Positions 1-64,000 of a DNA stretch of 64,000 nt are shown here, piece after piece. The stretch's first letter is position 1. Each line of letters opens with the position of its first letter. The notes below the pieces were generated by a model. The model did not search any database and had not been told where the DNA came from. It worked only from the letters and a program-made list of their open reading frames with translations. This DNA is from Streptomyces sp. 6-11-2 (GTDB lineage: Bacteria; Actinomycetota; Actinomycetes; Streptomycetales; Streptomycetaceae): NCBI RefSeq assembly GCF_006540305.1, contig NZ_BJOR01000001.1:5394001-5458000 (forward strand). Reading direction: 5' to 3'. Position numbers and translations under genes: made by a program.

Positions 1-45
1 GCGCTGGCCGCGCTCCGCGAGAAGCTGGCCGGCGGCCAGAGCTGA
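1..45 (+). CDS. rpsA: 30S ribosomal protein S1, C-terminal fragment
   Basis: Only the last 14 codons and the stop are inside the window; the frame reads ALAALREKLAGGQS. This Ala/Leu/Glu-rich tail followed by a strong terminator, and then by a PAC2 gene and coaE, matches the end of rpsA in Streptomyces as I remember it. The identification rests on context and tail composition, not on an S1 domain, because none is present in the fragment. Confidence 0.6.
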   Translation, partial: ALAALREKLAGGQS

Positions 46-90
46 GCTCCCGCACAGGGGCCCAGCCGCTGAGGCTCAGCCGATGACTTG

Positions 91-121
91 AAGGGCCGCA
101 CCCGTTCCGGGTGCGGCCCTT
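91..121 (+). terminator. Terminator downstream of rpsA
   Basis: A perfect 14-bp inverted repeat (AAGGGCCGCACCCG, 3-nt loop TTC, then the complement) lies 45 nt after the rpsA stop. There is no long U-tract, which is usual for Streptomyces terminators. Confidence 0.85.
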
Positions 122-223
122 CGGGCTGTTCGGGGTACCTCGCGGCCACTTGCGGCCGACGGGGAATGCGAACGTCCCACAGCTCGTTGTGAACCTACGA
201 ATACGAGGAGGGGCGGTCACACA

Positions 224-1162
224 GTGCTTGATCCGCAGGGTTTGTACGCATGGGAGCCGAAGGGTCTGGCCGTCGTCGACATGGCGCTCGCCCAGGAGTC
301 GGCCGGCCTTGTCCTGCTCTACCACTTCGACGGATACATCGACGCGGGGGAGACCGGCGACCAGATCGTCGATCGGCTGCTGGACTCGCAGCCCCACCAG
401 GTCGTGGCGCGCTTCGACCACGACCGGCTCGTGGACTACCGGGCCCGCCGCCCGCTGCTGACGTTCCAGCGGGACCGCTGGACCGAGTACGAGGTGCCGG
501 GCATCGAGGTGCGTCTCGTCCAGGACGCCACCGGCGCGCCGTTCCTGCTGCTGTCCGGGCCCGAGCCCGACGTGGAGTGGGAGCGTTTCGCGGCGGCCGT
601 ACGGCAGATCGTCGAGCGTCTCGGCGTACGCCTGTCGGTGAACTTCCACGGCATCCCCATGGGCGTCCCGCACACCCGCCCGGTGGGCCTGACGCCGCAC
701 GGCAACCGCAGTGACCTGGTACCGGGCCACCGCAGCCCGTTCGAGGAGGCACAGGTGCCGGGCAGCGCGGAGGCGCTGCTGGAGTACCGCCTGATGCAGG
801 CCGGGCACGACGTGCTGGGCGTGGCCGCGCACGTGCCGCACTACATCGCGCGCTCCCCGTACCCGGACGCGGCGCTGACGGCCCTGGAGGCCATCACCTC
901 GGCCACCGGGCTGGTCCTGCCGAACGTCGCCCACGCCCTGCGCAACGAGGCCCACCGCACCCAGACCGAGATCGACCGGCAGATCCGCGAGGGCGACGAG
1001 GAGCTCACTTCCCTCGTCCAGGGCCTCGAGCACCAGTACGACGCCGCCGCGGGCGCGGAGACCCGGGGCAACATGCTCGCCGAGCCGGTCGAGATCCCGT
1101 CGGCGGACGAGATCGGCCGCGAGTTCGAACGCTTCCTGGCGGAGCGGGAGGGCGAGAACTGA
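224..1162 (+). CDS. PAC2 family protein
   Basis: This is a 312-residue cytosolic protein of the PAC2 (proteasome assembly chaperone 2-like) superfamily. The family is common in actinobacteria, which carry a 20S proteasome, but the bacterial members have no settled biochemical role. The fold is suggested by the N-terminal strand/glycine pattern, a central stretch with [13 protein letters not shown] (about 147-159) and the [14 protein letters not shown] segment (about 206-219). The C-terminal 60 residues are charged and helical. The GTG start at 224 is preceded by GAGGAGGGG at 205-213. It stands alone between the rpsA terminator and coaE. Confidence 0.8.
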
Positions 1163-1250
1163 CGCGGGGTGCGTGAGCCGGCGGGGGAGGGCAAGAGGTG
1201 GTGCCCGCCCGGCGGGCGGGCCGCCGGGGACAGGGCCTAAGCTGCCGCTC

Positions 1251-1886
1251 ATGCTGAGAGTGGGCCTCACCGGGGGCATCGGTGCCGGTAAGAGCGAGGT
1301 GTCGCGGCTGCTCGTGAAGTGCGGGGCGGTGCTGATCGACGCCGACCGCATCGCGCGCGAGGTCGTCGCTCCGGGCACGCCCGGCCTCGCGGCGGTCGTC
1401 GACGCCTTCGGCCCGGACGTGCTGACCGAGGACGGGAGCCTGGACCGGCCCAGGCTGGGTTCCGTCGTCTTCGCCGACTCCGGGAAGCTGGCCGTCCTGA
1501 ACTCGATCGTGCACCCCCTGGTGCGCGCCCGCTCCCGCGAACTGGAGGAGGCCGCCGCCGAGGACGCCGTCGTGGTCCACGACGTCCCGCTCCTCACGGA
1601 GAACGGCCTGGCCCCGCTCTACGACCTCGTGATCGTCGTGGACGCGAGCCCGGCGACCCAGCTCGACCGGCTCCTGCGGCTGCGCGGGATGACCGAGGAG
1701 GACGCACGCGCGCGCATGGGTGCGCAGGCGACCCGGGAGAAGCGCCTGGAGATCGCGGACATCGTCATCGACAACGACGTACCGTTGGAGCGGCTCGAGC
1801 GGCGGGTGCGGGAGGTCTGGGCGGAGCTGGTCCGCAGGGCGCACACGCCCCGTCGGGCGTACCGGGAACAGGGATCCCAGGAATAG
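1251..1886 (+). CDS. coaE: Dephospho-CoA kinase
   Basis: CoaE phosphorylates the 3'-hydroxyl of the ribose in dephospho-CoA, the last step of coenzyme A synthesis. The 211-residue protein has the P-loop GGIGAGKS at 8-15, the DAD motif at 30-32 and a VPLLTE segment near 109-114, all typical of the family. I chose the ATG at 1251 because the P-loop then starts at residue 8. A TAAGCT box 7 nt before the ATG and the lack of a Shine-Dalgarno sequence suggest a leaderless message. It is followed by a TPR gene 50 nt downstream. Confidence 0.95.
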
Positions 1887-1936
1887 GGCTGCCCGGCCGG
1901 GGCGTTGAACCACCTCGGCCAGGGAAGGAAGCAGTC

Positions 1937-2299
1937 GTGCCCGAACGTACTCCGGAGACCCACGTCATCGACTACCGCGCCGCCGAGAAGCTGCTCGCCG
2001 CGCGGGACCCGCGGGGCGCGGTCAAGCTGCTCGACCGGGTCATAGCCGCCCATCCAGAGAACACCTCCGCCCGGCTGCTGCGCGCCCGCGCCTTCTTCGC
2101 AGCCGCCCAGCTCCGGCCCGCGGAGCTGGAGTTCACCATCGTGCTGGAGCGCGAACCGGACAACGCGTACGCGCACTTCGCACTCGCCCGCACCTACGAG
2201 CGGCAGGGCCGCCCCGACGAGGCCAGGCGCCACTTCCGGCTGGCCGCCGCGCTGGACCCGAACCCGGAGTACCTGCAACGGGCGCGGTTCGACACCTGA
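1937..2299 (+). CDS. Tetratricopeptide repeat protein
   Basis: This is a small 120-residue soluble protein with about two TPR units covering residues 25-105. They include an AHPENTSARLLRARAFFAAAQ-type helix pair and the segment REPDNAYAHFALARTYERQG, which fits the TPR consensus closely. TPRs mediate protein-protein contacts, and the partner is unknown. The GTG start at 1937 has AGGGAAGGA at 1921-1929. A longer open frame runs upstream in the same phase, but it overlaps coaE and has no RBS. Probably co-transcribed with coaE. Confidence 0.85.
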   Translation: MPERTPETHVIDYRAAEKLLAARDPRGAVKLLDRVIAAHPENTSARLLRARAFFAAAQLRPAELEFTIVLEREPDNAYAHFALARTYERQGRPDEARRHFRLAAALDPNPEYLQRARFDT

Positions 2300-2344
2300 C
2301 GGCCGCCCGCGGCCGGCCGTCCTTCGCGCGGCCGGCGGCCGGCG
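2300..2344. terminator. Convergent hairpin between TPR and DUF6343 genes
   Basis: A GC-only imperfect inverted repeat (GCCGCC...GGCCGGCCG / CGGCCGG...GGCGGC) with the loop TCCTTCGCG fills the 46-nt gap between two converging genes. It could serve both strands. The pairing contains bulges. Confidence 0.5.
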
Positions 2345-2345
2345 G

Positions 2346-2612
2346 CTACCGCTGTCGGTCGTCCGGCGGCCAGTACGGCGGTACGTCCCGCCCCGGCTGG
2401 TAGTGCGGACCCTGCCGAAGGTGCCGGACGACCACCGTGAGGTCGACGGCCATCACCAGCCACAGCACCCCGCAGGCCGCCGCCCAGCCGGGCCGTCCGA
2501 CCAGCACGAAGATCACCGTGCCGAAGCCCGCCCAGACCAGCCCCCACACACTCAGCCAGAACCGCGCCCGCAGGGCACTGCGCGCGGTGGCGGGTTCACT
2601 GCCTGTACGCAT
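2346..2612 (-). CDS. DUF6343 family small membrane protein
   Basis: This 88-residue protein starts MRTGSEPATARSALR, the usual opening of the actinobacterial DUF6343 family as I know it. Two hydrophobic helices (about 20-38 and 41-58) make it an integral membrane protein, and the C-terminal 25 residues are Pro-rich and polar. No function is established. The ATG at 2612 is chosen because a GGAGG lies upstream on the minus strand and because the family begins with this sequence; a longer frame reaches 2660. Confidence 0.7.
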   Translation of the reverse strand: MRTGSEPATARSALRARFWLSVWGLVWAGFGTVIFVLVGRPGWAAACGVLWLVMAVDLTVVVRHLRQGPHYQPGRDVPPYWPPDDRQR

Positions 2613-2743
2613 CGCCGATCTCCACTCCTCCTTGCAACGTAACTCTGGCCCGGGCCGCACTCCAAAGCCGTGCCGGCCTCACTCGGACGGGTGAATCAGG
2701 CTGGGAGGGGAACGGCCGTGCGGAGGCGGGCCGTTGTCCGGGC

Positions 2744-3451
2744 ATGGAGCTGAGAATGCGCGAGGGTCATCAGGGGACGGGACCGGGAGCGATCACGCCG
2801 GACGGCTGCGCGGTGGAGTTGTACGCGCGGCTGCCCGTGGGGAGCGAGCCGGACGTCATCGCCGCGGTCGTGCCCGTGGGCGCGCACATCCTGGAGCTGG
2901 GCTGCGGTGTGGGCCGCGTGACCCGTCCGCTGCTGGAGCGCGGCTTCACCGTCACCGCGGTGGACGAGTCACCGGACATGCTGGAGCGGGTGCGCGGGGC
3001 GCGGACCATATGCAGCCCCATCGAGCGTCTGGACGTGGGGGAGACCTTCGACGCCGTGGTGCTCGCGTCGTTCCTGGTGCACACGGGCGACCCCGAGGTA
3101 CGGCGCGGGCTGCTCCGCACCTGCGCACGGCATGTCGCGGAGGGCGGCTGCGTACTGATCCAGAGGGAGGGCGGCGATTACCACATCAATGTGCCGCGCG
3201 AGCGGATGGACCCGGCGGGCTTCACGGTGCGGATCCTGTCGGCCGAGCCGGTCGGGGACGGGGTGAACGCGGTCCGCGCGGAGTACGTGTTCCCGGACGC
3301 GACCTGGACCCAGACCTTCAGGTCCCGGCCGCTGTCCGAGGAGGAGTTCGAGGAGGCGCTGGCGGAGGCGGGCCTGAGGGTGGACAGGTGTCTGACCGAG
3401 GACGGGACGTGGGTTCGGGCGGTTCCGGAGGTGCGGAAGGAGCGTCCTTGA
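2744..3451 (+). CDS. Class I SAM-dependent methyltransferase
   Basis: This 235-residue protein has a Rossmann methyltransferase core. Motif I is ELGCGVGR at 51-58, with an acidic strand end VTAVDESPDML at about 70-80, and motif IV-like FDAVVLASFLVHT follows near 104-116. The substrate cannot be told from the sequence. It lies alone, upstream of a DoxX gene, with a 20-nt tandem duplication just after its stop. The ATG start lacks an obvious strong RBS. Confidence 0.8.
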   Translation: MELRMREGHQGTGPGAITPDGCAVELYARLPVGSEPDVIAAVVPVGAHILELGCGVGRVTRPLLERGFTVTAVDESPDMLERVRGARTICSPIERLDVGETFDAVVLASFLVHTGDPEVRRGLLRTCARHVAEGGCVLIQREGGDYHINVPRERMDPAGFTVRILSAEPVGDGVNAVRAEYVFPDATWTQTFRSRPLSEEEFEEALAEAGLRVDRCLTEDGTWVRAVPEVRKERP

Positions 3452-3490
3452 CGGAGCCCGGACAGCGATGACGGAGCCCGGACAGCGATG
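3451..3490. repeat. Perfect 20-nt tandem duplication
   Basis: ACGGAGCCCGGACAGCGATG occurs twice back to back at 3451-3470 and 3471-3490. The first copy begins on the last base of the methyltransferase stop codon. Confidence 0.95.
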
Positions 3491-3567
3491 AGTTCCGGGG
3501 CGCGGACCGGTCTACCCCTGCGAAAGCACGACAGCCGTTGCTCATCGCCGCACACAGGGAGACCCAC

Positions 3568-4029
3568 ATGTCCGAGCGCATCGCGCCCATCGCACCCACC
3601 ACGTCCGTCCCGGCGTCCGTCGCCACCGAGACGCCCGCCTCCGGCCGCCGCGCCGCCCGTGTCGCGCTGCGGGGCGTGCAGGTGCTGCTCGGACTGTTCT
3701 TCGTGTTCGCCAGCGCGTTGCCCAAGCTCATCGCGCATCCGTCGGCGGTCGAGATCTTCGACGAGATGGGCTGGGGCAGCGCGGGCATGTACGGCATCGG
3801 GGTGCTGGAGCTGGCCGGGGGCGTGGCGCTGCTGATCCCGGTGCTCCAGTCGGTGTCGGCGGTGGCGCTGAGCGCGCTGATGGTGGGGGCGTTCATCGTG
3901 CAGCTGACCGCCTTCGGCGGGCAGAACGCGGCGACCCCGATCGTCCTGATCGTTCCGCTGGCGGTCATCGCCTGGGCCCGTCGGGACCACAACGCGCGGC
4001 TGCTGCGGCTGGTGCGGCGGCAGGCGTGA
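3568..4029 (+). CDS. DoxX family membrane protein
   Basis: This 153-residue protein has four predicted transmembrane helices beginning around ALRGVQVLLGLFFVFASALPK (about 30-50). The helix pattern and the conserved G..F..S...K..... segment fit the DoxX/DoxD-like family, small quinone-associated membrane proteins often linked to thiol or oxidative stress. The first 28 residues are a Ser/Thr/Pro/Ala-rich cytoplasmic extension. The ATG at 3568 has AGGGAGA just upstream. It converges on the S4 gene. Confidence 0.8.
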   Translation: MSERIAPIAPTTSVPASVATETPASGRRAARVALRGVQVLLGLFFVFASALPKLIAHPSAVEIFDEMGWGSAGMYGIGVLELAGGVALLIPVLQSVSAVALSALMVGAFIVQLTAFGGQNAATPIVLIVPLAVIAWARRDHNARLLRLVRRQA

Positions 4030-4088
4030 CGGGCCCGACCGTCCGGACGGCGGCGGCGCGACCGGACTGCGACGCGCCTGGACCGGCT

Positions 4089-4589
4089 TCACCGTCCCTT
4101 CGGACGGCTCCCCGGGCTCGGGCCGCCTCCGGAACCACCCGGACCGCCCAGGTCCCGCAGGCGTTCCAGCTCGCGGCGGTCGCGCTTGGTCGGGCGGCCG
4201 GTGCCGCGGTCGCGGATGCCGATCGGGGCGACGGCCTCGCGAGGCGGGGGCGGCGGGGAGTTGTCGACGTAGCACTGGACGGCGATGGGAGCGCCCACGC
4301 GCTTGCGGATCAGCCGCCTGACGACGACGATCCGCTCGCGGCCCTCGTGCCGCAGCCGCACCTCGTCACCGACGCGCACCGCGTGGGCGGGCTTCACCCG
4401 CTCCCCGTTCACCCGGACATGCCCGCCCCGGCACGCGGTGGCGCCGACGGAGCGGGTCTTGACCAGCCGGACGGCCCAGATCCAGCTGTCGATCCGCACG
4501 TTCTCCCCGCTCGCCGGCCCGGCCGCCTCGGCGGCGGCGACGGCGGCGGCGGTCTTCGGATCCACGTCTCGGTCGTCCTGCGAAGCCAT
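4089..4589 (-). CDS. S4 domain RNA-binding protein (Hsp15-like)
   Basis: The 166-residue protein has an S4 RNA-binding domain at 31-80. It begins VRIDSWIWAVRLVKTRS and contains GGHVRVNGERVKPAHAVRVGDEV. This arrangement matches the HslR/Hsp15 group, which binds stalled 50S subunits carrying nascent-chain tRNA. The N-terminal 28 residues are Ala-rich and acidic, and the C-terminal 35 are Arg/Gly/Pro-rich and probably disordered. It diverges from the uracil-DNA glycosylase gene with a 55-nt gap. Confidence 0.85.
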   Translation of the reverse strand: MASQDDRDVDPKTAAAVAAAEAAGPASGENVRIDSWIWAVRLVKTRSVGATACRGGHVRVNGERVKPAHAVRVGDEVRLRHEGRERIVVVRRLIRKRVGAPIAVQCYVDNSPPPPPREAVAPIGIRDRGTGRPTKRDRRELERLRDLGGPGGSGGGPSPGSRPKGR

Positions 4590-4644
4590 GCATCCGACCT
4601 TAGCGGCCCGACCGCTCCGGACCGGAGGTAATTACCGTGGAGCC

Positions 4645-5343
4645 ATGGACAGCAGCAGCCTCGCCGCCCTCGACGAGCGGATCGCCGGCTGCCGGGCCTG
4701 CCCGCGGCTGGTCGCCTGGCGGGAGGAAGTGGCCCGCACCAAGCGGGCCGCGTTCGCCGACTGGACGTACTGGGGCCGTCCGGTACCGGGCTACGGACCG
4801 GCGGACGCCCGCCTGCTGATCGTCGGACTGGCCCCGGCGGCGCACGGCGGCAACCGCACTGGCCGCATGTTCACCGGCGACCGCTCCGGCGACGTGCTGT
4901 ACGAGGCGTTGTACGAGCTGGGCCTGGCCTCCCAGCCCACCTCCACGTCCGCCGACGACGGCCTGGAGCTGTACGGGGTACGCGTCACCTCCCCCGTGCA
5001 CTGCGCGCCCCCCGCCAACAAACCCACCCCCGGCGAACGCGACACCTGCCGCCCCTGGCTGGTCCAGGAACTGACGCTGCTGCGCCCCACCCTCCGCGCC
5101 GCGGTCCTCCTGGGCGCCTTCAGCTGGCAGGCGGCCCTCCCGGCCTTCACCGAAGCCGGCTGGCCCGTACCCCGCCCCCGCCCGCCCTTCGCCCACGGCA
5201 CCCGGGTGTCCCTCGACGGCCTCGACCTCTTCGGCTGCTTCCACGTCAGCCAGCGCAACACGTTCACCGGCAGACTCACCCCCGGCATGCTCCGGGACGT
5301 CCTGCGGACGGCGGCTCAAGTGGCAGGGCTTCCGGTCGAGTAG
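4645..5343 (+). CDS. Uracil-DNA glycosylase, family 5 (UDGb type)
   Basis: This enzyme removes uracil, and probably other deaminated bases, from DNA to start base-excision repair. The 232-residue protein has motif 1 GLAPAAHGGNRTGRMFTGD (61-79), in which the catalytic Asp of other UDG families is replaced by Ala/His as in family 5. Four Cys (16, 19, 120, 135) are placed to bind a 4Fe-4S cluster, and the HVSQRNTFTGRLT segment has H200. The ATG at 4645 follows GGAGG at 4623-4627, although that spacing is long. It adds to the DNA-repair content of the window, but no damage-type promoter motif is visible here. Confidence 0.9.
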   Translation: MDSSSLAALDERIAGCRACPRLVAWREEVARTKRAAFADWTYWGRPVPGYGPADARLLIVGLAPAAHGGNRTGRMFTGDRSGDVLYEALYELGLASQPTSTSADDGLELYGVRVTSPVHCAPPANKPTPGERDTCRPWLVQELTLLRPTLRAAVLLGAFSWQAALPAFTEAGWPVPRPRPPFAHGTRVSLDGLDLFGCFHVSQRNTFTGRLTPGMLRDVLRTAAQVAGLPVE

Positions 5344-5403
5344 CCCCCTGTCACCTGGGGAAATGAGACGACGCGGCCGCCGTACGCCCGTTACGGTGCC
5401 CCG

Positions 5404-6366
5404 ATGGGCCTGTATCCGGAGATCGAACCGTACGACCAGGGCATGCTCGACGTCGGCGACGGCAACCGCGTGTACTGGGAGGTCTGCGGCAACCCCCGTG
5501 GCAAGCCGGCGGTGATGCTGCACGGCGGGCCGGGTTCCGGGTGCACGCCGGGTCACCGGCGCTACTGCGACCCGGCCGCGTACCGGATCGTGCTGCTCGA
5601 CCAGCGTGGCTGCGGCCGTTCCACGCCGCACGCGAGCGTGTACGGCACCGACATGAGCGTCAACACGACCGAGCACCTGATGGCCGACCTGGAGCTGCTG
5701 CGGCGGCAGCTGGGCGTCGAGCGGTGGCTGGTGTGGGGCGCTTCGTGGGGATCGGTGCTGGGACTGCGTTACGCGCAGACGCGTCCCGGCGTGGTCTCCG
5801 AGCTGGTGCTGACGGGGATCGCGACCGGCTCCAACCCCGAGGTGACCCTGCTGACCCACGGCCTGGGAAGGGTCTTCCCCGAGGCCTTCGAGCGGTTCCT
5901 CGCCGAGTTGCCCGAGCCGGACCGCGCCGGAAACCTCGCGGCCGCCTTCAACCGGCTGATCGAGTCGCCCGACCCGGCGGTGCGCGAGCGGGCCGCGCGC
6001 GCCTGGACCGACTGGGAGACGGCGACCGTCCCCGCTCCGCCCCGCTCCGTCGAGCGCTACGAGGACCCCGCGTTCCGCATGGGCTTCGCCCGTACGGTCA
6101 CGCACTACTTCGGCAACGACCACTTCCTCGGCGAGGGCAACGACGAGGGCGTGGTGCTGGGCGACGCCCACCGGCTCAAGGGCGTCCCCGGCACCCTCGT
6201 CCAGGGCAGCCTCGACTTCGGCAACCTCCTCGGCACCCCCTGGCGCCTCCACCGGGCCTGGCCGGACAGTGAGTTGACCGTCGTGGACGAGGCCGGTCAC
6301 GACTCGGGAGCACCGGGCGTGGTGGAGGCCCTGGTGGCCGCGACGGACAAGTACGCCCGACGCTAG
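5404..6366 (+). CDS. pip: Prolyl aminopeptidase (proline iminopeptidase)
   Basis: An alpha/beta-hydrolase of 320 residues that releases N-terminal proline from peptides. The oxyanion motif HGGPG is at 40-44, the DQRGCGRS motif at 66-73, and the nucleophile elbow GASWGS puts the catalytic Ser at 114. A late DEAGHDSG holds the catalytic His. The length fits the family. A TACGGT box at 5392-5397 ends 6 nt before the ATG and no Shine-Dalgarno is present, so the mRNA is probably leaderless. Confidence 0.92.
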   Translation: MGLYPEIEPYDQGMLDVGDGNRVYWEVCGNPRGKPAVMLHGGPGSGCTPGHRRYCDPAAYRIVLLDQRGCGRSTPHASVYGTDMSVNTTEHLMADLELLRRQLGVERWLVWGASWGSVLGLRYAQTRPGVVSELVLTGIATGSNPEVTLLTHGLGRVFPEAFERFLAELPEPDRAGNLAAAFNRLIESPDPAVRERAARAWTDWETATVPAPPRSVERYEDPAFRMGFARTVTHYFGNDHFLGEGNDEGVVLGDAHRLKGVPGTLVQGSLDFGNLLGTPWRLHRAWPDSELTVVDEAGHDSGAPGVVEALVAATDKYARR

Positions 6367-6382
6367 GCGGCCCGGCCCGGTC

Positions 6383-7267
6383 TCACGGCCGCCACACGTA
6401 CCGTACGTCCGGCTCCCGCTCCTCGTTCCCGCCGCCGTCGGTGTACTCGGCGGCCACGAAGCCGTGACGCTCGTAGAAGCGGTGGGCGGGCCGGTTGACC
6501 TGGAAGGTCCACAGGGAAAGGCCCCGCGGCCTGCGCTCCTTGGCGAGGGCCACGAAACGGTCGCCGAGGCCGCGTCCACGCCAGTCCGGGTCGAGGTACA
6601 ACTGCTCCAGCATGTCGTCGTCGAGCACCATGACCCCCACGACGCCGCTGTCACCGCCGGCCTCGGCGACCCAGGTCTCCTGCCGCGGCACCACCACGTC
6701 CCGGAACCAGGCGCGCACCGCGTCGTCGGAGTGCGGCCTCACAACGCCCGGCAGCGCGGCGGCGAAGGACCGCAGCCACACGTCGGCGGCGTCCCGCGCA
6801 TCCGCCCCACCGGCCCGCCGCAGCACGACACCGTTCGCCGTACTCGCGTCCCGCGCGCCCTCTTCCGTCTCCGGCACCACCGCCGTCGCCGTGATCTCCA
6901 CGAGCTGCCCCGTGTACCCGAGGCAGGCGACCCCGATCAGCGTCGACGCGTGCGGTCCCGTGCTGAGTCCGGACGCCTCGACGACCTCCCAGACGGCGGA
7001 GAGCACGGCGGGCTCGCTGCTGACGACGTACACGTCGGTCACCAGGACATGCGCCAAGTCACTGCCGACTTCGCGCAGTTGCTCGGTGAGATTGGCGATC
7101 ACCTGCTCGGCCTGGCGCACGGGATCACCCGCACCGATCAGTTCCCCCCGGGCATCCAGGGGCACGGATCCGGCCAGGAACGCCAGCCTCGTCCCGGTCT
7201 CGACGACGCAGGCGTGGGAGTAGGCGGGGGGCGCGAAGAGGCTGGGGACGGTGACACGACGGATCAC
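6383..7267 (-). CDS. RidA-like domain fused to GNAT acetyltransferase
   Basis: This 294-residue two-domain protein has a RidA/YjgF-type domain at about 5-133 and a GNAT acetyltransferase at about 147-294. The GNAT half carries LYLDPDWRGRGLGDRF (224-239) for acetyl-CoA binding and a late NRPAHRFYERHGF motif. In the RidA half, the segment PHASTLIGV (105-113) has no Arg where RidA imine deaminases keep their carboxylate-binding Arg, while the LVEITATA strand with its Glu is kept. Deaminase activity is therefore doubtful. I chose GTG at 7267 because AGGAG lies 6 nt upstream; the frame stays open to 7366, where ATG 7312 is an alternative. Confidence 0.75.
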   Translation of the reverse strand: MIRRVTVPSLFAPPAYSHACVVETGTRLAFLAGSVPLDARGELIGAGDPVRQAEQVIANLTEQLREVGSDLAHVLVTDVYVVSSEPAVLSAVWEVVEASGLSTGPHASTLIGVACLGYTGQLVEITATAVVPETEEGARDASTANGVVLRRAGGADARDAADVWLRSFAAALPGVVRPHSDDAVRAWFRDVVVPRQETWVAEAGGDSGVVGVMVLDDDMLEQLYLDPDWRGRGLGDRFVALAKERRPRGLSLWTFQVNRPAHRFYERHGFVAAEYTDGGGNEEREPDVRYVWRP

Positions 7268-7338
7268 GGCGAGCTCCTGGACGGGGACGGACACGGGCAA
7301 CTTCCCGATCATGCGCGGCCATCCTCTGCGGTGCAGCC

Positions 7339-7392
7339 GAATTAGTGGTCGGGACCGCGGCCACACGAATTGGCGGTCAGGGCCGCGGCCAC
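7339..7392. repeat. Imperfect 26-bp direct repeat, period 28
   Basis: Two 26-nt copies (7339-7364 and 7367-7392) agree at 22 positions and both end CCGCGGCCAC. They lie 72-125 nt upstream of the RidA-GNAT start, in the divergent gap with the nucleotidyltransferase gene, a position where operators are found. Confidence 0.7.
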
Positions 7393-7483
7393 CGTGAGGA
7401 ACCGCCCCGGTTTCAGGCCCTCGCCGCAGGCCGCAAGCGGAAATTCGCTGGCGCCGCGGTGCTGGTCGGCGTAGTCAGAGACG

Positions 7484-8248
7484 GTGACGCGTGACTCCTC
7501 GTTCCTCGACACCACCGCCGACCGCCTCGCCGCCCTTCCCGGAGTCCGCGCGGTGGCTCTCGGTGGCTCTCGTGCTCAGGGCACCCACCGGCCCGACAGC
7601 GACTGGGACCTGGCCGTCTACTACCGCGGCCGCTTCGACCCCGCCGATCTGCGGGCCGTCGGCTGGGAGGGCGAGGTGTCCGAGATCGGCGGATGGGGCG
7701 GGGGTGTGTTCAACGGGGGCGCCTGGCTGACCATCGGCGGTCGGCGTGTCGACGTGCACTACCGCGACCTGGACGTGGTGGAGCACGAGTGCGCGGAGGC
7801 GGAGGAAGGGCGGTTCCGCGTGGAGCCGCTGCTGTTCCATCTCGCGGGAATCCCCAGCTATCTGGTTGTCGCGGAGCTCGCCGTCAACCGGGTGCTGCGC
7901 GGCGAGCTGCCCCGCCCCGCCGCCTACCCGTCCGCCCTTCGACGTTCGGCGCCCGGACACTGGTACGGACGGGCCACTGCCACCCTGGCCTACGCGAAGT
8001 CCGGACACGCCCCGAAAGGCGACCTCACCCAGGTCGCTGGTGCGATCGCCCTGGCCGCGACCCAGACCGCCCACGCGGTACTGGCCGCGCGGGGCGAGTG
8101 GACCACCAACGACAAGGGGTTGACCCGCCGCGCGGGCCTGCGTGCGGTCGACGACATCGTGGCGGGACTCGACCCGGGACCCGGGACCCTGACCGGCGCC
8201 CTCACGGACGCCGAAGCCCTGCTCGGCGGCTGCATGCCGAAGGTGTGA
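7484..8248 (+). CDS. Nucleotidyltransferase domain protein
   Basis: This 254-residue protein belongs to the polymerase-beta-like nucleotidyltransferase superfamily. The GGSRAQGTHRPDSDWDLAVYY segment starts at 27 and supplies the GGS motif and metal-binding D40 and D42, and RRVDVHY supplies the third acidic residue at D90. Aminoglycoside adenylyltransferases share this core, but so do many proteins of unknown substrate, so no drug-resistance role is claimed. It starts with GTG at 7484 with a weak RBS and ends in a convergent terminator. Confidence 0.8.
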   Translation: MTRDSSFLDTTADRLAALPGVRAVALGGSRAQGTHRPDSDWDLAVYYRGRFDPADLRAVGWEGEVSEIGGWGGGVFNGGAWLTIGGRRVDVHYRDLDVVEHECAEAEEGRFRVEPLLFHLAGIPSYLVVAELAVNRVLRGELPRPAAYPSALRRSAPGHWYGRATATLAYAKSGHAPKGDLTQVAGAIALAATQTAHAVLAARGEWTTNDKGLTRRAGLRAVDDIVAGLDPGPGTLTGALTDAEALLGGCMPKV

Positions 8249-8274
8249 AAAGGGAGGCCTGACACGTGAGCCGC

Positions 8275-8314
8275 AAGGGCCCCTGGCCGGCTGTGATGCC
8301 GGCGAGGGGCCCTT
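8275..8314. terminator. Bidirectional terminator
   Basis: AAGGGCCCC-TG-GCCGGC pairs with GCCGGC-GA-GGGGCCCTT around a TGTGAT loop, with one 2-nt internal mismatch. It sits between two converging genes and ends in TT on both strands. Confidence 0.85.
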
Positions 8315-8327
8315 CACGCGATCAAGT

Positions 8328-8390
8328 AGCCGTCAGCCGTCAGCCGTCAGCCGTCAGCCGTCAGCCGTCAGCCGTCAGCCGTCAGCCGTC
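8328..8390. repeat. Nine tandem copies of the heptamer AGCCGTC
   Basis: Exactly nine 7-bp units occupy 8328-8390. On the minus strand the unit reads GACGGCT, so the array supplies the last Asp-Gly codons and the TGA of the phosphoesterase gene. It then repeats TGA in the following units. The array is likely prone to slippage. Confidence 0.97.
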
Positions 8391-11141
8391 CGACTCCGGC
8401 GACGGGATGTACGCGCCCGGCACGTCCTCCGGCGCGAAGATCTTCTTCTCGCCGGGGTACGGCTTGCTCCACCCGTGCGTCTCGTACCAGGTGAAGTGGT
8501 TCATCTGGGCGGGGTTCGCGAAGTCGGGCTTGGCGTTCGGACCGGTCAGCCGCTGCTTCGACTTCCAGTTGTCCCACTTCGCCGCGACCGCCTGCTGGTC
8601 CGCCGGCACCGTCGCCGGCGCCACGGCCGCTGCCTTGGGGTTCTGCGGCGCCGGGGTGTCCAGACCGCAGGAAGGCGCGGTCTTCACACCATCGGTGAGC
8701 GGGGTCCGGTTGGGCAGAGTGGTGAACGGCGTGAAGTCCGGCCGCTCGGTGAACGCCCCACGCATCGGGCTGGCCGCGCTGTCCTTCTGGTTCATCGGGT
8801 GGATCCCGAGGATCTGCTCGATGGTGCGGATCATCATGATCTGCGAGTAGTAGCGGCTGTCGACGGTGCCGTGCTGGGCCCAGGGGCTGATGATCTGGAT
8901 CGGGGCCCGATGGCCGTCGACGTGGTCGAGGCCGGCCTGGGAGTCGTCCTCGACAACGAAGATCGCCGAGTCCTTCCAGTACTTGCTGTGCGAGATCGTG
9001 TCGACGATCTTGCCGACCGCGAGGTCGTTGTCCGCGACCTGAGCGGCTGCGCTCGCCGGACCGCCGGTGTGGTCGCTGGAGAGCCAGAACATGTTCAGGT
9101 TCGCCGGCCCGTTCTTCTCGAAGTCACGCTTCCAGATCTGGGCCCGGTAGACGTCCGGGACACTGAGGTCGTACTTCGGGAAGCCGGGCACCGACACGTC
9201 GTTGAGCGACGGGATCGGGGAGGACGACTTCAGGGTGTAGGCGGTGTCCTGACCGGTCGCCTCCATGTTCTTGCTGTCGCAGTACAGGTTCTGCCAGGTC
9301 GCGTCCGCCGGCTTGGTCAGGAACTGGTGGAACTCGCCGAAGTTTCGTACGGTCTTGCCCGCCGCCTGCGCACCGCTCCAGAGGAAGCCGGTCCGCTGGT
9401 GGCCGAGAGCGTCGTCCTCGGTGTCGTAGCTGCGCACGTACTCACCGGCCGAGGACTCGGTGTACTCCGGGTTGTCGGCCTGCATCAGCCAGTTGTGACC
9501 CTCGGCCGAGTTGGTGCCGATGTCGTACGTGTTGTCGTACAGCCCGAACTGCTTGGCCAGCGCGTGCTGGTTCGGCGTCACGTTCTCGCCGAACTGCGTC
9601 AGCGACGGGTCGCCGTTGCCCTGCGGGATGTCGCCGAAGACCTGGTCGTAGGTCCGGTTCTCCTTGACGATCATGAAGACGTGCTTGATCGTCGAGGGGT
9701 CGCCGAGCTTCGTCGGGACCGGCACCGGGGTCCGGCCCAGGCCCTTGCCCCGGGCCAGCTTGACCGAGCCGTTGGTCCAGCCGTTCCGCTTGAAGATCTT
9801 GGCCGTCTCGGACTTGATGACGTGGTCGTCCGGCAGCGTGAACCGCTGCACGCTCGACGTCGTGTCGTGGGTGCCGTGCCCGGCGCTGTTGGTGGGGCGG
9901 CGGGCGTCGATACCACGGGTGTTGGAGACCACTACCTCGTTGCCGACGGTGGCGATCTCCGCGGGGACGTAGTCCGTCGGGAGCAGTCCGACATAGCTGA
10001 CCGGTTCCTGCGGGGACGTGTACCGGTAGACGGCGACCGCGTTGGCGCCGCCGAGCGTCACCAGCAGATGACCGTCGTCGGTGAGCGTCACGGCGTTGGG
10101 GTGGTAGCCCACCGACGCCTCCGGCCACGGCTGGGTGGCGATGGTCTGCACGACCTTGTTGCGGCGCGTGTCGATGACCGACACGTCGTTGGTGGCGGTG
10201 TTGGTGACGAACACCGCCCCCTTCTTGGCGTACACGGCGGTCGGGTGCAGACCGACGTCGATGCTCCCGACGGCGGCAGACGGGTTTGCCAGGTCGATGA
10301 CGCTGACCGTGCCCGTGGTCGTGGCACCGGTCTTCGGGTCGGCCGGCACCTGGGTGCCGTACGAGTTGATCGTGGTGTCGCCGGGCTTCGCCGGACGCCC
10401 GCCCTCGTTGCTGACGTAGAGCTTGGTGCCGACCTGGACCATGCCACGCGGGGCGTTGCCCACGGCCCAGCTCTGCTCGATGGCCCCGGTCGCCGCGTTG
10501 ATGGCGACCACCCGGTTCTGGCCGTTGACCGCGGAATACACGGTGGAGCCGTCGGCCGAGAACACCGCCGCACCCACCAGCGCGCGCTTGGACCCGTCCG
10601 CCGGGATCTTGACGGACGTCGGGTTGGCGACGCTGCCGTCCGGGTTCACGGTGAACCTGGTGTAGCCGTCGGCCTGGCCCAGCCACAGCTGCGAACCGTC
10701 GGGCGAGTATGTGGGGCCTTCCTGGCCCACGTCGTTGCCGCTGATGCGCAGATTCGCCGACGCGTTGTTGCCGACGAGCTGCTGCACCTTCCAGTCCTTC
10801 AGGTCCACGATGGCGAGCGCCATTCCACCGTCGGTGACCGAGGCCGCGACGTGGCTGCCGTCCGGGCTGACCGAGGACGACATGATCTTGCCGTTGTCGA
10901 TGACGAGGCGGTCGCCGTACGGGGCGATGTACTGGTCACTGGAGACGACCAGGCCCTGGTCGGTCATCTGGCCGACCTGCTGGGTGCCGAACTGGTGCGT
11001 CTCGGCGAAAGCGGTACCGGAGACGACCAGCGCGGCCGTGGCGATGCACGCCGTCACCAGAGAGGTCCGGCGGTTGAAATGTCTGCCGAGCAGGCCGACC
11101 TGCTTCGTCTCGACATGCCGGCGGCGCCGGGTTACCTGCAT
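8382..11141 (-). CDS. Secreted YncE-like beta-propeller / phosphoesterase fusion
   Basis: The 919-residue exported protein has a Tat-like N-terminus (NRRTSLVTA at 23-31, hydrophobic core to 42, AFA-E cleavage near 46). Residues about 60-450 form YncE/YVTN-type propeller repeats such as GSIDVGLHPTAVYAKKG and KVVQTIATQPWPEAS. From about 485 a phosphoesterase domain of the AcpA/phospholipase C superfamily starts at KHVFMIVKENRTYDQVFGD. It includes GTNSAEGHNW and the acidic IFVVEDDSQAGLDHVDGHR block with metal ligands. The same two-domain architecture is known in actinobacteria; the substrate is unknown. It follows the permease by 3 nt with a GAAGGGA RBS, so it is the last gene of an ABC operon. 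Confidence 0.88.
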   Translation of the reverse strand: MQVTRRRRHVETKQVGLLGRHFNRRTSLVTACIATAALVVSGTAFAETHQFGTQQVGQMTDQGLVVSSDQYIAPYGDRLVIDNGKIMSSSVSPDGSHVAASVTDGGMALAIVDLKDWKVQQLVGNNASANLRISGNDVGQEGPTYSPDGSQLWLGQADGYTRFTVNPDGSVANPTSVKIPADGSKRALVGAAVFSADGSTVYSAVNGQNRVVAINAATGAIEQSWAVGNAPRGMVQVGTKLYVSNEGGRPAKPGDTTINSYGTQVPADPKTGATTTGTVSVIDLANPSAAVGSIDVGLHPTAVYAKKGAVFVTNTATNDVSVIDTRRNKVVQTIATQPWPEASVGYHPNAVTLTDDGHLLVTLGGANAVAVYRYTSPQEPVSYVGLLPTDYVPAEIATVGNEVVVSNTRGIDARRPTNSAGHGTHDTTSSVQRFTLPDDHVIKSETAKIFKRNGWTNGSVKLARGKGLGRTPVPVPTKLGDPSTIKHVFMIVKENRTYDQVFGDIPQGNGDPSLTQFGENVTPNQHALAKQFGLYDNTYDIGTNSAEGHNWLMQADNPEYTESSAGEYVRSYDTEDDALGHQRTGFLWSGAQAAGKTVRNFGEFHQFLTKPADATWQNLYCDSKNMEATGQDTAYTLKSSSPIPSLNDVSVPGFPKYDLSVPDVYRAQIWKRDFEKNGPANLNMFWLSSDHTGGPASAAAQVADNDLAVGKIVDTISHSKYWKDSAIFVVEDDSQAGLDHVDGHRAPIQIISPWAQHGTVDSRYYSQIMMIRTIEQILGIHPMNQKDSAASPMRGAFTERPDFTPFTTLPNRTPLTDGVKTAPSCGLDTPAPQNPKAAAVAPATVPADQQAVAAKWDNWKSKQRLTGPNAKPDFANPAQMNHFTWYETHGWSKPYPGEKKIFAPEDVPGAYIPSPESDG

Positions 11142-11144
11142 GGA

Positions 11145-12503
11145 TCATCCCTTCGGAGTGGTCTTGAGCAGCTCGACATTGCCGTCGAACTGCCAGAGCG
11201 GGTTCGGTGTGTCCCCGGTCGGGGTCCGCACCAGGAAGTAGCCGTTCACTTCCTTCGGTCCGTCGCCGTCGGCCACGAACCGGCCGTCCGCGGTGACGTC
11301 GAGCTGGTAGACGGCCGTCCCCGGGGCCTCGACGCCGGGGAGATGCCAGGTGACGACGCAGCGCCAGTCGTTGCCCGGCCCCTGCGCGGCGAGCCGGCCG
11401 CCGCCCTTGTCGCACGCCGCCGTGACCCGCAGCCGCGCCTCGGTGACCTCTGGGCGGTTGAGCTGCTCGGTCTGTATGCGGTAGAGGTGCGCGAACGCCG
11501 TGGCGACCGACCGCTGCACCTTGTCCTGCTCGACTCCGCAGCCCGTCGACGGCGTCGCCACGGCGACGACCGCGACCGTGAGGGCGGTCAGCCCGGCCAG
11601 CGGCAGGAGCCCGGTGGTGATCGCGCGGCGCCCGGAGCCGTCGTAGGCGGGGTTGGTGAAGTCGCGCCGCAGGAAGAGCAGATACGCCAGGGCCGTGGCG
11701 GCCACCGTCCACACCAGGGCGACCACGATGCCGATCAGGAGCGGGCCGAGCTGCGCCGGGCTGGTGAACAGGCCGTTCCAGGCGATGAAGGCGTAGCCGG
11801 GCAGGGCGAGGCGCACGGCGACGGGCAGTGGCAGCATCTGGGCGAGTTGCATCGCGAGCGCGGCGAGCGCGGGCAGCAGCAGCCCCATCGGGGACCGGCC
11901 CAGCGCGACGGACCCGAGCAGTCCGATCGCGGCGAGGGCCAGGGTGGGGGCGAGTACGCAGAGCCAGGCGAGGAGGACCTTGCCGGCGGCGTCCGCGGGC
12001 GTCAGCAGATGGCCGTCGAGGCCGACCAGCGGCTGGTTGCCGACCGCGAGGACGCCGCCGACGGTGCTGGAACAGGCCAGTCCGGCCACGAGCAGCAGGA
12101 TGACGGTGAGGCCCGCCAGCGTCTTCGCCGCGAAGATCCGCCGGGGCGAACGGACCGCCACGAGCAGGTGGCGCCAGGTGCCGAGCCGGTCCTCGGCGGC
12201 GAACACGTCGCCGGCGACCACCGAGGTCAGCATCGGGAGCGCCCAGGTGCCCGCGAAGCCGAGCATCACCAGCGGTCCGGCCCATCCTGTGGCGTGCATC
12301 CAGCGGCCGAAGAGGGTGTCGGAGGGGAGCGTGCTCTGCAGGCTCACCGCGGCGACGAAGAGCCCCGGCACGATCCAGCAGGCGAGGACAAGCAGGCGAA
12401 TCCGCCACTGCGAGACCAGCTTGACCAGTTCGAAGCGGTAGGCGCGGGTCACCGGGATGCGGCGGGCACCGGTGGCCTGCTCGTGCGTGGCGGTCGCGGT
12501 CAT
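11145..12503 (-). CDS. ABC transporter permease
   Basis: A 452-residue membrane protein with about six helices in residues 40-335, of the ABC-2/DRR-type permease kind. After the last helix come about 130 extracytoplasmic residues with Cys pairs (SAACDKGGG, DWRCVVTWHL), a C-terminal domain that probably folds outside the cell. Its start overlaps the ATPase stop by 4 nt (ATGA type) and its stop is 3 nt before the phosphoesterase start. The three genes are therefore translated as one unit. Confidence 0.85.
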   Translation of the reverse strand: MTATATHEQATGARRIPVTRAYRFELVKLVSQWRIRLLVLACWIVPGLFVAAVSLQSTLPSDTLFGRWMHATGWAGPLVMLGFAGTWALPMLTSVVAGDVFAAEDRLGTWRHLLVAVRSPRRIFAAKTLAGLTVILLLVAGLACSSTVGGVLAVGNQPLVGLDGHLLTPADAAGKVLLAWLCVLAPTLALAAIGLLGSVALGRSPMGLLLPALAALAMQLAQMLPLPVAVRLALPGYAFIAWNGLFTSPAQLGPLLIGIVVALVWTVAATALAYLLFLRRDFTNPAYDGSGRRAITTGLLPLAGLTALTVAVVAVATPSTGCGVEQDKVQRSVATAFAHLYRIQTEQLNRPEVTEARLRVTAACDKGGGRLAAQGPGNDWRCVVTWHLPGVEAPGTAVYQLDVTADGRFVADGDGPKEVNGYFLVRTPTGDTPNPLWQFDGNVELLKTTPKG

Positions 12504-13441
12504 CGGTCCGCCTCCTGCTGCTCGGTCAGGGCGAGGAACGCGGCTTCCAACGGCGACACCACGGGGGCGAGTTCGCGCAACGCGATGCCCGCGCCCACGA
12601 GCCGCGCCACCAGTTCGTCGAGAGCGGGCACCGGCGCGCGCACGACGAGCGTCTCGGTGCCGTACCGTGTCCCGGCGCCGTCGACGACGCGGATCCCGGC
12701 CGTGCCGGCGGCCATCCGGCGGGCGGTCCGGGGATCGGAGGTGAGCAGCCGGTAGTCCAGTTCACGGTTCTCGGCGGCCAGCTTGCTCAGCGGGCCGGAG
12801 AAGACGACCCGGCCGGTGGCCAGGATGGTGACCTCGGAGCACAGCGCCTCCAGGTCCTCCATGCGGTGGCTCGACAGCACGACACAGGTCCCGTCCGCCG
12901 CGAGCCGGGTGAGGACACCGTGCACGTGCTTCTTGCCGGCCGGATCGAGGCCGTTGGCGGGTTCGTCGAGCACGAGCAGCCGGGGTTTCGTGAGCAGGGC
13001 CGCGGCGAGTCCCAGCCGCTGACGCATCCCGAGGGAGAAGCCGCGGGCCGGGTCGTGGGCGACATCGGTGAGCCCGACCTGGTCGAGCACGTCGTCGATC
13101 CCCGCCGTCCGCGCGTCGAGGCCGCGCAGAGCGGCCAGCGCGGCGAGGTTCTGCCGTGCGGTGAGCGAGGGGTAGAGGCCGGGCCCGTCCACGAACCCGG
13201 CGACACCGTCGGGAGCGGCCGGCGCCCGACCGACCGGCGTCCCCAGGATCTCGAGGGACCCGCTGTCGGCGACGGCCAGGCCCAGCAGCAGGCCGAGCAG
13301 TGTCGTCTTGCCGGCGCCGTTCGGTCCGACCAAGCCGTGGATCTTTCCCCGCTCCACGGTCAGATCGACGCCGTCGAGCGCGACGACATCGCCGAAACAC
13401 TTGGTCGTCCCGCTCGCCCGGATCGCGAGGAGTGTGTCCAT
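12500..13441 (-). CDS. ABC transporter ATP-binding protein
   Basis: A 313-residue ATPase of the DRR/CcmA type. Walker A is GPNGAGKTT (39-47), the signature is a variant FSLGMRQRL (134-142) and Walker B is LLVLDEP (154-160), followed by an H-loop SSHRM. About 80 residues after the ATPase core form the C-terminal domain typical of this class. It is the first gene of the three-gene operon and would power the downstream permease. The substrate is not evident; the secreted phosphoesterase downstream may be functionally tied to it. Confidence 0.92.
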   Translation of the reverse strand: MDTLLAIRASGTTKCFGDVVALDGVDLTVERGKIHGLVGPNGAGKTTLLGLLLGLAVADSGSLEILGTPVGRAPAAPDGVAGFVDGPGLYPSLTARQNLAALAALRGLDARTAGIDDVLDQVGLTDVAHDPARGFSLGMRQRLGLAAALLTKPRLLVLDEPANGLDPAGKKHVHGVLTRLAADGTCVVLSSHRMEDLEALCSEVTILATGRVVFSGPLSKLAAENRELDYRLLTSDPRTARRMAAGTAGIRVVDGAGTRYGTETLVVRAPVPALDELVARLVGAGIALRELAPVVSPLEAAFLALTEQQEADR

Positions 13442-13605
13442 GAGTCCCTTCCTTCGCAGGCCTCAAGGACCGTAGGGACGGCACACGACCCGTGCGGGGA
13501 CCGCGAGTTGAACGCTCATGGAACGGAATGCAGAGATCGTGCCCACGACAACGCCCGCACAGTCGGCACGTACGGTGTCCACTTGGGGCCCGCACGGCAT
13601 GCCGG

Positions 13606-14058
13606 TCATACGGGGCAGGCGCACTCCGCCCATACGGTCTTGCCGGGACCGGCCGGTCGGGGAACCACACCCCAGTCGTCCGACAGAGCCTCGACGAGCA
13701 GCAGTCCGCGGCCCGACTCCCCGTCAGGACACGGCTCCTCGCGCGTGGGCAGTCGCTCGGTGCGGGTGTCCGTGACCTCGACGCGCAGGGTGCCCCGGCT
13801 CTCCGTGAGCCGGAGATGGAAGTCCCGGCCGGGGACATGACCGTGCCGGACGGCGTTCGCGGTCAGTTCCGCCGTGACCAGCGTGGCGGTCTCGTTCACG
13901 GACGAGGCGTACGGGTGCCCCCACTCGCTCAGCCGGTGCGCCACCAGTCGGCGGGCCAGCCGCGCCCCTCTCGGCGTCGATGTGAACCGCATCGCGAACT
14001 CGCGCACCGCCGCCGGGTCCCGCGGCGTACGCCTTTGTGGGGAAGTCGCTGATTCCAT
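13606..14058 (-). CDS. Anti-sigma-factor-like ATP-binding protein (HATPase_c)
   Basis: This 150-residue protein has a GHKL ATPase fold as in RsbW/SpoIIAB. The N box is ELTANAVRHG (64-73), the G1-like motif VTDTR is at 95-99 and the G2-like motif SGRGLLL is at 115-121. Streptomyces has dozens of such proteins, many next to Scr1/DUF397 genes, and few have a known sigma partner. It diverges from the regulator at 14253, which completes a typical module with the DUF397 gene. Confidence 0.85.
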   Translation of the reverse strand: MESATSPQRRTPRDPAAVREFAMRFTSTPRGARLARRLVAHRLSEWGHPYASSVNETATLVTAELTANAVRHGHVPGRDFHLRLTESRGTLRVEVTDTRTERLPTREEPCPDGESGRGLLLVEALSDDWGVVPRPAGPGKTVWAECACPV

Positions 14059-14252
14059 GGGGTAAACGTTCGCTGCCTGTACGTAACGTCGGCCAGGAGT
14101 GACGCTGCCACCGGCACCGGCTGTACGCCGCCGGCACGCGACTGTACGCGCGTGAGGCGTGACCGGCCCTCCACGCGGCGCGTTGGTCCCGCCAGCGGTC
14201 GTGGCGCGGGTTCGGTGTTCGGCGAGAGCGGTACGTACGGGAGGTGCCGGGC

Positions 14253-15095
14253 GTGGAGGAAACGCAGGCGGAGGACGAGCGGGAGCGCGAGAACGAGCCC
14301 GGTTCGGGGATCCTGTACATCTTCGGACGGCAGTTGAAGCTGTGCCGTGAACGGGCGGGACTCGACCGGTCCGAGTTCGGCGGCCGGGTCGGATACTCGG
14401 CCTCGACGATCGCCTCCTTCGAGCAGGGGAGGCGGATCCCGCCGCCGAAGTTCATCGACCAGGCCGACGACCTGCTGAACGCCGGTGGGGTGTTGAAGGC
14501 GGGGAAGGAAGGGGTGGCTCGGGCGCAGTATCCGGCGTTCTTCCGGGATGCGGCCAGGTTGGAGGCCGACGCGGTCGTCCTGCATGTGTACGCCAACCAG
14601 GTCGTGCCCGGGCTGTTGCAGACGGACGAGTACGCACGAGCGGTGTTCACCATGCGCCGTCCGTTGCTGGCGGAAGAGATCATCGAGCAGCGTGTCGCCG
14701 CTCGACTGGCCCGGCAGGAGATCTTCTGCCGAACGCCGATGCCGATCGTCAGCTTTGTCATCGAGGAGTCGGTACTGCACAGGCCACTGGGTGATTCGAC
14801 CGTCATGCGAGGTCAGCTGGAGCAGCTTCTTCTGCGGGGGGACAAGCGGAACGTGGAGATCCAGGTCATGCCGACCGTGCGAGAGGAGCACGCTGGATTG
14901 GCCGGTCCGTTCACCTTGATCGAAACCAGGGATGGGCGGAGGATCGCGTACGTGGAGGCGTACAAGGACAGCCGCCTCTACACGGAGCGCGAGTCGGTCC
15001 GGGAGCTTGAAGAGCAGTACGGGCTTCTTCGTGCCGCTGCGCTCAGTCCGCGTGAATCGCTGGCCCTCACTGAGAAGTTGCTGGGAGAGACATGA
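14253..15095 (+). CDS. Scr1-type helix-turn-helix regulator (DUF5753)
   Basis: This 280-residue WhiJ-like regulator has an XRE helix-turn-helix at about 22-75 (including YSASTIASFEQGRRIPP). A DUF5753/Scr1 domain spans about 95-275 with the hallmark NQVVPGLLQTDEYARAV. The family pairs with small DUF397 proteins, and NCBI names it an antitoxin-like transcriptional regulator. The GTG at 14253 is chosen because GGGAGG ends 8 nt upstream; GTG 14244 is an alternative. Its stop overlaps the DUF397 start by 4 nt, so the pair is co-translated. Confidence 0.88.
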   Translation: MEETQAEDERERENEPGSGILYIFGRQLKLCRERAGLDRSEFGGRVGYSASTIASFEQGRRIPPPKFIDQADDLLNAGGVLKAGKEGVARAQYPAFFRDAARLEADAVVLHVYANQVVPGLLQTDEYARAVFTMRRPLLAEEIIEQRVAARLARQEIFCRTPMPIVSFVIEESVLHRPLGDSTVMRGQLEQLLLRGDKRNVEIQVMPTVREEHAGLAGPFTLIETRDGRRIAYVEAYKDSRLYTERESVRELEEQYGLLRAAALSPRESLALTEKLLGET

Positions 15096-15280
15096 ACGCT
15101 GTACCCGAGTGGGCCTGGGTCAAGAGCAGCTACAGCAGCGGCGAAGGCGGCGAGTGCGTCGAGGTCGCCTCCTGGTCGGGCGCCACGCACGTGCGCGACT
15201 CGAAGGACAAGGCCGGTCCTGCGGTGATCGTCGAGCCGGAGGCCTGGGCCGAATTCGTCGGGTTCGCCGTTCGGCACTGA
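15092..15280 (+). CDS. DUF397 domain protein
   Basis: This 62-residue protein is almost entirely a DUF397 domain. It has the typical W-x-KSSYSSGEGGECVEVA opening, a central HVRDSKDKAGPAV and a closing W-x-x-F. DUF397 proteins accompany Scr1/WhiJ-type regulators and bind or modulate them. In some cases they have been described as the second member of a toxin-antitoxin-like pair. The ATGA overlap at 15092-15095 fixes the start and couples it to the regulator. Confidence 0.92.
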   Translation: MNAVPEWAWVKSSYSSGEGGECVEVASWSGATHVRDSKDKAGPAVIVEPEAWAEFVGFAVRH

Positions 15281-15529
15281 ACGTGGCGGTGCCCCGTGAC
15301 CCCCGCCTCGGGGCACGGGGCACCGGCGTGTTCGCGCGGCGCAAGGGTGAACACGGGGTGTACGCGGATCGGCGCGGATGGTGCTCGTACCGCCCGGAAA
15401 TGTGAAGTGGGACGCACCCGTGGTGGTGAACTGATGTCACGTACGTCTCAGTAGGGTCACCAGGAGAGGCGTTCGCCCCCTGCAAGGCGTTTAAATCTGC
15501 AAGTACAGCATTGAACGTGGAGGTGCAGG

Positions 15530-15715
15530 GTGAACGGGCGAACGGTGCTCGAACGCTTTCCCGCCGGCGGTCCGCGCGGGTCGTGGCCGGCGGAGGAGTT
15601 CGCGCATGCGCGGCGTCTGGAAGGCCTGCCCGCCGAGGTTGTCATGGACCTCGCGACAGACACGTTCCTGGTGATCGTCCGGGGCGGGGAGTCCGGCGGT
15701 GGCGCCAAGGCGTGA
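15530..15715 (+). CDS. Small hypothetical protein
   Basis: A 61-residue open frame begins with GTG, with GGAGGTG at 15519-15525 placed well for initiation. The product has an amphipathic N-terminal half (LERFPAGG, EEFAHARRLEG) and a short hydrophobic strand VVMDLATDTFLVIVRGG. I recognise no family. The length and setting (after a DUF397 gene, in a module of developmental-type regulators) resemble other small Streptomyces accessory proteins. It could still be a chance frame, since the GC bias favours long ORFs. Confidence 0.5.
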   Translation: MNGRTVLERFPAGGPRGSWPAEEFAHARRLEGLPAEVVMDLATDTFLVIVRGGESGGGAKA

Positions 15716-15748
15716 CCCGGCGGCCGGCGACCGGATCAGTCCGGTCGG

Positions 15749-16201
15749 TTACGCGCTGACGGTGCGGGACCAGGCCGGTGCCGTCCCGGTGATCCGGCAC
15801 AGGGCCAGATAGAGGGGGATCGGCGGGGTGTAGGGGATCGTGCCCGCCGGGCGGTGCATGAGCATGGGCGCCGTCGGCGAGGCGGGGAGCGTCGCGCCCG
15901 GGGAGTAGTGGGCCGGGGCGGGCCAGCGCAGGGCGTAGTCGGAGTCCGCGGGGACGATCCACCACCAGTGCGCTCGGTCGGCGAAGACGCAGCCCACGCG
16001 GGGCAGCCGGGGCATGAGCTGCGGACCGAGGCGGGCGGGGATCGCGACCGCGTCGCAGCCCAGGGGGACGGTCATGCCCTCGGGTACGGACAGCCGCCGG
16101 GGTGCGCCGTGGGTGCGACGACCGCGCCCCAGGCGTACGAGCGTGTCCAGGTTGAGCGACTGGCCGGAGCCGCCCAAGGAGCCGGCGCCGGTCACAGCCA
16201 T
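15749..16201 (-). CDS. Hypothetical protein of a developmental-type cluster
   Basis: A 150-residue protein without a family I can name. It has a Gly-rich N-terminus (GAGSLGGSG), a segment PRVGCVFADRAHWWWIVPADSD around 70-90 with three consecutive Trp, and a Pro-rich second half. The pattern GCVFADRAHWWWIVP is one I associate with small proteins beside HATPase_c genes in Streptomyces, but no role is known. The ATG at 16201 lies 10 nt inside the end of the upstream ATPase gene, so the two are translationally coupled. A longer frame to 16402 is rejected because it overlaps that gene's domain. Confidence 0.7.
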   Translation of the reverse strand: MAVTGAGSLGGSGQSLNLDTLVRLGRGRRTHGAPRRLSVPEGMTVPLGCDAVAIPARLGPQLMPRLPRVGCVFADRAHWWWIVPADSDYALRWPAPAHYSPGATLPASPTAPMLMHRPAGTIPYTPPIPLYLALCRITGTAPAWSRTVSA

Positions 16202-16818
16202 GCGGTCCCCGTTCCGTGATGTGCCTGCCGGTGCGCCTGGCCGTGAGCCTGCGCTCCGTTCTTGTCGTCCGTGTCGCGGGCAGGGGCCGGCTTGGGGCGG
16301 GCGCCCCAGCCCAGGTCGCTCCGGGCGGGAGCGGAACGGCGCGGCAGCTCCGCCCACACCACCAGGCCGGTGCCCTGCTCCAGGGCTCCCCAGGCCAGGC
16401 ACATGGCGTCGACGAGGAGCAGTCCCCTTCCGTGCTCCTCCTCGGGCTGCCGCGGCGACGGCTGCGGCTCACCCGGCGCGCACCCCTCGTCCCGCACGGC
16501 TATGCGCACCAGCTCGTCCTCGTCCTGCAGCTCGCACACGATCTGCCTGCTGGCGGTGTGCACGATGGCGTTGGTGACCAGCTCGGAGACGACCAGGGCC
16601 GCCGCGTCGCAGGTGTCCTCGCACACGGACCAGCCGGTCAGGCGGGTCCGGGTCAGGCGCCTGGCCCGCGCGGGGGAACCGGGATGCGCGGCCAGCTCGA
16701 AACGGAACCGACGCTCGGCAACGGCCCCGCCGGGGCCCGCTCCCGTACTCGCGCCGCGGCTCAGCGGGATCGCGGCGGCGTCTGTTCCTAAGGGCGGAGA
16801 CGGAATCACGCTTGCCAC
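16192..16818 (-). CDS. Anti-sigma-factor-like ATP-binding protein (HATPase_c)
   Basis: This 208-residue GHKL-type ATPase has its N box VSELVTNAIVHT at 77-88, G1 RDEG at 109-112 and G2 HGRGLLLVD at 129-137. The last 45 residues are Pro/Arg/His-rich and probably disordered. The start is uncertain: GTG 16818 and GTG 16809 are both in frame and neither has a good RBS. The frame stays open far upstream but would run through the divergent regulator gene. It is the second anti-sigma-like gene in 2.7 kb. Confidence 0.82.
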   Translation of the reverse strand: MASVIPSPPLGTDAAAIPLSRGASTGAGPGGAVAERRFRFELAAHPGSPARARRLTRTRLTGWSVCEDTCDAAALVVSELVTNAIVHTASRQIVCELQDEDELVRIAVRDEGCAPGEPQPSPRQPEEEHGRGLLLVDAMCLAWGALEQGTGLVVWAELPRRSAPARSDLGWGARPKPAPARDTDDKNGAQAHGQAHRQAHHGTGTAWL

Positions 16819-17067
16819 TATCGCCCCGCCGTGAACACTTGGCAAGTGGCACTCTGAAAATTGCAGAGTGTTGGTGACGCGCTCAGGGGCCATGGCACAC
16901 TGCTCGCAACAGCACGTCGAGCGGCGCCAGTTGAGACCACCGGGTCCACCGGATTTTCGAACGGGTCTTCGAGCGGTTGCCGAGGGCTGTGCGGGATTCA
17001 TGACGGGAACCTCCTGAATCCTCACGTCCGTCCTTACAGTTCGGTCTTGGGTCAGTGGAGGTGGAGT

Positions 17068-17928
17068 GTGAGTGAGCCGCGGTCCGCGCCGACAGTCGGG
17101 CAGGTCGTGCTCGGCCGGCGCCTGTTGGACCTGCGGGAGAGCGCGGGGCTCAAGCGCGAGGAGGCCGCCCGCATCCTGCACGTGGCCCCCGCCACCGTGC
17201 GCCGGATGGAGATGGCCGAGGTCGCCCTCAAAATCCCGTACCTCCAGCTGCTGCTGAAGGCGTACGGCGTCTCCGACGAGGAGGCCGAGGCCTTCATGCG
17301 GCTGGCCGAGGACGCCAACCAGCCGGGCTGGTGGCAGCGGTTCCACGACATCCTGCCGGGCTGGTTCTCGATGTACGTCAGCCTGGAGGGTGCCGCCACC
17401 CTCATCCGGTCCTACGAGCCGCACTTCGTCCCCGGACTGCTCCAGACCGAGGACTACGCGCGCGGAGTGCTCAAGTCCGGCGCCGTCGGCCAGACCAGCC
17501 CCGAGGACATAGAGCGCCATGTCGCGCTGCGCATGCAACGCCAGGATCTGCTCACCCGTCCGGACGCCCCCAGGATCTGGGTGGTGATGGACGAGACGGC
17601 GCTGCGCCGGCAGGTCGGCGACTCCGAGGTGATGCGTGCTCAGATCGACAGGCTGCTGGAAGCCGCGAAACTGCCCAACGTGACGTTGCAGGTCGCCCCG
17701 TTCTCCGCGGGGCCGCACGCCGGCACGTACGGGCCCTTCGTGCTGTTCCGATTCGCCATGCCCGAACTGCCGGACATGGTCTACAGCGAGTACCTGACCG
17801 GCGCGGTCTACCTGGACGCGCGTCAGGAGGTGGCGAGCCACCTCGAGGTCATGGACCGCATGGCGGCGCAGGCCGCTACTGCACATCGCACGAAGGAGAT
17901 CCTCCGGGATTTCCGCAAGGAGCTGTGA
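17068..17928 (+). CDS. Scr1-type helix-turn-helix regulator (DUF5753)
   Basis: This 286-residue paralogue of the regulator at 14253 has a helix-turn-helix at about 10-68 (EEAARILHVAPATVRRMEMAE). A DUF5753 domain spans about 95-280 with SYEPHFVPGLLQTEDYARGV. GTG 17068 has GGAGGTGGA immediately upstream and gives the family's usual N-terminus; the frame is open back to 16861 but overlaps the divergent promoter region. Its TGA is directly followed by the ATG of the DUF397 gene. Confidence 0.88.
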   Translation: MSEPRSAPTVGQVVLGRRLLDLRESAGLKREEAARILHVAPATVRRMEMAEVALKIPYLQLLLKAYGVSDEEAEAFMRLAEDANQPGWWQRFHDILPGWFSMYVSLEGAATLIRSYEPHFVPGLLQTEDYARGVLKSGAVGQTSPEDIERHVALRMQRQDLLTRPDAPRIWVVMDETALRRQVGDSEVMRAQIDRLLEAAKLPNVTLQVAPFSAGPHAGTYGPFVLFRFAMPELPDMVYSEYLTGAVYLDARQEVASHLEVMDRMAAQAATAHRTKEILRDFRKEL

Positions 17929-18201
17929 ATGGAACGCATCACGTCCCAGCCCAAGCCGCGGCTGCGCCGCGGGATCTACAACGGCATGCCCGCCGGTGAA
18001 CTCGGCAGCGAGGGCTGGCACAAGCCGTGGAGCGGGGGCAACGGAGGCAACTGCCTGGAGGCCATGAAGCTGGACGACGGCCGGATCGCGGTCCGTCAGT
18101 CCACCGATCCGGACGGACCGGCCCTCATCTACACGACCGACGAGATGACGGCGTTCATCGAGGGCGCGAAGGCCGGAGAGGCGGACTTCCTGCTGACTTG
18201 A
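17929..18201 (+). CDS. DUF397 domain protein with N-terminal extension
   Basis: This 90-residue DUF397 protein starts on the base after the regulator's stop codon. The first 27 residues (basic, with PKPRLRRGIYNGMPAGEL) are an extension not present in the 62-residue paralogue at 15092. The DUF397 core follows, with W-HKPWSGGNGGNCLEAMKLDDG, VRQSTDPDGPALIYT and a C-terminal aromatic/hydrophobic helix. It is predicted to act with the regulator encoded just upstream. Confidence 0.85.
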   Translation: MERITSQPKPRLRRGIYNGMPAGELGSEGWHKPWSGGNGGNCLEAMKLDDGRIAVRQSTDPDGPALIYTTDEMTAFIEGAKAGEADFLLT

Positions 18202-18249
18202 ACGACCCTGTCTGTTGGCTAACTCAACTCCCTAATCTTGGTACTGACT

Positions 18250-18261
18250 TGATCATGATCA
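18250..18261. promoter_or_regulatory. Perfect 12-bp palindrome TGATCATGATCA
   Basis: It lies 32 nt before the DUF574 methyltransferase start, inside an unusually AT-rich 60-bp stretch (18215-18275). Placement and symmetry suit an operator overlapping the promoter. Confidence 0.5.
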
Positions 18262-18292
18262 TTGCTCATTCCAGACGCTTACGAGGTGCCGT

Positions 18293-19081
18293 ATGACCGA
18301 GATCGACACCAGCAAGCCGCACCCCGCGCGGATGTACGACTGGTACCTCGGCGGCAAGGACAACTACCCGGTCGACGAGGAACTGGGCCGGCAGATGCTC
18401 GCACTCGAACCGCGGGTGCCGGTGATGGCCAAGGTCAACCGCGCGTTCATGCACCGGGCGACGCGGTGGCTGGCCGGCCAGGGCGTACGGCAGTTCCTGG
18501 ACATCGGCACGGGTATACCCACCGAGCCGAACCTGCACCAGGTCGCCCAGTCGATCGCGCCCGACGCGCGTGTCGTCTACTGCGACAACGATCCGATCGT
18601 GCTGGCCCACGCGGCGGCCCTGCTGCGCAGCGCGCCGGGTGGCATCACCGAGTACGTGCAGGCCGACGTCCGTGACCCGGCCACGATCCTGGAGGGCGCC
18701 GGGAAGGTCCTGGACTTCGGCCAACCCGTGGCCCTGTCCCTGGTGGCGCTGCTCCACTTCATCACCGACGAGGACGGCGCCCACGACCTGGTCGCGCGTC
18801 TGCTCGCCGAACTGCCCTCCGGCAGCTACCTGATGATGACCCACGCCACCTCGGACTTCACCCCGGAGGAGTCGGCGGCGGCTACGGCCAGACTGAAGGC
18901 GGGAGGCGTCACCCTCGCCCTCCGCACCCGCGAGGAGTTCACCCGCTTCTTCGACGGCCTGGAACTCGTCGAACCCGGCGTTGAGGTCGTCCACAAGTGG
19001 CACCCGGAACTGGGCGAACCGGTTCCGGGCCAGGACGACGGAGTCATCCCGGGTTACGGGGCTGTGGCCCGGAAGCCGTGA
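18293..19081 (+). CDS. DUF574-family SAM-dependent methyltransferase
   Basis: This 262-residue protein has the family's N-terminal signature KPHPARMYDWYLGGKDNYPVDEE starting at residue 8. The SAM-binding motif DIGTGIPT is at 70-77, followed by VYCDNDPIVLAHA. The DUF574/Methyltransf_19 group is expanded in Streptomyces and often sits beside Scr1, DUF397 and anti-sigma-like genes; the methyl acceptor is unknown. The ATG at 18293 lacks a strong Shine-Dalgarno, though GAGGTG is 4 nt upstream. Confidence 0.88.
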   Translation: MTEIDTSKPHPARMYDWYLGGKDNYPVDEELGRQMLALEPRVPVMAKVNRAFMHRATRWLAGQGVRQFLDIGTGIPTEPNLHQVAQSIAPDARVVYCDNDPIVLAHAAALLRSAPGGITEYVQADVRDPATILEGAGKVLDFGQPVALSLVALLHFITDEDGAHDLVARLLAELPSGSYLMMTHATSDFTPEESAAATARLKAGGVTLALRTREEFTRFFDGLELVEPGVEVVHKWHPELGEPVPGQDDGVIPGYGAVARKP

Positions 19082-19096
19082 CGGAGTGATGTCCGC

Positions 19097-19123
19097 GGCG
19101 CCCCGCCGGCCAGGCGGGGTGCC
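19097..19123. terminator. Convergent terminator
   Basis: GGCGCCCCGCC pairs with GGCGGGGTGCC (one G-T position) around a GGCCA loop, between the methyltransferase and gltD, which converge. Confidence 0.75.
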
Positions 19124-19150
19124 GTCGGCCAGGGTGGGACGCCGTCGGCA

Positions 19151-20638
<1,488 letters not shown>

Positions 20639-20735
20639 GGCCGTCCCCCTTGCCTCGGGCACCACCTCTTTCCGGCCACGATACGACCGCCGGGCCCCAG
20701 GCGCAGAGCCCGCTATGCCCGTCGTGAGGGGCACG

Positions 20736-20860
20736 CGGAGCCGGGTATGTCCGTGCTGCGGGGTGCGCGTGGCGGGGCTTGTCCGTGGTGCGGGTGGTGT
20801 GTGTGGCGGGGCTTGTCCGTGGTGCGGGTGGTGCGGAGCGCGGAGCCGGGTTTGTCCGTG
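20736..20860. repeat. Direct repeats upstream of gltD
   Basis: An identical 31-nt block occurs at 20769-20799 and 20803-20833 (period 34). A flanking GCGGAGCCGGGTxTGTCCGTG segment is also repeated at about 20736 and 20840. The array fills the gap between gltD and the DUF2293 gene. Confidence 0.9.
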
Positions 20861-20896
20861 GAGCGGTATGTGCGGAGCCGCCGGCTCGGGCGGGTG

Positions 20897-21601
20897 CTAC
20901 GCGCTCGGGTTCTGCTCCCGCCAGGCCCGCAGCACCGAGTCCACGTCGGCCCTGATCCGCTGCCGGGCCTCGGGCCGTGCCACCCCGCTCATCAGCAGCC
21001 GGTCGTAGGGCGTGTCCAGGTGGCGTACGGAGGCCGCGACCGCCGAGGTGACCGCGGTCTCGGACAGAGCGCGCCCCGACGCGCTGCGGCCGACCCGTCC
21101 GCTGCCGCGCAGGGAGGTGTGCCCGGCGATGGCCCGCGCGCGGTCCGGCGGGCAGGCGGGAAAGAGCCGCAGGATCTCCGCCGCGAACGCGTCCGCGAAC
21201 CGTATGTCCTCGGCCGCCCGTCGCCGTGCGTCGCGCGCGCGGCGACGGCGTCGCGCCTCGGCGTCCGCCAGGCACCGCAGCTCCGCGCGCGCGAGCGCCG
21301 CCTCCTCGACGAGGACGCCCTGCCGTTCGTACCGGCTTCTGCGCCGGTTGAACCGCACCACCACCGCCGACAGCGCGCTCTCCTCCCGCGACCGGCGCGT
21401 CAGCGCGGTGTCGCCGCGCGGCAGGAAGACCAGGTGCCCGAGGTCGGCGCAGTCCAGGCACCGCGGCACCCCCTCCTCCAGTACGAGCAGCGGCAGCGGG
21501 CCGCGCCGGCACGCGGCACACCGCTTGCGCCGCAGCGGCTGGAGGACGAGGAGGCCGTCGGACGGCCGGGGGACCGGGAGCGCGGCCATACGCGGGGCCA
21601 T
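20897..21601 (-). CDS. DUF2293 domain protein with N-terminal zinc ribbon
   Basis: This 234-residue protein has two CxxC pairs (C28/C31 and C48/C51) that probably bind Zn. A strongly basic helix RRRSRYERQG...RRRRRARDARRR follows, and the DUF2293 region is near the C-terminus (ILRLFPACPPDRARAIAGHTS...GRVGRS). An RNA- or DNA-binding role is plausible from the charge and the ribbon, but none is known. The start is uncertain among ATG 21601, ATG 21589 and GTG 21610. It diverges from the uridine-kinase-like gene with about 70 nt between. Confidence 0.75.
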   Translation of the reverse strand: MAPRMAALPVPRPSDGLLVLQPLRRKRCAACRRGPLPLLVLEEGVPRCLDCADLGHLVFLPRGDTALTRRSREESALSAVVVRFNRRRSRYERQGVLVEEAALARAELRCLADAEARRRRRARDARRRAAEDIRFADAFAAEILRLFPACPPDRARAIAGHTSLRGSGRVGRSASGRALSETAVTSAVAASVRHLDTPYDRLLMSGVARPEARQRIRADVDSVLRAWREQNPSA

Positions 21602-21670
21602 ACGACGCACATTCCCGGGCGCGTACCCGGACGCTCCTCCCGCCGCACCCCGCTTCCGCCCTGACGCATC

Positions 21671-22312
21671 ATGGGCCGTGTGCGTCTTCAAGCGATCACC
21701 TGGGAACGGCTCGGCGACCTCCTCGCCGAGCGCCTGCTCGACCTGAAGCCCGCCGACGGCAGCCCCTGGCCGCGCATCGCCTTCGACGGTGCCCCCGCCG
21801 CCCTCCCGGGCGACCTGGCGCACCGCGTCGCCGAGGCGTTGCGGCCGCTCGGCCGTTCCGCGCTGGTCGTGGATACAGAGGGCTTCCTGCGCCCGGCCTC
21901 CCTCCGGCTGGAACACGGCCACCGGGACGAGGAGTCCTACTACAACGGCTGGCTCGACACCGGCGCCCTGTGGCGCGAGGTCTTCGGCCCGCTCGAACCC
22001 GGCGGTGACGGACGCGTCCTGCCCGACCTGCGGGACCCGGTCACCGACCGCGCCACCCGCAGCGCCTACGTCCAGCTCCCGCCCGGCGCCCTGTTGTTGC
22101 TGCACGGTCCCCTCCTGCTGCGTCACTGGTTCCCCTTCGACCTGACCGTCCACGTCCTCCTCTCCCCGGGCGCCCTGCGCCGCCGTACTCCGGAGGCCGA
22201 GCACTGGACGCTGCCCGCCTTCGAGCGCTACGACGCCGAGACCGACCCGGCCCGCACCGCCGATGTCCTGGTACGCGCCGACGACCCCCGGCACCCGGCC
22301 TGGAACGGCTGA
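21671..22312 (+). CDS. Uridine-kinase-like protein with degenerate P-loop
   Basis: This 213-residue protein resembles the uridine/phosphoribulokinase P-loop family in layout: RIAFDG strand (35-40), DTEGFLRP (68-75) in the place of the D-x-F-Y-x-P motif, YYNGWLDTGAL (90-100) and a late R-x-x-x-R-Y. The Walker A Gly-Lys-Ser/Thr is missing: after IAFDG the chain reads APAALPGDLA. It may be a non-catalytic relative or may use a different phosphate loop. ATG 21671 is given; GTG 21680 is an equally reasonable start, and neither has a clear RBS. Confidence 0.7.
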   Translation: MGRVRLQAITWERLGDLLAERLLDLKPADGSPWPRIAFDGAPAALPGDLAHRVAEALRPLGRSALVVDTEGFLRPASLRLEHGHRDEESYYNGWLDTGALWREVFGPLEPGGDGRVLPDLRDPVTDRATRSAYVQLPPGALLLLHGPLLLRHWFPFDLTVHVLLSPGALRRRTPEAEHWTLPAFERYDAETDPARTADVLVRADDPRHPAWNG

Positions 22313-22336
22313 GCCCCGGCGCCCCCTGGTCACCCA

Positions 22337-22420
22337 GCGGCCGGCCCCTGCGGCACCCGCTCCGGCGGCCGGCCCCTGCGGCACCCGGTCCGGCGGCCGG
22401 CCCCTGCGGCACCCGGTCCC
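22337..22420. repeat. Three tandem copies of a 28-bp GC-rich unit
   Basis: Units start at 22337, 22365 and 22393, each beginning GCGGCCGGCCCCTGCGGCAC. A partial degenerate copy follows at about 22435. They lie between the converging uridine-kinase-like and corA genes and can fold into GGCCGG/CCGGCC hairpins. Confidence 0.92.
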
Positions 22421-22520
22421 GGCCGTGGCTCCCGGTCCGGGCGGCCGGTCCCTGAGACGCCACCCAGTTCCCGGGTCAGCCGTCTGCCGGGTCAGCCGTC
22501 GGCAGGGGAGGGCCGGCGGC

Positions 22521-23612
22521 TCAGAGCCAGCCGTTACGGCGGAAGCCGCGGTACAGCGACACGCACACGGCCGATATCAGGCAGATGACCAGCGGATAGC
22601 CGAACCGCCAGTGGAGCTCTGGCATCACGCGGAAGTTCATGCCGTACACCCCGCACACCATGGTCGGCACGGCGATCACCGCGGCCCATGCCGTGATCTT
22701 GCGCATGTCCTCGTTCTGCGCCACCGTCACCTGCGCGAGGTGGGCCTGGAGAATCGAGTTCAGCAGTTCGTCGAAGGCGGCTATCTGCTCCTTGGCCCGG
22801 GTCTGGTGGTCGAGGACGTCCCTGAAGTACGCCTGTATCTCCGCGCCGACCACCTTCATCGGCCGGGCGGAGAGCTCCTCCAGCGGGCGCCCCAGCGGCA
22901 CGACGGCCCGCTTCAGCTCCAGCAGCTCCCGCTTGAGCTGGTAGATCCGCCCCGGATCGACACGCGCGCCATCCTCCGCGAACACCTCGGCCTCCACCTC
23001 GTCGATGTCCTCCTGGAACGAGTCGGTGACGCTCAGGTAGTCGTCGACCACATGGTCCGCGATCGCGTGCAGCACCGCCGCCGGCCCCTTGGCGAGCTGC
23101 CCCGAATCGGACTCCAGTTCCTCGCGCAGCGGACCGAGCGAGCCGTGCAGGCCGTGCCGCACGGTGATCACGAAGTCCTCCCCGGTGAACACCATGATCT
23201 CGCCGGTGCTGACCACCTCGCTGGTCGCCGTCAGCTTCTCGTGCTCGAGGTAGCACACCGTCTTGAACACCGCGAACAGCGTCTCGCCGTACCGCTCCAC
23301 CTTCGGGCGCTGATGCGCCTTGACCGTGTCCTCCACCGCCAGCGGGTGCAGGTCGAAGAGGTCCGCGATGCCCGCGAACTCCGCGTCCGTCGGTTCGTGC
23401 AGTCCCAGCCAGACGAAACCGTCACGGGCCTTGCGCACCCGCGCCACGGCCTCCACCAGATCACCGGCCTCCGGAACCCGCTCGCCGTCCTGGTAGGCCA
23501 CGCAGTTCACCACGGAGGAGCCCAGCGGCGACCGGGCGGGATGGCTCAGGTCGACCCGGCGCCGCCCTCGGGCCAGCCGAGCCACCTTCCGCAGATTCCC
23601 CGCCATGGACAT
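22521..23612 (-). CDS. corA: CorA-type magnesium/cobalt transporter
   Basis: This 363-residue inner-membrane channel has a long cytoplasmic N-terminal domain and two C-terminal helices. The selectivity motif GMN is at 324-326 (VYGMNF), between helix 1 (TAWAAVIAVPTMVCGVYGM) and helix 2 (YPLVICLISAVCVSLY). The tail after helix 2 is basic (RGFRRNGWL), as usual. ATG 23612 has GAGGAG 6 nt upstream; the frame is open to 23699. Transcribed alone, divergent from a methyltransferase gene. Confidence 0.93.
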   Translation of the reverse strand: MSMAGNLRKVARLARGRRRVDLSHPARSPLGSSVVNCVAYQDGERVPEAGDLVEAVARVRKARDGFVWLGLHEPTDAEFAGIADLFDLHPLAVEDTVKAHQRPKVERYGETLFAVFKTVCYLEHEKLTATSEVVSTGEIMVFTGEDFVITVRHGLHGSLGPLREELESDSGQLAKGPAAVLHAIADHVVDDYLSVTDSFQEDIDEVEAEVFAEDGARVDPGRIYQLKRELLELKRAVVPLGRPLEELSARPMKVVGAEIQAYFRDVLDHQTRAKEQIAAFDELLNSILQAHLAQVTVAQNEDMRKITAWAAVIAVPTMVCGVYGMNFRVMPELHWRFGYPLVICLISAVCVSLYRGFRRNGWL

Positions 23613-23767
23613 CCGGATCTCCTCGCGTGCACCTTTTGCCGCCTGGTCGAGCCAGTTTGCCAGGCCCACGTGAGCGCCGGGTAAGCCTGTGGAAACCACA
23701 CATTCCGCTTTGTTCCCGCCTGTGGACGGGCACGGCAGGCGCCGGGGAAGGCTGGGATGATCCCGGT

Positions 23768-24685
23768 ATGACGCACAGCGACGGGCATCCGGACGGGCAT
23801 TCCGGCGCGGACACCGACCAGGACAAGGACGGGAACGAGGGCGGCCGGGACGCGGGTCAGCCCGAGAGCCGGGGCGAGGGGCGGCGCGAAGGCCCGGGTG
23901 GAGGCCGATATCTGCTCGAGAACCGGCAGACCGAGGCCGGCGAGCGCTTCGACGCCTTCGCGACCCTCTTCGATCCCACGACGTTCCGTCACTTCGAAGG
24001 ACTCGGCGTCGGACCAGGATGGCGCTGCTGGGAGGTCGGCGCCGGCGGCACCTCCGTCGTCTCCTGGCTGGCCGAGCGGGTCGGCCTCACCGGCACGGTC
24101 GTCGCGACCGATATCGACACCTCACTGGTCGCCAAGGCCGCCCGCCCGCCGGTGGAGGTGAGAATGCACGACGTGGGCGCCGAGGAGCCGCCGGGCGAGG
24201 GCTTCGACCTCGTGCACGCCCGGCTCGTCCTGGTCCACGTGCCGGACCGGGAACGGGCGCTGCGGTCGATGATCAAGGCACTGCGCCCCGGCGGACGGCT
24301 GCTGCTGGAGGACGCCGACCCCGCCCTCCAGCCCCTGCTCTGCCCGGACGAACACGGCCCGGCGGAGGAACTGGCCAACCGGCTGCGCCGCGGCTTCCGC
24401 CGCCTGCTGGCCGACCGTGGCGCCGACCTGTCCTACGGCCGCAGACTCCCGCGCCTGCTGCGCGAGGCAGGCCTGGGCCAGGTGGAGGCCGACGCCTACT
24501 TCCCGGTCACCTCCCCGGCCTGCACCGCCCTGGAGTCGGCCACGGTCCGGCAGATCCGTACCCGCCTCGTCACCGCGGGCCTGGCCGCCGACGAGGAGAT
24601 CGACCAGCACCTGGCCAACGTGGCCTCCGGCACCATGGACCTGACCACAGCACCGATGATCTCCGCCTGGGGCACCAAGCCGTAG
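23768..24685 (+). CDS. SAM-dependent methyltransferase with acidic N-terminal extension
   Basis: The 305-residue protein opens with about 48 disordered residues rich in Asp, Gly, His and Glu (SDGHPDGHSG, DQDKDGNEGG). A class I methyltransferase fold follows. Motif I is CWEVGAGGTSVVSWL at about 85-99, then VVATDIDTSLV, LVHARLVLVHV and ALRPGGRLLLED. The His/Asp-rich head could bind metal, which is speculative. A downstream internal start is possible because the ATG at 23768 has no strong RBS. Confidence 0.8.
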   Translation: MTHSDGHPDGHSGADTDQDKDGNEGGRDAGQPESRGEGRREGPGGGRYLLENRQTEAGERFDAFATLFDPTTFRHFEGLGVGPGWRCWEVGAGGTSVVSWLAERVGLTGTVVATDIDTSLVAKAARPPVEVRMHDVGAEEPPGEGFDLVHARLVLVHVPDRERALRSMIKALRPGGRLLLEDADPALQPLLCPDEHGPAEELANRLRRGFRRLLADRGADLSYGRRLPRLLREAGLGQVEADAYFPVTSPACTALESATVRQIRTRLVTAGLAADEEIDQHLANVASGTMDLTTAPMISAWGTKP

Positions 24686-24736
24686 CACCTGAGGCCGCCG
24701 ACCGGCAGGTCACCGGCTCTCGGAGGCATCGGAACG

Positions 24737-25651
24737 CTACCGGGCTCTCGGAGGCCTCCCGCCCACCCGCGCCACCGCGAGCGCGCCCGCCGCGCATCCC
24801 CGGGCTGCCGCGGCCCCAGCAGCGGCGCCGGCCAGAAGGGCGGCGAGGAAGGCGCCGGTGAAGGCGTCGCCCGCGCCGGTGGTGTCCCGCGCGGTGGCAG
24901 GCACCGCGGGTACGTGGGCACGGACGGCACCCGCGTGTGCCACCCGTGCCCCGGCGGCGCCCTGCTTCACGACCACGAGCGGGACGTGGCGGCTCAGCTC
25001 GGCCGCCGCGTCCGCCGGGTCGGGCAGGCCCGTCAGCAGGCAGGCCTCGTCGCGGCTCGGCAGCAGCACGTCCACCCCCTCGACGAGCGCGAGGAACCGG
25101 TCCACGCCCAGCGTGACGAGGAACCCGGCCGACGCGGGATCCAGGCTCACCGGCACGCCACGCGCGTGGGCCGCCGCGACGGCGCTCGCCACCAGCGCCC
25201 GGCCCGTACCGGAGAACAGCAGGTAGCCCGACAGGTGCAGCCGGGCCACCCCGTCGAGCAGCGCGTCGGACCAGTCACCCGCCTCAAGGCGCAGCGACGC
25301 CCCGCTGTCCGTGAGGAACGTGCGCTCGGCCGCCGCCGAGGAGTCGACGAGGCAGACCACCGTCCCGGTCGGCGCCCCGGGATCGACGACCAGATGGGGG
25401 CGCACGCCCGAAGCGACCAGCGCCCGTTCGTGCCAGGCCGCCGACTCCGCGCCCACCCGCCCCAGCAGCCGGACCTCCTGGCACCCGCTGTGGGCCGCCC
25501 AGCAGGCCACGTTGGCCCCCGCCCCGCCGGGCAGCATCCGGACCGCGGCGGAGGTGTCGGTGCCGCTCGCGAGAGGGCCGCGATGCCGCACGACGACATC
25601 CGTCACGACGTCCCCGACCACCAGCAGCGCCCCACCCCCGCCGTCCGTCAC
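24737..25651 (-). CDS. psuK: PfkB-family kinase, probable pseudouridine kinase
   Basis: This 304-residue ribokinase-fold enzyme has an N-terminal GG motif LPGGAGANVACWAA and the C-terminal anion-hole/catalytic DTTGAGD at 256-262. Its GTG start overlaps the stop of the pseudouridine-5'-phosphate glycosidase gene by 3 nt. That coupling supports the assignment to pseudouridine kinase, which makes the glycosidase substrate. The family alone would only support 'PfkB sugar/nucleoside kinase'. Confidence 0.8.
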   Translation of the reverse strand: MTDGGGGALLVVGDVVTDVVVRHRGPLASGTDTSAAVRMLPGGAGANVACWAAHSGCQEVRLLGRVGAESAAWHERALVASGVRPHLVVDPGAPTGTVVCLVDSSAAAERTFLTDSGASLRLEAGDWSDALLDGVARLHLSGYLLFSGTGRALVASAVAAAHARGVPVSLDPASAGFLVTLGVDRFLALVEGVDVLLPSRDEACLLTGLPDPADAAAELSRHVPLVVVKQGAAGARVAHAGAVRAHVPAVPATARDTTGAGDAFTGAFLAALLAGAAAGAAAARGCAAGALAVARVGGRPPRAR

Positions 25652-26553
25652 GGCAGGGCCCACGCCGCGGCGATCAGCGCCGCCAGCCGTACGTTGCCGC
25701 GCACCGCCGCCAGGTTGGCGCGCAGCGAGGCGCCGTCGGTGTGCCGCACCAGGTAGTCGAGCAGGAACGGGGTGACCGCCTGCCCCGTGACGCCCTCCTC
25801 CTCGCACGCGTGCAGCGCGTCGGCGAGCACACGCGCGTGCAGTTCGGGATCCAACTGCTCCTGCAGCGGCACCGGGTTGGCGACGATCAGCGCCGACTCC
25901 GGCGCCCGCAGCGCGTTCTGCGCCCGCATCACCGCGGCCACGTCCTCCGGCGTCCGCAGTGTCCAGTCCACCGGATGACCGGAGTCGGACAGATAGAACC
26001 CGGGGAAGCGGTCCGTGCCGTACCCGGCCACCGCGACCCCCAGCGTCTCCAGCCGCTGCAACGTCGCCGGCACGTCCAGGATCGACTTGACCCCGGCGCA
26101 CACGACCGTGATCCGTGTGCGCGCCAGCAGTCCGAGGTCGGCGGACTCGTCCTGCGTCACCGTCCACTCGCGGTGCACTCCGCCCAGCCCGCCCGTGGCG
26201 AACACACGGATGCCCGCCAGCGAGGCCAGCAGCGCCGTCCCCGACACCGTGGTCGCCCCGCTCGCCCCCGCGGCCATCGCGAGCGGCAGGTCGCGGTGGC
26301 CGAGCTTGCGCATCCCCTCCTCGTTCGCGACCCGCTCCAACTGCCCCTTGTCCAGGCCGATGTGAGGGTGGCCGTTCAGCACCGCGATGGTCGCGGGCAC
26401 GGCGCCCTCCTGCCGTACCGCGTCCTCAAGCTCCAGCGCCACCTGGAGATTGCGCGGGCGCGGCAGCCCATGGGCGATGATCGTTGACTCCAGGGCCACC
26501 ACGGGACGACGCGCGGCCAGCGCCTCCCGCACCTCTTCGGACACCACCAGCAC
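25648..26553 (-). CDS. psuG: Pseudouridine-5'-phosphate glycosidase
   Basis: PsuG cleaves the C-C glycosidic bond of pseudouridine 5'-phosphate to uracil and ribose 5-phosphate, salvaging the modified base after RNA turnover. The 301-residue protein has ESTIIAHGLPRPRN with E22, GHPHIGL (61-67), the ATGGLGGVHR loop (119-128) and GVKSILD with K156, which matches the imine-forming Lys of the family. GTG 26553 has GGAGG 7 nt upstream. It is first in a two-gene operon with psuK. Confidence 0.93.
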   Translation of the reverse strand: MLVVSEEVREALAARRPVVALESTIIAHGLPRPRNLQVALELEDAVRQEGAVPATIAVLNGHPHIGLDKGQLERVANEEGMRKLGHRDLPLAMAAGASGATTVSGTALLASLAGIRVFATGGLGGVHREWTVTQDESADLGLLARTRITVVCAGVKSILDVPATLQRLETLGVAVAGYGTDRFPGFYLSDSGHPVDWTLRTPEDVAAVMRAQNALRAPESALIVANPVPLQEQLDPELHARVLADALHACEEEGVTGQAVTPFLLDYLVRHTDGASLRANLAAVRGNVRLAALIAAAWALP

Positions 26554-26916
26554 GTGCCTGCCTCCCGTCTGTCGCGCTCTCCCCTCATCTCTGGCGGGTG
26601 CCGCACCGGGCCAAACCCTCGCGGCCCGTCCCGCGAGGCCCAGCCTGGGACGCATGCGAGGCGTCCTTCCCCTCCGTACGCCTGACCGAGGAGACGATCC
26701 TCGACCTCGCCCCGCTCGACATGGCCGAACGCATGAGCATGGTCCCCGGCGCGGCGGGCAGCGCGGGCCACCCCGTTCGAGGTCCGGCACTACGACTGGC
26801 GCACGCGCGGTGACCAGCGCACGCGCGGTCCGGCACCACGAGAAGGGCACACCCGGCCAGGTACTACGAGCAGCGCGCCTCGCGCCCGTAGGGCAGTGCG
26901 CCTCGCGCCCGGCGCC
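26554..26916. other. Intergenic region between psuG and ogt with decayed repeats
   Basis: I see no convincing gene. The right part holds duplicated blocks: GGTCCGGCACTACGA at 26781-26795 and GGTCCGGCACCACGA at 26827-26841, GCGCACGCGCGGT at 26799-26811 and 26817-26829, and a GCGCCTCGCGCCCG repeat near 26875-26912. A plus-strand frame with LTEETILDLAPLDMAERMSMV (around 26680-26745) has a protein-like look and may be a remnant, but it has no RBS or homology I can name. Confidence 0.5.
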
Positions 26917-27492
26917 TCAGAACAGCGGCTCGGGCAGCACGCCTTCCAGCGCGAGCAGCCTGCGCTTGACCTCCAGGCCGCCGCCGAAGCCGCCGATGCC
27001 CCCGTCGCTCTCGACGACCCGGTGACACGGCACGACCACCGGCAGCGGATTGGCGCCCATCGCCGCGCCCACCGCCTGGGCGGCACCCGGCTGCCCCACC
27101 CGGTCGGCCAGATCGCCGTACCCGACGACCGTGCCGTACGGCACGCCCGACGCCAGTTCGCGCAGCACCTGCCGGTTGAAGCCCGAGATCAGAGACCAGT
27201 CCAGCGGCAGCTCGAAGTCCTGCCGCTCGCCCGCGAAGTACGCCCGCACCTGGCGTATCGCCTCCGCGAGCAGCGGGGAGTCGGGCGCCTCGACCGGCTC
27301 GGTGCCCAGCCGGGACGCCAGCCGGTCCAGCGCGCGCTCCCGTATCGCGTCAGTGGCGTGGAAGACGACGTTGACCAGGCCCTCGGGGGTCGCGGCCAGC
27401 AGCAGGGGGCCGATGCCGGTACCGACGACGGCCCACACGACCCGCTGCTCGTCCGGTACGAACCGATGCTCGTCCTGCTCGTGGTTGTCCAT
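26917..27492 (-). CDS. ogt: Methylated-DNA--protein-cysteine methyltransferase
   Basis: This suicide enzyme transfers alkyl groups from O6-alkylguanine or O4-alkylthymine in DNA to its own Cys. The 191-residue protein has the PCHRV active-site motif with Cys156, a helix-turn-helix-like GVPYGTVVGYGDLA (117-130) with the intercalating Arg region, and the GxGGFGGGLEVKRRLLxLE tail. A damage-type promoter motif (27499-27521 on the minus strand) ends 6 nt before the ATG. This predicts a leaderless, damage-induced transcript. The gene is upstream of the glycerophosphodiesterase gene on the same strand region but transcribed away from it. Confidence 0.95.
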   Translation of the reverse strand: MDNHEQDEHRFVPDEQRVVWAVVGTGIGPLLLAATPEGLVNVVFHATDAIRERALDRLASRLGTEPVEAPDSPLLAEAIRQVRAYFAGERQDFELPLDWSLISGFNRQVLRELASGVPYGTVVGYGDLADRVGQPGAAQAVGAAMGANPLPVVVPCHRVVESDGGIGGFGGGLEVKRRLLALEGVLPEPLF

Positions 27493-27498
27493 GCGATT

Positions 27499-27521
27499 AC
27501 GGTACGGCCCGCCACTGACAA
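27499..27521 (-). promoter_or_regulatory. PafBC-type (RecA-independent) damage promoter of ogt
   Basis: On the minus strand TTGTCAGTG is followed by 8 nt and then TACCGT, which fits tTGTCRgtg-N8-TAnnnT. The -10 box ends 6 nt before the ATG at 27492. Confidence 0.85.
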
Positions 27522-27584
27522 CGCCCTCCGACCTGCACCGCCGCGGGACCAGACGGTCTCGGGCGATGAGGCGGTCTCAAGCGA

Positions 27585-28463
27585 TCAGGCGGTCTTGAGC
27601 GCCCTGCGCACCACTTCCGGCTTGTTGGTGATGATGCCGTCCACGCCGAAGCCGGCGACGGTCCGGGCACTGGCGGCGTTGTTGACCGTCCAGGTGAAGA
27701 TCCCCAGCGGGACGCCGTGCGGCCCTCGGTGCGCACGGACGGCCGCCGCGTAGTCCGCCGACAGCGTGCGGTAGGAGGGGTTGATCAGGTCCACGAAGGC
27801 CGCGTACCGGTGCAGGTCCGCCGTGTCCGGGCGGCCGAGGAAAGCGGTGCGGACGGCGGGCTTCAGCGCGTGCACGGTCCGCACGCTGTTGGCGCTGAAG
27901 CTCTGCACGATCAGTCGGCTCGCCAGGTGCCGGTGGTCGAGCCAGCCGTCGTTGGCGAGCACCTTGAGGGTCTGTGCCTCGATCCCCGGATACAGCTTTG
28001 GGTTCTTGATCTCCAGGAGCAGCTTCTCGTGGTTGCGTTCGAGCCGGCGCATGTACTGGTCGAGCGTCGGCACGCGCGTGCCCGCGAACTTGGGGGAGAA
28101 CCAGCTGCCCGCGTCCAGGCGGGCGATCTCGGCGGCGGTGAAGTCCTTCACCTTCCACGGGGCCCGGCCGGGAAAGACCTGCTCGACGTTGGTCGTCCGC
28201 TCCAGGGTGGCGTCGTGGATGACCACGAGCTTGCCGTCCTTGGTGCGCTGGACGTCGTTCTCCACCCAGGAGAAGCCGAGCGCCGCCGCCTTGTCGATGG
28301 CGGGCAGCGTGTTCTCCGGGGCGTGGGCGGAGGCACCCCGGTGGGCGACGACCGCGGGCTGCGGCCGGTGGGCCTCCGCGGCCCGTACCTCCGAGCCGGG
28401 CAGGAACAGGACGGCGACCGCCGCCAGGGCGGTGGCCAGGACGGCGACTGCGCGCGCGTGCAT
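27585..28463 (-). CDS. Secreted glycerophosphodiester phosphodiesterase
   Basis: GDPD hydrolyses glycerophosphodiesters to glycerol 3-phosphate and the alcohol. The 292-residue protein has a Sec signal (hydrophobic core 5-22, cleavage near VRA-A 27-29). The complete active site is visible: HRGASAHAPENT (H41, R42, E50, N51), E68 and D70 in WVENDV, and the general-acid H83 in VIHDATLERTT. The C-terminal GVDGIITNKP motif closes the barrel. ATG 28463 is preceded by GAGGAG. The enzyme is probably extracytoplasmic and feeds phosphate or glycerol uptake. Confidence 0.93.
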   Translation of the reverse strand: MHARAVAVLATALAAVAVLFLPGSEVRAAEAHRPQPAVVAHRGASAHAPENTLPAIDKAAALGFSWVENDVQRTKDGKLVVIHDATLERTTNVEQVFPGRAPWKVKDFTAAEIARLDAGSWFSPKFAGTRVPTLDQYMRRLERNHEKLLLEIKNPKLYPGIEAQTLKVLANDGWLDHRHLASRLIVQSFSANSVRTVHALKPAVRTAFLGRPDTADLHRYAAFVDLINPSYRTLSADYAAAVRAHRGPHGVPLGIFTWTVNNAASARTVAGFGVDGIITNKPEVVRRALKTA

Positions 28464-28491
28464 ACGTACTCCTCGCGACAAATGATCACGG

Positions 28492-28520
28492 ATAGCACAA
28501 GAGTGACAGCACAGAGTCAA
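28492..28520 (-). promoter_or_regulatory. Candidate housekeeping promoter of the GDPD gene
   Basis: On the minus strand TTGACT (28520-28515), a 17-bp spacer and TGCTAT (28497-28492) form a good -35/-10 pair. It would give a leader of about 20 nt containing the GAGGAG ribosome site. Confidence 0.6.
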
Positions 28521-28750
28521 CGAGGCGCTCGAGGAAGAGCCACGGGTGGAGTCACGGACCACACGGAACCGACCGTGCTCGCTCACGGGTGCCGCACATC
28601 TGCGACGAGGCCGTGCTTCTTTGCCGGAAAGTCGTTCGGCCATTCCGGTGGCAGTCATACTCTCAGCGTCAACCTTGACCGCGTGGCGGTCCTGGGACGG
28701 GGGGCATTCACGATTTCCGGGACTTCAAGAGGGCGGAAGGGCAACCGCGC

Positions 28751-29626
28751 ATGCACGGCACCGTCGACGGATTCAGCTACGGGCTCGTCACCCCGCTGGT
28801 GGCCTGTCTCATGGCCTGCCTCGGTGGGGCCCTCGGTCTGCGCTGCACCACCCGCGCACTGCTCGTCGCGCGCTCCTGGCGCCCCGGCTGGCTCGCCCTC
28901 GGCTCGGCCGCGATCGGCTCGGGCGTCTGGACGATGCACTTCGTCGCGATGACCGGCTTCACCGTCGAAGAGGCGTCGATCGGCTACGACCGGCCGACGA
29001 CGTACGCGAGCCTCGCCGTCGCCATCATCATGACGGGGATCGGGATCTTCATCGTCGGCTACCGGGGTGCGACCGGCTCCGCTCTGTTCACCGGCGGCAC
29101 GATCACCGGGCTCGGCGTCGCCAGCATGCACTATCTGGGCATGGCCGGGATGCGGCTCGACGGCACGCTCGAGTACAACACCCTCACCGTCGCGGCTTCC
29201 GTGGTCATCGCCGTCGTCGCCGCGACCGCGGCCCTCTGGGCGGCCGGGCGGGCGAAAGGGTTCCTCTGGAGCGTAGGCGCCAGCCTCGTCATGGGTCTCG
29301 CCGTCGTCGGCATGCACTACACGGGCATGGCCGCCCTCAGCGTCCACCTGCACGAAACGAGCGGCGCCACCACCGGCGAGTCGTCGGCCGCCCTGCTCAC
29401 GCCGATGCTGATCGGTCCGCTCGTCTTCCTGCTGCTCACCGGTGCCGTCGTGCTGTTCGACCCGCTGATGATCACGGGCAGGTCCGACTGGACCCCGGCC
29501 GAGCACAAGCCGGGCGTGCCGGCGCGTGAACTCGCCCATTCCGCCGGGTGTCCCCCGGCCGGCGCCCACCGCGATCCCGGCCGTGAGACGGTCCGCGAAC
29601 GCCCCCGCGTTCCGCAGAACCGCTGA
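28751..29626 (+). CDS. MHYT-domain integral membrane sensor
   Basis: This 291-residue membrane protein has seven predicted helices. The three MHYT repeats carry MHFVAMTG (62-69), MHYLGMAG (126-133) and MHYTGMAA (188-195), the conserved Met/His sets thought to bind copper and sense oxygen, CO or NO. Unlike many relatives it has no GGDEF, EAL or kinase domain. About 60 polar, Pro-rich residues follow the last helix. It could signal through a partner or serve a redox role. uvrB follows 40 nt downstream but has its own promoter. Confidence 0.88.
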
Positions 29627-29636
29627 TCGGGACCCG

Positions 29637-29659
29637 TTGTCAGTGGCGGGTCGTACGGT
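29637..29659 (+). promoter_or_regulatory. PafBC-type damage promoter of uvrB
   Basis: TTGTCAGTG (29637-29645), 8 nt, TACGGT (29654-29659). The -10 box ends 7 nt before the ATG at 29667 and no Shine-Dalgarno is present, so a leaderless mRNA is predicted. Confidence 0.88.
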
Positions 29660-29666
29660 GGATGTC

Positions 29667-31832
29667 ATGCGGCCCGTCTCTCACATCGAACGCACGGTGG
29701 CGCCCTTCGAGGTCGTCAGTCCCTACCAGCCCAGCGGCGACCAGCCGCAGGCCATCGCCGAACTCGCCCAGCGCATCGAGGCGGGGGAGCCGGACGTCGT
29801 CCTGCTCGGCGCCACCGGCACCGGAAAATCCGCCACCACGGCGTGGATGATCGAGAAGCTGCAGCGACCGACCCTCGTCATGGCGCCGAACAAGACGCTC
29901 GCCGCCCAGCTGGCCAACGAGTTCCGCGAACTGCTGCCGAACAACGCGGTCGAATACTTCGTCTCGTACTACGACTACTACCAGCCCGAGGCCTACGTCC
30001 CGCAGTCGGACACCTACATCGAGAAGGACTCCTCGATCAACGAGGAGGTCGAGCGCCTGCGCCACTCGGCGACCAACTCACTGCTCACCCGTCGCGACGT
30101 CGTCGTGGTCGCCTCCGTCTCCTGCATCTACGGCCTGGGCACCCCGCAGGAGTACGTGGACCGCATGGTGCCCCTCCGGATCGGCGATGAGATCGACCGT
30201 GACGAGCTGCTGCGCCGCTTCGTGGACATCCAGTACACGCGCAACGACATGGCGTTCACCCGCGGCACCTTCCGGGTGCGCGGCGACACCATCGAGATCT
30301 TCCCGGTCTACGAGGAGCTGGCCGTCCGTATCGAGATGTTCGGCGACGAGATCGAGGCGCTGTCGACCCTGCACCCCCTCACCGGCGAGATCATCAGCGA
30401 CGACCAGCAGCTGTACGTCTTCCCGGCCTCGCACTACATCGCCGGTCCCGAGCGCATGGAGCGGGCGGTCAGGGGCATCGAGAAGGAGCTCGAGGAGCGC
30501 CTGGCCGAGCTGGAGAAGCAGGGCAAGCTGCTGGAGGCCCAGCGACTGCGGATGCGCACCACCTACGACATCGAGATGCTCCGCCAGATCGGCACCTGCT
30601 CCGGCGTGGAGAACTACTCGATGCACTTCGACGACCGCGCGCCCGGCACCCCGCCCAACACCCTGCTCGACTACTTCCCGGACGACTTCCTGCTCGTCAT
30701 CGACGAGTCGCACGTCACCGTGCCCCAGATCGGCGCGATGTACGAGGGCGACGCCTCCCGCAAGCGCACCCTCGTCGAGCACGGCTTCCGGCTGCCGTCC
30801 GCCCTGGACAACCGCCCGCTGAAGTGGGAGGAGTTCCAGAAGCGCATCGGACAGACGGTGTACCTGTCGGCGACGCCGGGCAAGTACGAGCTGTCCCGCT
30901 CGGACGGGCAGGTCGAGCAGATCATCCGCCCCACCGGCCTGGTCGACCCGCAGGTCGTCGTCAAGCCCACCGAGGGCCAGATCGACGACCTGGTGCACGA
31001 GATCCGCGGGCGCGTGGAGAAGGACGAGCGTGTCCTGGTCACCACGCTGACCAAGAAGATGGCCGAGGACCTGACGGACTACTTCCTGGAACTCGGCATC
31101 CAGGTGCGCTACCTGCACAGCGATGTCGACACCCTGCGCCGGATCGAGTTGCTGCGCGAGCTGCGCAGCGGCGAGTTCGACGTCCTGGTCGGCATCAACC
31201 TGCTGCGCGAGGGCCTCGACCTGCCCGAGGTGTCACTGGTGGCGATCCTCGACGCCGACAAGGAGGGCTTCCTGCGCTCGGGCACCTCACTGATCCAGAC
31301 CATCGGCCGCGCGGCGCGCAACGTCTCCGGCCAGGTCCACATGTACGCCGACAAGATCACCCCGGCGATGGAGAAGGCCATCGAGGAGACCAACCGCCGC
31401 CGGGAGAAGCAGATCGCGTACAACAAGGCGAAAGGCATCGACCCGCAGCCGCTGCGCAAGAAGATCAACGACATCGTCGCGCAGATCGCCCGCGAGGAGG
31501 TCGACACCGAGCAGCTGCTCGGCTCCGGGTACCGCAAGGGGAAGGAGGGCAAGGGCGCGAAGACCCCCGTGCCGTCCCGCGGCGAGAACGGCGCCAAGGC
31601 CGCCGGTGCCGCAAAGCCGGCCAAATCCGCCAAGTCCGCCAAGGGCAAGGCGAAGGAGACGGTGCCCACCGACCGTCCCGCCGCCGAACTCGCCGAGCAG
31701 ATCGAGGAGATGACGGAGCGGATGCGCGCCGCCGCCGCCGACCTCCAGTTCGAGGTCGCGGCCCGGTTGCGCGACGAGGTCGCGGAGATGAAGAAGGAAC
31801 TGCGTCAGATGCGCGAGGCGGGGCTGTCCTGA
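29667..31832 (+). CDS. uvrB: UvrABC system protein B
   Basis: UvrB verifies DNA lesions and recruits UvrC in nucleotide-excision repair. The 721-residue protein has Walker A GATGTGKS (48-55), the lesion-probing beta-hairpin around [17 protein letters not shown] (about 104-120), helicase motifs DESH and QTIGRAARN, and a C-terminal UVR domain (about 672-710). A basic Ala/Lys/Ser linker with repeated AKSAK units (about 620-665) makes it longer than E. coli UvrB. ATG 29667 is chosen because the damage promoter ends 7 nt upstream; the frame is open to 29526, inside the MHYT gene. Confidence 0.97.
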
Positions 31833-31964
31833 CCGACTGCGCTGTGTTGCAAGACCGACACAAAGTGCGGACCCGTGTGCGGCGGAGCCACTGCCGCTGC
31901 GTAGGGTTCTTGGCAGCCGCGGTACCGGCGGCGACAGGGGCGTAGCTCGAGAGGGGAATCAGCC

Positions 31965-32543
31965 GTGACCGTCAACTTGACCAAGGGTCAGGCCATCAGT
32001 CTGCAGAAGAACGACGGGGGCAGCCTGACCGCGGTCCGTATGGGTCTCGGCTGGCAGGCGGCTCCGCGCCGGGGCCTGTTCGGCTCGCGCACGCGCGAGA
32101 TCGACCTCGACGCCTCCGCCGTGCTCTTCGCCGAGAAGCAGCCGGTCGACGTCGTCTTCTTCCGCCACCTGGTGAGCGACGACGGCTCCGTGCGCCACAC
32201 CGGCGACAACCTGGTCGGCGGCGCGGGGCAGGGCGGCGACGACGAGTCGATCCTCGTCGACCTCCAGCGCGTCCCGGTCCACATCGACCAGATCGTCTTC
32301 ACCGTGAACTCCTTCACGGGCCAGACCTTCCAGGAGGTGCAGAACGCGTTCTGCCGCCTGGTCGACGAGACCAACGGCCAGGAGCTCGCCCGCTACACCC
32401 TCGCCGGCGGTGGCAACTACACCGCCCAGATCATGGCGAAGGTGCACCGCGTGAACGGCGCCTGGACGATGACGGCCCTCGGCGCCCCCGCCAACGGCCG
32501 CACCTTCCAGGACCTGATGCCGACGATCCTGCCGCACCTGTAG
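31965..32543 (+). CDS. TerD family protein
   Basis: This 192-residue protein of the TerD/CABP family begins VNLTKGQAISL, as these proteins do. It has the acidic, Gly-rich calcium-site region HTGDNLVGGAGQGGDDESI (about 74-92) followed by FTVNSFTGQTFQEVQNAFCRLVD. TerD proteins bind Ca2+ and are tied to tellurite, phage and envelope stress. The opening is less acidic than classical TerD. GTG 31965 has GAGAGGGGA upstream, and a TAGGGT box lies at 31901. A TerD-fusion gene, TerC and a Ca2+ antiporter follow. Confidence 0.9.
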   Translation: MTVNLTKGQAISLQKNDGGSLTAVRMGLGWQAAPRRGLFGSRTREIDLDASAVLFAEKQPVDVVFFRHLVSDDGSVRHTGDNLVGGAGQGGDDESILVDLQRVPVHIDQIVFTVNSFTGQTFQEVQNAFCRLVDETNGQELARYTLAGGGNYTAQIMAKVHRVNGAWTMTALGAPANGRTFQDLMPTILPHL

Positions 32544-32615
32544 AACGGCCCGAACGGTTCGGATTGTCCGGACGGTCGGCGGGCGACAGCACATGACACC
32601 AGGGGGACGAAGGCG

Positions 32616-34712
32616 ATGACGGCCGAGCTGGTGCGGGGGCAGAACCACCCGCTCTCCGAGGTCCGCCTGGAGATCCGGATCTCGGCCGGCTGTCCGGTCG
32701 TGGCTGCGGCCACGCTCAGCGACGACAGCGGCAGGGCGCGGGGCGCCGAGTGGGTGGTGCACCCCGGCGCTCCCGTCCTGCCCGGTCTGGAGGTCTCGCG
32801 CCAGGCAGCCGCCGACCACCGGCTCGCCGTCGACCTGGGTGCCATACCCGAGGCGGTGCACCGCGTCGACGTGCTGCTGGCCCTGCCCGCCGCGAGTGGG
32901 GGCCCGACCCGGTTCGGCGCGGTCGCCGCCCCCTTCGTCGCGGTCACCGGCCCGGACGGCACCGAACTCGCCAGCTATACGATCACCGGCCTGGACGCCG
33001 AGTCCGCCGTGATCGCGATGGAGCTGTACCGCCGCCAGGACTCCTGGAAAGTGCGCGCCGTCGGCCAGGGCTACGCGGGCGGCCTCACCGAACTTCTCAG
33101 TGACCTGGGGCTGACCCAGGCCGCTGAACTGGCCACCGCCACCGAGGAGGCGGTGGCCGAGGGACTGGCCCGCTCGGTGGCGGCACCCCCGCCCCGCACG
33201 ACGGATGAAGCCCGTTCCCACCAGGCCTCCGCGCCGCCCGGGCCGAACCCCGCTGCTTCCGTTTCCTCCCACGAGGGTTCTTCCCACGAGGGACAGGTCT
33301 CCGGGACCGCCGGGCCCTCGGCGCCGCAGTCCGCGGGCCCAGGAGGATCCGGAGGCGGGACCCCCGCGGCCGGACCAACGACATCGGTGCCCGCGGGCGG
33401 AACCATCGACTACCGGCACCCGCGGCGACAGCCCGCACCCCCGCCCGGACAGCCCGCACAGCCCGCACCCCCGTCCGTACAGCCCGCACCCCCGCCCCGG
33501 CAGCCTTCGGCCCCGTCCGGACAGCCCGCGGCGCCACCGGCCGCACCGGCCGCGAGTCCCGGCCACGCCGGGCAGCCCGCGCGGCCCGTCGCGGGGGACG
33601 CGACCGGGTGGTCGATGGAGGAGCGGCTCTACAACCAGGTCTGGGGGATGTTCGAGGACCTGGCCCGCACCACGGCCGCCTACCGCAGTGCCGTCGACTT
33701 CGCCGAGTCGCGCATGGAGAAGGAGCTGGACCAGGTCCTGTCCGACCCGCGCAGCCGCATCGGCGGTCAGGGCGATGCCGCCCGGGAGGCGGCCCGTGCC
33801 AAGCACGCGCGGCTCGTCGACCAGGCCAGGGCGTCGCTCGACAGAGACCTGGCCCAGCTCACCGACGAGTCCGAGGTCGTCGAGCCGGCCCTGCCGGCGG
33901 CGTACGCCCGCTGGGACAACCCGGTCTGGCACGGCTACCGCGTGCCGATGGAGATCCCCATGGCGGTACGCCTCGGCGATCTCCACCTGCCCGAGGACCC
34001 GTCCCTGCGCATCCCCATGCTGATCCGGCTGCCGCTGGAGCGCGGCCTGTGGATCGACAGCGGCCGCTGGGCGTCCCCCGACGAAACCTTCGCGGACGCG
34101 GGCGAACGGCGCCGCCTGGCGATGGAGGCGGCCGTGGCGCACGCGGCCCGGCTGATCGCCGTCTACCCGGCGGGCGAGTTCGGCGTCCACGTCATCGACC
34201 CGGCCGGATCCGGAGCGCAGGCACTCGCGCCCCTGGTGCACACGGGCGTGCTCGCGGGGCCGCCCGCGGCCGGCGCTGCCGGGGTCGCCGATGTCCTGAG
34301 CCGGCTCACCCAGCGGGTCGACCTGGTGCAGATGGCCGTGCGCGGGGGCGCGCCGGACGCGCTGCCGCCCGGCTTCGACGCCGCCGAACAGCTGCTGATC
34401 GTCAACGACTTCCCGCACGGATTCGACGACCGCGCCGTGACCCAGTTGCGCTACCTCGCCGACGAGGGCCCGGCCGTGGGTGTCCACCTGATGATGGTCG
34501 CCGACCGCGAGGACGCCGCCGCCTACGGCCCGTTGCTCGACCCGCTGTGGCGTTCGCTGATGCGACTGACCCCGGTGCCCGACGACCACCTCGCCGACCC
34601 CTGGGTCGGACACGCCTGGACGTACGAGCCGCCGGTGGTGCCGCCGGGCAGCCAGGTGCTCCAACTGGTGCTCACCGAGGTCGCGGCGGCCCGGCGCGAC
34701 GGGAGCCGTTGA
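32616..34712 (+). CDS. TerD domain fused to an FtsK/HerA-like degenerate ATPase domain
   Basis: This 698-residue protein has an N-terminal TerD-like domain (about 1-165) and a disordered Pro/Gln/Ala linker (about 190-328) with repeated QPAPP units. The C-terminal region, about 330-698, begins with a helical segment (SMEERLYNQVWGMFED). From about 440 it runs EIPMAVRLGDLHLPEDPS, RIPMLIRLPLERGLWID, FGVHVIDPAG, LLIVNDFP and GVHLMMVADR. These line up in order with strands of FtsK/HerA-type ATPases I know from Ter-system operons. The Walker A GKS/T expected after LWID is absent, so ATP hydrolysis is unlikely. It is probably co-transcribed with the upstream TerD gene. Confidence 0.75.
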   Translation: MTAELVRGQNHPLSEVRLEIRISAGCPVVAAATLSDDSGRARGAEWVVHPGAPVLPGLEVSRQAAADHRLAVDLGAIPEAVHRVDVLLALPAASGGPTRFGAVAAPFVAVTGPDGTELASYTITGLDAESAVIAMELYRRQDSWKVRAVGQGYAGGLTELLSDLGLTQAAELATATEEAVAEGLARSVAAPPPRTTDEARSHQASAPPGPNPAASVSSHEGSSHEGQVSGTAGPSAPQSAGPGGSGGGTPAAGPTTSVPAGGTIDYRHPRRQPAPPPGQPAQPAPPSVQPAPPPRQPSAPSGQPAAPPAAPAASPGHAGQPARPVAGDATGWSMEERLYNQVWGMFEDLARTTAAYRSAVDFAESRMEKELDQVLSDPRSRIGGQGDAAREAARAKHARLVDQARASLDRDLAQLTDESEVVEPALPAAYARWDNPVWHGYRVPMEIPMAVRLGDLHLPEDPSLRIPMLIRLPLERGLWIDSGRWASPDETFADAGERRRLAMEAAVAHAARLIAVYPAGEFGVHVIDPAGSGAQALAPLVHTGVLAGPPAAGAAGVADVLSRLTQRVDLVQMAVRGGAPDALPPGFDAAEQLLIVNDFPHGFDDRAVTQLRYLADEGPAVGVHLMMVADREDAAAYGPLLDPLWRSLMRLTPVPDDHLADPWVGHAWTYEPPVVPPGSQVLQLVLTEVAAARRDGSR

Positions 34713-34794
34713 GCGGTCCCGACCGGGGCCTCGGTCGCCTCAGTCGTCGCGACTGGAACCGCTGAGCCCGGGTACACGCCCCGCACCACCCCTT

Positions 34795-34867
34795 CCCAAG
34801 GAATAGTAAATCCCTCTGACCTGCAACTTTGATCTTTTCTTTGCCTTGCTCTTTACCATTCCTTGGG
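34795..34867. promoter_or_regulatory. 16-bp inverted repeat flanking an AT-rich pyrimidine tract upstream of terC
   Basis: CCCAAGGAATAGTAAA (34795-34810) is the inverted repeat of TTTACCATTCCTTGGG (34852-34867), with one mismatch. The 41-bp interval is T/C-rich (for example GATCTTTTCTTTGCC) and far less GC-rich than its surroundings. The right arm ends 21 nt before the terC start. It could be an mRNA hairpin or a two-site operator. Confidence 0.7.
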
Positions 34868-34888
34868 GTTCGGGTACCGTTTTGTCCT

Positions 34889-35908
34889 GTGAATGTCTCG
34901 TTGTCCCTGTGGGTCCTGACCATCATCGGCCTGGCCGCCCTGATCGCCGTCGACTTCTTCATCGGCCGCAAACCCCATGACGTGTCGATCAAGGAAGCCG
35001 GGATCTGGACGGCCGTCTGGGTCGTCCTGGCCGGTCTCTTCGGGCTCGGTCTGCTCGTCTTCGGCGGCGGCCGCCCAGCCGGCGAGTTCTTCGCCGGCTT
35101 CATCACCGAGAAGTCGCTGAGCGTCGACAACCTCTTCGTCTTCGTCCTGATCATGGCCAAGTTCGCCGTGCCGTCGCAGTACCAGCGACGGGTGCTGATG
35201 ATCGGCGTCCTCATAGCCCTGGTGCTGCGGGCCGGCTTCATCGCCGCCGGAGCCGCGATCATCGCGAGCTTCTCGTGGGTGTTCTTCCTCTTCGGCGCCT
35301 TCCTGATCTGGACCGCCTGGAAGCTCATCAAGGAGGCCCGCTCCGGCGGGGACGAGGAAGAGGACTTCGAGGAGAACAAGCTGCTCAAGGCCGCCGAGCG
35401 CCGCTTCGGCGTGGCCGACCGCTACCACGGCACCCGGCTGTGGATCCGGCAGAACGGCAAGCGGGTGATGACGCCGATGCTGGTCGTGATGCTCGCGATC
35501 GGCACCACCGACATCCTGTTCGCCCTCGACTCCATCCCCGCGATCTTCGGCCTCACCCAGGACCCGTACATCGTCTTCACCGCCAACGCCTTCGCGCTGA
35601 TGGGCCTCCGGCAGTTGTACTTCCTGATAGGCGGCCTGCTCAAGAAGCTGGTCCACCTGTCCTACGGCCTGTCGGTGATCCTCGGCTTCATCGGCGTCAA
35701 GCTGGTGCTGCACGCGCTGCACGAGTCCGGCGTGCATGTCCCCGAGATCAGCATCCCGGTCTCCCTCGGTGTGATCTGCGCGGTTCTGGCCGTCACCACC
35801 GTCACCAGCCTGCTGGCCGCCCGGAAGCAGGCCGCGAAGGAGGTGCGGGAGACGGAGGCACGGGAGGCGGGCCACGAGGACGCGGCGAAGGACCGGGTCG
35901 ATGCGTGA
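34889..35908 (+). CDS. TerC family integral membrane protein
   Basis: This 339-residue membrane protein has about eight helices. Both TerC signature regions are present: EKSLSVDNLFVFVLIM (about 71-86) and the partner TTDILFALDSIPAIFG (about 207-222), whose acidic residues are thought to move metal ions, chiefly Mn2+. A charged cytoplasmic loop GGDEEEDFEENK separates the halves, and the C-terminus is charged. GTG 34889 is chosen from family alignment; no clear Shine-Dalgarno precedes it. With TerD and the Ca2+ antiporter it suggests a metal-homeostasis group. Confidence 0.93.
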   Translation: MNVSLSLWVLTIIGLAALIAVDFFIGRKPHDVSIKEAGIWTAVWVVLAGLFGLGLLVFGGGRPAGEFFAGFITEKSLSVDNLFVFVLIMAKFAVPSQYQRRVLMIGVLIALVLRAGFIAAGAAIIASFSWVFFLFGAFLIWTAWKLIKEARSGGDEEEDFEENKLLKAAERRFGVADRYHGTRLWIRQNGKRVMTPMLVVMLAIGTTDILFALDSIPAIFGLTQDPYIVFTANAFALMGLRQLYFLIGGLLKKLVHLSYGLSVILGFIGVKLVLHALHESGVHVPEISIPVSLGVICAVLAVTTVTSLLAARKQAAKEVRETEAREAGHEDAAKDRVDA

Positions 35909-35978
35909 GCGTGAGCGGGAGCACACCCGGCCCCTCATCGCGCATGCGATCGTTCCGGGACTCTGCGACGATCGCAGC

Positions 35979-37079
35979 ATGATCACGCGGCTCAGGGGAC
36001 TCTTGACGGCGTGGACGATCATCGTGCCGGTTCTCGCGGTCGTCCTGCTGATCCTCACCTGGGGGCGGTCCCTGCCCGGCGCGGTCGTCGGCGTGGTCAC
36101 CCTGGTCCTCGCCGGCTCGGTCCTGGCCGCGGTGCACCACGCGGAGGTGGTCGCCCACCGGGTCGGAGAACCCTTCGGCTCCCTGGTCCTCGCGATCGCC
36201 GTCACCGTCATCGAGGTCGCGCTCATCGTGACCTTGATGGCGGACGGCGGCGACAAGTCCTCGACGCTCGCCAGGGACACGGTGTTCGCGGCCGTGATGA
36301 TCACCTGCAACGGCGTGGTCGGACTCAGTCTGCTGGTCGGCTCCCTGCGTCACGGCACGGCCGTCTTCAACGCCGAGGGCACCGGCGCCGCGCTCGCCAC
36401 CGTGGCGACCCTGGCCACGCTCAGCCTGGTCCTCCCGACGTTCACCACCACCCAGCCGGGACCGCAGTTCTCCGGAGTCCAGCTCACCTTCGCCGCGATC
36501 TCCTCACTCGTCCTGTACGGCCTGTTCGTGACCACCCAGACCGTGCGGCACCGCGACTACTTCCTGCCGATCACCCGGCAGGGCGAGGTGATCACCTCCG
36601 AGGACCACGCGGCGGCGCCGTCCACCCGCACCGCCTGGATCAGCGTGGGACTGCTGGGCCTGGCCCTGGTCGGCGTGGTCGGACTGGCCAAGGGCGTGTC
36701 GCCCACCGTCGAGTCAGCGGTGGAGTCCGCAGGTCTGCACCACGCGGTCGTCGGAGTGATCATCGCCCTGCTCGTGCTGCTGCCCGAGACCATCGCCGCG
36801 CTGCGCTCCGCCCGGCGCGACCGGGTGCAGACCAGCCTCAACCTCGCTCTGGGATCCGCGATGGCCAGCATCGGCCTGACCATCCCGGCCGTCGCGCTGG
36901 CGTCGCTGTGGCTGTCCGGGCCGCTCGTCCTCGGCCTCGGTCCCACTCACATGCTGCTGCTCCTGCTCACCGTGGTGGTCAGTTCGCTGACCGTGGTGCC
37001 GGGACGGGCCACGCCGCTCCAGGGCGGTGTCCATCTGGTGATCTTCGCGGCCTATCTGGAGCTGGCGATCAACCCCTAG
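35979..37079 (+). CDS. chaA: Ca2+:cation (ChaA-like) antiporter
   Basis: This 366-residue protein of the CaCA family has about eleven helices. The first alpha-repeat has [21 protein letters not shown] (about 65-85) and the second has [35 protein letters not shown] (about 269-303). The acidic residue and Asn/Ser groups of the transport site are kept in both. It exchanges Ca2+ or Na+ for protons across the membrane. ATG 35979 is 71 nt after the terC stop, in the same direction. Confidence 0.9.
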
Positions 37080-37159
37080 GCGAACCGGCGTGCCGTGATA
37101 GACCGGCTCCGAACGGCGGTCGCCCATCGGCCGCGTCGGACGAACGGACCGGAGGAACC

Positions 37160-37636
37160 GTGCCCCGCACCCTGGCCAACGCCCCGATCATGATTCTCAA
37201 CGGCCCCAACCTGAACCTGCTCGGGCAGCGGCAGCCGGAGATCTACGGCTCCGACACGCTCGCGGACGTCGAGGCACTGTGCGCCAAGGCGGCCGCGGCG
37301 CACGGCGGCACGGTCGACTTCCGCCAGTCCAACCACGAGGGCGAACTGGTCGACTGGATCCACGAGGCCCGGCTGAACCACTGCGGAATCGTCATCAACC
37401 CCGCCGCCTACTCGCACACCTCCGTCGCCCTCCTCGACGCGCTCAACACCTGCGACGGGATGCCGGTGGTGGAGGTGCACATCTCCAACATCCATCAGCG
37501 CGAGCAGTTCCGGCACCACTCCTACGTCTCCCTGCGCGCCGACGGCGTCATCGCCGGGTGCGGAGTGCAGGGCTACGCGTTCGCGGTGGAGCGGGTCGCG
37601 GCACTGGCCGGCGCACAGCGGGCGGCCGACGCGTAG
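37160..37636 (+). CDS. aroQ: Type II 3-dehydroquinate dehydratase
   Basis: AroQ dehydrates 3-dehydroquinate to 3-dehydroshikimate in the shikimate pathway. The 158-residue protein fits the dodecameric type II family. It has [18 protein letters not shown] (13-30) with catalytic Tyr29 and the flexible-loop Arg24, NPAAYSHTS (80-88) with Asn80, and [11 protein letters not shown] (105-115) with catalytic His107. GTG 37160 has GGAGGAA right before it. It stands alone with respect to other aro genes. Confidence 0.96.
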
Positions 37637-37873
37637 CCGCCCGCGGCGCGTGGCCGGGGCCGCCGGTCGAGGGCGGGACAGAGGACCGGCGGCCCGTACC
37701 GCGCGGGAGCCGTCTTCCCACGCGGGGCTGCCCCCAGTCGACTGCGCGACGACGCGGAGGGGGAGCGGGTGCGTGCCACCGCTGTGTGCGCGGGGTGCAC
37801 ACGGGGTGCGCGGGGTGCACAGGCGGAGAGCGGCGTGCGGCCGTACGCCGCCCGTTCACCACCCACCGCCCGT

Positions 37874-38530
37874 TCACCAGCCGCGCGCGTGCCACTCCGG
37901 CAGATGCGGGCGCTCGGCGCCCAGCGTGGTGTCGTTGCCGTGGCCCGGGTAGACCCAGGTCTCGTCCGGGAGGACGTCGAAGATCTTCGTCTCCACGTCG
38001 TGGATCAGGCCGGCGAACGCCTTCGGGTCCTTGCGGGTGTTGCCCACCCCGCCGGGGAAGAGGCAGTCGCCCGTGAACACGTGCGGATGCCCGTGCGGGT
38101 CGTCGTAGACCAGCGCGATCGAGCCGGGGGTGTGGCCGACGAGGTGGCGCGCGGTGAGTTCCACCTGCCCCACCCGCACGGTGTCCCCGTCGCCCACGAG
38201 GACGTCGGTCGGCACCGGGATGCCCTCGGCGTCGTCCCGTCCCGCGTACGTACGCGCGCGCGTGGCCGTCACGACCTCCGCCAGCGCCTGCCAGTGGTCG
38301 GCGTGCCGGTGGGTGGTGACGACGGAGGCGATGCCGTCGTCACCGATCATGCCGAGCAGCGTGTGCGCGTCGTTCGCCGCGTCGATCAGCAGTTGCTCGT
38401 CCGTGGCCCGGCAGCGCAGCAGATAGGCGTTGTTGTCCATCGGGCCGACCGCGATCTTGGTGATCATCAGGTCCTTCAGCTCGTGCACGTCCGCCGGGCC
38501 GCCGACCTTCACCTCTCCGCTGTACGTCAT
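37874..38530 (-). CDS. MBL-fold metallo-hydrolase (glyoxalase II-like)
   Basis: This 218-residue metallo-beta-lactamase-fold enzyme has the metal-binding THRHADHW motif (73-80), then GHTPGSIALVYDD and FTGDCLF with the bridging Asp, and a final YPGHGNDTTLG. This set fits hydroxyacylglutathione hydrolase-like enzymes; in a mycothiol-using genus the thiol ester would probably be of mycothiol. The neighbouring gene encodes a mycothiol-dependent-type enzyme, which supports that reading. The substrate is inferred only. Confidence 0.87.
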   Translation of the reverse strand: MTYSGEVKVGGPADVHELKDLMITKIAVGPMDNNAYLLRCRATDEQLLIDAANDAHTLLGMIGDDGIASVVTTHRHADHWQALAEVVTATRARTYAGRDDAEGIPVPTDVLVGDGDTVRVGQVELTARHLVGHTPGSIALVYDDPHGHPHVFTGDCLFPGGVGNTRKDPKAFAGLIHDVETKIFDVLPDETWVYPGHGNDTTLGAERPHLPEWHARGW

Positions 38531-38578
38531 GGCCGTCAGCCTATAGCGGGGGCAGCCGCCCGGGGACCGCGCACGCGG

Positions 38579-39265
38579 CTACAGCGGCGGCAGTGCCGGG
38601 AGCGAGCCGCCCGCCACCGTCAGGGCGGATCCGTCGCGGCGCCCCGCGAGCCAGCCGAGCAGGTCCGCCCGGCCCCCCGTGACGGTGACCGCGGGCTCCT
38701 CCGCCTCCCGGCCCGTGTCCCACGCGTGCGTGCCGTCCGTCAGCCGGGCCGGCGGCACGTCCGGGTGCCCGGAGAACCGCTGGGCCAGGAACTCGATCTC
38801 CCGCTCGACGAACTCCGCCGGCAGGTCCTCGAGCTCGTGGCCGATGCCGAGGTCCACGTGGTGCAGTTCGACCTCCACCCAGCGCCGGAAGGGCACCCGG
38901 GACGCGGAGTCGGTGACGCCGTTGCGCAGCTCCACGGTCCGCGACCAGTCCGCGGGCTCGGCCGCCGTCCGCTGGAAGCGGGCCGCGGTGTCGCGCACGT
39001 CGGTGACCTGGACGTCGAGGGGGCGCGGGGCGTCGCGCTCGATGTCGGCGTCCCGGGTCTCGGCGGACGCGTACATGGGACGGCCCTCGAAAACGTTCAC
39101 CAGCGCGTCCGCGTTGCGGGCGAGATGGGCCAGGATGTGGCCCCGGGTCCAGCCGGGCAGTCGTGACTGGTCGGTCACAGCCGCGTTGTCCAGCTTGCCG
39201 ACAGCGGTCAGCAGTCGTTCGGTTGCGTCCTGCACAGACGCCAGGTCGCGCGCGTGATCAATCAT
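38579..39265 (-). CDS. Maleylpyruvate isomerase-family mycothiol-dependent enzyme
   Basis: This 228-residue DinB/MDMPI-fold protein has the N-terminal helix bundle signature LPGWTRGHILAHLARNADALVN (about 37-58), supplying metal-site His residues. WVEVELHHVDLG near 130 supplies another. The C-terminal 70 residues form the small domain seen in mycothiol-dependent maleylpyruvate isomerases. The actual substrate is unknown, since many paralogues exist per genome. ATG 39265 is used; the frame is open to 39364. It diverges from uvrA. Confidence 0.82.
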   Translation of the reverse strand: MIDHARDLASVQDATERLLTAVGKLDNAAVTDQSRLPGWTRGHILAHLARNADALVNVFEGRPMYASAETRDADIERDAPRPLDVQVTDVRDTAARFQRTAAEPADWSRTVELRNGVTDSASRVPFRRWVEVELHHVDLGIGHELEDLPAEFVEREIEFLAQRFSGHPDVPPARLTDGTHAWDTGREAEEPAVTVTGGRADLLGWLAGRRDGSALTVAGGSLPALPPL

Positions 39266-39420
39266 GACGCCGACCCTAGTCGCGCCACACGTTCGGGTGA
39301 AGGCGGTGAAGGACGGCCGTAAATCGAATGTACGTGCTATAAGGTCGGATGCGGCATCGGGCATGCTGGAGAGCCGGGGATTGTTGTGTATCCGGGCGCA
39401 TCCGGGAATCCCGCCCGGCG

Positions 39421-39443
39421 TTGTCAGTGGCTCCCCCTAGTCT
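39421..39443 (+). promoter_or_regulatory. PafBC-type damage promoter of uvrA
   Basis: TTGTCAGTG (39421-39429), 8 nt, TAGTCT (39438-39443), matching tTGTCRgtg-N8-TAnnnT. Transcription would start near 39450, giving a leader of about 50 nt with an AAGAAAGG ribosome site. Confidence 0.87.
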
Positions 39444-39499
39444 GAGAAAGCACGGGGGCCCCGCCCCTGTCACTTCTCTCAAGAAAGGTGCGGACCGGC

Positions 39500-42520
<3,021 letters not shown>

Positions 42521-42536
42521 GACACAGTCCGGCCAC

Positions 42537-42566
42537 AGCGCCCCGCGGGCACTCCTGCGGGGCGCT
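42537..42566. terminator. Bidirectional terminator after uvrA
   Basis: AGCGCCCCGC and GCGGGGCGCT pair perfectly around a 10-nt loop. The hairpin lies between uvrA and the convergent kinase gene. Confidence 0.85.
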
Positions 42567-42581
42567 GCTGGCACCGGAGGC

Positions 42582-43493
42582 CTACGGCGCGCCCACCTCC
42601 GCCGCGTACGGCGGCTCCGCTCCCGCGCGCGAGCAGGTGATCGCGGCCGCGCGGGCCGCGAACCGCAGCAGCCGGCTCCAGCCCGAGGCCCCGAGGCCCG
42701 CGAGGCCCTCGGGGGAGAGGGCGTCCTGCACGGCCAGTCCGTGCAGCAGGGCCGCGTTCACGGTGTCGCCCGCGCCGATGGTGTCGACGACGTCGACCTT
42801 CTCGCCCGGAACGGAGTGCTCCGCGCCGTCCCGGGTGTACGCGGTGAGCCCGTCGCCGCCGTGGGTGATCACCACCGCCCCGGGCCCGGCGGCCAACCAC
42901 TCGCGCGGAGTGCCGCCCAGCCACCCCGCGTCCTCCTCGGAGAGCTTCAGCAGCGACACCGAGGGCAGCCAGCTCATGAAACGCGCCCGGTAGGCGTCAG
43001 CGTCCGCGATCAGTCCGGGCCGGACGTTCGGGTCCAGCGCGGTGAACACACCCTGCGCGGAAGCCGTCCGCATCAGCTCCTCGTAGGCGGTCGCGCCCGG
43101 CTCCAGCACCAGCGAACAGGTGCCGAAGGACACCGCGCGGGTTCCGGCGGGAAGGGCGGCGGGCGCCGTGAACAGACGGTCGGCGGTGCCGTCGACGTAG
43201 AACGAGTACGCGGCGGAGCCGTCGGTGCCGACCGTGGCGACCGCCAGCGTCGTCGGCTCGGCGCCGCGCTGCACACCGGACACGTCCACCCCGGCACCCC
43301 GCAGCCCGTCGAGCAGGGCCTCGCCGAAGGCGTCGTACGACGTGCGGGAGCAGAACGCCGTGGGCGAGCCGAGGCGGCCCAGCGCGACGGCCGTGTTGTA
43401 CGGGCCGCCGCCGAGCGCCGGTCTGAGGTCCGCGAGGGCGCCCCTTCCCCGCGGTACCAGGTCGATCAGGGCCTCACCGGCGACGACGATCAC
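42582..43493 (-). CDS. PfkB-family sugar kinase (fructokinase-like)
   Basis: This 303-residue ribokinase-fold enzyme has the N-terminal GEALIDLVPR motif, the GGGPYNTAVALGRLG glycine motif (about 28-42) and the C-terminal DTIGAGDTVNAAL with the catalytic Asp. The GEALIDL/GGGPYN combination is typical of fructokinase-like members, but 2-keto-3-deoxygluconate and other substrates are possible. It is a single gene with its own hairpin downstream, not in a sugar operon. Confidence 0.87.
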   Translation of the reverse strand: MIVVAGEALIDLVPRGRGALADLRPALGGGPYNTAVALGRLGSPTAFCSRTSYDAFGEALLDGLRGAGVDVSGVQRGAEPTTLAVATVGTDGSAAYSFYVDGTADRLFTAPAALPAGTRAVSFGTCSLVLEPGATAYEELMRTASAQGVFTALDPNVRPGLIADADAYRARFMSWLPSVSLLKLSEEDAGWLGGTPREWLAAGPGAVVITHGGDGLTAYTRDGAEHSVPGEKVDVVDTIGAGDTVNAALLHGLAVQDALSPEGLAGLGASGWSRLLRFAARAAAITCSRAGAEPPYAAEVGAP

Positions 43494-43663
43494 GAGTCGG
43501 TTCCTCTCTCGGACAGCTCGGGCCGGGAAGCTATCCCATTGCGCGCCGGAGGTACAACGCCGGCCCGGGTCGTCCGCGTCCGTCCGTCCGACCCGCCCCC
43601 GTCCGGTCCGGGCCCGGTGGGTATCGTCGGCGTTGTCCAGCCCCTTGACCAGTGGAGGCCTTC

Positions 43664-44092
43664 ATGTCCGGCCGCCCCTCCGCGAGCCGCCGCACGATCC
43701 TGCGGGGAGCGGCCCTCACCCCCGCCGTCGCGCTCGGGCTCACTGCCTGCGGACCGATCGGCGGCGGCGTCACGACCCCCGCCACGCCCACCGCGCCGGT
43801 CGACCTCGGCGCCGAGAGCGAGGTCCCCGAGGGTGGCGCCAAGCTGTACCGGGACCACAACGTGGTGGTCAGCCGGGGCGCGGACGGCACCCTCAAGGCG
43901 TTCAGCACGATCTGCACGCATGCGCAGTGCCCGATCAACAAGCTCCAGGGGACGAAGCTGATCTGCCCCTGCCACGGCAGCGAGTTCGACGCCACGACCG
44001 GCGAGGTGGTGCGCTCCCCGGCAAGCACGCCGCTGCCCGAACTGCCCGTGCGCGCCGAGGGCGGCAGGCTCGTCGCCGGACCCGGGGCCTGA
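43664..44092 (+). CDS. Tat-exported lipoprotein Rieske [2Fe-2S] protein
   Basis: This 142-residue protein has a twin-arginine signal (SRRTILRG at 8-15) ending in a lipobox LTAC with Cys29, so it should be anchored outside the membrane. The Rieske domain has CTHAQC (C84, H86, C89) and CPCHGSEFD (C101, C103, H104). C84, H86, C101 and H104 ligate the cluster, and C89/C103 can form the stabilising disulfide of high-potential Rieske centres. It is a single-domain form, not the three-helix QcrA. GGAGG lies 5 nt before ATG 43664. The redox partner is unknown. Confidence 0.92.
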   Translation: MSGRPSASRRTILRGAALTPAVALGLTACGPIGGGVTTPATPTAPVDLGAESEVPEGGAKLYRDHNVVVSRGADGTLKAFSTICTHAQCPINKLQGTKLICPCHGSEFDATTGEVVRSPASTPLPELPVRAEGGRLVAGPGA

Positions 44093-44116
44093 CATCCGGC
44101 CGCCGGTCCGGCCCGC

Positions 44117-45064
44117 TCACTCCCAGTCCCAGCCGACCCCCACGGTCCCCGACCGCACGCGCGGCTCCACGAGGTGCACCGAACGGTGCCGCTCGCTCAC
44201 CGGCAGCTCCCGGCGGCCGCTGCGCGGAGCCGCCGCCGACGCCTGAGTGAACCGGTGGCAGCGCACCGGCAGGGTGCCGGCGTCGAACCGGACCTGGAGG
44301 GCGTACTGGCCGCCGGCGGAGGGGAACTCCCGGACGTACTCGCGCGTCGTCCCGGCCGTTCCGTCCTCCACGCCGTGCCGGAACAGGAACGTGTCGCCGG
44401 CCCGCAGCCGGGTGTCGAAGAGCAGCTCGGCCACCAGCACCCCGGTGTCGTGGTGCCGGCGTATCCGGCCGGTGCGGCAGTTCTCCAGGGCCCGCACGGT
44501 CATCCGCTCCGGCGCGCAGCCCGGATCGCCGTGATGGACGGCCACGAAACGGTCCACGCCGTCCCGGTGGGCGCGCACGATGTGCTCGGACTCGCGGCCC
44601 GCGAGTTCGCGCCGCGCCCCGATCAGCACCCGCTCGTGGTGCCCGAGCACGTGCAGCCCGCCGCCGGGTGGGCAGTCCAGTTCCGCCAGCAGCCCGCGCA
44701 GCACGTCCGAGGCCCGGACCAGGGAGCGGTAGGAGCGGACGCCGGGCCGCCCGCCGGCCGTGTGCTCGTCGGCGTCGGCCAGCAGCCGGATCAGCGACTC
44801 GTCCGGCAACCGCAGAATCTCCTCCAGCGCCCGTACGGCCCGCAGTGACTCCGGGCGCTGCGGGCGCCGGGCACCCTGCTGCCAGTAGCTGAGGCTGGTG
44901 ACGCCGACCTTCACCCCGTAGCGCGTCAGATGGTGCTGCACGCGCTGCAACGGCAGTCCACGAGCGGCGATCGCGGCGCGCAGCGCCACGTGGAAGGGGC
45001 CGCCCCGCAGGACCGTGTCCAGTTCCGCGGTGGCGACGTCCGCCTGCTGTGGGGCGTGCGGCAT
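44117..45064 (-). CDS. XRE-type helix-turn-helix protein
   Basis: This 315-residue protein has a helix-turn-helix at about 25-75 (RGLPLQRVQHHLTRYGVKVGVTSLSYWQQGARRPQRPES). About 190 residues of an unrecognised beta-rich domain follow, with many His/Arg, the segment RIRRHHDTGVLVAELLFDTRLRAGDT, and a C-terminal WDWE. It is probably a one-component regulator with a ligand-binding domain. ATG 45064 has AGAAAGG upstream; the frame is open to 45211. It diverges from uvrC across 275 bp. Confidence 0.75.
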   Translation of the reverse strand: MPHAPQQADVATAELDTVLRGGPFHVALRAAIAARGLPLQRVQHHLTRYGVKVGVTSLSYWQQGARRPQRPESLRAVRALEEILRLPDESLIRLLADADEHTAGGRPGVRSYRSLVRASDVLRGLLAELDCPPGGGLHVLGHHERVLIGARRELAGRESEHIVRAHRDGVDRFVAVHHGDPGCAPERMTVRALENCRTGRIRRHHDTGVLVAELLFDTRLRAGDTFLFRHGVEDGTAGTTREYVREFPSAGGQYALQVRFDAGTLPVRCHRFTQASAAAPRSGRRELPVSERHRSVHLVEPRVRSGTVGVGWDWE

Positions 45065-45310
45065 GCGCGGGCCTTTCTGTGAAGGTGCGGGCGGCTCGGC
45101 GGACCCTTCACGCGGGTCGTCGGGGCCGCCCCGCGCGAAGGCAGGGTTCTTCACATCCGTACGCCGTCGTTCACGGCCCCGAGTTCCAACGCATTGAAGC
45201 GTGTTGACCAAGTCCCGACAACACCTGAGACCCGACAGGAGTGAGCTCCTGGCCGAGGAAGCAGCCCCGGCCGGGGCGCGTCGCGGCCCGGGTCGTGGAG
45301 GGCCGCCGCG

Positions 45311-45333
45311 GTGTCGGTGCTCGACAGTAGGGT
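45311..45333 (+). promoter_or_regulatory. Probable PafBC-type damage promoter of uvrC
   Basis: GTGTCGGTG (45311-45319), 8 nt, TAGGGT (45328-45333). This fits TGTCRgtg-N8-TAnnnT, with R as G and the leading t absent. The -10 box ends 6 nt before the ATG at 45340, so the mRNA would be leaderless. Confidence 0.65.
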
Positions 45334-45339
45334 TGAGTC

Positions 45340-47484
45340 ATGGCCGACCCCTCCAGCTACCGCCCCAAGCCGGGAGACGTCCCGGACTCCCCCGGGGTCT
45401 ACCGGTTCCGTGACGAGTACCGCCGGGTCATCTACGTCGGAAAGGCCAAGAGCCTGCGCCAGCGCCTGGCGAACTACTTCCAGGACCTCGCGAACCTTCA
45501 CCCGCGCACCCGCAGCATGGTCACCACGGCCGCGTCCGTGGAGTGGACGGTGGTGTCCACGGAGGTCGAGGCGCTGCAGCTGGAGTACTCCTGGATCAAG
45601 GAGTTCGACCCCCGGTTCAACGTCAAGTACCGCGACGACAAGAGCTACCCGTACCTCGCGGTGACGATGAACGAGGAGTTCCCACGCGTGCAGGTGATGC
45701 GCGGCCACAAGAAGAAGGGCGTGCGCTACTTCGGGCCGTACGGGCACGCGTGGGCCATCCGCGACACGGTCGACCTGCTGCTGCGCGTCTTCCCGGTGCG
45801 CACCTGCTCGGCCGGTGTCTTCAAGAACGCCGCCCGCACCGGCCGCCCTTGCCTGCTGGGCTACATCGGCAAGTGCTCCGCGCCCTGCGTCGGTCGTGTC
45901 TCCGCCGAGGAGCACCGTGAACTGGCCGAGGACTTCAGCGACTTCATGGCCGGCCGCACCGGCACGTATCTGCGCCGCCTGGAGAAGCAGATGACGGAGG
46001 CGGCCGAGGAGATGGAGTACGAGCGGGCCGCCCGCCTGCGCGACGACATCGAGGCCCTGAAGAAGGCCATGGAGAAGAACGCGGTCGTGCTCGCCGACGC
46101 GACCGACGCCGACCTCATCGCCGTCGCCGAGGACGAGCTGGAGGCCGCGGTGCAGATCTTCCACGTGCGCGGCGGACGGGTGCGCGGCCAGCGCGGCTGG
46201 GTGACCGACAAGGTGGAGGACGTCACCACCGGCGCCCTCGTCGAGCACGCCCTGCAGCAGCTGTACGGCGAGGAGAGCGGGGACGCCGTGCCCAAGGAGG
46301 TCCTCGTCCCGGCCCTGCCCGACCCGGTCGAACCGGTCCAGGAGTGGCTCGCCGAGCGCCGCGGGTCGAACGTCTCGCTGCGCATCCCGCAGCGCGGCGA
46401 CAAGAAGGCCCTCATGGAGACCGTGCAGCGCAACGCCCAGCAGGGGCTCGTCCTGCACAAGACCAGGCGCGCCTCCGACCTCACCACGCGCTCGCGTGCC
46501 CTGGAGGAGATCGCCGAGGCCCTCGACCTCGACAGCGCCCCCCTCAGGATCGAGTGCTACGACATCTCCCACCTCCAGGGCGACGACGTGGTGGCCTCCA
46601 TGGTCGTCTTCGAGGACGGCCTCCAGCGCAAGAGCGAGTACCGCCGCTTCCAGATCAAGGGCCGTGCCGGAGACACGCAGCTGTGGCACGGCGAGGGCCA
46701 GGACGACGTCCGCTCCATGCACGAGGTGATCACCCGCCGCTTCAGGCGCTACCTCGCGGAGAAGGAGAAGACCGGCGAGTGGGCCGACGGCGAGGACGTC
46801 CTGGTGAACGGCTCACCCGGTGGCTCCCTCGACGGCTCGCCCGACGACGCACCCGGCGGCCCCGTCGTTGCCCTCACCGAGGACGACGGCCGTCCCAAGC
46901 GCTTCGCCTACCCGCCCCAGCTCGTCGTCGTCGACGGCGGGCAGCCCCAGGTCGCGGCCGCCCAGCGGGCCCTGGACGAACTCGGCATCGACGACATCGC
47001 CGTGTGCGGACTGGCCAAGCGCCTGGAGGAGGTCTGGCTGCCCGGCGACGACGACCCGGTGGTCCTGCCCCGCAGCAGCGAGGGCCTGTACCTGCTGCAA
47101 CGCGTGCGCGACGAGGCCCACCGGTTCGCCATCACCTACCAGCGCACCAGACGGGCCAAGCGCTTCCGGGCCGGGCCCCTGGACGACGTGCCCGGCCTCG
47201 GCGAGACACGCAAACAGGCGCTGATCAAGCATTTCGGCTCGGTGAAGCGGCTGCGGTCCGCGACAATCGACCAGATCTGCGGGGTACCCGGTATAGGCCG
47301 CAAGACGGCCGAGACCATCGCCGCGGCACTCGCCCAGGCGGCCCCGGCCGCACCCGCCGTCAACACGGCGACTGGAGAGATCATGGAAGACGTGGAAGAA
47401 GCGCCACCGGCGACGACGGCGGGTGACGCGGAGACGCCCGTGTCCACGGGCGTTCCGGACGACCGACGGGGGCAGGAGACATGA
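45340..47484 (+). CDS. uvrC: UvrABC system protein C
   Basis: UvrC makes both incisions around a UvrB-marked lesion. The 714-residue protein has the N-terminal GIY-YIG nuclease (GVY 19-21, YVG 32-34, R40), a UVR domain near 208-242 and an RNase H-like nuclease domain with [12 protein letters not shown] and VVDGGQPQ. The C-terminal tandem helix-hairpin-helix includes [14 protein letters not shown] Gly/Ser/Pro/Asp insertion (about 489-514) sits inside the RNase H-like domain, and a 45-residue acidic tail follows the HhH. Its stop overlaps the rapZ start as ATGA. Confidence 0.97.
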
Positions 47485-48482
47485 CCGAGCACGACGCACG
47501 GCGAAGCGCCGAGCGAGATCAGTCCCACGAGGGACCGCGCGAGGAACAGAACGAGCGCGCGTCCAAGGAAAACGGAGCACAGGTGAGTACGGGCATCGAC
47601 ACGGCCGGCGTCCCCGACACGGCCATTCCCGAACTGGTGATCATCTCCGGCATGTCCGGGGCAGGCCGGTCCACGGCCGCCAAATGTCTGGAGGACCTCG
47701 GCTGGTTCGTCGTCGACAACCTGCCGCCGGCGCTGATCCCCACCATGGTGGAGCTCGGTGCCCGCTCGCAAGGCAACGTGGCACGCATCGCGGTCGTCGT
47801 CGACGTCCGCGGCCGCCGCTTCTTCGACAACCTGCGCGAGTCCCTGGCCGGCCTGGAGGCCAAGAACGTCACCCGGCGGATCGTTTTCCTGGAGTCCTCG
47901 GACGAGGCCCTGGTGCGCCGCTTCGAGTCGGTGCGCCGGCCCCACCCGCTCCAGGGCGACGGCCGCATCGTCGACGGCATCGCCGCCGAGCGTGAGCTGC
48001 TGCGCGAGCTGCGCGGCGACGCCGACCTGGTGATCGACACCTCCAGCCTCAACGTGCACGAACTGCGCGCCAAGATGGACGCCCAGTTCGCCGGCGAGGA
48101 GGAGCCCGAACTGCGGGCCACCGTGATGTCGTTCGGCTTCAAGTACGGCCTGCCGGTCGACGCCGACCTGGTCGCCGACATGCGGTTCCTGCCCAACCCG
48201 CACTGGGTCCCCGAACTGCGCCCGTACACCGGCCTGAACGACGAGGTCGCCGCGTACGTCTTCAACCAGCCCGGCGCCAAGGAGTTCCTCGACCGCTATG
48301 CCGAGCTGCTGCGGCTCATCTCGGCCGGCTACCGGCGCGAGGGCAAGCGGTACGTGACCATCGCGATCGGCTGCACGGGCGGCAAGCACCGCTCGGTGGC
48401 CACGTCGGAGAAGCTCGCCGCGCGGCTCGCGGCCGAGGGCGTGGAGACCGTCGTCGTCCACCGGGACATGGGGCGCGAGTGA
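47481..48482 (+). CDS. rapZ: RapZ-family nucleotide-binding protein
   Basis: This 333-residue member of the RapZ/YvcJ family binds nucleotides and, in enterobacteria, acts as an RNase adaptor that controls amino-sugar metabolism. The P-loop reads GMSGAGRST (57-65), with Arg in place of the usual Lys, as far as I recall common in actinobacteria. The C-terminal half has [31 protein letters not shown] and CTGGKHRS. The first 50 residues are charged and disordered. GTG 47583 with GGAG upstream is an alternative start. It is the second gene of uvrC-rapZ-yvcK-whiA. Confidence 0.93.
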
Positions 48483-49573
48483 GCGGACGTACTCCGCGGC
48501 TGAGCAGGCTGCGCCGGGTGGTGCCGGAGGGGCGTTCGGCACGTCAGGCGATCGCGGCGCGCGCGGGGCGCCCGGCCGAGGCGCGGGGCGGCCGGGCGCG
48601 CCGCCGCGGCGCTCAGCCCAAGGTGGTCGCCCTCGGCGGCGGCATGGGCCTGTCCGCCTCGCTCGCCGCACTGCGCCGGATCACCGGCGACCTCACCGCA
48701 GTCGTGACCGTGGCCGACGACGGGGGCTCCAGCGGGCGCCTGCGCGACGAGCTGGGCGTGCTGCCGCCCGGGGACCTGCGCAAGGCGCTGGCCGCGCTGT
48801 GCGGCGACGACGACTGGGGCCAGACCTGGGCCCGGGTGATCCAGCACCGCTTCACCTCCCAGGGCGACCTGCACGACCACGCGGTGGGCAACCTGCTGAT
48901 CGTCGCCCTGTGGGAACAGCTCGGCGACCATGTCCAGGCGCTGGACCTGGTGGGCAAGCTGCTGGGGGCGCACGGGCGCGTGCTGCCCATGTCCGCCGTG
49001 CCCTTGGAGCTCCAGGCCCTGGTCAAGGGGCACGATCCGGAGCGGCCCGAGGCCGTCGACACCGTGCGCGGCCAGGCCACCGTCGCGCTCACCTCGGGCG
49101 AGGTGCAGTCCGTGCACCTGGTGCCGAACGACCCGCCCGCCGTGCCCGAGGCCGTGGACGCGGTCCTGGACGCGGACTGGGTGGTGCTCGGACCCGGCTC
49201 CTGGTTCTCCTCGGTCATTCCGCACCTGCTGGTGCCCGAGCTTCTGGACGCGCTCACCGAGACCAGGGCACGCCGGGTGCTGTCCCTGAACCTCGCGCCG
49301 CAGCCGGGAGAAACCGAGGGCTTCTCCCCGCAGCGTCATTTGGAGGTTTTGGGACGACACGCCCCTAAACTCGCCCTGGACGTGGTGCTGGCCGACGAGG
49401 CCGCCGTGCCCGACCGCGAAGTGCTGACCGAGGCCGCCAAGCGGTTCGGCGCCGCGGTCGAGCTCGCGCCGGTGGCCCGGAGGGACGGAACTCCGCGGCA
49501 CGACCCGGAGCAGCTGGCCGCCGCGTACGACCGTATTTTTCGGATGCATGGAAGGATCGGCCCATGGCGATGA
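48479..49573 (+). CDS. yvcK: YvcK-family (CofD-fold) gluconeogenesis factor
   Basis: This 364-residue protein has the CofD-like fold, with the GGGMG motif at 53-57, [17 protein letters not shown] (77-93) and the HNLL-type [14 protein letters not shown]. YvcK proteins bind UDP-sugars and influence central carbon metabolism, cell-wall precursor supply and morphology in other bacteria. The first 45 residues are basic. Its GTG overlaps the rapZ stop, and its end overlaps whiA by 10 nt. Confidence 0.94.
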
Positions 49574-50553
49574 CGGCAGCGGTGAAGGACGAGATTTCCC
49601 GGCTCCCCGTCACCCGGACCTGCTGCAGGAAGGCGGAGGTCTCCGCCCTTCTGCGGTTCGCCGGCGGCCTCCACCTGGTCAGCGGGCGGATCGTGATCGA
49701 GGCGGAACTGGACACCGCCATGGCGGCACGGCGCCTGAAGCGGGACATCCTGGAGATCTTCGGTCACAGCTCCGAGCTGATCGTGATGGCGCCGGGCGGG
49801 CTGCGCCGCGGCTCGCGCTACGTCGTACGCGTCGTCGCGGGCGGTGACCAGCTGGCCCGCCAGACCGGTCTGGTCGACGGTCGGGGCCGGCCGATCCGCG
49901 GCCTGCCGCCGCAGGTGGTCTCGGGGGCCACCTGCGACGCGGAGGCCGCCTGGCGCGGTGCCTTCCTGGCCCACGGCTCGCTCACCGAGCCGGGCCGCTC
50001 CTCCTCCCTGGAGGTGACCTGCCCGGGCCCGGAGGCGGCCCTCGCGCTGGTCGGTGCCGCGCGCCGGCTGTCCATCGCCGCGAAGGCCCGGGAGGTGCGG
50101 GGCGTGGACCGGGTGGTGGTCCGTGACGGCGACGCGATCGGCGCCCTGCTGACCCGTCTGGGCGCCCACGAGTCCGTGCTGGCCTGGGAGGAGCGGCGGA
50201 TGCGCCGCGAGGTGCGCGCCACGGCCAACCGCCTCGCCAACTTCGACGACGCCAACCTGCGCCGCTCGGCGCGCGCGGCCGTCGCGGCCGGCGCGCGGGT
50301 GGCCCGCGCCCTGGAGATCCTCGCCGACGACGTCCCCGAGCACCTCGCCGCCGCGGGACGCCTGCGCATGGAGCACAAGCAGGCCTCCCTGGAGGAGCTG
50401 GGCGCCCTCGCCGACCCCCCGCTGACCAAGGACGCCGTCGCCGGCCGCATCCGCCGCCTGTTGGCCATGGCCGACAAGCGGGCCTCCGACCTCGGCATCC
50501 CCGGCACCGAGGCGAACCTCGCCGACGAACTGGCGGACAACCTGGCGGGCTGA
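49564..50553 (+). CDS. whiA: Sporulation regulator WhiA
   Basis: WhiA, with WhiB, switches aerial hyphae to septation in Streptomyces. The 329-residue protein has an N-terminal LAGLIDADG-type fold lacking nuclease residues ([21 protein letters not shown] at about 21-41). A C-terminal helix-turn-helix follows ([30 protein letters not shown], about 277-306). ATG 49564 gives [15 protein letters not shown], the family's usual start; the ATG at 49570 overlaps the yvcK stop as ATGA. It ends the operon and is followed by a large hairpin. Confidence 0.97.
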
Positions 50554-52248
<1,695 letters not shown>

Positions 52249-52277
52249 CCGGCAGGGCAGGCACCTCGATGTGAGAT

Positions 52278-52317
52278 CAGGGCCCGGGCGGCGCGCCGAC
52301 GCGCCGTCCGGGCCCTG
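52278..52317 (+). terminator. Terminator between gap and pgk
   Basis: An 18-bp inverted repeat, CAGGGCCCGGGCGGCGCG with its complement (one G-T position), surrounds a 4-nt loop CCGA, 30 nt after the gap stop. Confidence 0.88.
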
Positions 52318-52413
52318 ACGCACGTACAGCGGGCCGAACGACCACAACCCGCCCACGTGCGGATCGATCAGCCCTCGTACGATCAAGAGCCCCCTCCTCA
52401 GGAGTCCCACCCA

Positions 52414-53625
52414 ATGAAGACGATCGACGAACTTCTCTCCGAAGGCGTGGACGGCAAGCGGGTCTTCGTCCGCGCCGACCTCAACGTGCCGCTGGCCGAC
52501 GGTGTCATCACCGACGACGGCCGCATCCGCGCCGTCCTGCCCACCGTCAAGGCCCTCGCCGAGGCCGGCGCCCAGGTGGTCGTCGCCTCCCACCTGGGCC
52601 GCCCCAAGGGCGCCCCGGACCCGGCCTTCTCGCTGCTGCCCGCCGCCGAGCGGCTCGGTGAACTCCTGGGTGCCCCCGTGGCGTTCGCCCAGGACACCGT
52701 CGGCCCGGCCGCCCACGCCGCCGTGGACGGCCTTCAGCCCGGCCAGGTCGCGGTCATCGAGAACCTGCGGTTCAATCCCGGCGAGACGTCCAAGGACGAC
52801 GCCGAGCGGGGCGAGTTCGCCGACCGGCTCGCCGCCCTCGCGGACGTCTACGTCGGCGACGGATTCGGCGCCGTGCACCGCAAGCACGCCTCCGTCTACG
52901 ACCTGCCGGCCCGCCTTCCGCACTACGCCGGCTACCTCATCGCCACCGAGGTCGGTGTCCTGAAGAAGCTCACCGAGGACGTCCGGCGGCCCTACGTCGT
53001 CGCGCTCGGCGGCGCCAAGGTCTCCGACAAGCTCGCCGTCATCGACGAGCTGCTCGGCAAGGCCGACCGGCTGCTCATCGGCGGCGGCATGGCGTACACC
53101 TTCCTCAAGGCCCAGGGCCATGAGATCGGCACCTCCCTCCTTCAGGAGGACCAGCTCTCCGCCGTCAAGGAGTACATCGAGCGGGCCGAGAAGACCGGCG
53201 TCGAGCTGGTCCTGCCCGTGGACACGCTGGTCGCGCCCGAGTTCCCGGACCTGAAGGCCAAGGCCCCGGTCCACCCCACCGCCGTCGCCGCGGACGCCAT
53301 GCCGGCCGGCCAGCAGGGCCTGGACATCGGCCCGGAGTCCCGCAAGCTGTACGCCGCGAAGCTCGCCGACGCCGCCACCGTCTTCTGGAACGGCCCGATG
53401 GGCGTCTTCGAGCACCCCGACTTCGCCGAGGGCACCAGGGCGGTCGCCCAGGCCCTGGTCGACTCGGACGGCTTCACCGTCGTGGGCGGCGGCGACTCCG
53501 CCGCGGCGATCCGTACGCTGGGCTTCGACGAGTCGGCATTCGGCCACATCTCGACCGGCGGCGGCGCCTCCCTCGAATACCTCGAGGGCAAGACGCTCCC
53601 CGGCCTCGCCGCACTGGAGGACTGA
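52414..53625 (+). CDS. pgk: Phosphoglycerate kinase
   Basis: PGK makes ATP and 3-phosphoglycerate from 1,3-bisphosphoglycerate. The 403-residue protein has the substrate signature RADLNVPL (20-27), VVASHLGRPKG (about 61-71), NLRFNPGE, the nucleotide-site ALGGAKVSDKL and the C-terminal hinge GGGDSAAA. ATG 52414 is preceded by AGGAG. It is 6 nt upstream of tpiA, so pgk and tpiA form one transcript. Confidence 0.97.
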   Translation: MKTIDELLSEGVDGKRVFVRADLNVPLADGVITDDGRIRAVLPTVKALAEAGAQVVVASHLGRPKGAPDPAFSLLPAAERLGELLGAPVAFAQDTVGPAAHAAVDGLQPGQVAVIENLRFNPGETSKDDAERGEFADRLAALADVYVGDGFGAVHRKHASVYDLPARLPHYAGYLIATEVGVLKKLTEDVRRPYVVALGGAKVSDKLAVIDELLGKADRLLIGGGMAYTFLKAQGHEIGTSLLQEDQLSAVKEYIERAEKTGVELVLPVDTLVAPEFPDLKAKAPVHPTAVAADAMPAGQQGLDIGPESRKLYAAKLADAATVFWNGPMGVFEHPDFAEGTRAVAQALVDSDGFTVVGGGDSAAAIRTLGFDESAFGHISTGGGASLEYLEGKTLPGLAALED

Positions 53626-53631
53626 AACCGT

Positions 53632-54408
53632 ATGAGCACGCGCACGCCGCTTATGGCGGGCAACTGGAAGATGAACCTCAACCACCTCGAGGCCATCGCG
53701 CACGTCCAGAAGCTCGCCTTCGCCCTTGCCGACAAGGACTACGAGGCCGTCGAGGTCGCCGTCCTGCCGCCCTTCACCGACCTGCGCTCCGTGCAGACGC
53801 TGGTCGACGGCGACAAGCTCAAGATCAAGTACGGCGCCCAGGACGTCTCGGCGCACGACACCGGCGCGTACACCGGCGAGATCTCCGGTCCGATGCTGGC
53901 CAAGCTGAAGTGCACCTATGTGGTGATCGGCCACTCCGAGCGTCGGCAGTACCACAACGAGACCGACGAGCTGGTGAACGCCAAGGTCAAGGCCGCCTAC
54001 AAGCACGGCCTGACCCCGATCCTGTGTGTCGGCGAGGAACTGGACGTCCGCGACGCGGGCAACCACGTCACGCACACGCTCACCCAGGTCGAGGGAGGCC
54101 TGAAGGACCTCCCGGCCGAGCAGGCCGAGTCGATCGTGATCGCCTACGAGCCCGTCTGGGCCATCGGCACCGGCAAGGTCTGCGGCGCGGCGGAGGCCCA
54201 GGAGGTCTGCGGCGCCATCCGCGGCAAGCTCGCCGAGCTGTACTCGCAGGAGGTCGCTGACCAGGTGCGCATCCAGTACGGCGGCTCGGTGAAGTCGGGC
54301 AACGTCGCCGAGATCATGGCGCAGAAGGACATCGACGGCGCCCTGGTCGGCGGTGCCTCGCTGGACACCGACGAGTTCGTCAAGATCGTGCGCTTCGGCG
54401 AGCAGTGA
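53632..54408 (+). CDS. tpiA: Triosephosphate isomerase
   Basis: TIM interconverts dihydroxyacetone phosphate and glyceraldehyde 3-phosphate. The 258-residue barrel has GNWKMN (10-15) with Asn11 and Lys13, IGHSERR with electrophile His101, and [11 protein letters not shown] with catalytic Glu173. The phosphate-gripping loop 6 (WAIGTG) and the GGSVKSGN motif are intact. It starts 6 nt after the pgk stop. secG lies 159 nt downstream. Confidence 0.97.
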
Positions 54409-54567
54409 GCCGGGGCCCGTCGCGGGCACCGGGCCGGGCCCGCCGTGAGCGGCGGGCCGGGCTGTGAGTATGCGCGGGCGGCGATCCGTCGTACCCTTGC
54501 GGGGGCATGGTAGGCATGACCTGCCACACCCCGTCGTCCATCCGAATCCGAGGAAGTTGGTCCAGCC

Positions 54568-54804
54568 GTGGTTTTGGGGTTCTCGATCGCCCTGATCGTC
54601 TTCAGCCTGCTGCTGATGCTGCTGGTGCTGATGCACAAGGGGAAGGGCGGCGGCCTCTCCGACATGTTCGGTGGCGGTATGCAGTCCTCCGTGGGCGGCT
54701 CCTCGGTCGCCGAGCGCAACCTCGACCGCATCACCGTGGTCATCGGCCTGCTGTGGCTCGCCTGCATCATCGTGCTCGGCATCCTGATGAAGACGAGCAG
54801 CTGA
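54568..54804 (+). CDS. secG: Protein-export membrane protein SecG
   Basis: SecG is the small third subunit of the SecYEG translocon. The 78-residue protein has two hydrophobic helices (about 3-21 and 54-73) joined by a Gly/Ser-rich loop KGKGGGLSDMFGGGM that is typical of SecG. GTG 54568 has AGGAAG upstream. The tpiA-secG order is common in actinobacteria and other groups. Confidence 0.95.
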   Translation: MVLGFSIALIVFSLLLMLLVLMHKGKGGGLSDMFGGGMQSSVGGSSVAERNLDRITVVIGLLWLACIIVLGILMKTSS

Positions 54805-54840
54805 CGAGCGGCTGCCCGTCGGTCGGGACCGCACATTCCG

Positions 54841-54950
54841 TACGTAAGGCCCCATGGTCGGTACGCGTTCCTGAGCGCGGCCTATCATGGGGCTTGCGTC
54901 TGTGTGGGAGCGGTAACTCCCATCACTGGACGCGCGTTGGGCCTTACGTA
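54841..54950 (+). ncRNA. Candidate structured RNA between secG and the rbpA paralogue
   Basis: TACGTAAGGCCC (54841-54852) and GGGCCTTACGTA (54939-54950) form a perfect 12-bp closing stem 86 nt apart. Inside, CCCCATG (54850-54856) can pair with CATGGGG (54886-54892). GCGTC (54896-54900) with GACGC (54929-54933) encloses a TGGGAG-CGGTAA-CTCCCA hairpin. Nested helices of this kind suggest a folded RNA or leader. A TATCAT box at 54883-54888 and a TAGACT box at 54949-54954 could alternatively be -10 elements, which would make the repeats operators. No known RNA family is recognised. Confidence 0.4.
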
Positions 54951-55019
54951 GACTGAGGCGCTCGCGGCGAAGCGGAGGCCGACCCGTTTCGCGGCACCAT
55001 CACGCAGGGAGTTACGACC

Positions 55020-55355
55020 GTGGCAAGTGGCAACGCGATCCGAGGAAGCCGGGTCGGGGCGGGGCCGATGGGCGAGGCCGAGCGTGGCGAGTCCGCGCCG
55101 CGTCTGCGCATCTCCTTCTGGTGCTCCAACGGACACGAGACCCAGCCGAGCTTCGCCAGCGACGCGCAGGTTCCCGACACCTGGGACTGCCCGCGCTGCG
55201 GTTTTCCGGCCGGTCAGGACCAGGACAACCCGCCGGCCCCGCCGCGGACCGAGCCCTACAAGACGCACCTGGCCTATGTGCGGGAGCGCCGCAGCGACGC
55301 GGACGGTGAGGCGATCCTCGCCGAGGCGCTCGCCAAACTCCGGGGCGAGATCTAG
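55020..55355 (+). CDS. RbpA-family RNA polymerase-binding protein (probable paralogue)
   Basis: RbpA proteins bind group 1 sigma factors and RNA polymerase in actinobacteria and stabilise promoter opening. This 111-residue member has the N-terminal GSRVGAG segment (cf. the RGSRLG of RbpA), a zinc-binding core with C35, H39, C57 and C60, and the KTHLAYVRERRSxxDxE sigma-interaction helix matching KTHWDMLxERR of RbpA. The basic linker PPAPPRTEP is kept. Streptomyces has a principal rbpA elsewhere, so this is likely its second copy. GTG 55020 follows AGGGAG. Confidence 0.82.
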   Translation: MASGNAIRGSRVGAGPMGEAERGESAPRLRISFWCSNGHETQPSFASDAQVPDTWDCPRCGFPAGQDQDNPPAPPRTEPYKTHLAYVRERRSDADGEAILAEALAKLRGEI

Positions 55356-55451
55356 GACTTGAGGTCCGGTCGGCCGCCTTCGGGCGCGGGGCCGGACCTG
55401 TTGCGTACCGGACCTGTCGCGTATCCGGACGGACCGGCCGCCGCGGACCGA

Positions 55452-55474
55452 TTGTCAGTGGTGCCCTCTACGGT
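55452..55474 (+). promoter_or_regulatory. PafBC-type damage promoter of the MFS gene
   Basis: TTGTCAGTG (55452-55460), 8 nt, TACGGT (55469-55474), fitting tTGTCRgtg-N8-TAnnnT. The leader to ATG 55511 is about 30 nt and carries GGAGGGG. Confidence 0.85.
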
Positions 55475-55510
55475 TTGCGTATCGGTGAATCGTGAGGCGG
55501 AGGGGCAACC

Positions 55511-56791
55511 ATGACGGGGATCGAGGCCGGGTGCGAAGCCGTCGACGCGGGTGCGCCGGCGTGGCGCGGCGGATTCGGACGGCTGTGGAGCGCCGCCGTG
55601 CTGTCCAGCTTCGGCGACGCGCTGCGTACGGCCGCGCTGCCGCTGCTCGCCCTGTCCCTGACCGACGACCCGCTGCTCATCGCCTCCGTCACGGCCTGCG
55701 GCTATCTCCCCTGGATCGTCTTCGGGCTGCTCGGCGGCGCCGTCGCGGACCGTGTGGACCAGCGGCGTGCGATGTGGGCGGCGGACACGGTACGGGGCCT
55801 CCTGGTCGGCGGCTTCGCCCTGGCGGTGGCCCTCGGACACGCCTCGATCGGCCTGCTGATCGCCCTGGCCTTCGCGCTGACCACGCTCCAGACACTCTTC
55901 GACAACGCAGCCACGGCCCTGTTGCCCGCCCTGGTGGAGTCCGAGGCGCTGGGCAGCGCCAACGCCCGTCTGATGACCGGGCAGCGCCTCGCGGGCGGGC
56001 TGCTGGGCGGCCCGGTCGTGCCCCTGCTGTTCGCGGCGGGGGCCGCCGCGCCCTTCGCGGCCGACGCCGTCACCTTCCTGGTGGCCGCCGCTCTCGTGGC
56101 CTCCCTGCGGGTCCCGGCGCCCGAGCGCGGGCCGAGACCGGCGGGCAGCACGCTGCGGCGGGAGATAACCGAGGGGCTGCGCGCCCTCGGGCGGGACAGG
56201 GCCCTGCGCGGGCTGTGCGCCGCCACCGCCCTGTGCAACGTCGGGATGGGCGCGCTCATCGCCACCCTGGTGGTCGTCGTGACCGGCTGGCTGGGCGCGG
56301 GCACCAAGGGATACGCGGCGGCCCTGACGGCGTACACGCTCGGCAGCCTGGCCGGGGGAGCGGTCAACCGGCGGATCGTGGCCCGGCTCGGGCGGATGCG
56401 GGCCGTGGTGCTGGCCGGCGGGGTGCAGATCGCCGCGCTGGTGGTCCTGGGACTGGTGCCCAGCCTGGCCTTCGCGGTGGCCGCACTGGCCGTGTTCGGG
56501 CTGATGGGCATGGTGTGGAACGTCAACACGACGACACTGATGCAGCAGCGCAGCCCCGCCGGGATGCTGGGCCGGGTCAGCGCGGCCTTCCGCACTCTCG
56601 CGGTGGCCGGGGCGCCGCTGGGCGCGGTGCTCGGCGGGGCCGTCGCGGCCGTGTGGGGGCCGAACTGGCCGGCGCTGCTCACGGCCGCGTTCTTCGTGCT
56701 TTCCGTGGCCGCGCTGATACCCGCGCGCCGTGCCGACGTACTCGTTGTTACGCCGGACGACGGCGTGACGACGACTCATGTCTCCCGCTGA
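55511..56791 (+). CDS. MFS transporter
   Basis: This 426-residue major facilitator has about twelve hydrophobic helices. The loop 2-3 motif GGAVADRVDQRRAM (about 76-89) is the A-motif of drug-exporting families. Gly-rich helices FGLMGMVWNVNTTTLMQQRSPAGMLGRVSAAFRT (about 330-363) resemble the enterobactin/macrolide exporter (EntS/MefA-like) group. The substrate is unknown. Its promoter carries a DNA-damage motif, which is the strongest clue: it may export a damaging metabolite or drug. Confidence 0.87.
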   Translation: MTGIEAGCEAVDAGAPAWRGGFGRLWSAAVLSSFGDALRTAALPLLALSLTDDPLLIASVTACGYLPWIVFGLLGGAVADRVDQRRAMWAADTVRGLLVGGFALAVALGHASIGLLIALAFALTTLQTLFDNAATALLPALVESEALGSANARLMTGQRLAGGLLGGPVVPLLFAAGAAAPFAADAVTFLVAAALVASLRVPAPERGPRPAGSTLRREITEGLRALGRDRALRGLCAATALCNVGMGALIATLVVVVTGWLGAGTKGYAAALTAYTLGSLAGGAVNRRIVARLGRMRAVVLAGGVQIAALVVLGLVPSLAFAVAALAVFGLMGMVWNVNTTTLMQQRSPAGMLGRVSAAFRTLAVAGAPLGAVLGGAVAAVWGPNWPALLTAAFFVLSVAALIPARRADVLVVTPDDGVTTTHVSR

Positions 56792-56857
56792 TCAACTAGG
56801 TTGGACCGGCAGCGGGGCAAGGACGCAGGACAGCTAGGAAAGAAGGCTGAGGTCCGA

Positions 56858-58510
56858 ATGAACGCAGACGCCCGTACCAGGCTCAACCAGAGGCCCGAGT
56901 GGACCGCTCTGGCCAGGCACCGTGAGGAGCTCGCCGACACCGGTCTACGGGATCTGTTCGCGGCCCACCCGGAGCGCGGCGAGGCGTACGCCCTCCAGGT
57001 CGGTGATCTGTACGTCGACTACTCCAAGCACCTCGTCACCGACGAGACCCTGCGGCTGCTGCGGGAGCTGGCCGCCGCGACGGACGTGTTCGGGCTGCGG
57101 GACGCCATGTTCCGCGGTGCGAAGATCAACGTCACCGAGGACCGGGCCGTGCTGCACACGGCGCTGCGCTCGCGGCGGGACGCGGTGATCGAGGTCGACG
57201 GGGAGAACGTCGTGCCGGGGGTGCACGCGGTCCTCGACAAGATGAGCGACTTCGCGCACCGGGTGCGGTCGGGGGAGTGGACGGGGCACACCGGCAAGCG
57301 GATCCGCAATGTGGTCAACGTCGGCATCGGCGGCTCCGACCTGGGCCCCGCGATGGCGTACGAGGCGCTGCGGGCCTACACCGACCGCGGTCTGACGGTG
57401 CGGTTCGTGTCGAACGTCGACGGCGCGGATCTGCACGAGGCCGTGCGGGATCTGGACGCGGCGGAGACGCTGTTCGTCATCGCGTCCAAGACGTTCACCA
57501 CGATCGAGACGATCACCAACGCGACGTCGGCGCGCAACTGGCTGCTGGGAGAGTTGAAGGCCGGCCCGGAGGCGGTCGCCCGGCACTTCGTGGCGCTGTC
57601 CACGAACACGGAGAAGGTGTCCGAGTTCGGCATCGACGTCGAGAACATGTTCGAGTTCTGGGACTGGGTCGGGGGTCGGTACTCGTACGACTCCGCGATC
57701 GGCCTGTCCCTGATGATCGCGATCGGGCCGGACCGGTTCCGGGAGATGCTGGACGGCTTCCGGCTCGTCGACGAGCACTTCAGGACCGCGTCGGCCGAGT
57801 CCAACGTGCCCTTGCTGCTAGGACTGTTGGGGATCTGGTACGGCAACTTCCACGACGCGCAGTCGCATGCGGTGCTGCCGTACTCGCACTATCTGTCGAA
57901 GTTCACCGCGTATCTTCAGCAGCTGGACATGGAGTCCAACGGGAAGTCGGTGCAGCGGGACGGAGAGCCCGTGGAGTGGCAGACCGGGCCGGTGGTGTGG
58001 GGGACGCCGGGCACGAACGGGCAGCACGCGTACTACCAGTTGATCCACCAGGGTACGAAGCTGATCCCGGCGGACTTCATCGGCTTCGCCGAGCCGGTGG
58101 CCGAGCTGAGCGATGAACTCCGGGCGCAGCACGATCTGCTGATGGCCAACTTCTTCGCGCAGACCCAGGCGCTGGCCTTCGGCAAGACGCCGGAGGAGGT
58201 ACGGGCGGAGGGGGTGCCGACGGAGCTGGTGCCGCACAAGACGTTCCGCGGGAACCACCCCACGACCACGATCCTCGCGCGTGAGTTGACTCCGTCGGTG
58301 CTGGGGCAGCTGATCGCGCTGTACGAACACAAGGTGTTCGTACAGGGCGCTGTCTGGAACATCGACTCCTTCGACCAGTGGGGAGTCGAGCTGGGCAAGG
58401 TCCTGGCGAAGCGCGTGGAGCCGGCTCTGACGGAGGGCGCGGAAGTGGAGGGGCTGGACCCCTCCACGACGACCCTGGTCGCCAAGTACCGCGCCCTTCG
58501 CTCCCGCTGA
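56858..58510 (+). CDS. pgi: Glucose-6-phosphate isomerase
   Basis: PGI interconverts glucose 6-phosphate and fructose 6-phosphate. The 550-residue protein has [17 protein letters not shown] (about 152-168), KTFTTIET with the phosphate-binding Ser/Thr loop, the signature DWVGGRYS (about 268-275), and catalytic His in [19 protein letters not shown]-terminal Lys is in the [11 protein letters not shown] and [16 protein letters not shown] blocks. The length is typical. ATG 56858 follows AAGGCTGAGG. It is an isolated gene at the end of the glycolytic stretch. Confidence 0.97.
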
Positions 58511-58552
58511 TCCCTCTTCCCACCCGTCTCGCTGGAGTGGAGTCCCTGGGGC

Positions 58553-58651
58553 CCCCGGGCTCTCCGGATCCCCGGGCTCTCCGGATCCCCGGGCTCTCCG
58601 GATCTCCGGCTCCCCGGCTCCCCGGATCTCCGGATCCCCGGATTCTCCGGG
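58553..58651. repeat. Compound tandem repeat, 17-bp then 8-bp units
   Basis: Three perfect 17-bp units (CCCCGGGCTCTCCGGAT at 58553, 58570, 58587) are followed by five 8-bp units of the form CYCCGGMT to about 58643. Each unit has CCGG palindromes. The array is between the converging pgi and permease genes. Confidence 0.95.
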
Positions 58652-58693
58652 TCACCCGGGGCTCCGCCCCAGCCCGTCCGGACCCGTGGGTGT

Positions 58694-60976
58694 TCAGGCC
58701 ACCGCTGACAACGTGTCCGCCAGGCGGCGGTGGGAGGCTCTGGTGGCGGGGAGGGCGGACAGGGCCGCGGCGCCCAGGGCCGCCGAGGCGACGAAGAGGA
58801 GCAGCAGGAGCGGGGAGGGCGTTCTGGCGATGCCGGCGCCTATGCCGCTGGAGTGACCCTGGGCGTTGATCAACCAGGTGGACAGGGGGAGCGCCAGGGC
58901 CGTGGCGGCGGCTGCGGCGGCCAGGGCCGTGCAACCGGTCGCGGTCACCGTGATCGCGGTGATCTGGCGGGGAGAGAGACCGATGGCCTTCAGGGCCAGG
59001 AGGTCCCGTTCGCCCTCGCGGATCGTGCCGCCGATCGCGGAGAGGAGCTCGATCAGGCCGATCAGGGCCAGGACACAGGTCAGGCCCACGATGACCGCGC
59101 GCATCGACGACAGGCCGTCGGCCGGGTTGGTCACCGGATGGACGTCGAGGTGGCCGTGGGCGGCGGCGGACAGGGCGGTGGCGACGTGGCGCGGATCGGT
59201 GCCCGGATCGAGGCGGAGCTGGTAGAAGGTGGGGCTGAGGTTCGGGTCGTTCTCGTGCAGGGTGTCCAGGGACGTGGAGATGACCCGGCCGGCGTTCTCC
59301 GGTTCGATGCTGCGGCCGACGATGTGCAGGATCTGCGGCTGGTCGCCCACCGTCATGCGCACCCAGTCGCCGACCCGGACGTCGAGCAGGTCCAGCAGGC
59401 CCTGCCCGGCGACCGCCTCGTCGGGCCCGTCGGCGCGGCGGCCCTCGGCCAGGGCGAACGGGTAGGGAGCCTCGCGGGTGCCCAGGCCCCGCAGGGCGAT
59501 CGTTGCCGTCTGGCCGGGGACCAGGGCGGCCACCTCCACACCGGGGTAGACGGCGGCGACCCCGGGTTCCCGATCCAGCAGCTCCCGCGTGCCGCCGTCG
59601 TTCAGGGTGCTGTCGGGGCGGACGGTCAGCGCGGCCGGCAGCCCCAGCTCCTCCGGCCGGTTGTGGAAGCGGTCGATCGTGGTCCAGGCACTCATCGCCA
59701 CCACGATCAGCAGCAGCGGCAGCGCCAGCCGCCCCACCGTGGCGAAGGTGCGCGGGCGACGGGTGAAGGCCCGGTGCCAGCCCAGGACCAGCGCGGGCGG
59801 CAGGCGCAGACCCAGCGCCCCGCGGGCGACCCCGGGCAGGCCGCCGCCCGGCACCGCCGCCGGGTGCGGCACCGGGACCGGCGGCACCCGTCCCGCCCGC
59901 CACGCCGCGAGCCCGGTCACCGCGCCGATGAACAGCACCGCGCCCACCGGGACCGCGCCCATCGTCACCGTCTGGCCCGGCAGGCCCTGCCACACCCCGA
60001 CCGCGTCGCCCAGCCGGCCCGGGATCCGCGCGCCCAGCCCCTCGGTCAGCACCACCGCGGCCACGGCGCCCAGCACGGCGTACGCCACATGCTGGAGCAG
60101 GAAGATCCGGACCACCTGGGCGGGCGTGAAACCGATCGCCTTCAGCACCGAGATGTCCCGCAGATGCCCCCGTATGCGGGTGCCGATCGCGCCGTGCACC
60201 GCCAGCCCGGCCGCGATCAGCGCGCCCAGCCCGAACAGGCCCAGCACCTGCCCGAGCAGCCGGTTGTCGCTCTGCGCCTCGGCCCGTGCCTGCTGCCAGG
60301 TGGACACCTCGCCGACCACGCCGGCGCCCAGCACGGTGACGGCGCGCTGCACGGCGTAGTCCGTGTCGTCGGGATCGGCCAGCCGCAGTCCGACCACCCG
60401 TCCGCCGGGCTCGCGCACCGCGGACGGCTGCGCCCACACCAGCCCCGGCTGCTCGCCGGGGCCGTAGCGGGGCTCGGCGCTGTCGGCGATGCCCACCACG
60501 CTCAGCGCGCGCCCGCTACCGGGCAGGACGAGCGTGTCCCCGGGCTCGGCCAGCAGGGCCGTGGCCAGGCGGCTCTCCAGGACCACGCCGTCCGGCTCCC
60601 CGGCGTCCAGCCAGTGCCCGGCGGTGAGCAGCGGGCGTCCCACGGCGGGCAGCGAGGGTGTACCGCGCAGTTCCACGGTGGCGCGGGTGCCGCGGGAGAC
60701 GACGGTGGCGGACTCGACGAGGTAGGCGTCGGTGACCGACTCGACGCCGTCCAGCGCGGTGAGTCGTCCCGTCTCGGCGGACCTCGCCGTGTGCAGCCAC
60801 ACATGGGCCCCGTGGGACTGGGTGAAGACCCGCTGCCAGGGATTGGTCGCGTAGCCGAACAGCGCGGTGGCCAGCAGCAGCGAGGCGACGATGCCGGCCG
60901 TGGCCAGCACGATGAACAGCGCCTCCCCCCGGTGGGCGCGCAGATCGGAGTGCGCCCAGCGCAACGTGGCTCGCAC
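58694..60976 (-). CDS. ABC transporter permease, FtsX/MacB type
   Basis: This 760-residue protein has the duplicated FtsX-like architecture. An N-terminal helix (GEALFIVLATAGIVASLLLATALFGYA) is followed by a large extracytoplasmic domain and helices near 270-420, then a second copy of this layout to the C-terminus (helices about 460, 665, 715). It would work with the upstream ATPase as a MacB-like pump or lipoprotein exporter. GTG 60976 with GAGGGA upstream gives VRATLRWAHSDLRAHRGEALF. The frame continues to GTG 61063, but that extension is made of a 24-bp tandem repeat. Confidence 0.85.
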   Translation of the reverse strand: MRATLRWAHSDLRAHRGEALFIVLATAGIVASLLLATALFGYATNPWQRVFTQSHGAHVWLHTARSAETGRLTALDGVESVTDAYLVESATVVSRGTRATVELRGTPSLPAVGRPLLTAGHWLDAGEPDGVVLESRLATALLAEPGDTLVLPGSGRALSVVGIADSAEPRYGPGEQPGLVWAQPSAVREPGGRVVGLRLADPDDTDYAVQRAVTVLGAGVVGEVSTWQQARAEAQSDNRLLGQVLGLFGLGALIAAGLAVHGAIGTRIRGHLRDISVLKAIGFTPAQVVRIFLLQHVAYAVLGAVAAVVLTEGLGARIPGRLGDAVGVWQGLPGQTVTMGAVPVGAVLFIGAVTGLAAWRAGRVPPVPVPHPAAVPGGGLPGVARGALGLRLPPALVLGWHRAFTRRPRTFATVGRLALPLLLIVVAMSAWTTIDRFHNRPEELGLPAALTVRPDSTLNDGGTRELLDREPGVAAVYPGVEVAALVPGQTATIALRGLGTREAPYPFALAEGRRADGPDEAVAGQGLLDLLDVRVGDWVRMTVGDQPQILHIVGRSIEPENAGRVISTSLDTLHENDPNLSPTFYQLRLDPGTDPRHVATALSAAAHGHLDVHPVTNPADGLSSMRAVIVGLTCVLALIGLIELLSAIGGTIREGERDLLALKAIGLSPRQITAITVTATGCTALAAAAAATALALPLSTWLINAQGHSSGIGAGIARTPSPLLLLLFVASAALGAAALSALPATRASHRRLADTLSAVA

Positions 60977-61010
60977 CGGCCTCAGTCCCTCGGCCCGGAA
61001 CGCGGCCCGG

Positions 61011-61082
61011 GGCACGCCGGGCGGCCGTACCCCGGGCACGCCGGGTGGTCGCACCCCGGGCACATCAGGTGGTCGTACACCG
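61011..61082. repeat. Three tandem 24-bp units at a gene start
   Basis: Units at 61011, 61035 and 61059 decay from right to left by a few substitutions. They lie between the ATPase stop (61086) and the permease, and would encode the repeat GVRPPGVP if the longer permease start were used. Confidence 0.9.
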
Positions 61083-61085
61083 CAC

Positions 61086-61841
61086 TCAGTCCCTCAGTTC
61101 CAGCACGCCCGAGATCCCCGTGCTCCGCGACGGCGTCGTCCCGTCCAGTGCCGCGTCGTCGGCGATCCGGCCGTCGAAGAAACTGATCACCCGGTCCGCG
61201 GCGCTCGCCAGCCGGGCGTCATGGGTGACCAGTACGATCGTCTGGCCGCGCCCGTGGAAGCGGGACAGCAGCCGCATCACCTCGCGGGTGCCCTTGCTGT
61301 CGAGGCTGCCGGCGGGCTCGTCGGCGAGCAGCAGCGGAGGGTGGTTGACCAGCGCGCGGGCCAGTGCGACCCGCTGCTGCTCACCGCCGGACAGTTCGCC
61401 CGGCATACTGCGCTCCTTGCCCTCCAGGCCCAGCTCGGCCAGCAGTTCCTCCCGCTCGGCACGGGCCTGCCGCGGCGAGCGGCCGGCGAGCAGCGCGGGC
61501 AGTTCGACGTTGTCGGCGACGGACAGGTTGGAGACCAGGTTGAAGAACTGGAACACGATCCCGATGCCGTTGCGGCGTTCCTCGGCCCAGCGGGCCTCGC
61601 CGTAGGAGTCGGTGCACCGGCCGTCCAGCCAGATGCTGCCCTCGTCCGGCCGCTGAAGTCCGCCGAGCAGGTGCAGCAGCGTCGACTTGCCGGCCCCGGA
61701 CGGGCCGGTGACCGCCACGAACTCGCCGCGGGTCACCGACAGATCCACCCCGCGCACGGCCCGCGCGGGCGCCCCCTGGCCGTGGTGCGTCTTGACCAGG
61801 CCCTCGGCCCGCAGCAGCGCCGGAGCTCGGACGTCGCTCAC
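61086..61841 (-). CDS. ABC transporter ATP-binding protein (LolD/MacB type)
   Basis: This 251-residue ATPase has Walker A GPSGAGKST (46-54), the Q-loop VFQFFNLV, signature LSGGEQQR (about 143-150) and Walker B LLLADEPAGSLD. The FFNL.SNLSVADN block is typical of the LolD/MacB/SalX family that pairs with FtsX-type permeases. GTG 61841 overlaps the padR stop (GTGA). It is the middle gene of padR-ATPase-permease. Confidence 0.93.
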   Translation of the reverse strand: MSDVRAPALLRAEGLVKTHHGQGAPARAVRGVDLSVTRGEFVAVTGPSGAGKSTLLHLLGGLQRPDEGSIWLDGRCTDSYGEARWAEERRNGIGIVFQFFNLVSNLSVADNVELPALLAGRSPRQARAEREELLAELGLEGKERSMPGELSGGEQQRVALARALVNHPPLLLADEPAGSLDSKGTREVMRLLSRFHGRGQTIVLVTHDARLASAADRVISFFDGRIADDAALDGTTPSRSTGISGVLELRD

Positions 61842-62353
61842 TCCAGCCCCTCCAGTTCCTCCTGGCACCGCTCCAGCCAGTCCAGGTCGGCCTGAAGGTG
61901 CAGCATGGCGCCCTCGATCAGCAGTTGGGCGATTCGGTTGTCCCGGTTCTCGGCGGCGGCCAGCTTCGACAGGTTGCGCATGGTGTTGAGGTACTGGCGC
62001 CGCTGCTTGTTGATGAGGGCGATCTGGTCGGCGAGACCGGTCTGCGGGGCGAGGGCGAGCTTCATGAAGAACTCGTCCCGCACCCGCGGCTCGTCCTCGG
62101 GCTCCTCGAACCAGGCGCGCAGCGCCCCCCGCCCGGAGTCGGTGAGGTGGTAGATCTTCTTGTTGGGCCGGCTGGACTGCTCGACCTCCTCGCCCTCGAT
62201 CAGTCCCGACTTCTCGAGGCGGCCGAGGGTCACGTAGATCTGGCCGACGTTCGGCTGAGGGTACGCGGAGCCCAGCAGTTGCTCAAGGTCCTGCTTCAGC
62301 TCGTAGCCGTGGGCGGGACCGCGCGCGAGAAGTGCCAGGAGGGGCAGGCGCAC
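61838..62353 (-). CDS. PadR family transcriptional regulator
   Basis: This 171-residue PadR-type repressor has a winged-helix N-terminus (LLALLARGPAHGYELKQDLEQLL, about 5-27) and the recognition/wing part PNVGQIYVTLGRLEKSGLIEGEE (about 34-56). A C-terminal dimerisation helix pair follows (LINKQRRQYLNTMRNL, LHLQADLDWLERCQEEL). PadR proteins often repress the transporter genes they sit with. Here it leads the operon and so probably controls itself and the pump. A dyad-like motif at 62446-62460 upstream is a candidate operator. Confidence 0.9.
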   Translation of the reverse strand: MRLPLLALLARGPAHGYELKQDLEQLLGSAYPQPNVGQIYVTLGRLEKSGLIEGEEVEQSSRPNKKIYHLTDSGRGALRAWFEEPEDEPRVRDEFFMKLALAPQTGLADQIALINKQRRQYLNTMRNLSKLAAAENRDNRIAQLLIEGAMLHLQADLDWLERCQEELEGLE

Positions 62354-62445
62354 GCGTGCTCTCCTCCTAGGTCCTCGTCAGACGCGTCATGCGGGGTGTC
62401 TCCGGGTGGACGACGTGAGATTGACGCCAAGCCCTAGTATCGCCC

Positions 62446-62460
62446 ATACCTAACAGGTAT
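62446..62460. promoter_or_regulatory. Dyad motif ATACCTAACAGGTAT, copy 1
   Basis: An ATACCT-N3-AGGTAT inverted repeat lies in the 160-bp divergent region between padR and the sugar-binding-protein gene. Two near-identical copies occur at 63823-63839 and 63942-63956. Confidence 0.7.
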
Positions 62461-62513
62461 ACATGGCCTGAGCCGGGCGAAGGTGCCCGGCGCCGGTGTG
62501 CAAGGAGGAACCT

Positions 62514-63788
62514 ATGCGGTGGATCCACGCCGCCGGTAGGGGCCTCCTTGTTCTGGTCGTGGTCATGACCGGCTATATCTCCTCGGGTGCCCGGGCGACC
62601 GAGGGGAGCGGTGAGGGCCGCGGCCCGCTCACCCTGGCCACCGCGGGCGACCTGACCGGCTACCTCGGCCCGCTGCTGGAGGGCTGGAACCGCACCCACC
62701 CCACCGAGAGGGTCACCCTCGTCGAGCTGCCCGACGCCGCCGACGAGACCCGCGAGCAGATGGCCACCGACCTGCGCGGCGGCAACCGCAGCCGGTTCGA
62801 CGTGCTCAACATCGACGTCAACTGGACCTCGGAGTTCGCCGCCGCCGGCTGGATCCGCCCGCTGCCGCGCGAGCGCTTCCCGCTGGAGACGTTCCTGCCC
62901 CCGGTCGTCGACACCGCCACCTACGACGGACGGCTGTACGCGGTCCCGTACGTCACCAACGCCGGCCTGCTGCTGTACCGCAAGGACGTCCTGGCCAAGG
63001 AGGGCGTCCCGCCGCCGCGCACCTGGGCCGAGCTGGAGCACGCCGCCCGGACCATCGCGCCGAAGTACGGACTGGACGGCTACGCGGGCCAGTTCCTGCC
63101 GTACGAGGGGCTGACCGTCAACGCGGCCGAAGCCGTGTACTCGGCGGGCGGCACGATCCTCGGCGACGAGGGCGAGCGCGTCACCGTCGACTCGGGCGCG
63201 GCCCGCGAGGGCATCGGCTTCCTGGCGCGCGGCTTCGCCGAGGGCTGGATCCCCGAGGAGGCGCTGACGTACAAGGAGGAGGAGTCCAAGCAGGCCTTCC
63301 AGGACGGCCGGCTGCTCTTCCTGCGCAACTGGCCCTACGCGTACGCCGTCGCCTCCGCCGAGGGCTCCGCGGTCGCCGGGAAGATCGGCGCCGTACCGCT
63401 GCCCGGACCCGACGGGCCGGGGACCAGTGTCCTCGGCGGCTCCAACCTGGCCGTCAACACGCATGCGCGGCACCCCGACTCGGCCGCGCGCCTCATCGCG
63501 TACCTCACCAGCGAGCCCGTCCAGCGCCAGGTGCTCACCGAGGGCGCGCTGCCGCCCGTGCGCGCCGCGCTGTACGAAGACCCCGCACTCGTACGGCGGT
63601 TCCCGTACCTGCCGACCCTGCGTGCCTCCGTGCTGGCCGCCGCTCCGCGGCCCAAGAGCCCGCACTACGACCAGGTCAGCCTGGTGGTTCAGGCGGTCGT
63701 GCACGACACGCTGGCCGGGCGGCAGACCCCCGAGGCGGCCGTGCGGCGCCTCGCGCGCGAGCTCGACGCCATCGCCGGGCGCTCGTAG
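62514..63788 (+). CDS. Extracellular ABC solute (sugar)-binding protein
   Basis: This 424-residue family 1 solute-binding protein has a signal sequence (hydrophobic 8-24, then SGARA). I see no lipobox Cys, so it may be anchored by an uncleaved helix or be free. LATAGDLTGYLGPLLEGWN opens the mature part, NIDVNWTSEFAAAGWIRPL and YAVPYVTNAGLLLYRKDVLAK follow, and the late GGSNLAVNTHARHPDSA is typical of trehalose/maltose-type binding proteins. ATG 62514 follows AAGGAGG. Permease genes are expected downstream, beyond the window. Confidence 0.88.
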   Translation: MRWIHAAGRGLLVLVVVMTGYISSGARATEGSGEGRGPLTLATAGDLTGYLGPLLEGWNRTHPTERVTLVELPDAADETREQMATDLRGGNRSRFDVLNIDVNWTSEFAAAGWIRPLPRERFPLETFLPPVVDTATYDGRLYAVPYVTNAGLLLYRKDVLAKEGVPPPRTWAELEHAARTIAPKYGLDGYAGQFLPYEGLTVNAAEAVYSAGGTILGDEGERVTVDSGAAREGIGFLARGFAEGWIPEEALTYKEEESKQAFQDGRLLFLRNWPYAYAVASAEGSAVAGKIGAVPLPGPDGPGTSVLGGSNLAVNTHARHPDSAARLIAYLTSEPVQRQVLTEGALPPVRAALYEDPALVRRFPYLPTLRASVLAAAPRPKSPHYDQVSLVVQAVVHDTLAGRQTPEAAVRRLARELDAIAGRS

Positions 63789-63822
63789 CGCTTGTACCGC
63801 TCACGGCGGAAGCGCGGCAGTA

Positions 63823-63839
63823 GTTACTTGTTAGGTAAC
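63823..63839. promoter_or_regulatory. Dyad motif, copy 2
   Basis: GTTACTTGTTAGGTAAC is a near-palindrome whose minus strand contains TTACCTAACAAGTAA, which agrees with copy 1 at 12 of 15 positions. Confidence 0.6.
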
Positions 63840-63941
63840 GCCGCCATCACATCTATGGCCATCCCGTCCGGACAAGTCCGGACATGAGAAGTCAACTGCC
63901 CAGTAGCTTCTGTTTCGTTCGTTGACACCTCCGTGACACTG

Positions 63942-63956
63942 ATACCTAACATGCAT
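63942..63956. promoter_or_regulatory. Dyad motif, copy 3
   Basis: ATACCTAACATGCAT matches copy 1 at 13 of 15 positions and lies 15 nt after the TTGACA at 63922-63927, where a -10 region would be. Confidence 0.6.
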
Positions 63957-64000
63957 GCATAACTGCTGCCTTCACAGGAACAGGTCAATGGATTGAACAG

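Follow-up and report, generated by a model that had tools for sequence, protein, structure and literature searches.

Candidate PafBC-type damage promoters at uvrB, uvrA, uvrC and ogt in Streptomyces sp. 6-11-2 and their frequent predicted placement at start codons

Do uvrA, uvrB, and uvrC of Streptomyces share a promoter that answers DNA damage independently of RecA? The question was raised by a stretch of 64,000 nt of Streptomyces sp. 6-11-2 (GCF_006540305.1, NZ_BJOR01000001.1, 5,394,001 to 5,458,000, forward strand), here called the window, in which the original prediction covered positions 29,637 to 45,333. It had proposed that three unlinked genes carry the same PafBC-type motif, that such sharing is unlikely by chance, and that no LexA box lies at any of them, and it suggested a scan of the whole genome. 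The strings at 29637, 39421, and 45311 were all found, before uvrB, uvrA, and uvrC, respectively (table 1). The genes are not unlinked: they lie on one strand, in one cluster within 18 kb, and in several other families they are also near each other on one contig (e.g., G018:C361). Moreover, uvrB and its promoter were located at most 10 kb from an exchanger gene in 69 of 80 compared loci, some of which are shortened by contig ends; these 69 loci and the window make up the 70 uvrB sequences used below.

Table 1. Genes and promoter elements in the window. The Pfam scan of uvrA used the translation from 39488; NCBIfam naming covered uvrB and uvrC and left out uvrA.
Feature	Position	Strand	Remarks
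ogt-like O6-methylguanine-DNA methyltransferase gene	26917..27492	-	Pfam PF01035 and PF02870; NCBIfam TIGR00589
ogt PafBC-type box, TTGTCAGTG-N8-TACCGT	27499..27521	-	-10 ends 6 nt before ATG
uvrB PafBC-type box, TTGTCAGTG-N8-TACGGT	29637..29659	+	-10 TACGGT ends 7 nt before ATG
uvrB	29667..31832	+	Pfam; NCBIfam NF003673 and TIGR00631
SOS-like box TCGAATGTACGTGC	39324..39337	+	98 nt upstream of uvrA PafBC-type box
uvrA PafBC-type box, TTGTCAGTG-N8-TAGTCT	39421..39443	+	exact pattern
uvrA	39500..42520	+	Pfam UvrA_inter and UvrA_DNA-bind; GTG start
uvrC PafBC-type box, GTGTCGGTG-N8-TAGGGT	45311..45333	+	leading T absent; -10 ends 6 nt before ATG
uvrC	45340..47484	+	Pfam; NCBIfam NF001824
MFS transporter PafBC-type box	55452..55474	+	exact pattern
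MFS transporter gene	55511..56791	+	Pfam MFS_1

The exact box was defined as TGTCRGTG-N8-TANNNT, and the same pattern read backwards served as the control in the genome. Five boxes occurred in the window and none in 100 shuffles. The suggested whole-genome scan returned 47 exact boxes in 8.73 Mb against 0 for the reversed pattern, and the 31 Streptomyces genomes held 1476 boxes against 17 reversed matches, with 19–73 boxes in every one of them. A chance origin of the boxes was rejected on the shuffles and on the reversed pattern, both in the genome and across the sampled genomes. At the level of the class, boxes were present in 277 of 296 genomes. The five boxes within 64 kb form a cluster (Poisson P about 3e-5), the window not having been chosen blindly. 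Two of these five copies, the ogt box on the minus strand, whose exact pattern spans 27499–27520, and the MFS box on the plus strand, whose exact pattern spans 55453–55474, were absent from the original prediction.

By plain count, at least 19 of the 47 box genes serve replication or repair; 45 of the 47 were scanned with Pfam (L050 and L051 were left out, and for L003 only the second frame was used). About half of the box genes have no evident repair role, which counts against a PafBC regulon. One box gene, L002, has a product of 160 aa that weakly matches the DarG antitoxin model. It may be a homologue of SCO6735, the S. coelicolor macrodomain gene whose promoter is of the RecA-NDp type and whose expression rises under UV; SCO6735 is a single gene, and PafBC dependence is unmentioned in the relevant passages (PMC5087735, PMC9411070).

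In Streptomyces, the window included, the box was exact in all 70 sequences at uvrB, in 71 of 72 at uvrA, and in 67 of 70 at ogt, and the GTG start of uvrA was kept in all 71 sequences with an exact box. Across the class, exact boxes were fewer (12 of 30 at uvrB, 8 of 30 at uvrA), which counts against the PafBC explanation. The candidate regulator is encoded in Streptomyces sp. 6-11-2 itself: pafB and pafC are part of a Pup-proteasome locus, with two genes of the Pup-ligase family and two for the proteasome as neighbours, and PafC carries an HTH_PafC domain and matches the solved PafC. With one query sequence and E <= 1e-40, PafC was found in all 31 Streptomyces genomes and matched in 223 of the 296 class genomes, leaving 73 without a match. 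This census did not separate genomes with boxes from those without, which again counts against the PafBC explanation. Some box-bearing genomes had no PafC match at this threshold, among those listed G081 (5 boxes) and G101 (6); the missing matches are perhaps a threshold effect. The comparison of the census with box counts is of little use, because a single query at E <= 1e-40 is too blunt.

In Mycobacterium smegmatis this motif is bound by PafBC, and UvrABC is under PafBC control (PMC8223512, PMC6789036); PafBC is triggered by single-stranded DNA (PMC11804915). The mycobacterial PafBC regulon, defined by RecA-NDp promoters, and the boxes described here have in common the motif and its spacing, the placement of pafBC within the Pup-proteasome locus, repair-rich targets including recA, uvrA, uvrB, uvrC, and ruvC, and an additional SOS box at some genes. 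They differ in that damage induction and PafBC binding were shown in mycobacteria and are only predicted for Streptomyces sp. 6-11-2, and in that PafBC controls more than 150 genes in M. smegmatis (PMC8223512) versus fewer, 47 exact boxes, here. Four lines of evidence support the PafBC-type reading well: the motif, the gene content, the constancy of the boxes at uvrB, uvrA, and ogt, and the location of pafBC in a Pup-proteasome locus. We put at roughly four in five the probability that a Streptomyces repair regulon is driven from these boxes by PafBC, in response to DNA damage and independently of RecA. In this scheme, damage would leave single-stranded DNA, to which a PafB-PafC dimer would bind through its WYL domains; the dimer would recruit polymerase and the housekeeping sigma factor to the box promoter, TGTCRGTG replacing the normal -35 and TANNNT serving as the -10. 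Activation by single-stranded DNA, PafBC binding, and damage induction of the boxes are all features that we infer from the mycobacterial work.

Instead of PafBC and the housekeeping sigma factor, a damage-responsive alternative sigma factor of the ECF type could read the boxes. One box precedes L010, which encodes a sigma factor of this type carrying an NTF2-like domain and could control itself, and S. lividans has two sigma-factor genes with 12-nt promoter spacers, one of which was suggested to control repair genes (PMC6742748). Nevertheless, the -10 is of the TANNNT type, like that of the housekeeping sigma factor, PafBC binds the same motif in M. smegmatis, and boxes are spread over the 277 class genomes; control by such a sigma factor is thus very improbable.

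Among the genes under PafBC-type boxes, uvrC is the weakest member, and its PafBC dependence is the weakest step of the explanation. Rather than being a working PafBC target, uvrC may have a plain leaderless promoter of the housekeeping type that resembles the box in its upstream part by accident in this strain. In favour of this, all 30 Streptomyces genomes compared had TAGGGT at a distance of six or seven nt from the ATG, yet the box was exact in just 11. Across the class, exact boxes were present in 3 of 29 genomes versus TANNNT 5–10 nt before an in-frame start in 25 of 29 (locus L264, whose match begins at residue 124, was left out of this set). G321 yielded no uvrC locus. On the other hand, TGTC at the correct spacing (TGTC-N12-TANNNT) was retained in 29 of 30 Streptomyces genomes, and the M. 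smegmatis PafBC regulon lists UvrABC, with uvrC under both PafBC and SOS control (PMC8223512). A housekeeping promoter at uvrC is therefore a serious possibility, if a somewhat doubtful one.

For SOS control, sites were scored by their matches out of 10 to TCGAAC-N4-GTTC. The original prediction of no LexA box at any of the genes fails at uvrA, where TCGAATGTACGTGC, between uvrA and a divergent gene, scores 8/10; 0.28 such sites are expected per 300 nt, and the score alone is not significant, but 67 of 72 sequences, counting the window, have the box at the same position. A site at 29686 with 8/10 lies within the coding region of uvrB and was read as a chance match; at uvrC, no site reached 8/10 from 250 nt upstream to 58 nt downstream of the box; and the compared sequences of uvrB and ogt revealed no conserved SOS-like site. 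Elsewhere in the genome, TCGAACATCTATTC precedes the recA box by 114 nt. The LexA/SOS regulon of S. venezuelae, which has a different motif and a repressor released via RecA, overlaps with the box set at uvrA and recA, and its uvrA shows a LexA ChIP-seq peak and LexA binding in vitro (PMC9380542). Together with the placement of the SOS-like box, this binding would fit a scenario in which uvrA of Streptomyces responds to damage through LexA alone, the PafBC-type boxes being relics. That scenario is very unlikely, considering that at uvrA the PafBC-type box varies less than the SOS-like one, that uvrB and ogt have no conserved SOS-like site, and that mitomycin-treated M. tuberculosis overproduced UvrA without RecA (PMC8151990). 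Probably, uvrA is under dual LexA and PafBC control, with the LexA-type control acting upstream. The original interpretation is partly supported: the PafBC-type promoter reading has the four lines of evidence given above, and has to be qualified at uvrC, which is weak, and at uvrA, which LexA probably also controls.

The distance from box to start codon is a further property of these promoters. Leaderless is used here for a predicted transcript start 0–9 nt from the start codon, derived from box spacing. By this definition uvrB, uvrC, and ogt are predicted to have leaderless mRNAs, which would begin at or beside the start codon, an arrangement absent from the original prediction. The predicted leaders of uvrA and the MFS transporter are about 50 nt, with a Shine-Dalgarno-like AAAGGTG, and about 30 nt, respectively. 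In the genome, the predicted start fell at a start codon for 29 of 47 boxes versus 0 of 26 SigR-like sites, a control with 4 reversed matches; some of its sites may be chance matches. It served better than TTGAC-type housekeeping promoters, which, searched in 444 kb at four spacings, turned up no more than once per spacing and were unusable as a control. A coding start followed 5–10 nt on at 1 of 13 sites of TGNTANNNT and at 52 of 449 sites of TA(A/C/G)NNT. By family, the predicted leaderless share was about 40–70% of boxes (65% in Streptomyces), class-wide counts that have no other-spacing control, and the share at boxes was two to three times the genome norm. Tentatively, and with less than even confidence, we suggest that the RecA-independent damage regulon of Actinomycetes works largely on leaderless mRNAs and that Streptomyces has this regulon in full. 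Within the open-access literature searched, a link between PafBC and leaderless mRNAs was not found in print.

The motif itself stems from recA of S. rimosus (Ahel 2002, cited through PMC2375139). The SIGffRid search of 2008 described it as a TGTCAGT-type motif in two members of the same genus, S. coelicolor and S. avermitilis. Among the 67 S. coelicolor genes that it listed is a group for DNA repair to which uvrB, ung, radA, and dnaE belong (PMC2375139), and since uvrB was already predicted there, the core of our finding was known. That work predates PafBC, its relevant passage does not mention leaderless starts, and uvrA, uvrC, and ogt are unnamed in its main-text passage (PMC2375139). In 2022, an initial search suggested that the PafBC motif was not conserved in S. 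venezuelae, which speaks against the PafBC explanation, and partly because the motif seemed absent, the RecA/LexA-independent damage response of Streptomyces was left undecided (PMC9380542). Contrary to this suggestion, the motif was abundant and repair-linked in every sampled Streptomyces genome, and this abundance bears on the slow SOS induction of Streptomyces reported in the same study (PMC9380542). The second addition is the leaderless placement of the boxes relative to SigR-like sites. If confirmed, the leaderless bias would connect the control of transcription by damage with a particular way of translating mRNA: damage sensing would be tied to translation that needs no Shine-Dalgarno leader, and repair enzymes could still be made while ordinary initiation is impaired.

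The three PafBC-type boxes at uvrB, uvrA and uvrC were found where the original prediction had placed them. The exact pattern TGTCRGTG-N8-TANNNT occurred five times in the window versus none in 100 dinucleotide shuffles; the two boxes overlooked before lie at an ogt-like gene and an MFS transporter gene (table). The three uvr genes, which had been called unlinked, lie within 18 kb of one another. The proposed whole-genome scan gave 47 exact boxes (8.73 Mb, three contigs) versus 0 for the reversed pattern. The observation is thus correct, and its explanation is largely known already. The motif goes back to the UV-inducible recA promoter of S. rimosus (Ahel 2002, as cited in PMC2375139), it was found in 2008 in S. 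coelicolor and S. avermitilis, with 67 S. coelicolor genes including uvrB, ung, radA and dnaE (PMC2375139), and the Streptomyces gene SCO6735 has such a RecA-NDp promoter and is UV induced (PMC5087735).

Features in the window (plain positions) and elsewhere in the genome (contig C1)
Feature	Position	Strand	Remark
ogt-like gene (O6-methylguanine-DNA methyltransferase)	26917-27492	-	downstream of box; Pfam
uvrB	29667-31832	+	
MDMPI/DinB-type fold gene	38579-39265	-	divergent from uvrA
candidate SOS box TCGAATGTACGTGC	39324-39337		98 nt upstream of uvrA PafBC-type box
uvrA	39500-42520	+	
uvrC	45340-47484	+	
MFS transporter gene	55511-56791		downstream of box; Pfam
UvrA-like match	C1:355510-357471		50% identity to window UvrA
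recA locus (L005)	C1:1725398-1728419		PafBC-type box at 1501-1522, - strand
ECF-type sigma factor locus (L010)	C1:2629797-2632818		box upstream; NTF2-like domain
pafB (342 aa) and pafC (374 aa)	C1:5782448-5784581		overlapping; Pup-proteasome locus
UvrA-like match	C1:7454774-7457638		68% identity to window UvrA

The regulator itself is encoded in this genome. Upstream of pafB-pafC are two Pup-ligase-family genes, Dop- and PafA-like as judged from gene order, and two proteasome-subunit genes; tatC follows downstream. PafC carries HTH_PafC, WYL and WCX domains and matches solved chains of PafC (7p5x) and PafBC (6sj9), in which PafB matches the partner chains. PafC was detected in 31/31 Streptomyces genomes (E <= 7.1e-167) and in 223/296 genomes of the class (E <= 1e-40). 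The gene downstream of each box was taken, and 45 of the 47 were scanned with Pfam. At least 19 of the 47 were replication or repair genes: recA, uvrA, uvrB, uvrC, ogt, two UvrD-type helicases, xseA, ruvC, dnaX, dnaE, RadA-like, RecD2-like helicase and MgsA/RarA-like ATPase genes, and those for HhH-GPD and AlkZ-like glycosylases, two uracil-DNA glycosylases and a PD-(D/E)XK nuclease. The others included three MFS-type transporters, an ECF-type sigma factor, PNPase, a glycosyl transferase, a transposase-like gene and genes without any Pfam match. Given this mixed remainder, some boxes may be chance matches or serve other roles. The sigma factor could possibly relay the damage response. Boxes also precede an IS605 OrfB/Cas12f-like transposase gene (L049) and a low-GC3 gene for an IrrE-type (M78) peptidase (L023), possibly damage-responsive mobile elements.

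Conservation differed among the genes. One search, made with the exchanger gene that separates uvrB from uvrA, named 80 loci, 78 titled Streptomyces; among sequences long enough to reach the gene in question plus at least 100 nt before it, window included, the box was exact in 70/70 at uvrB, 71/72 at uvrA and 67/70 at ogt. Only 8 of these sequences contained uvrC (exact in 3), and its conservation was assessed instead in 30 of the 31 sampled Streptomyces genomes: the box was exact in 11/30, TGTC-N12-TANNNT was present in 29/30, and TAGGGT preceded the ATG by six or seven nt in 30/30. Class-wide, exact boxes were found in 12/30 (uvrB), 8/30 (uvrA) and 3/29 (uvrC) genomes, and in 17/30, 12/30 and 4/29 with at most one mismatch. 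Therefore, the common promoter is firm for uvrB and uvrA in Streptomyces but was overstated for uvrC, a weak member. In 5/30 Streptomyces (L135, L155, L156, L158 and L160), though not in the window, TTGTCCACA lies immediately upstream of the uvrC promoter; it resembles a DnaA box.

The supposed lack of LexA boxes applied to uvrB, where, as at ogt, no conserved SOS-like site was found, but not to uvrA. Its single candidate scores 8/10, a common score (0.28 expected by chance per 300 nt), and was kept at the same position in 67/72 sequences. In S. venezuelae, uvrA has a LexA ChIP-seq peak and its SOS box binds LexA in vitro (PMC9380542). Because of this positional conservation and the published binding, uvrA is probably under double control by LexA and PafBC; in mycobacteria, double control is reported for recA, uvrA and uvrC (PMC8223512). 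Lying in a shared intergenic interval, the site could serve uvrA or the divergent MDMPI/DinB-type gene. At recA, 114 nt separate the box from the SOS-like TCGAACATCTATTC on its upstream side; the start codon is ambiguous, since an in-frame GTG follows the -10 at 7 nt and an ATG at 43 nt.

Moreover, the boxes were biased toward predicted leaderless starts. Assuming the last T of the -10 at -7, transcription is predicted to start at the A of the ATG for uvrC and ogt and one nt before it for uvrB. The start codon of the coding-like frame lay 5-10 nt past the -10 at 29/47 boxes (nine other bins, 0-8 each), versus 0/26 SigR-like sites in the same genome (Fisher P 3e-8); all TA(A/C/G)NNT in 444 kb gave 52/449. 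In S. coelicolor, 21% of mapped starts are leaderless (PMC4895711), and in S. lividans the share is about 20% (PMC6742748); 29/47 exceeds the 21% rate (P 1.7e-9). A cruder count, RTG 5-9 nt after the -10 with boxes having two RTG counted twice, gave 958/1476 (65%) in 31 Streptomyces genomes and 41-72% in seven other families of the 41 sampled (f4 299/475, f28 91/131, f31 68/95, f22 207/292, f15 187/323, f16 105/222, f17 383/936), the yardstick being a chance expectation of about 12% from base composition rather than a matched control at other spacing. The f17 share was pulled down by four box-rich genomes (309/474 without them). These (G135, G153, G171 and G214) hold 63-198 boxes, just 14-21 of leaderless type, which suggests a box carried by a repeated element. 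Class-wide, TANNNT stood 5-10 nt before an in-frame start in 25/29 (uvrC), 26/30 (uvrB) and 2/30 (uvrA); because it is so frequent at uvrC though the box is mostly missing, the leaderless layout of these uvr genes may predate the box or be independent of it.

In the open-access literature searched, no link between PafBC and leaderless starts was found; following up the uvr boxes led to this bias. According to PMC9380542 (2022), the M. smegmatis PafBC motif did not seem to be conserved in S. venezuelae in an initial search, and the existence of such a response in Streptomyces was left open. In contrast, all 31 Streptomyces genomes sampled here bear 19-73 boxes (median 48), versus 17 reversed matches in total. 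The observation thus makes the question of a RecA/LexA-independent response in Streptomyces directly testable.
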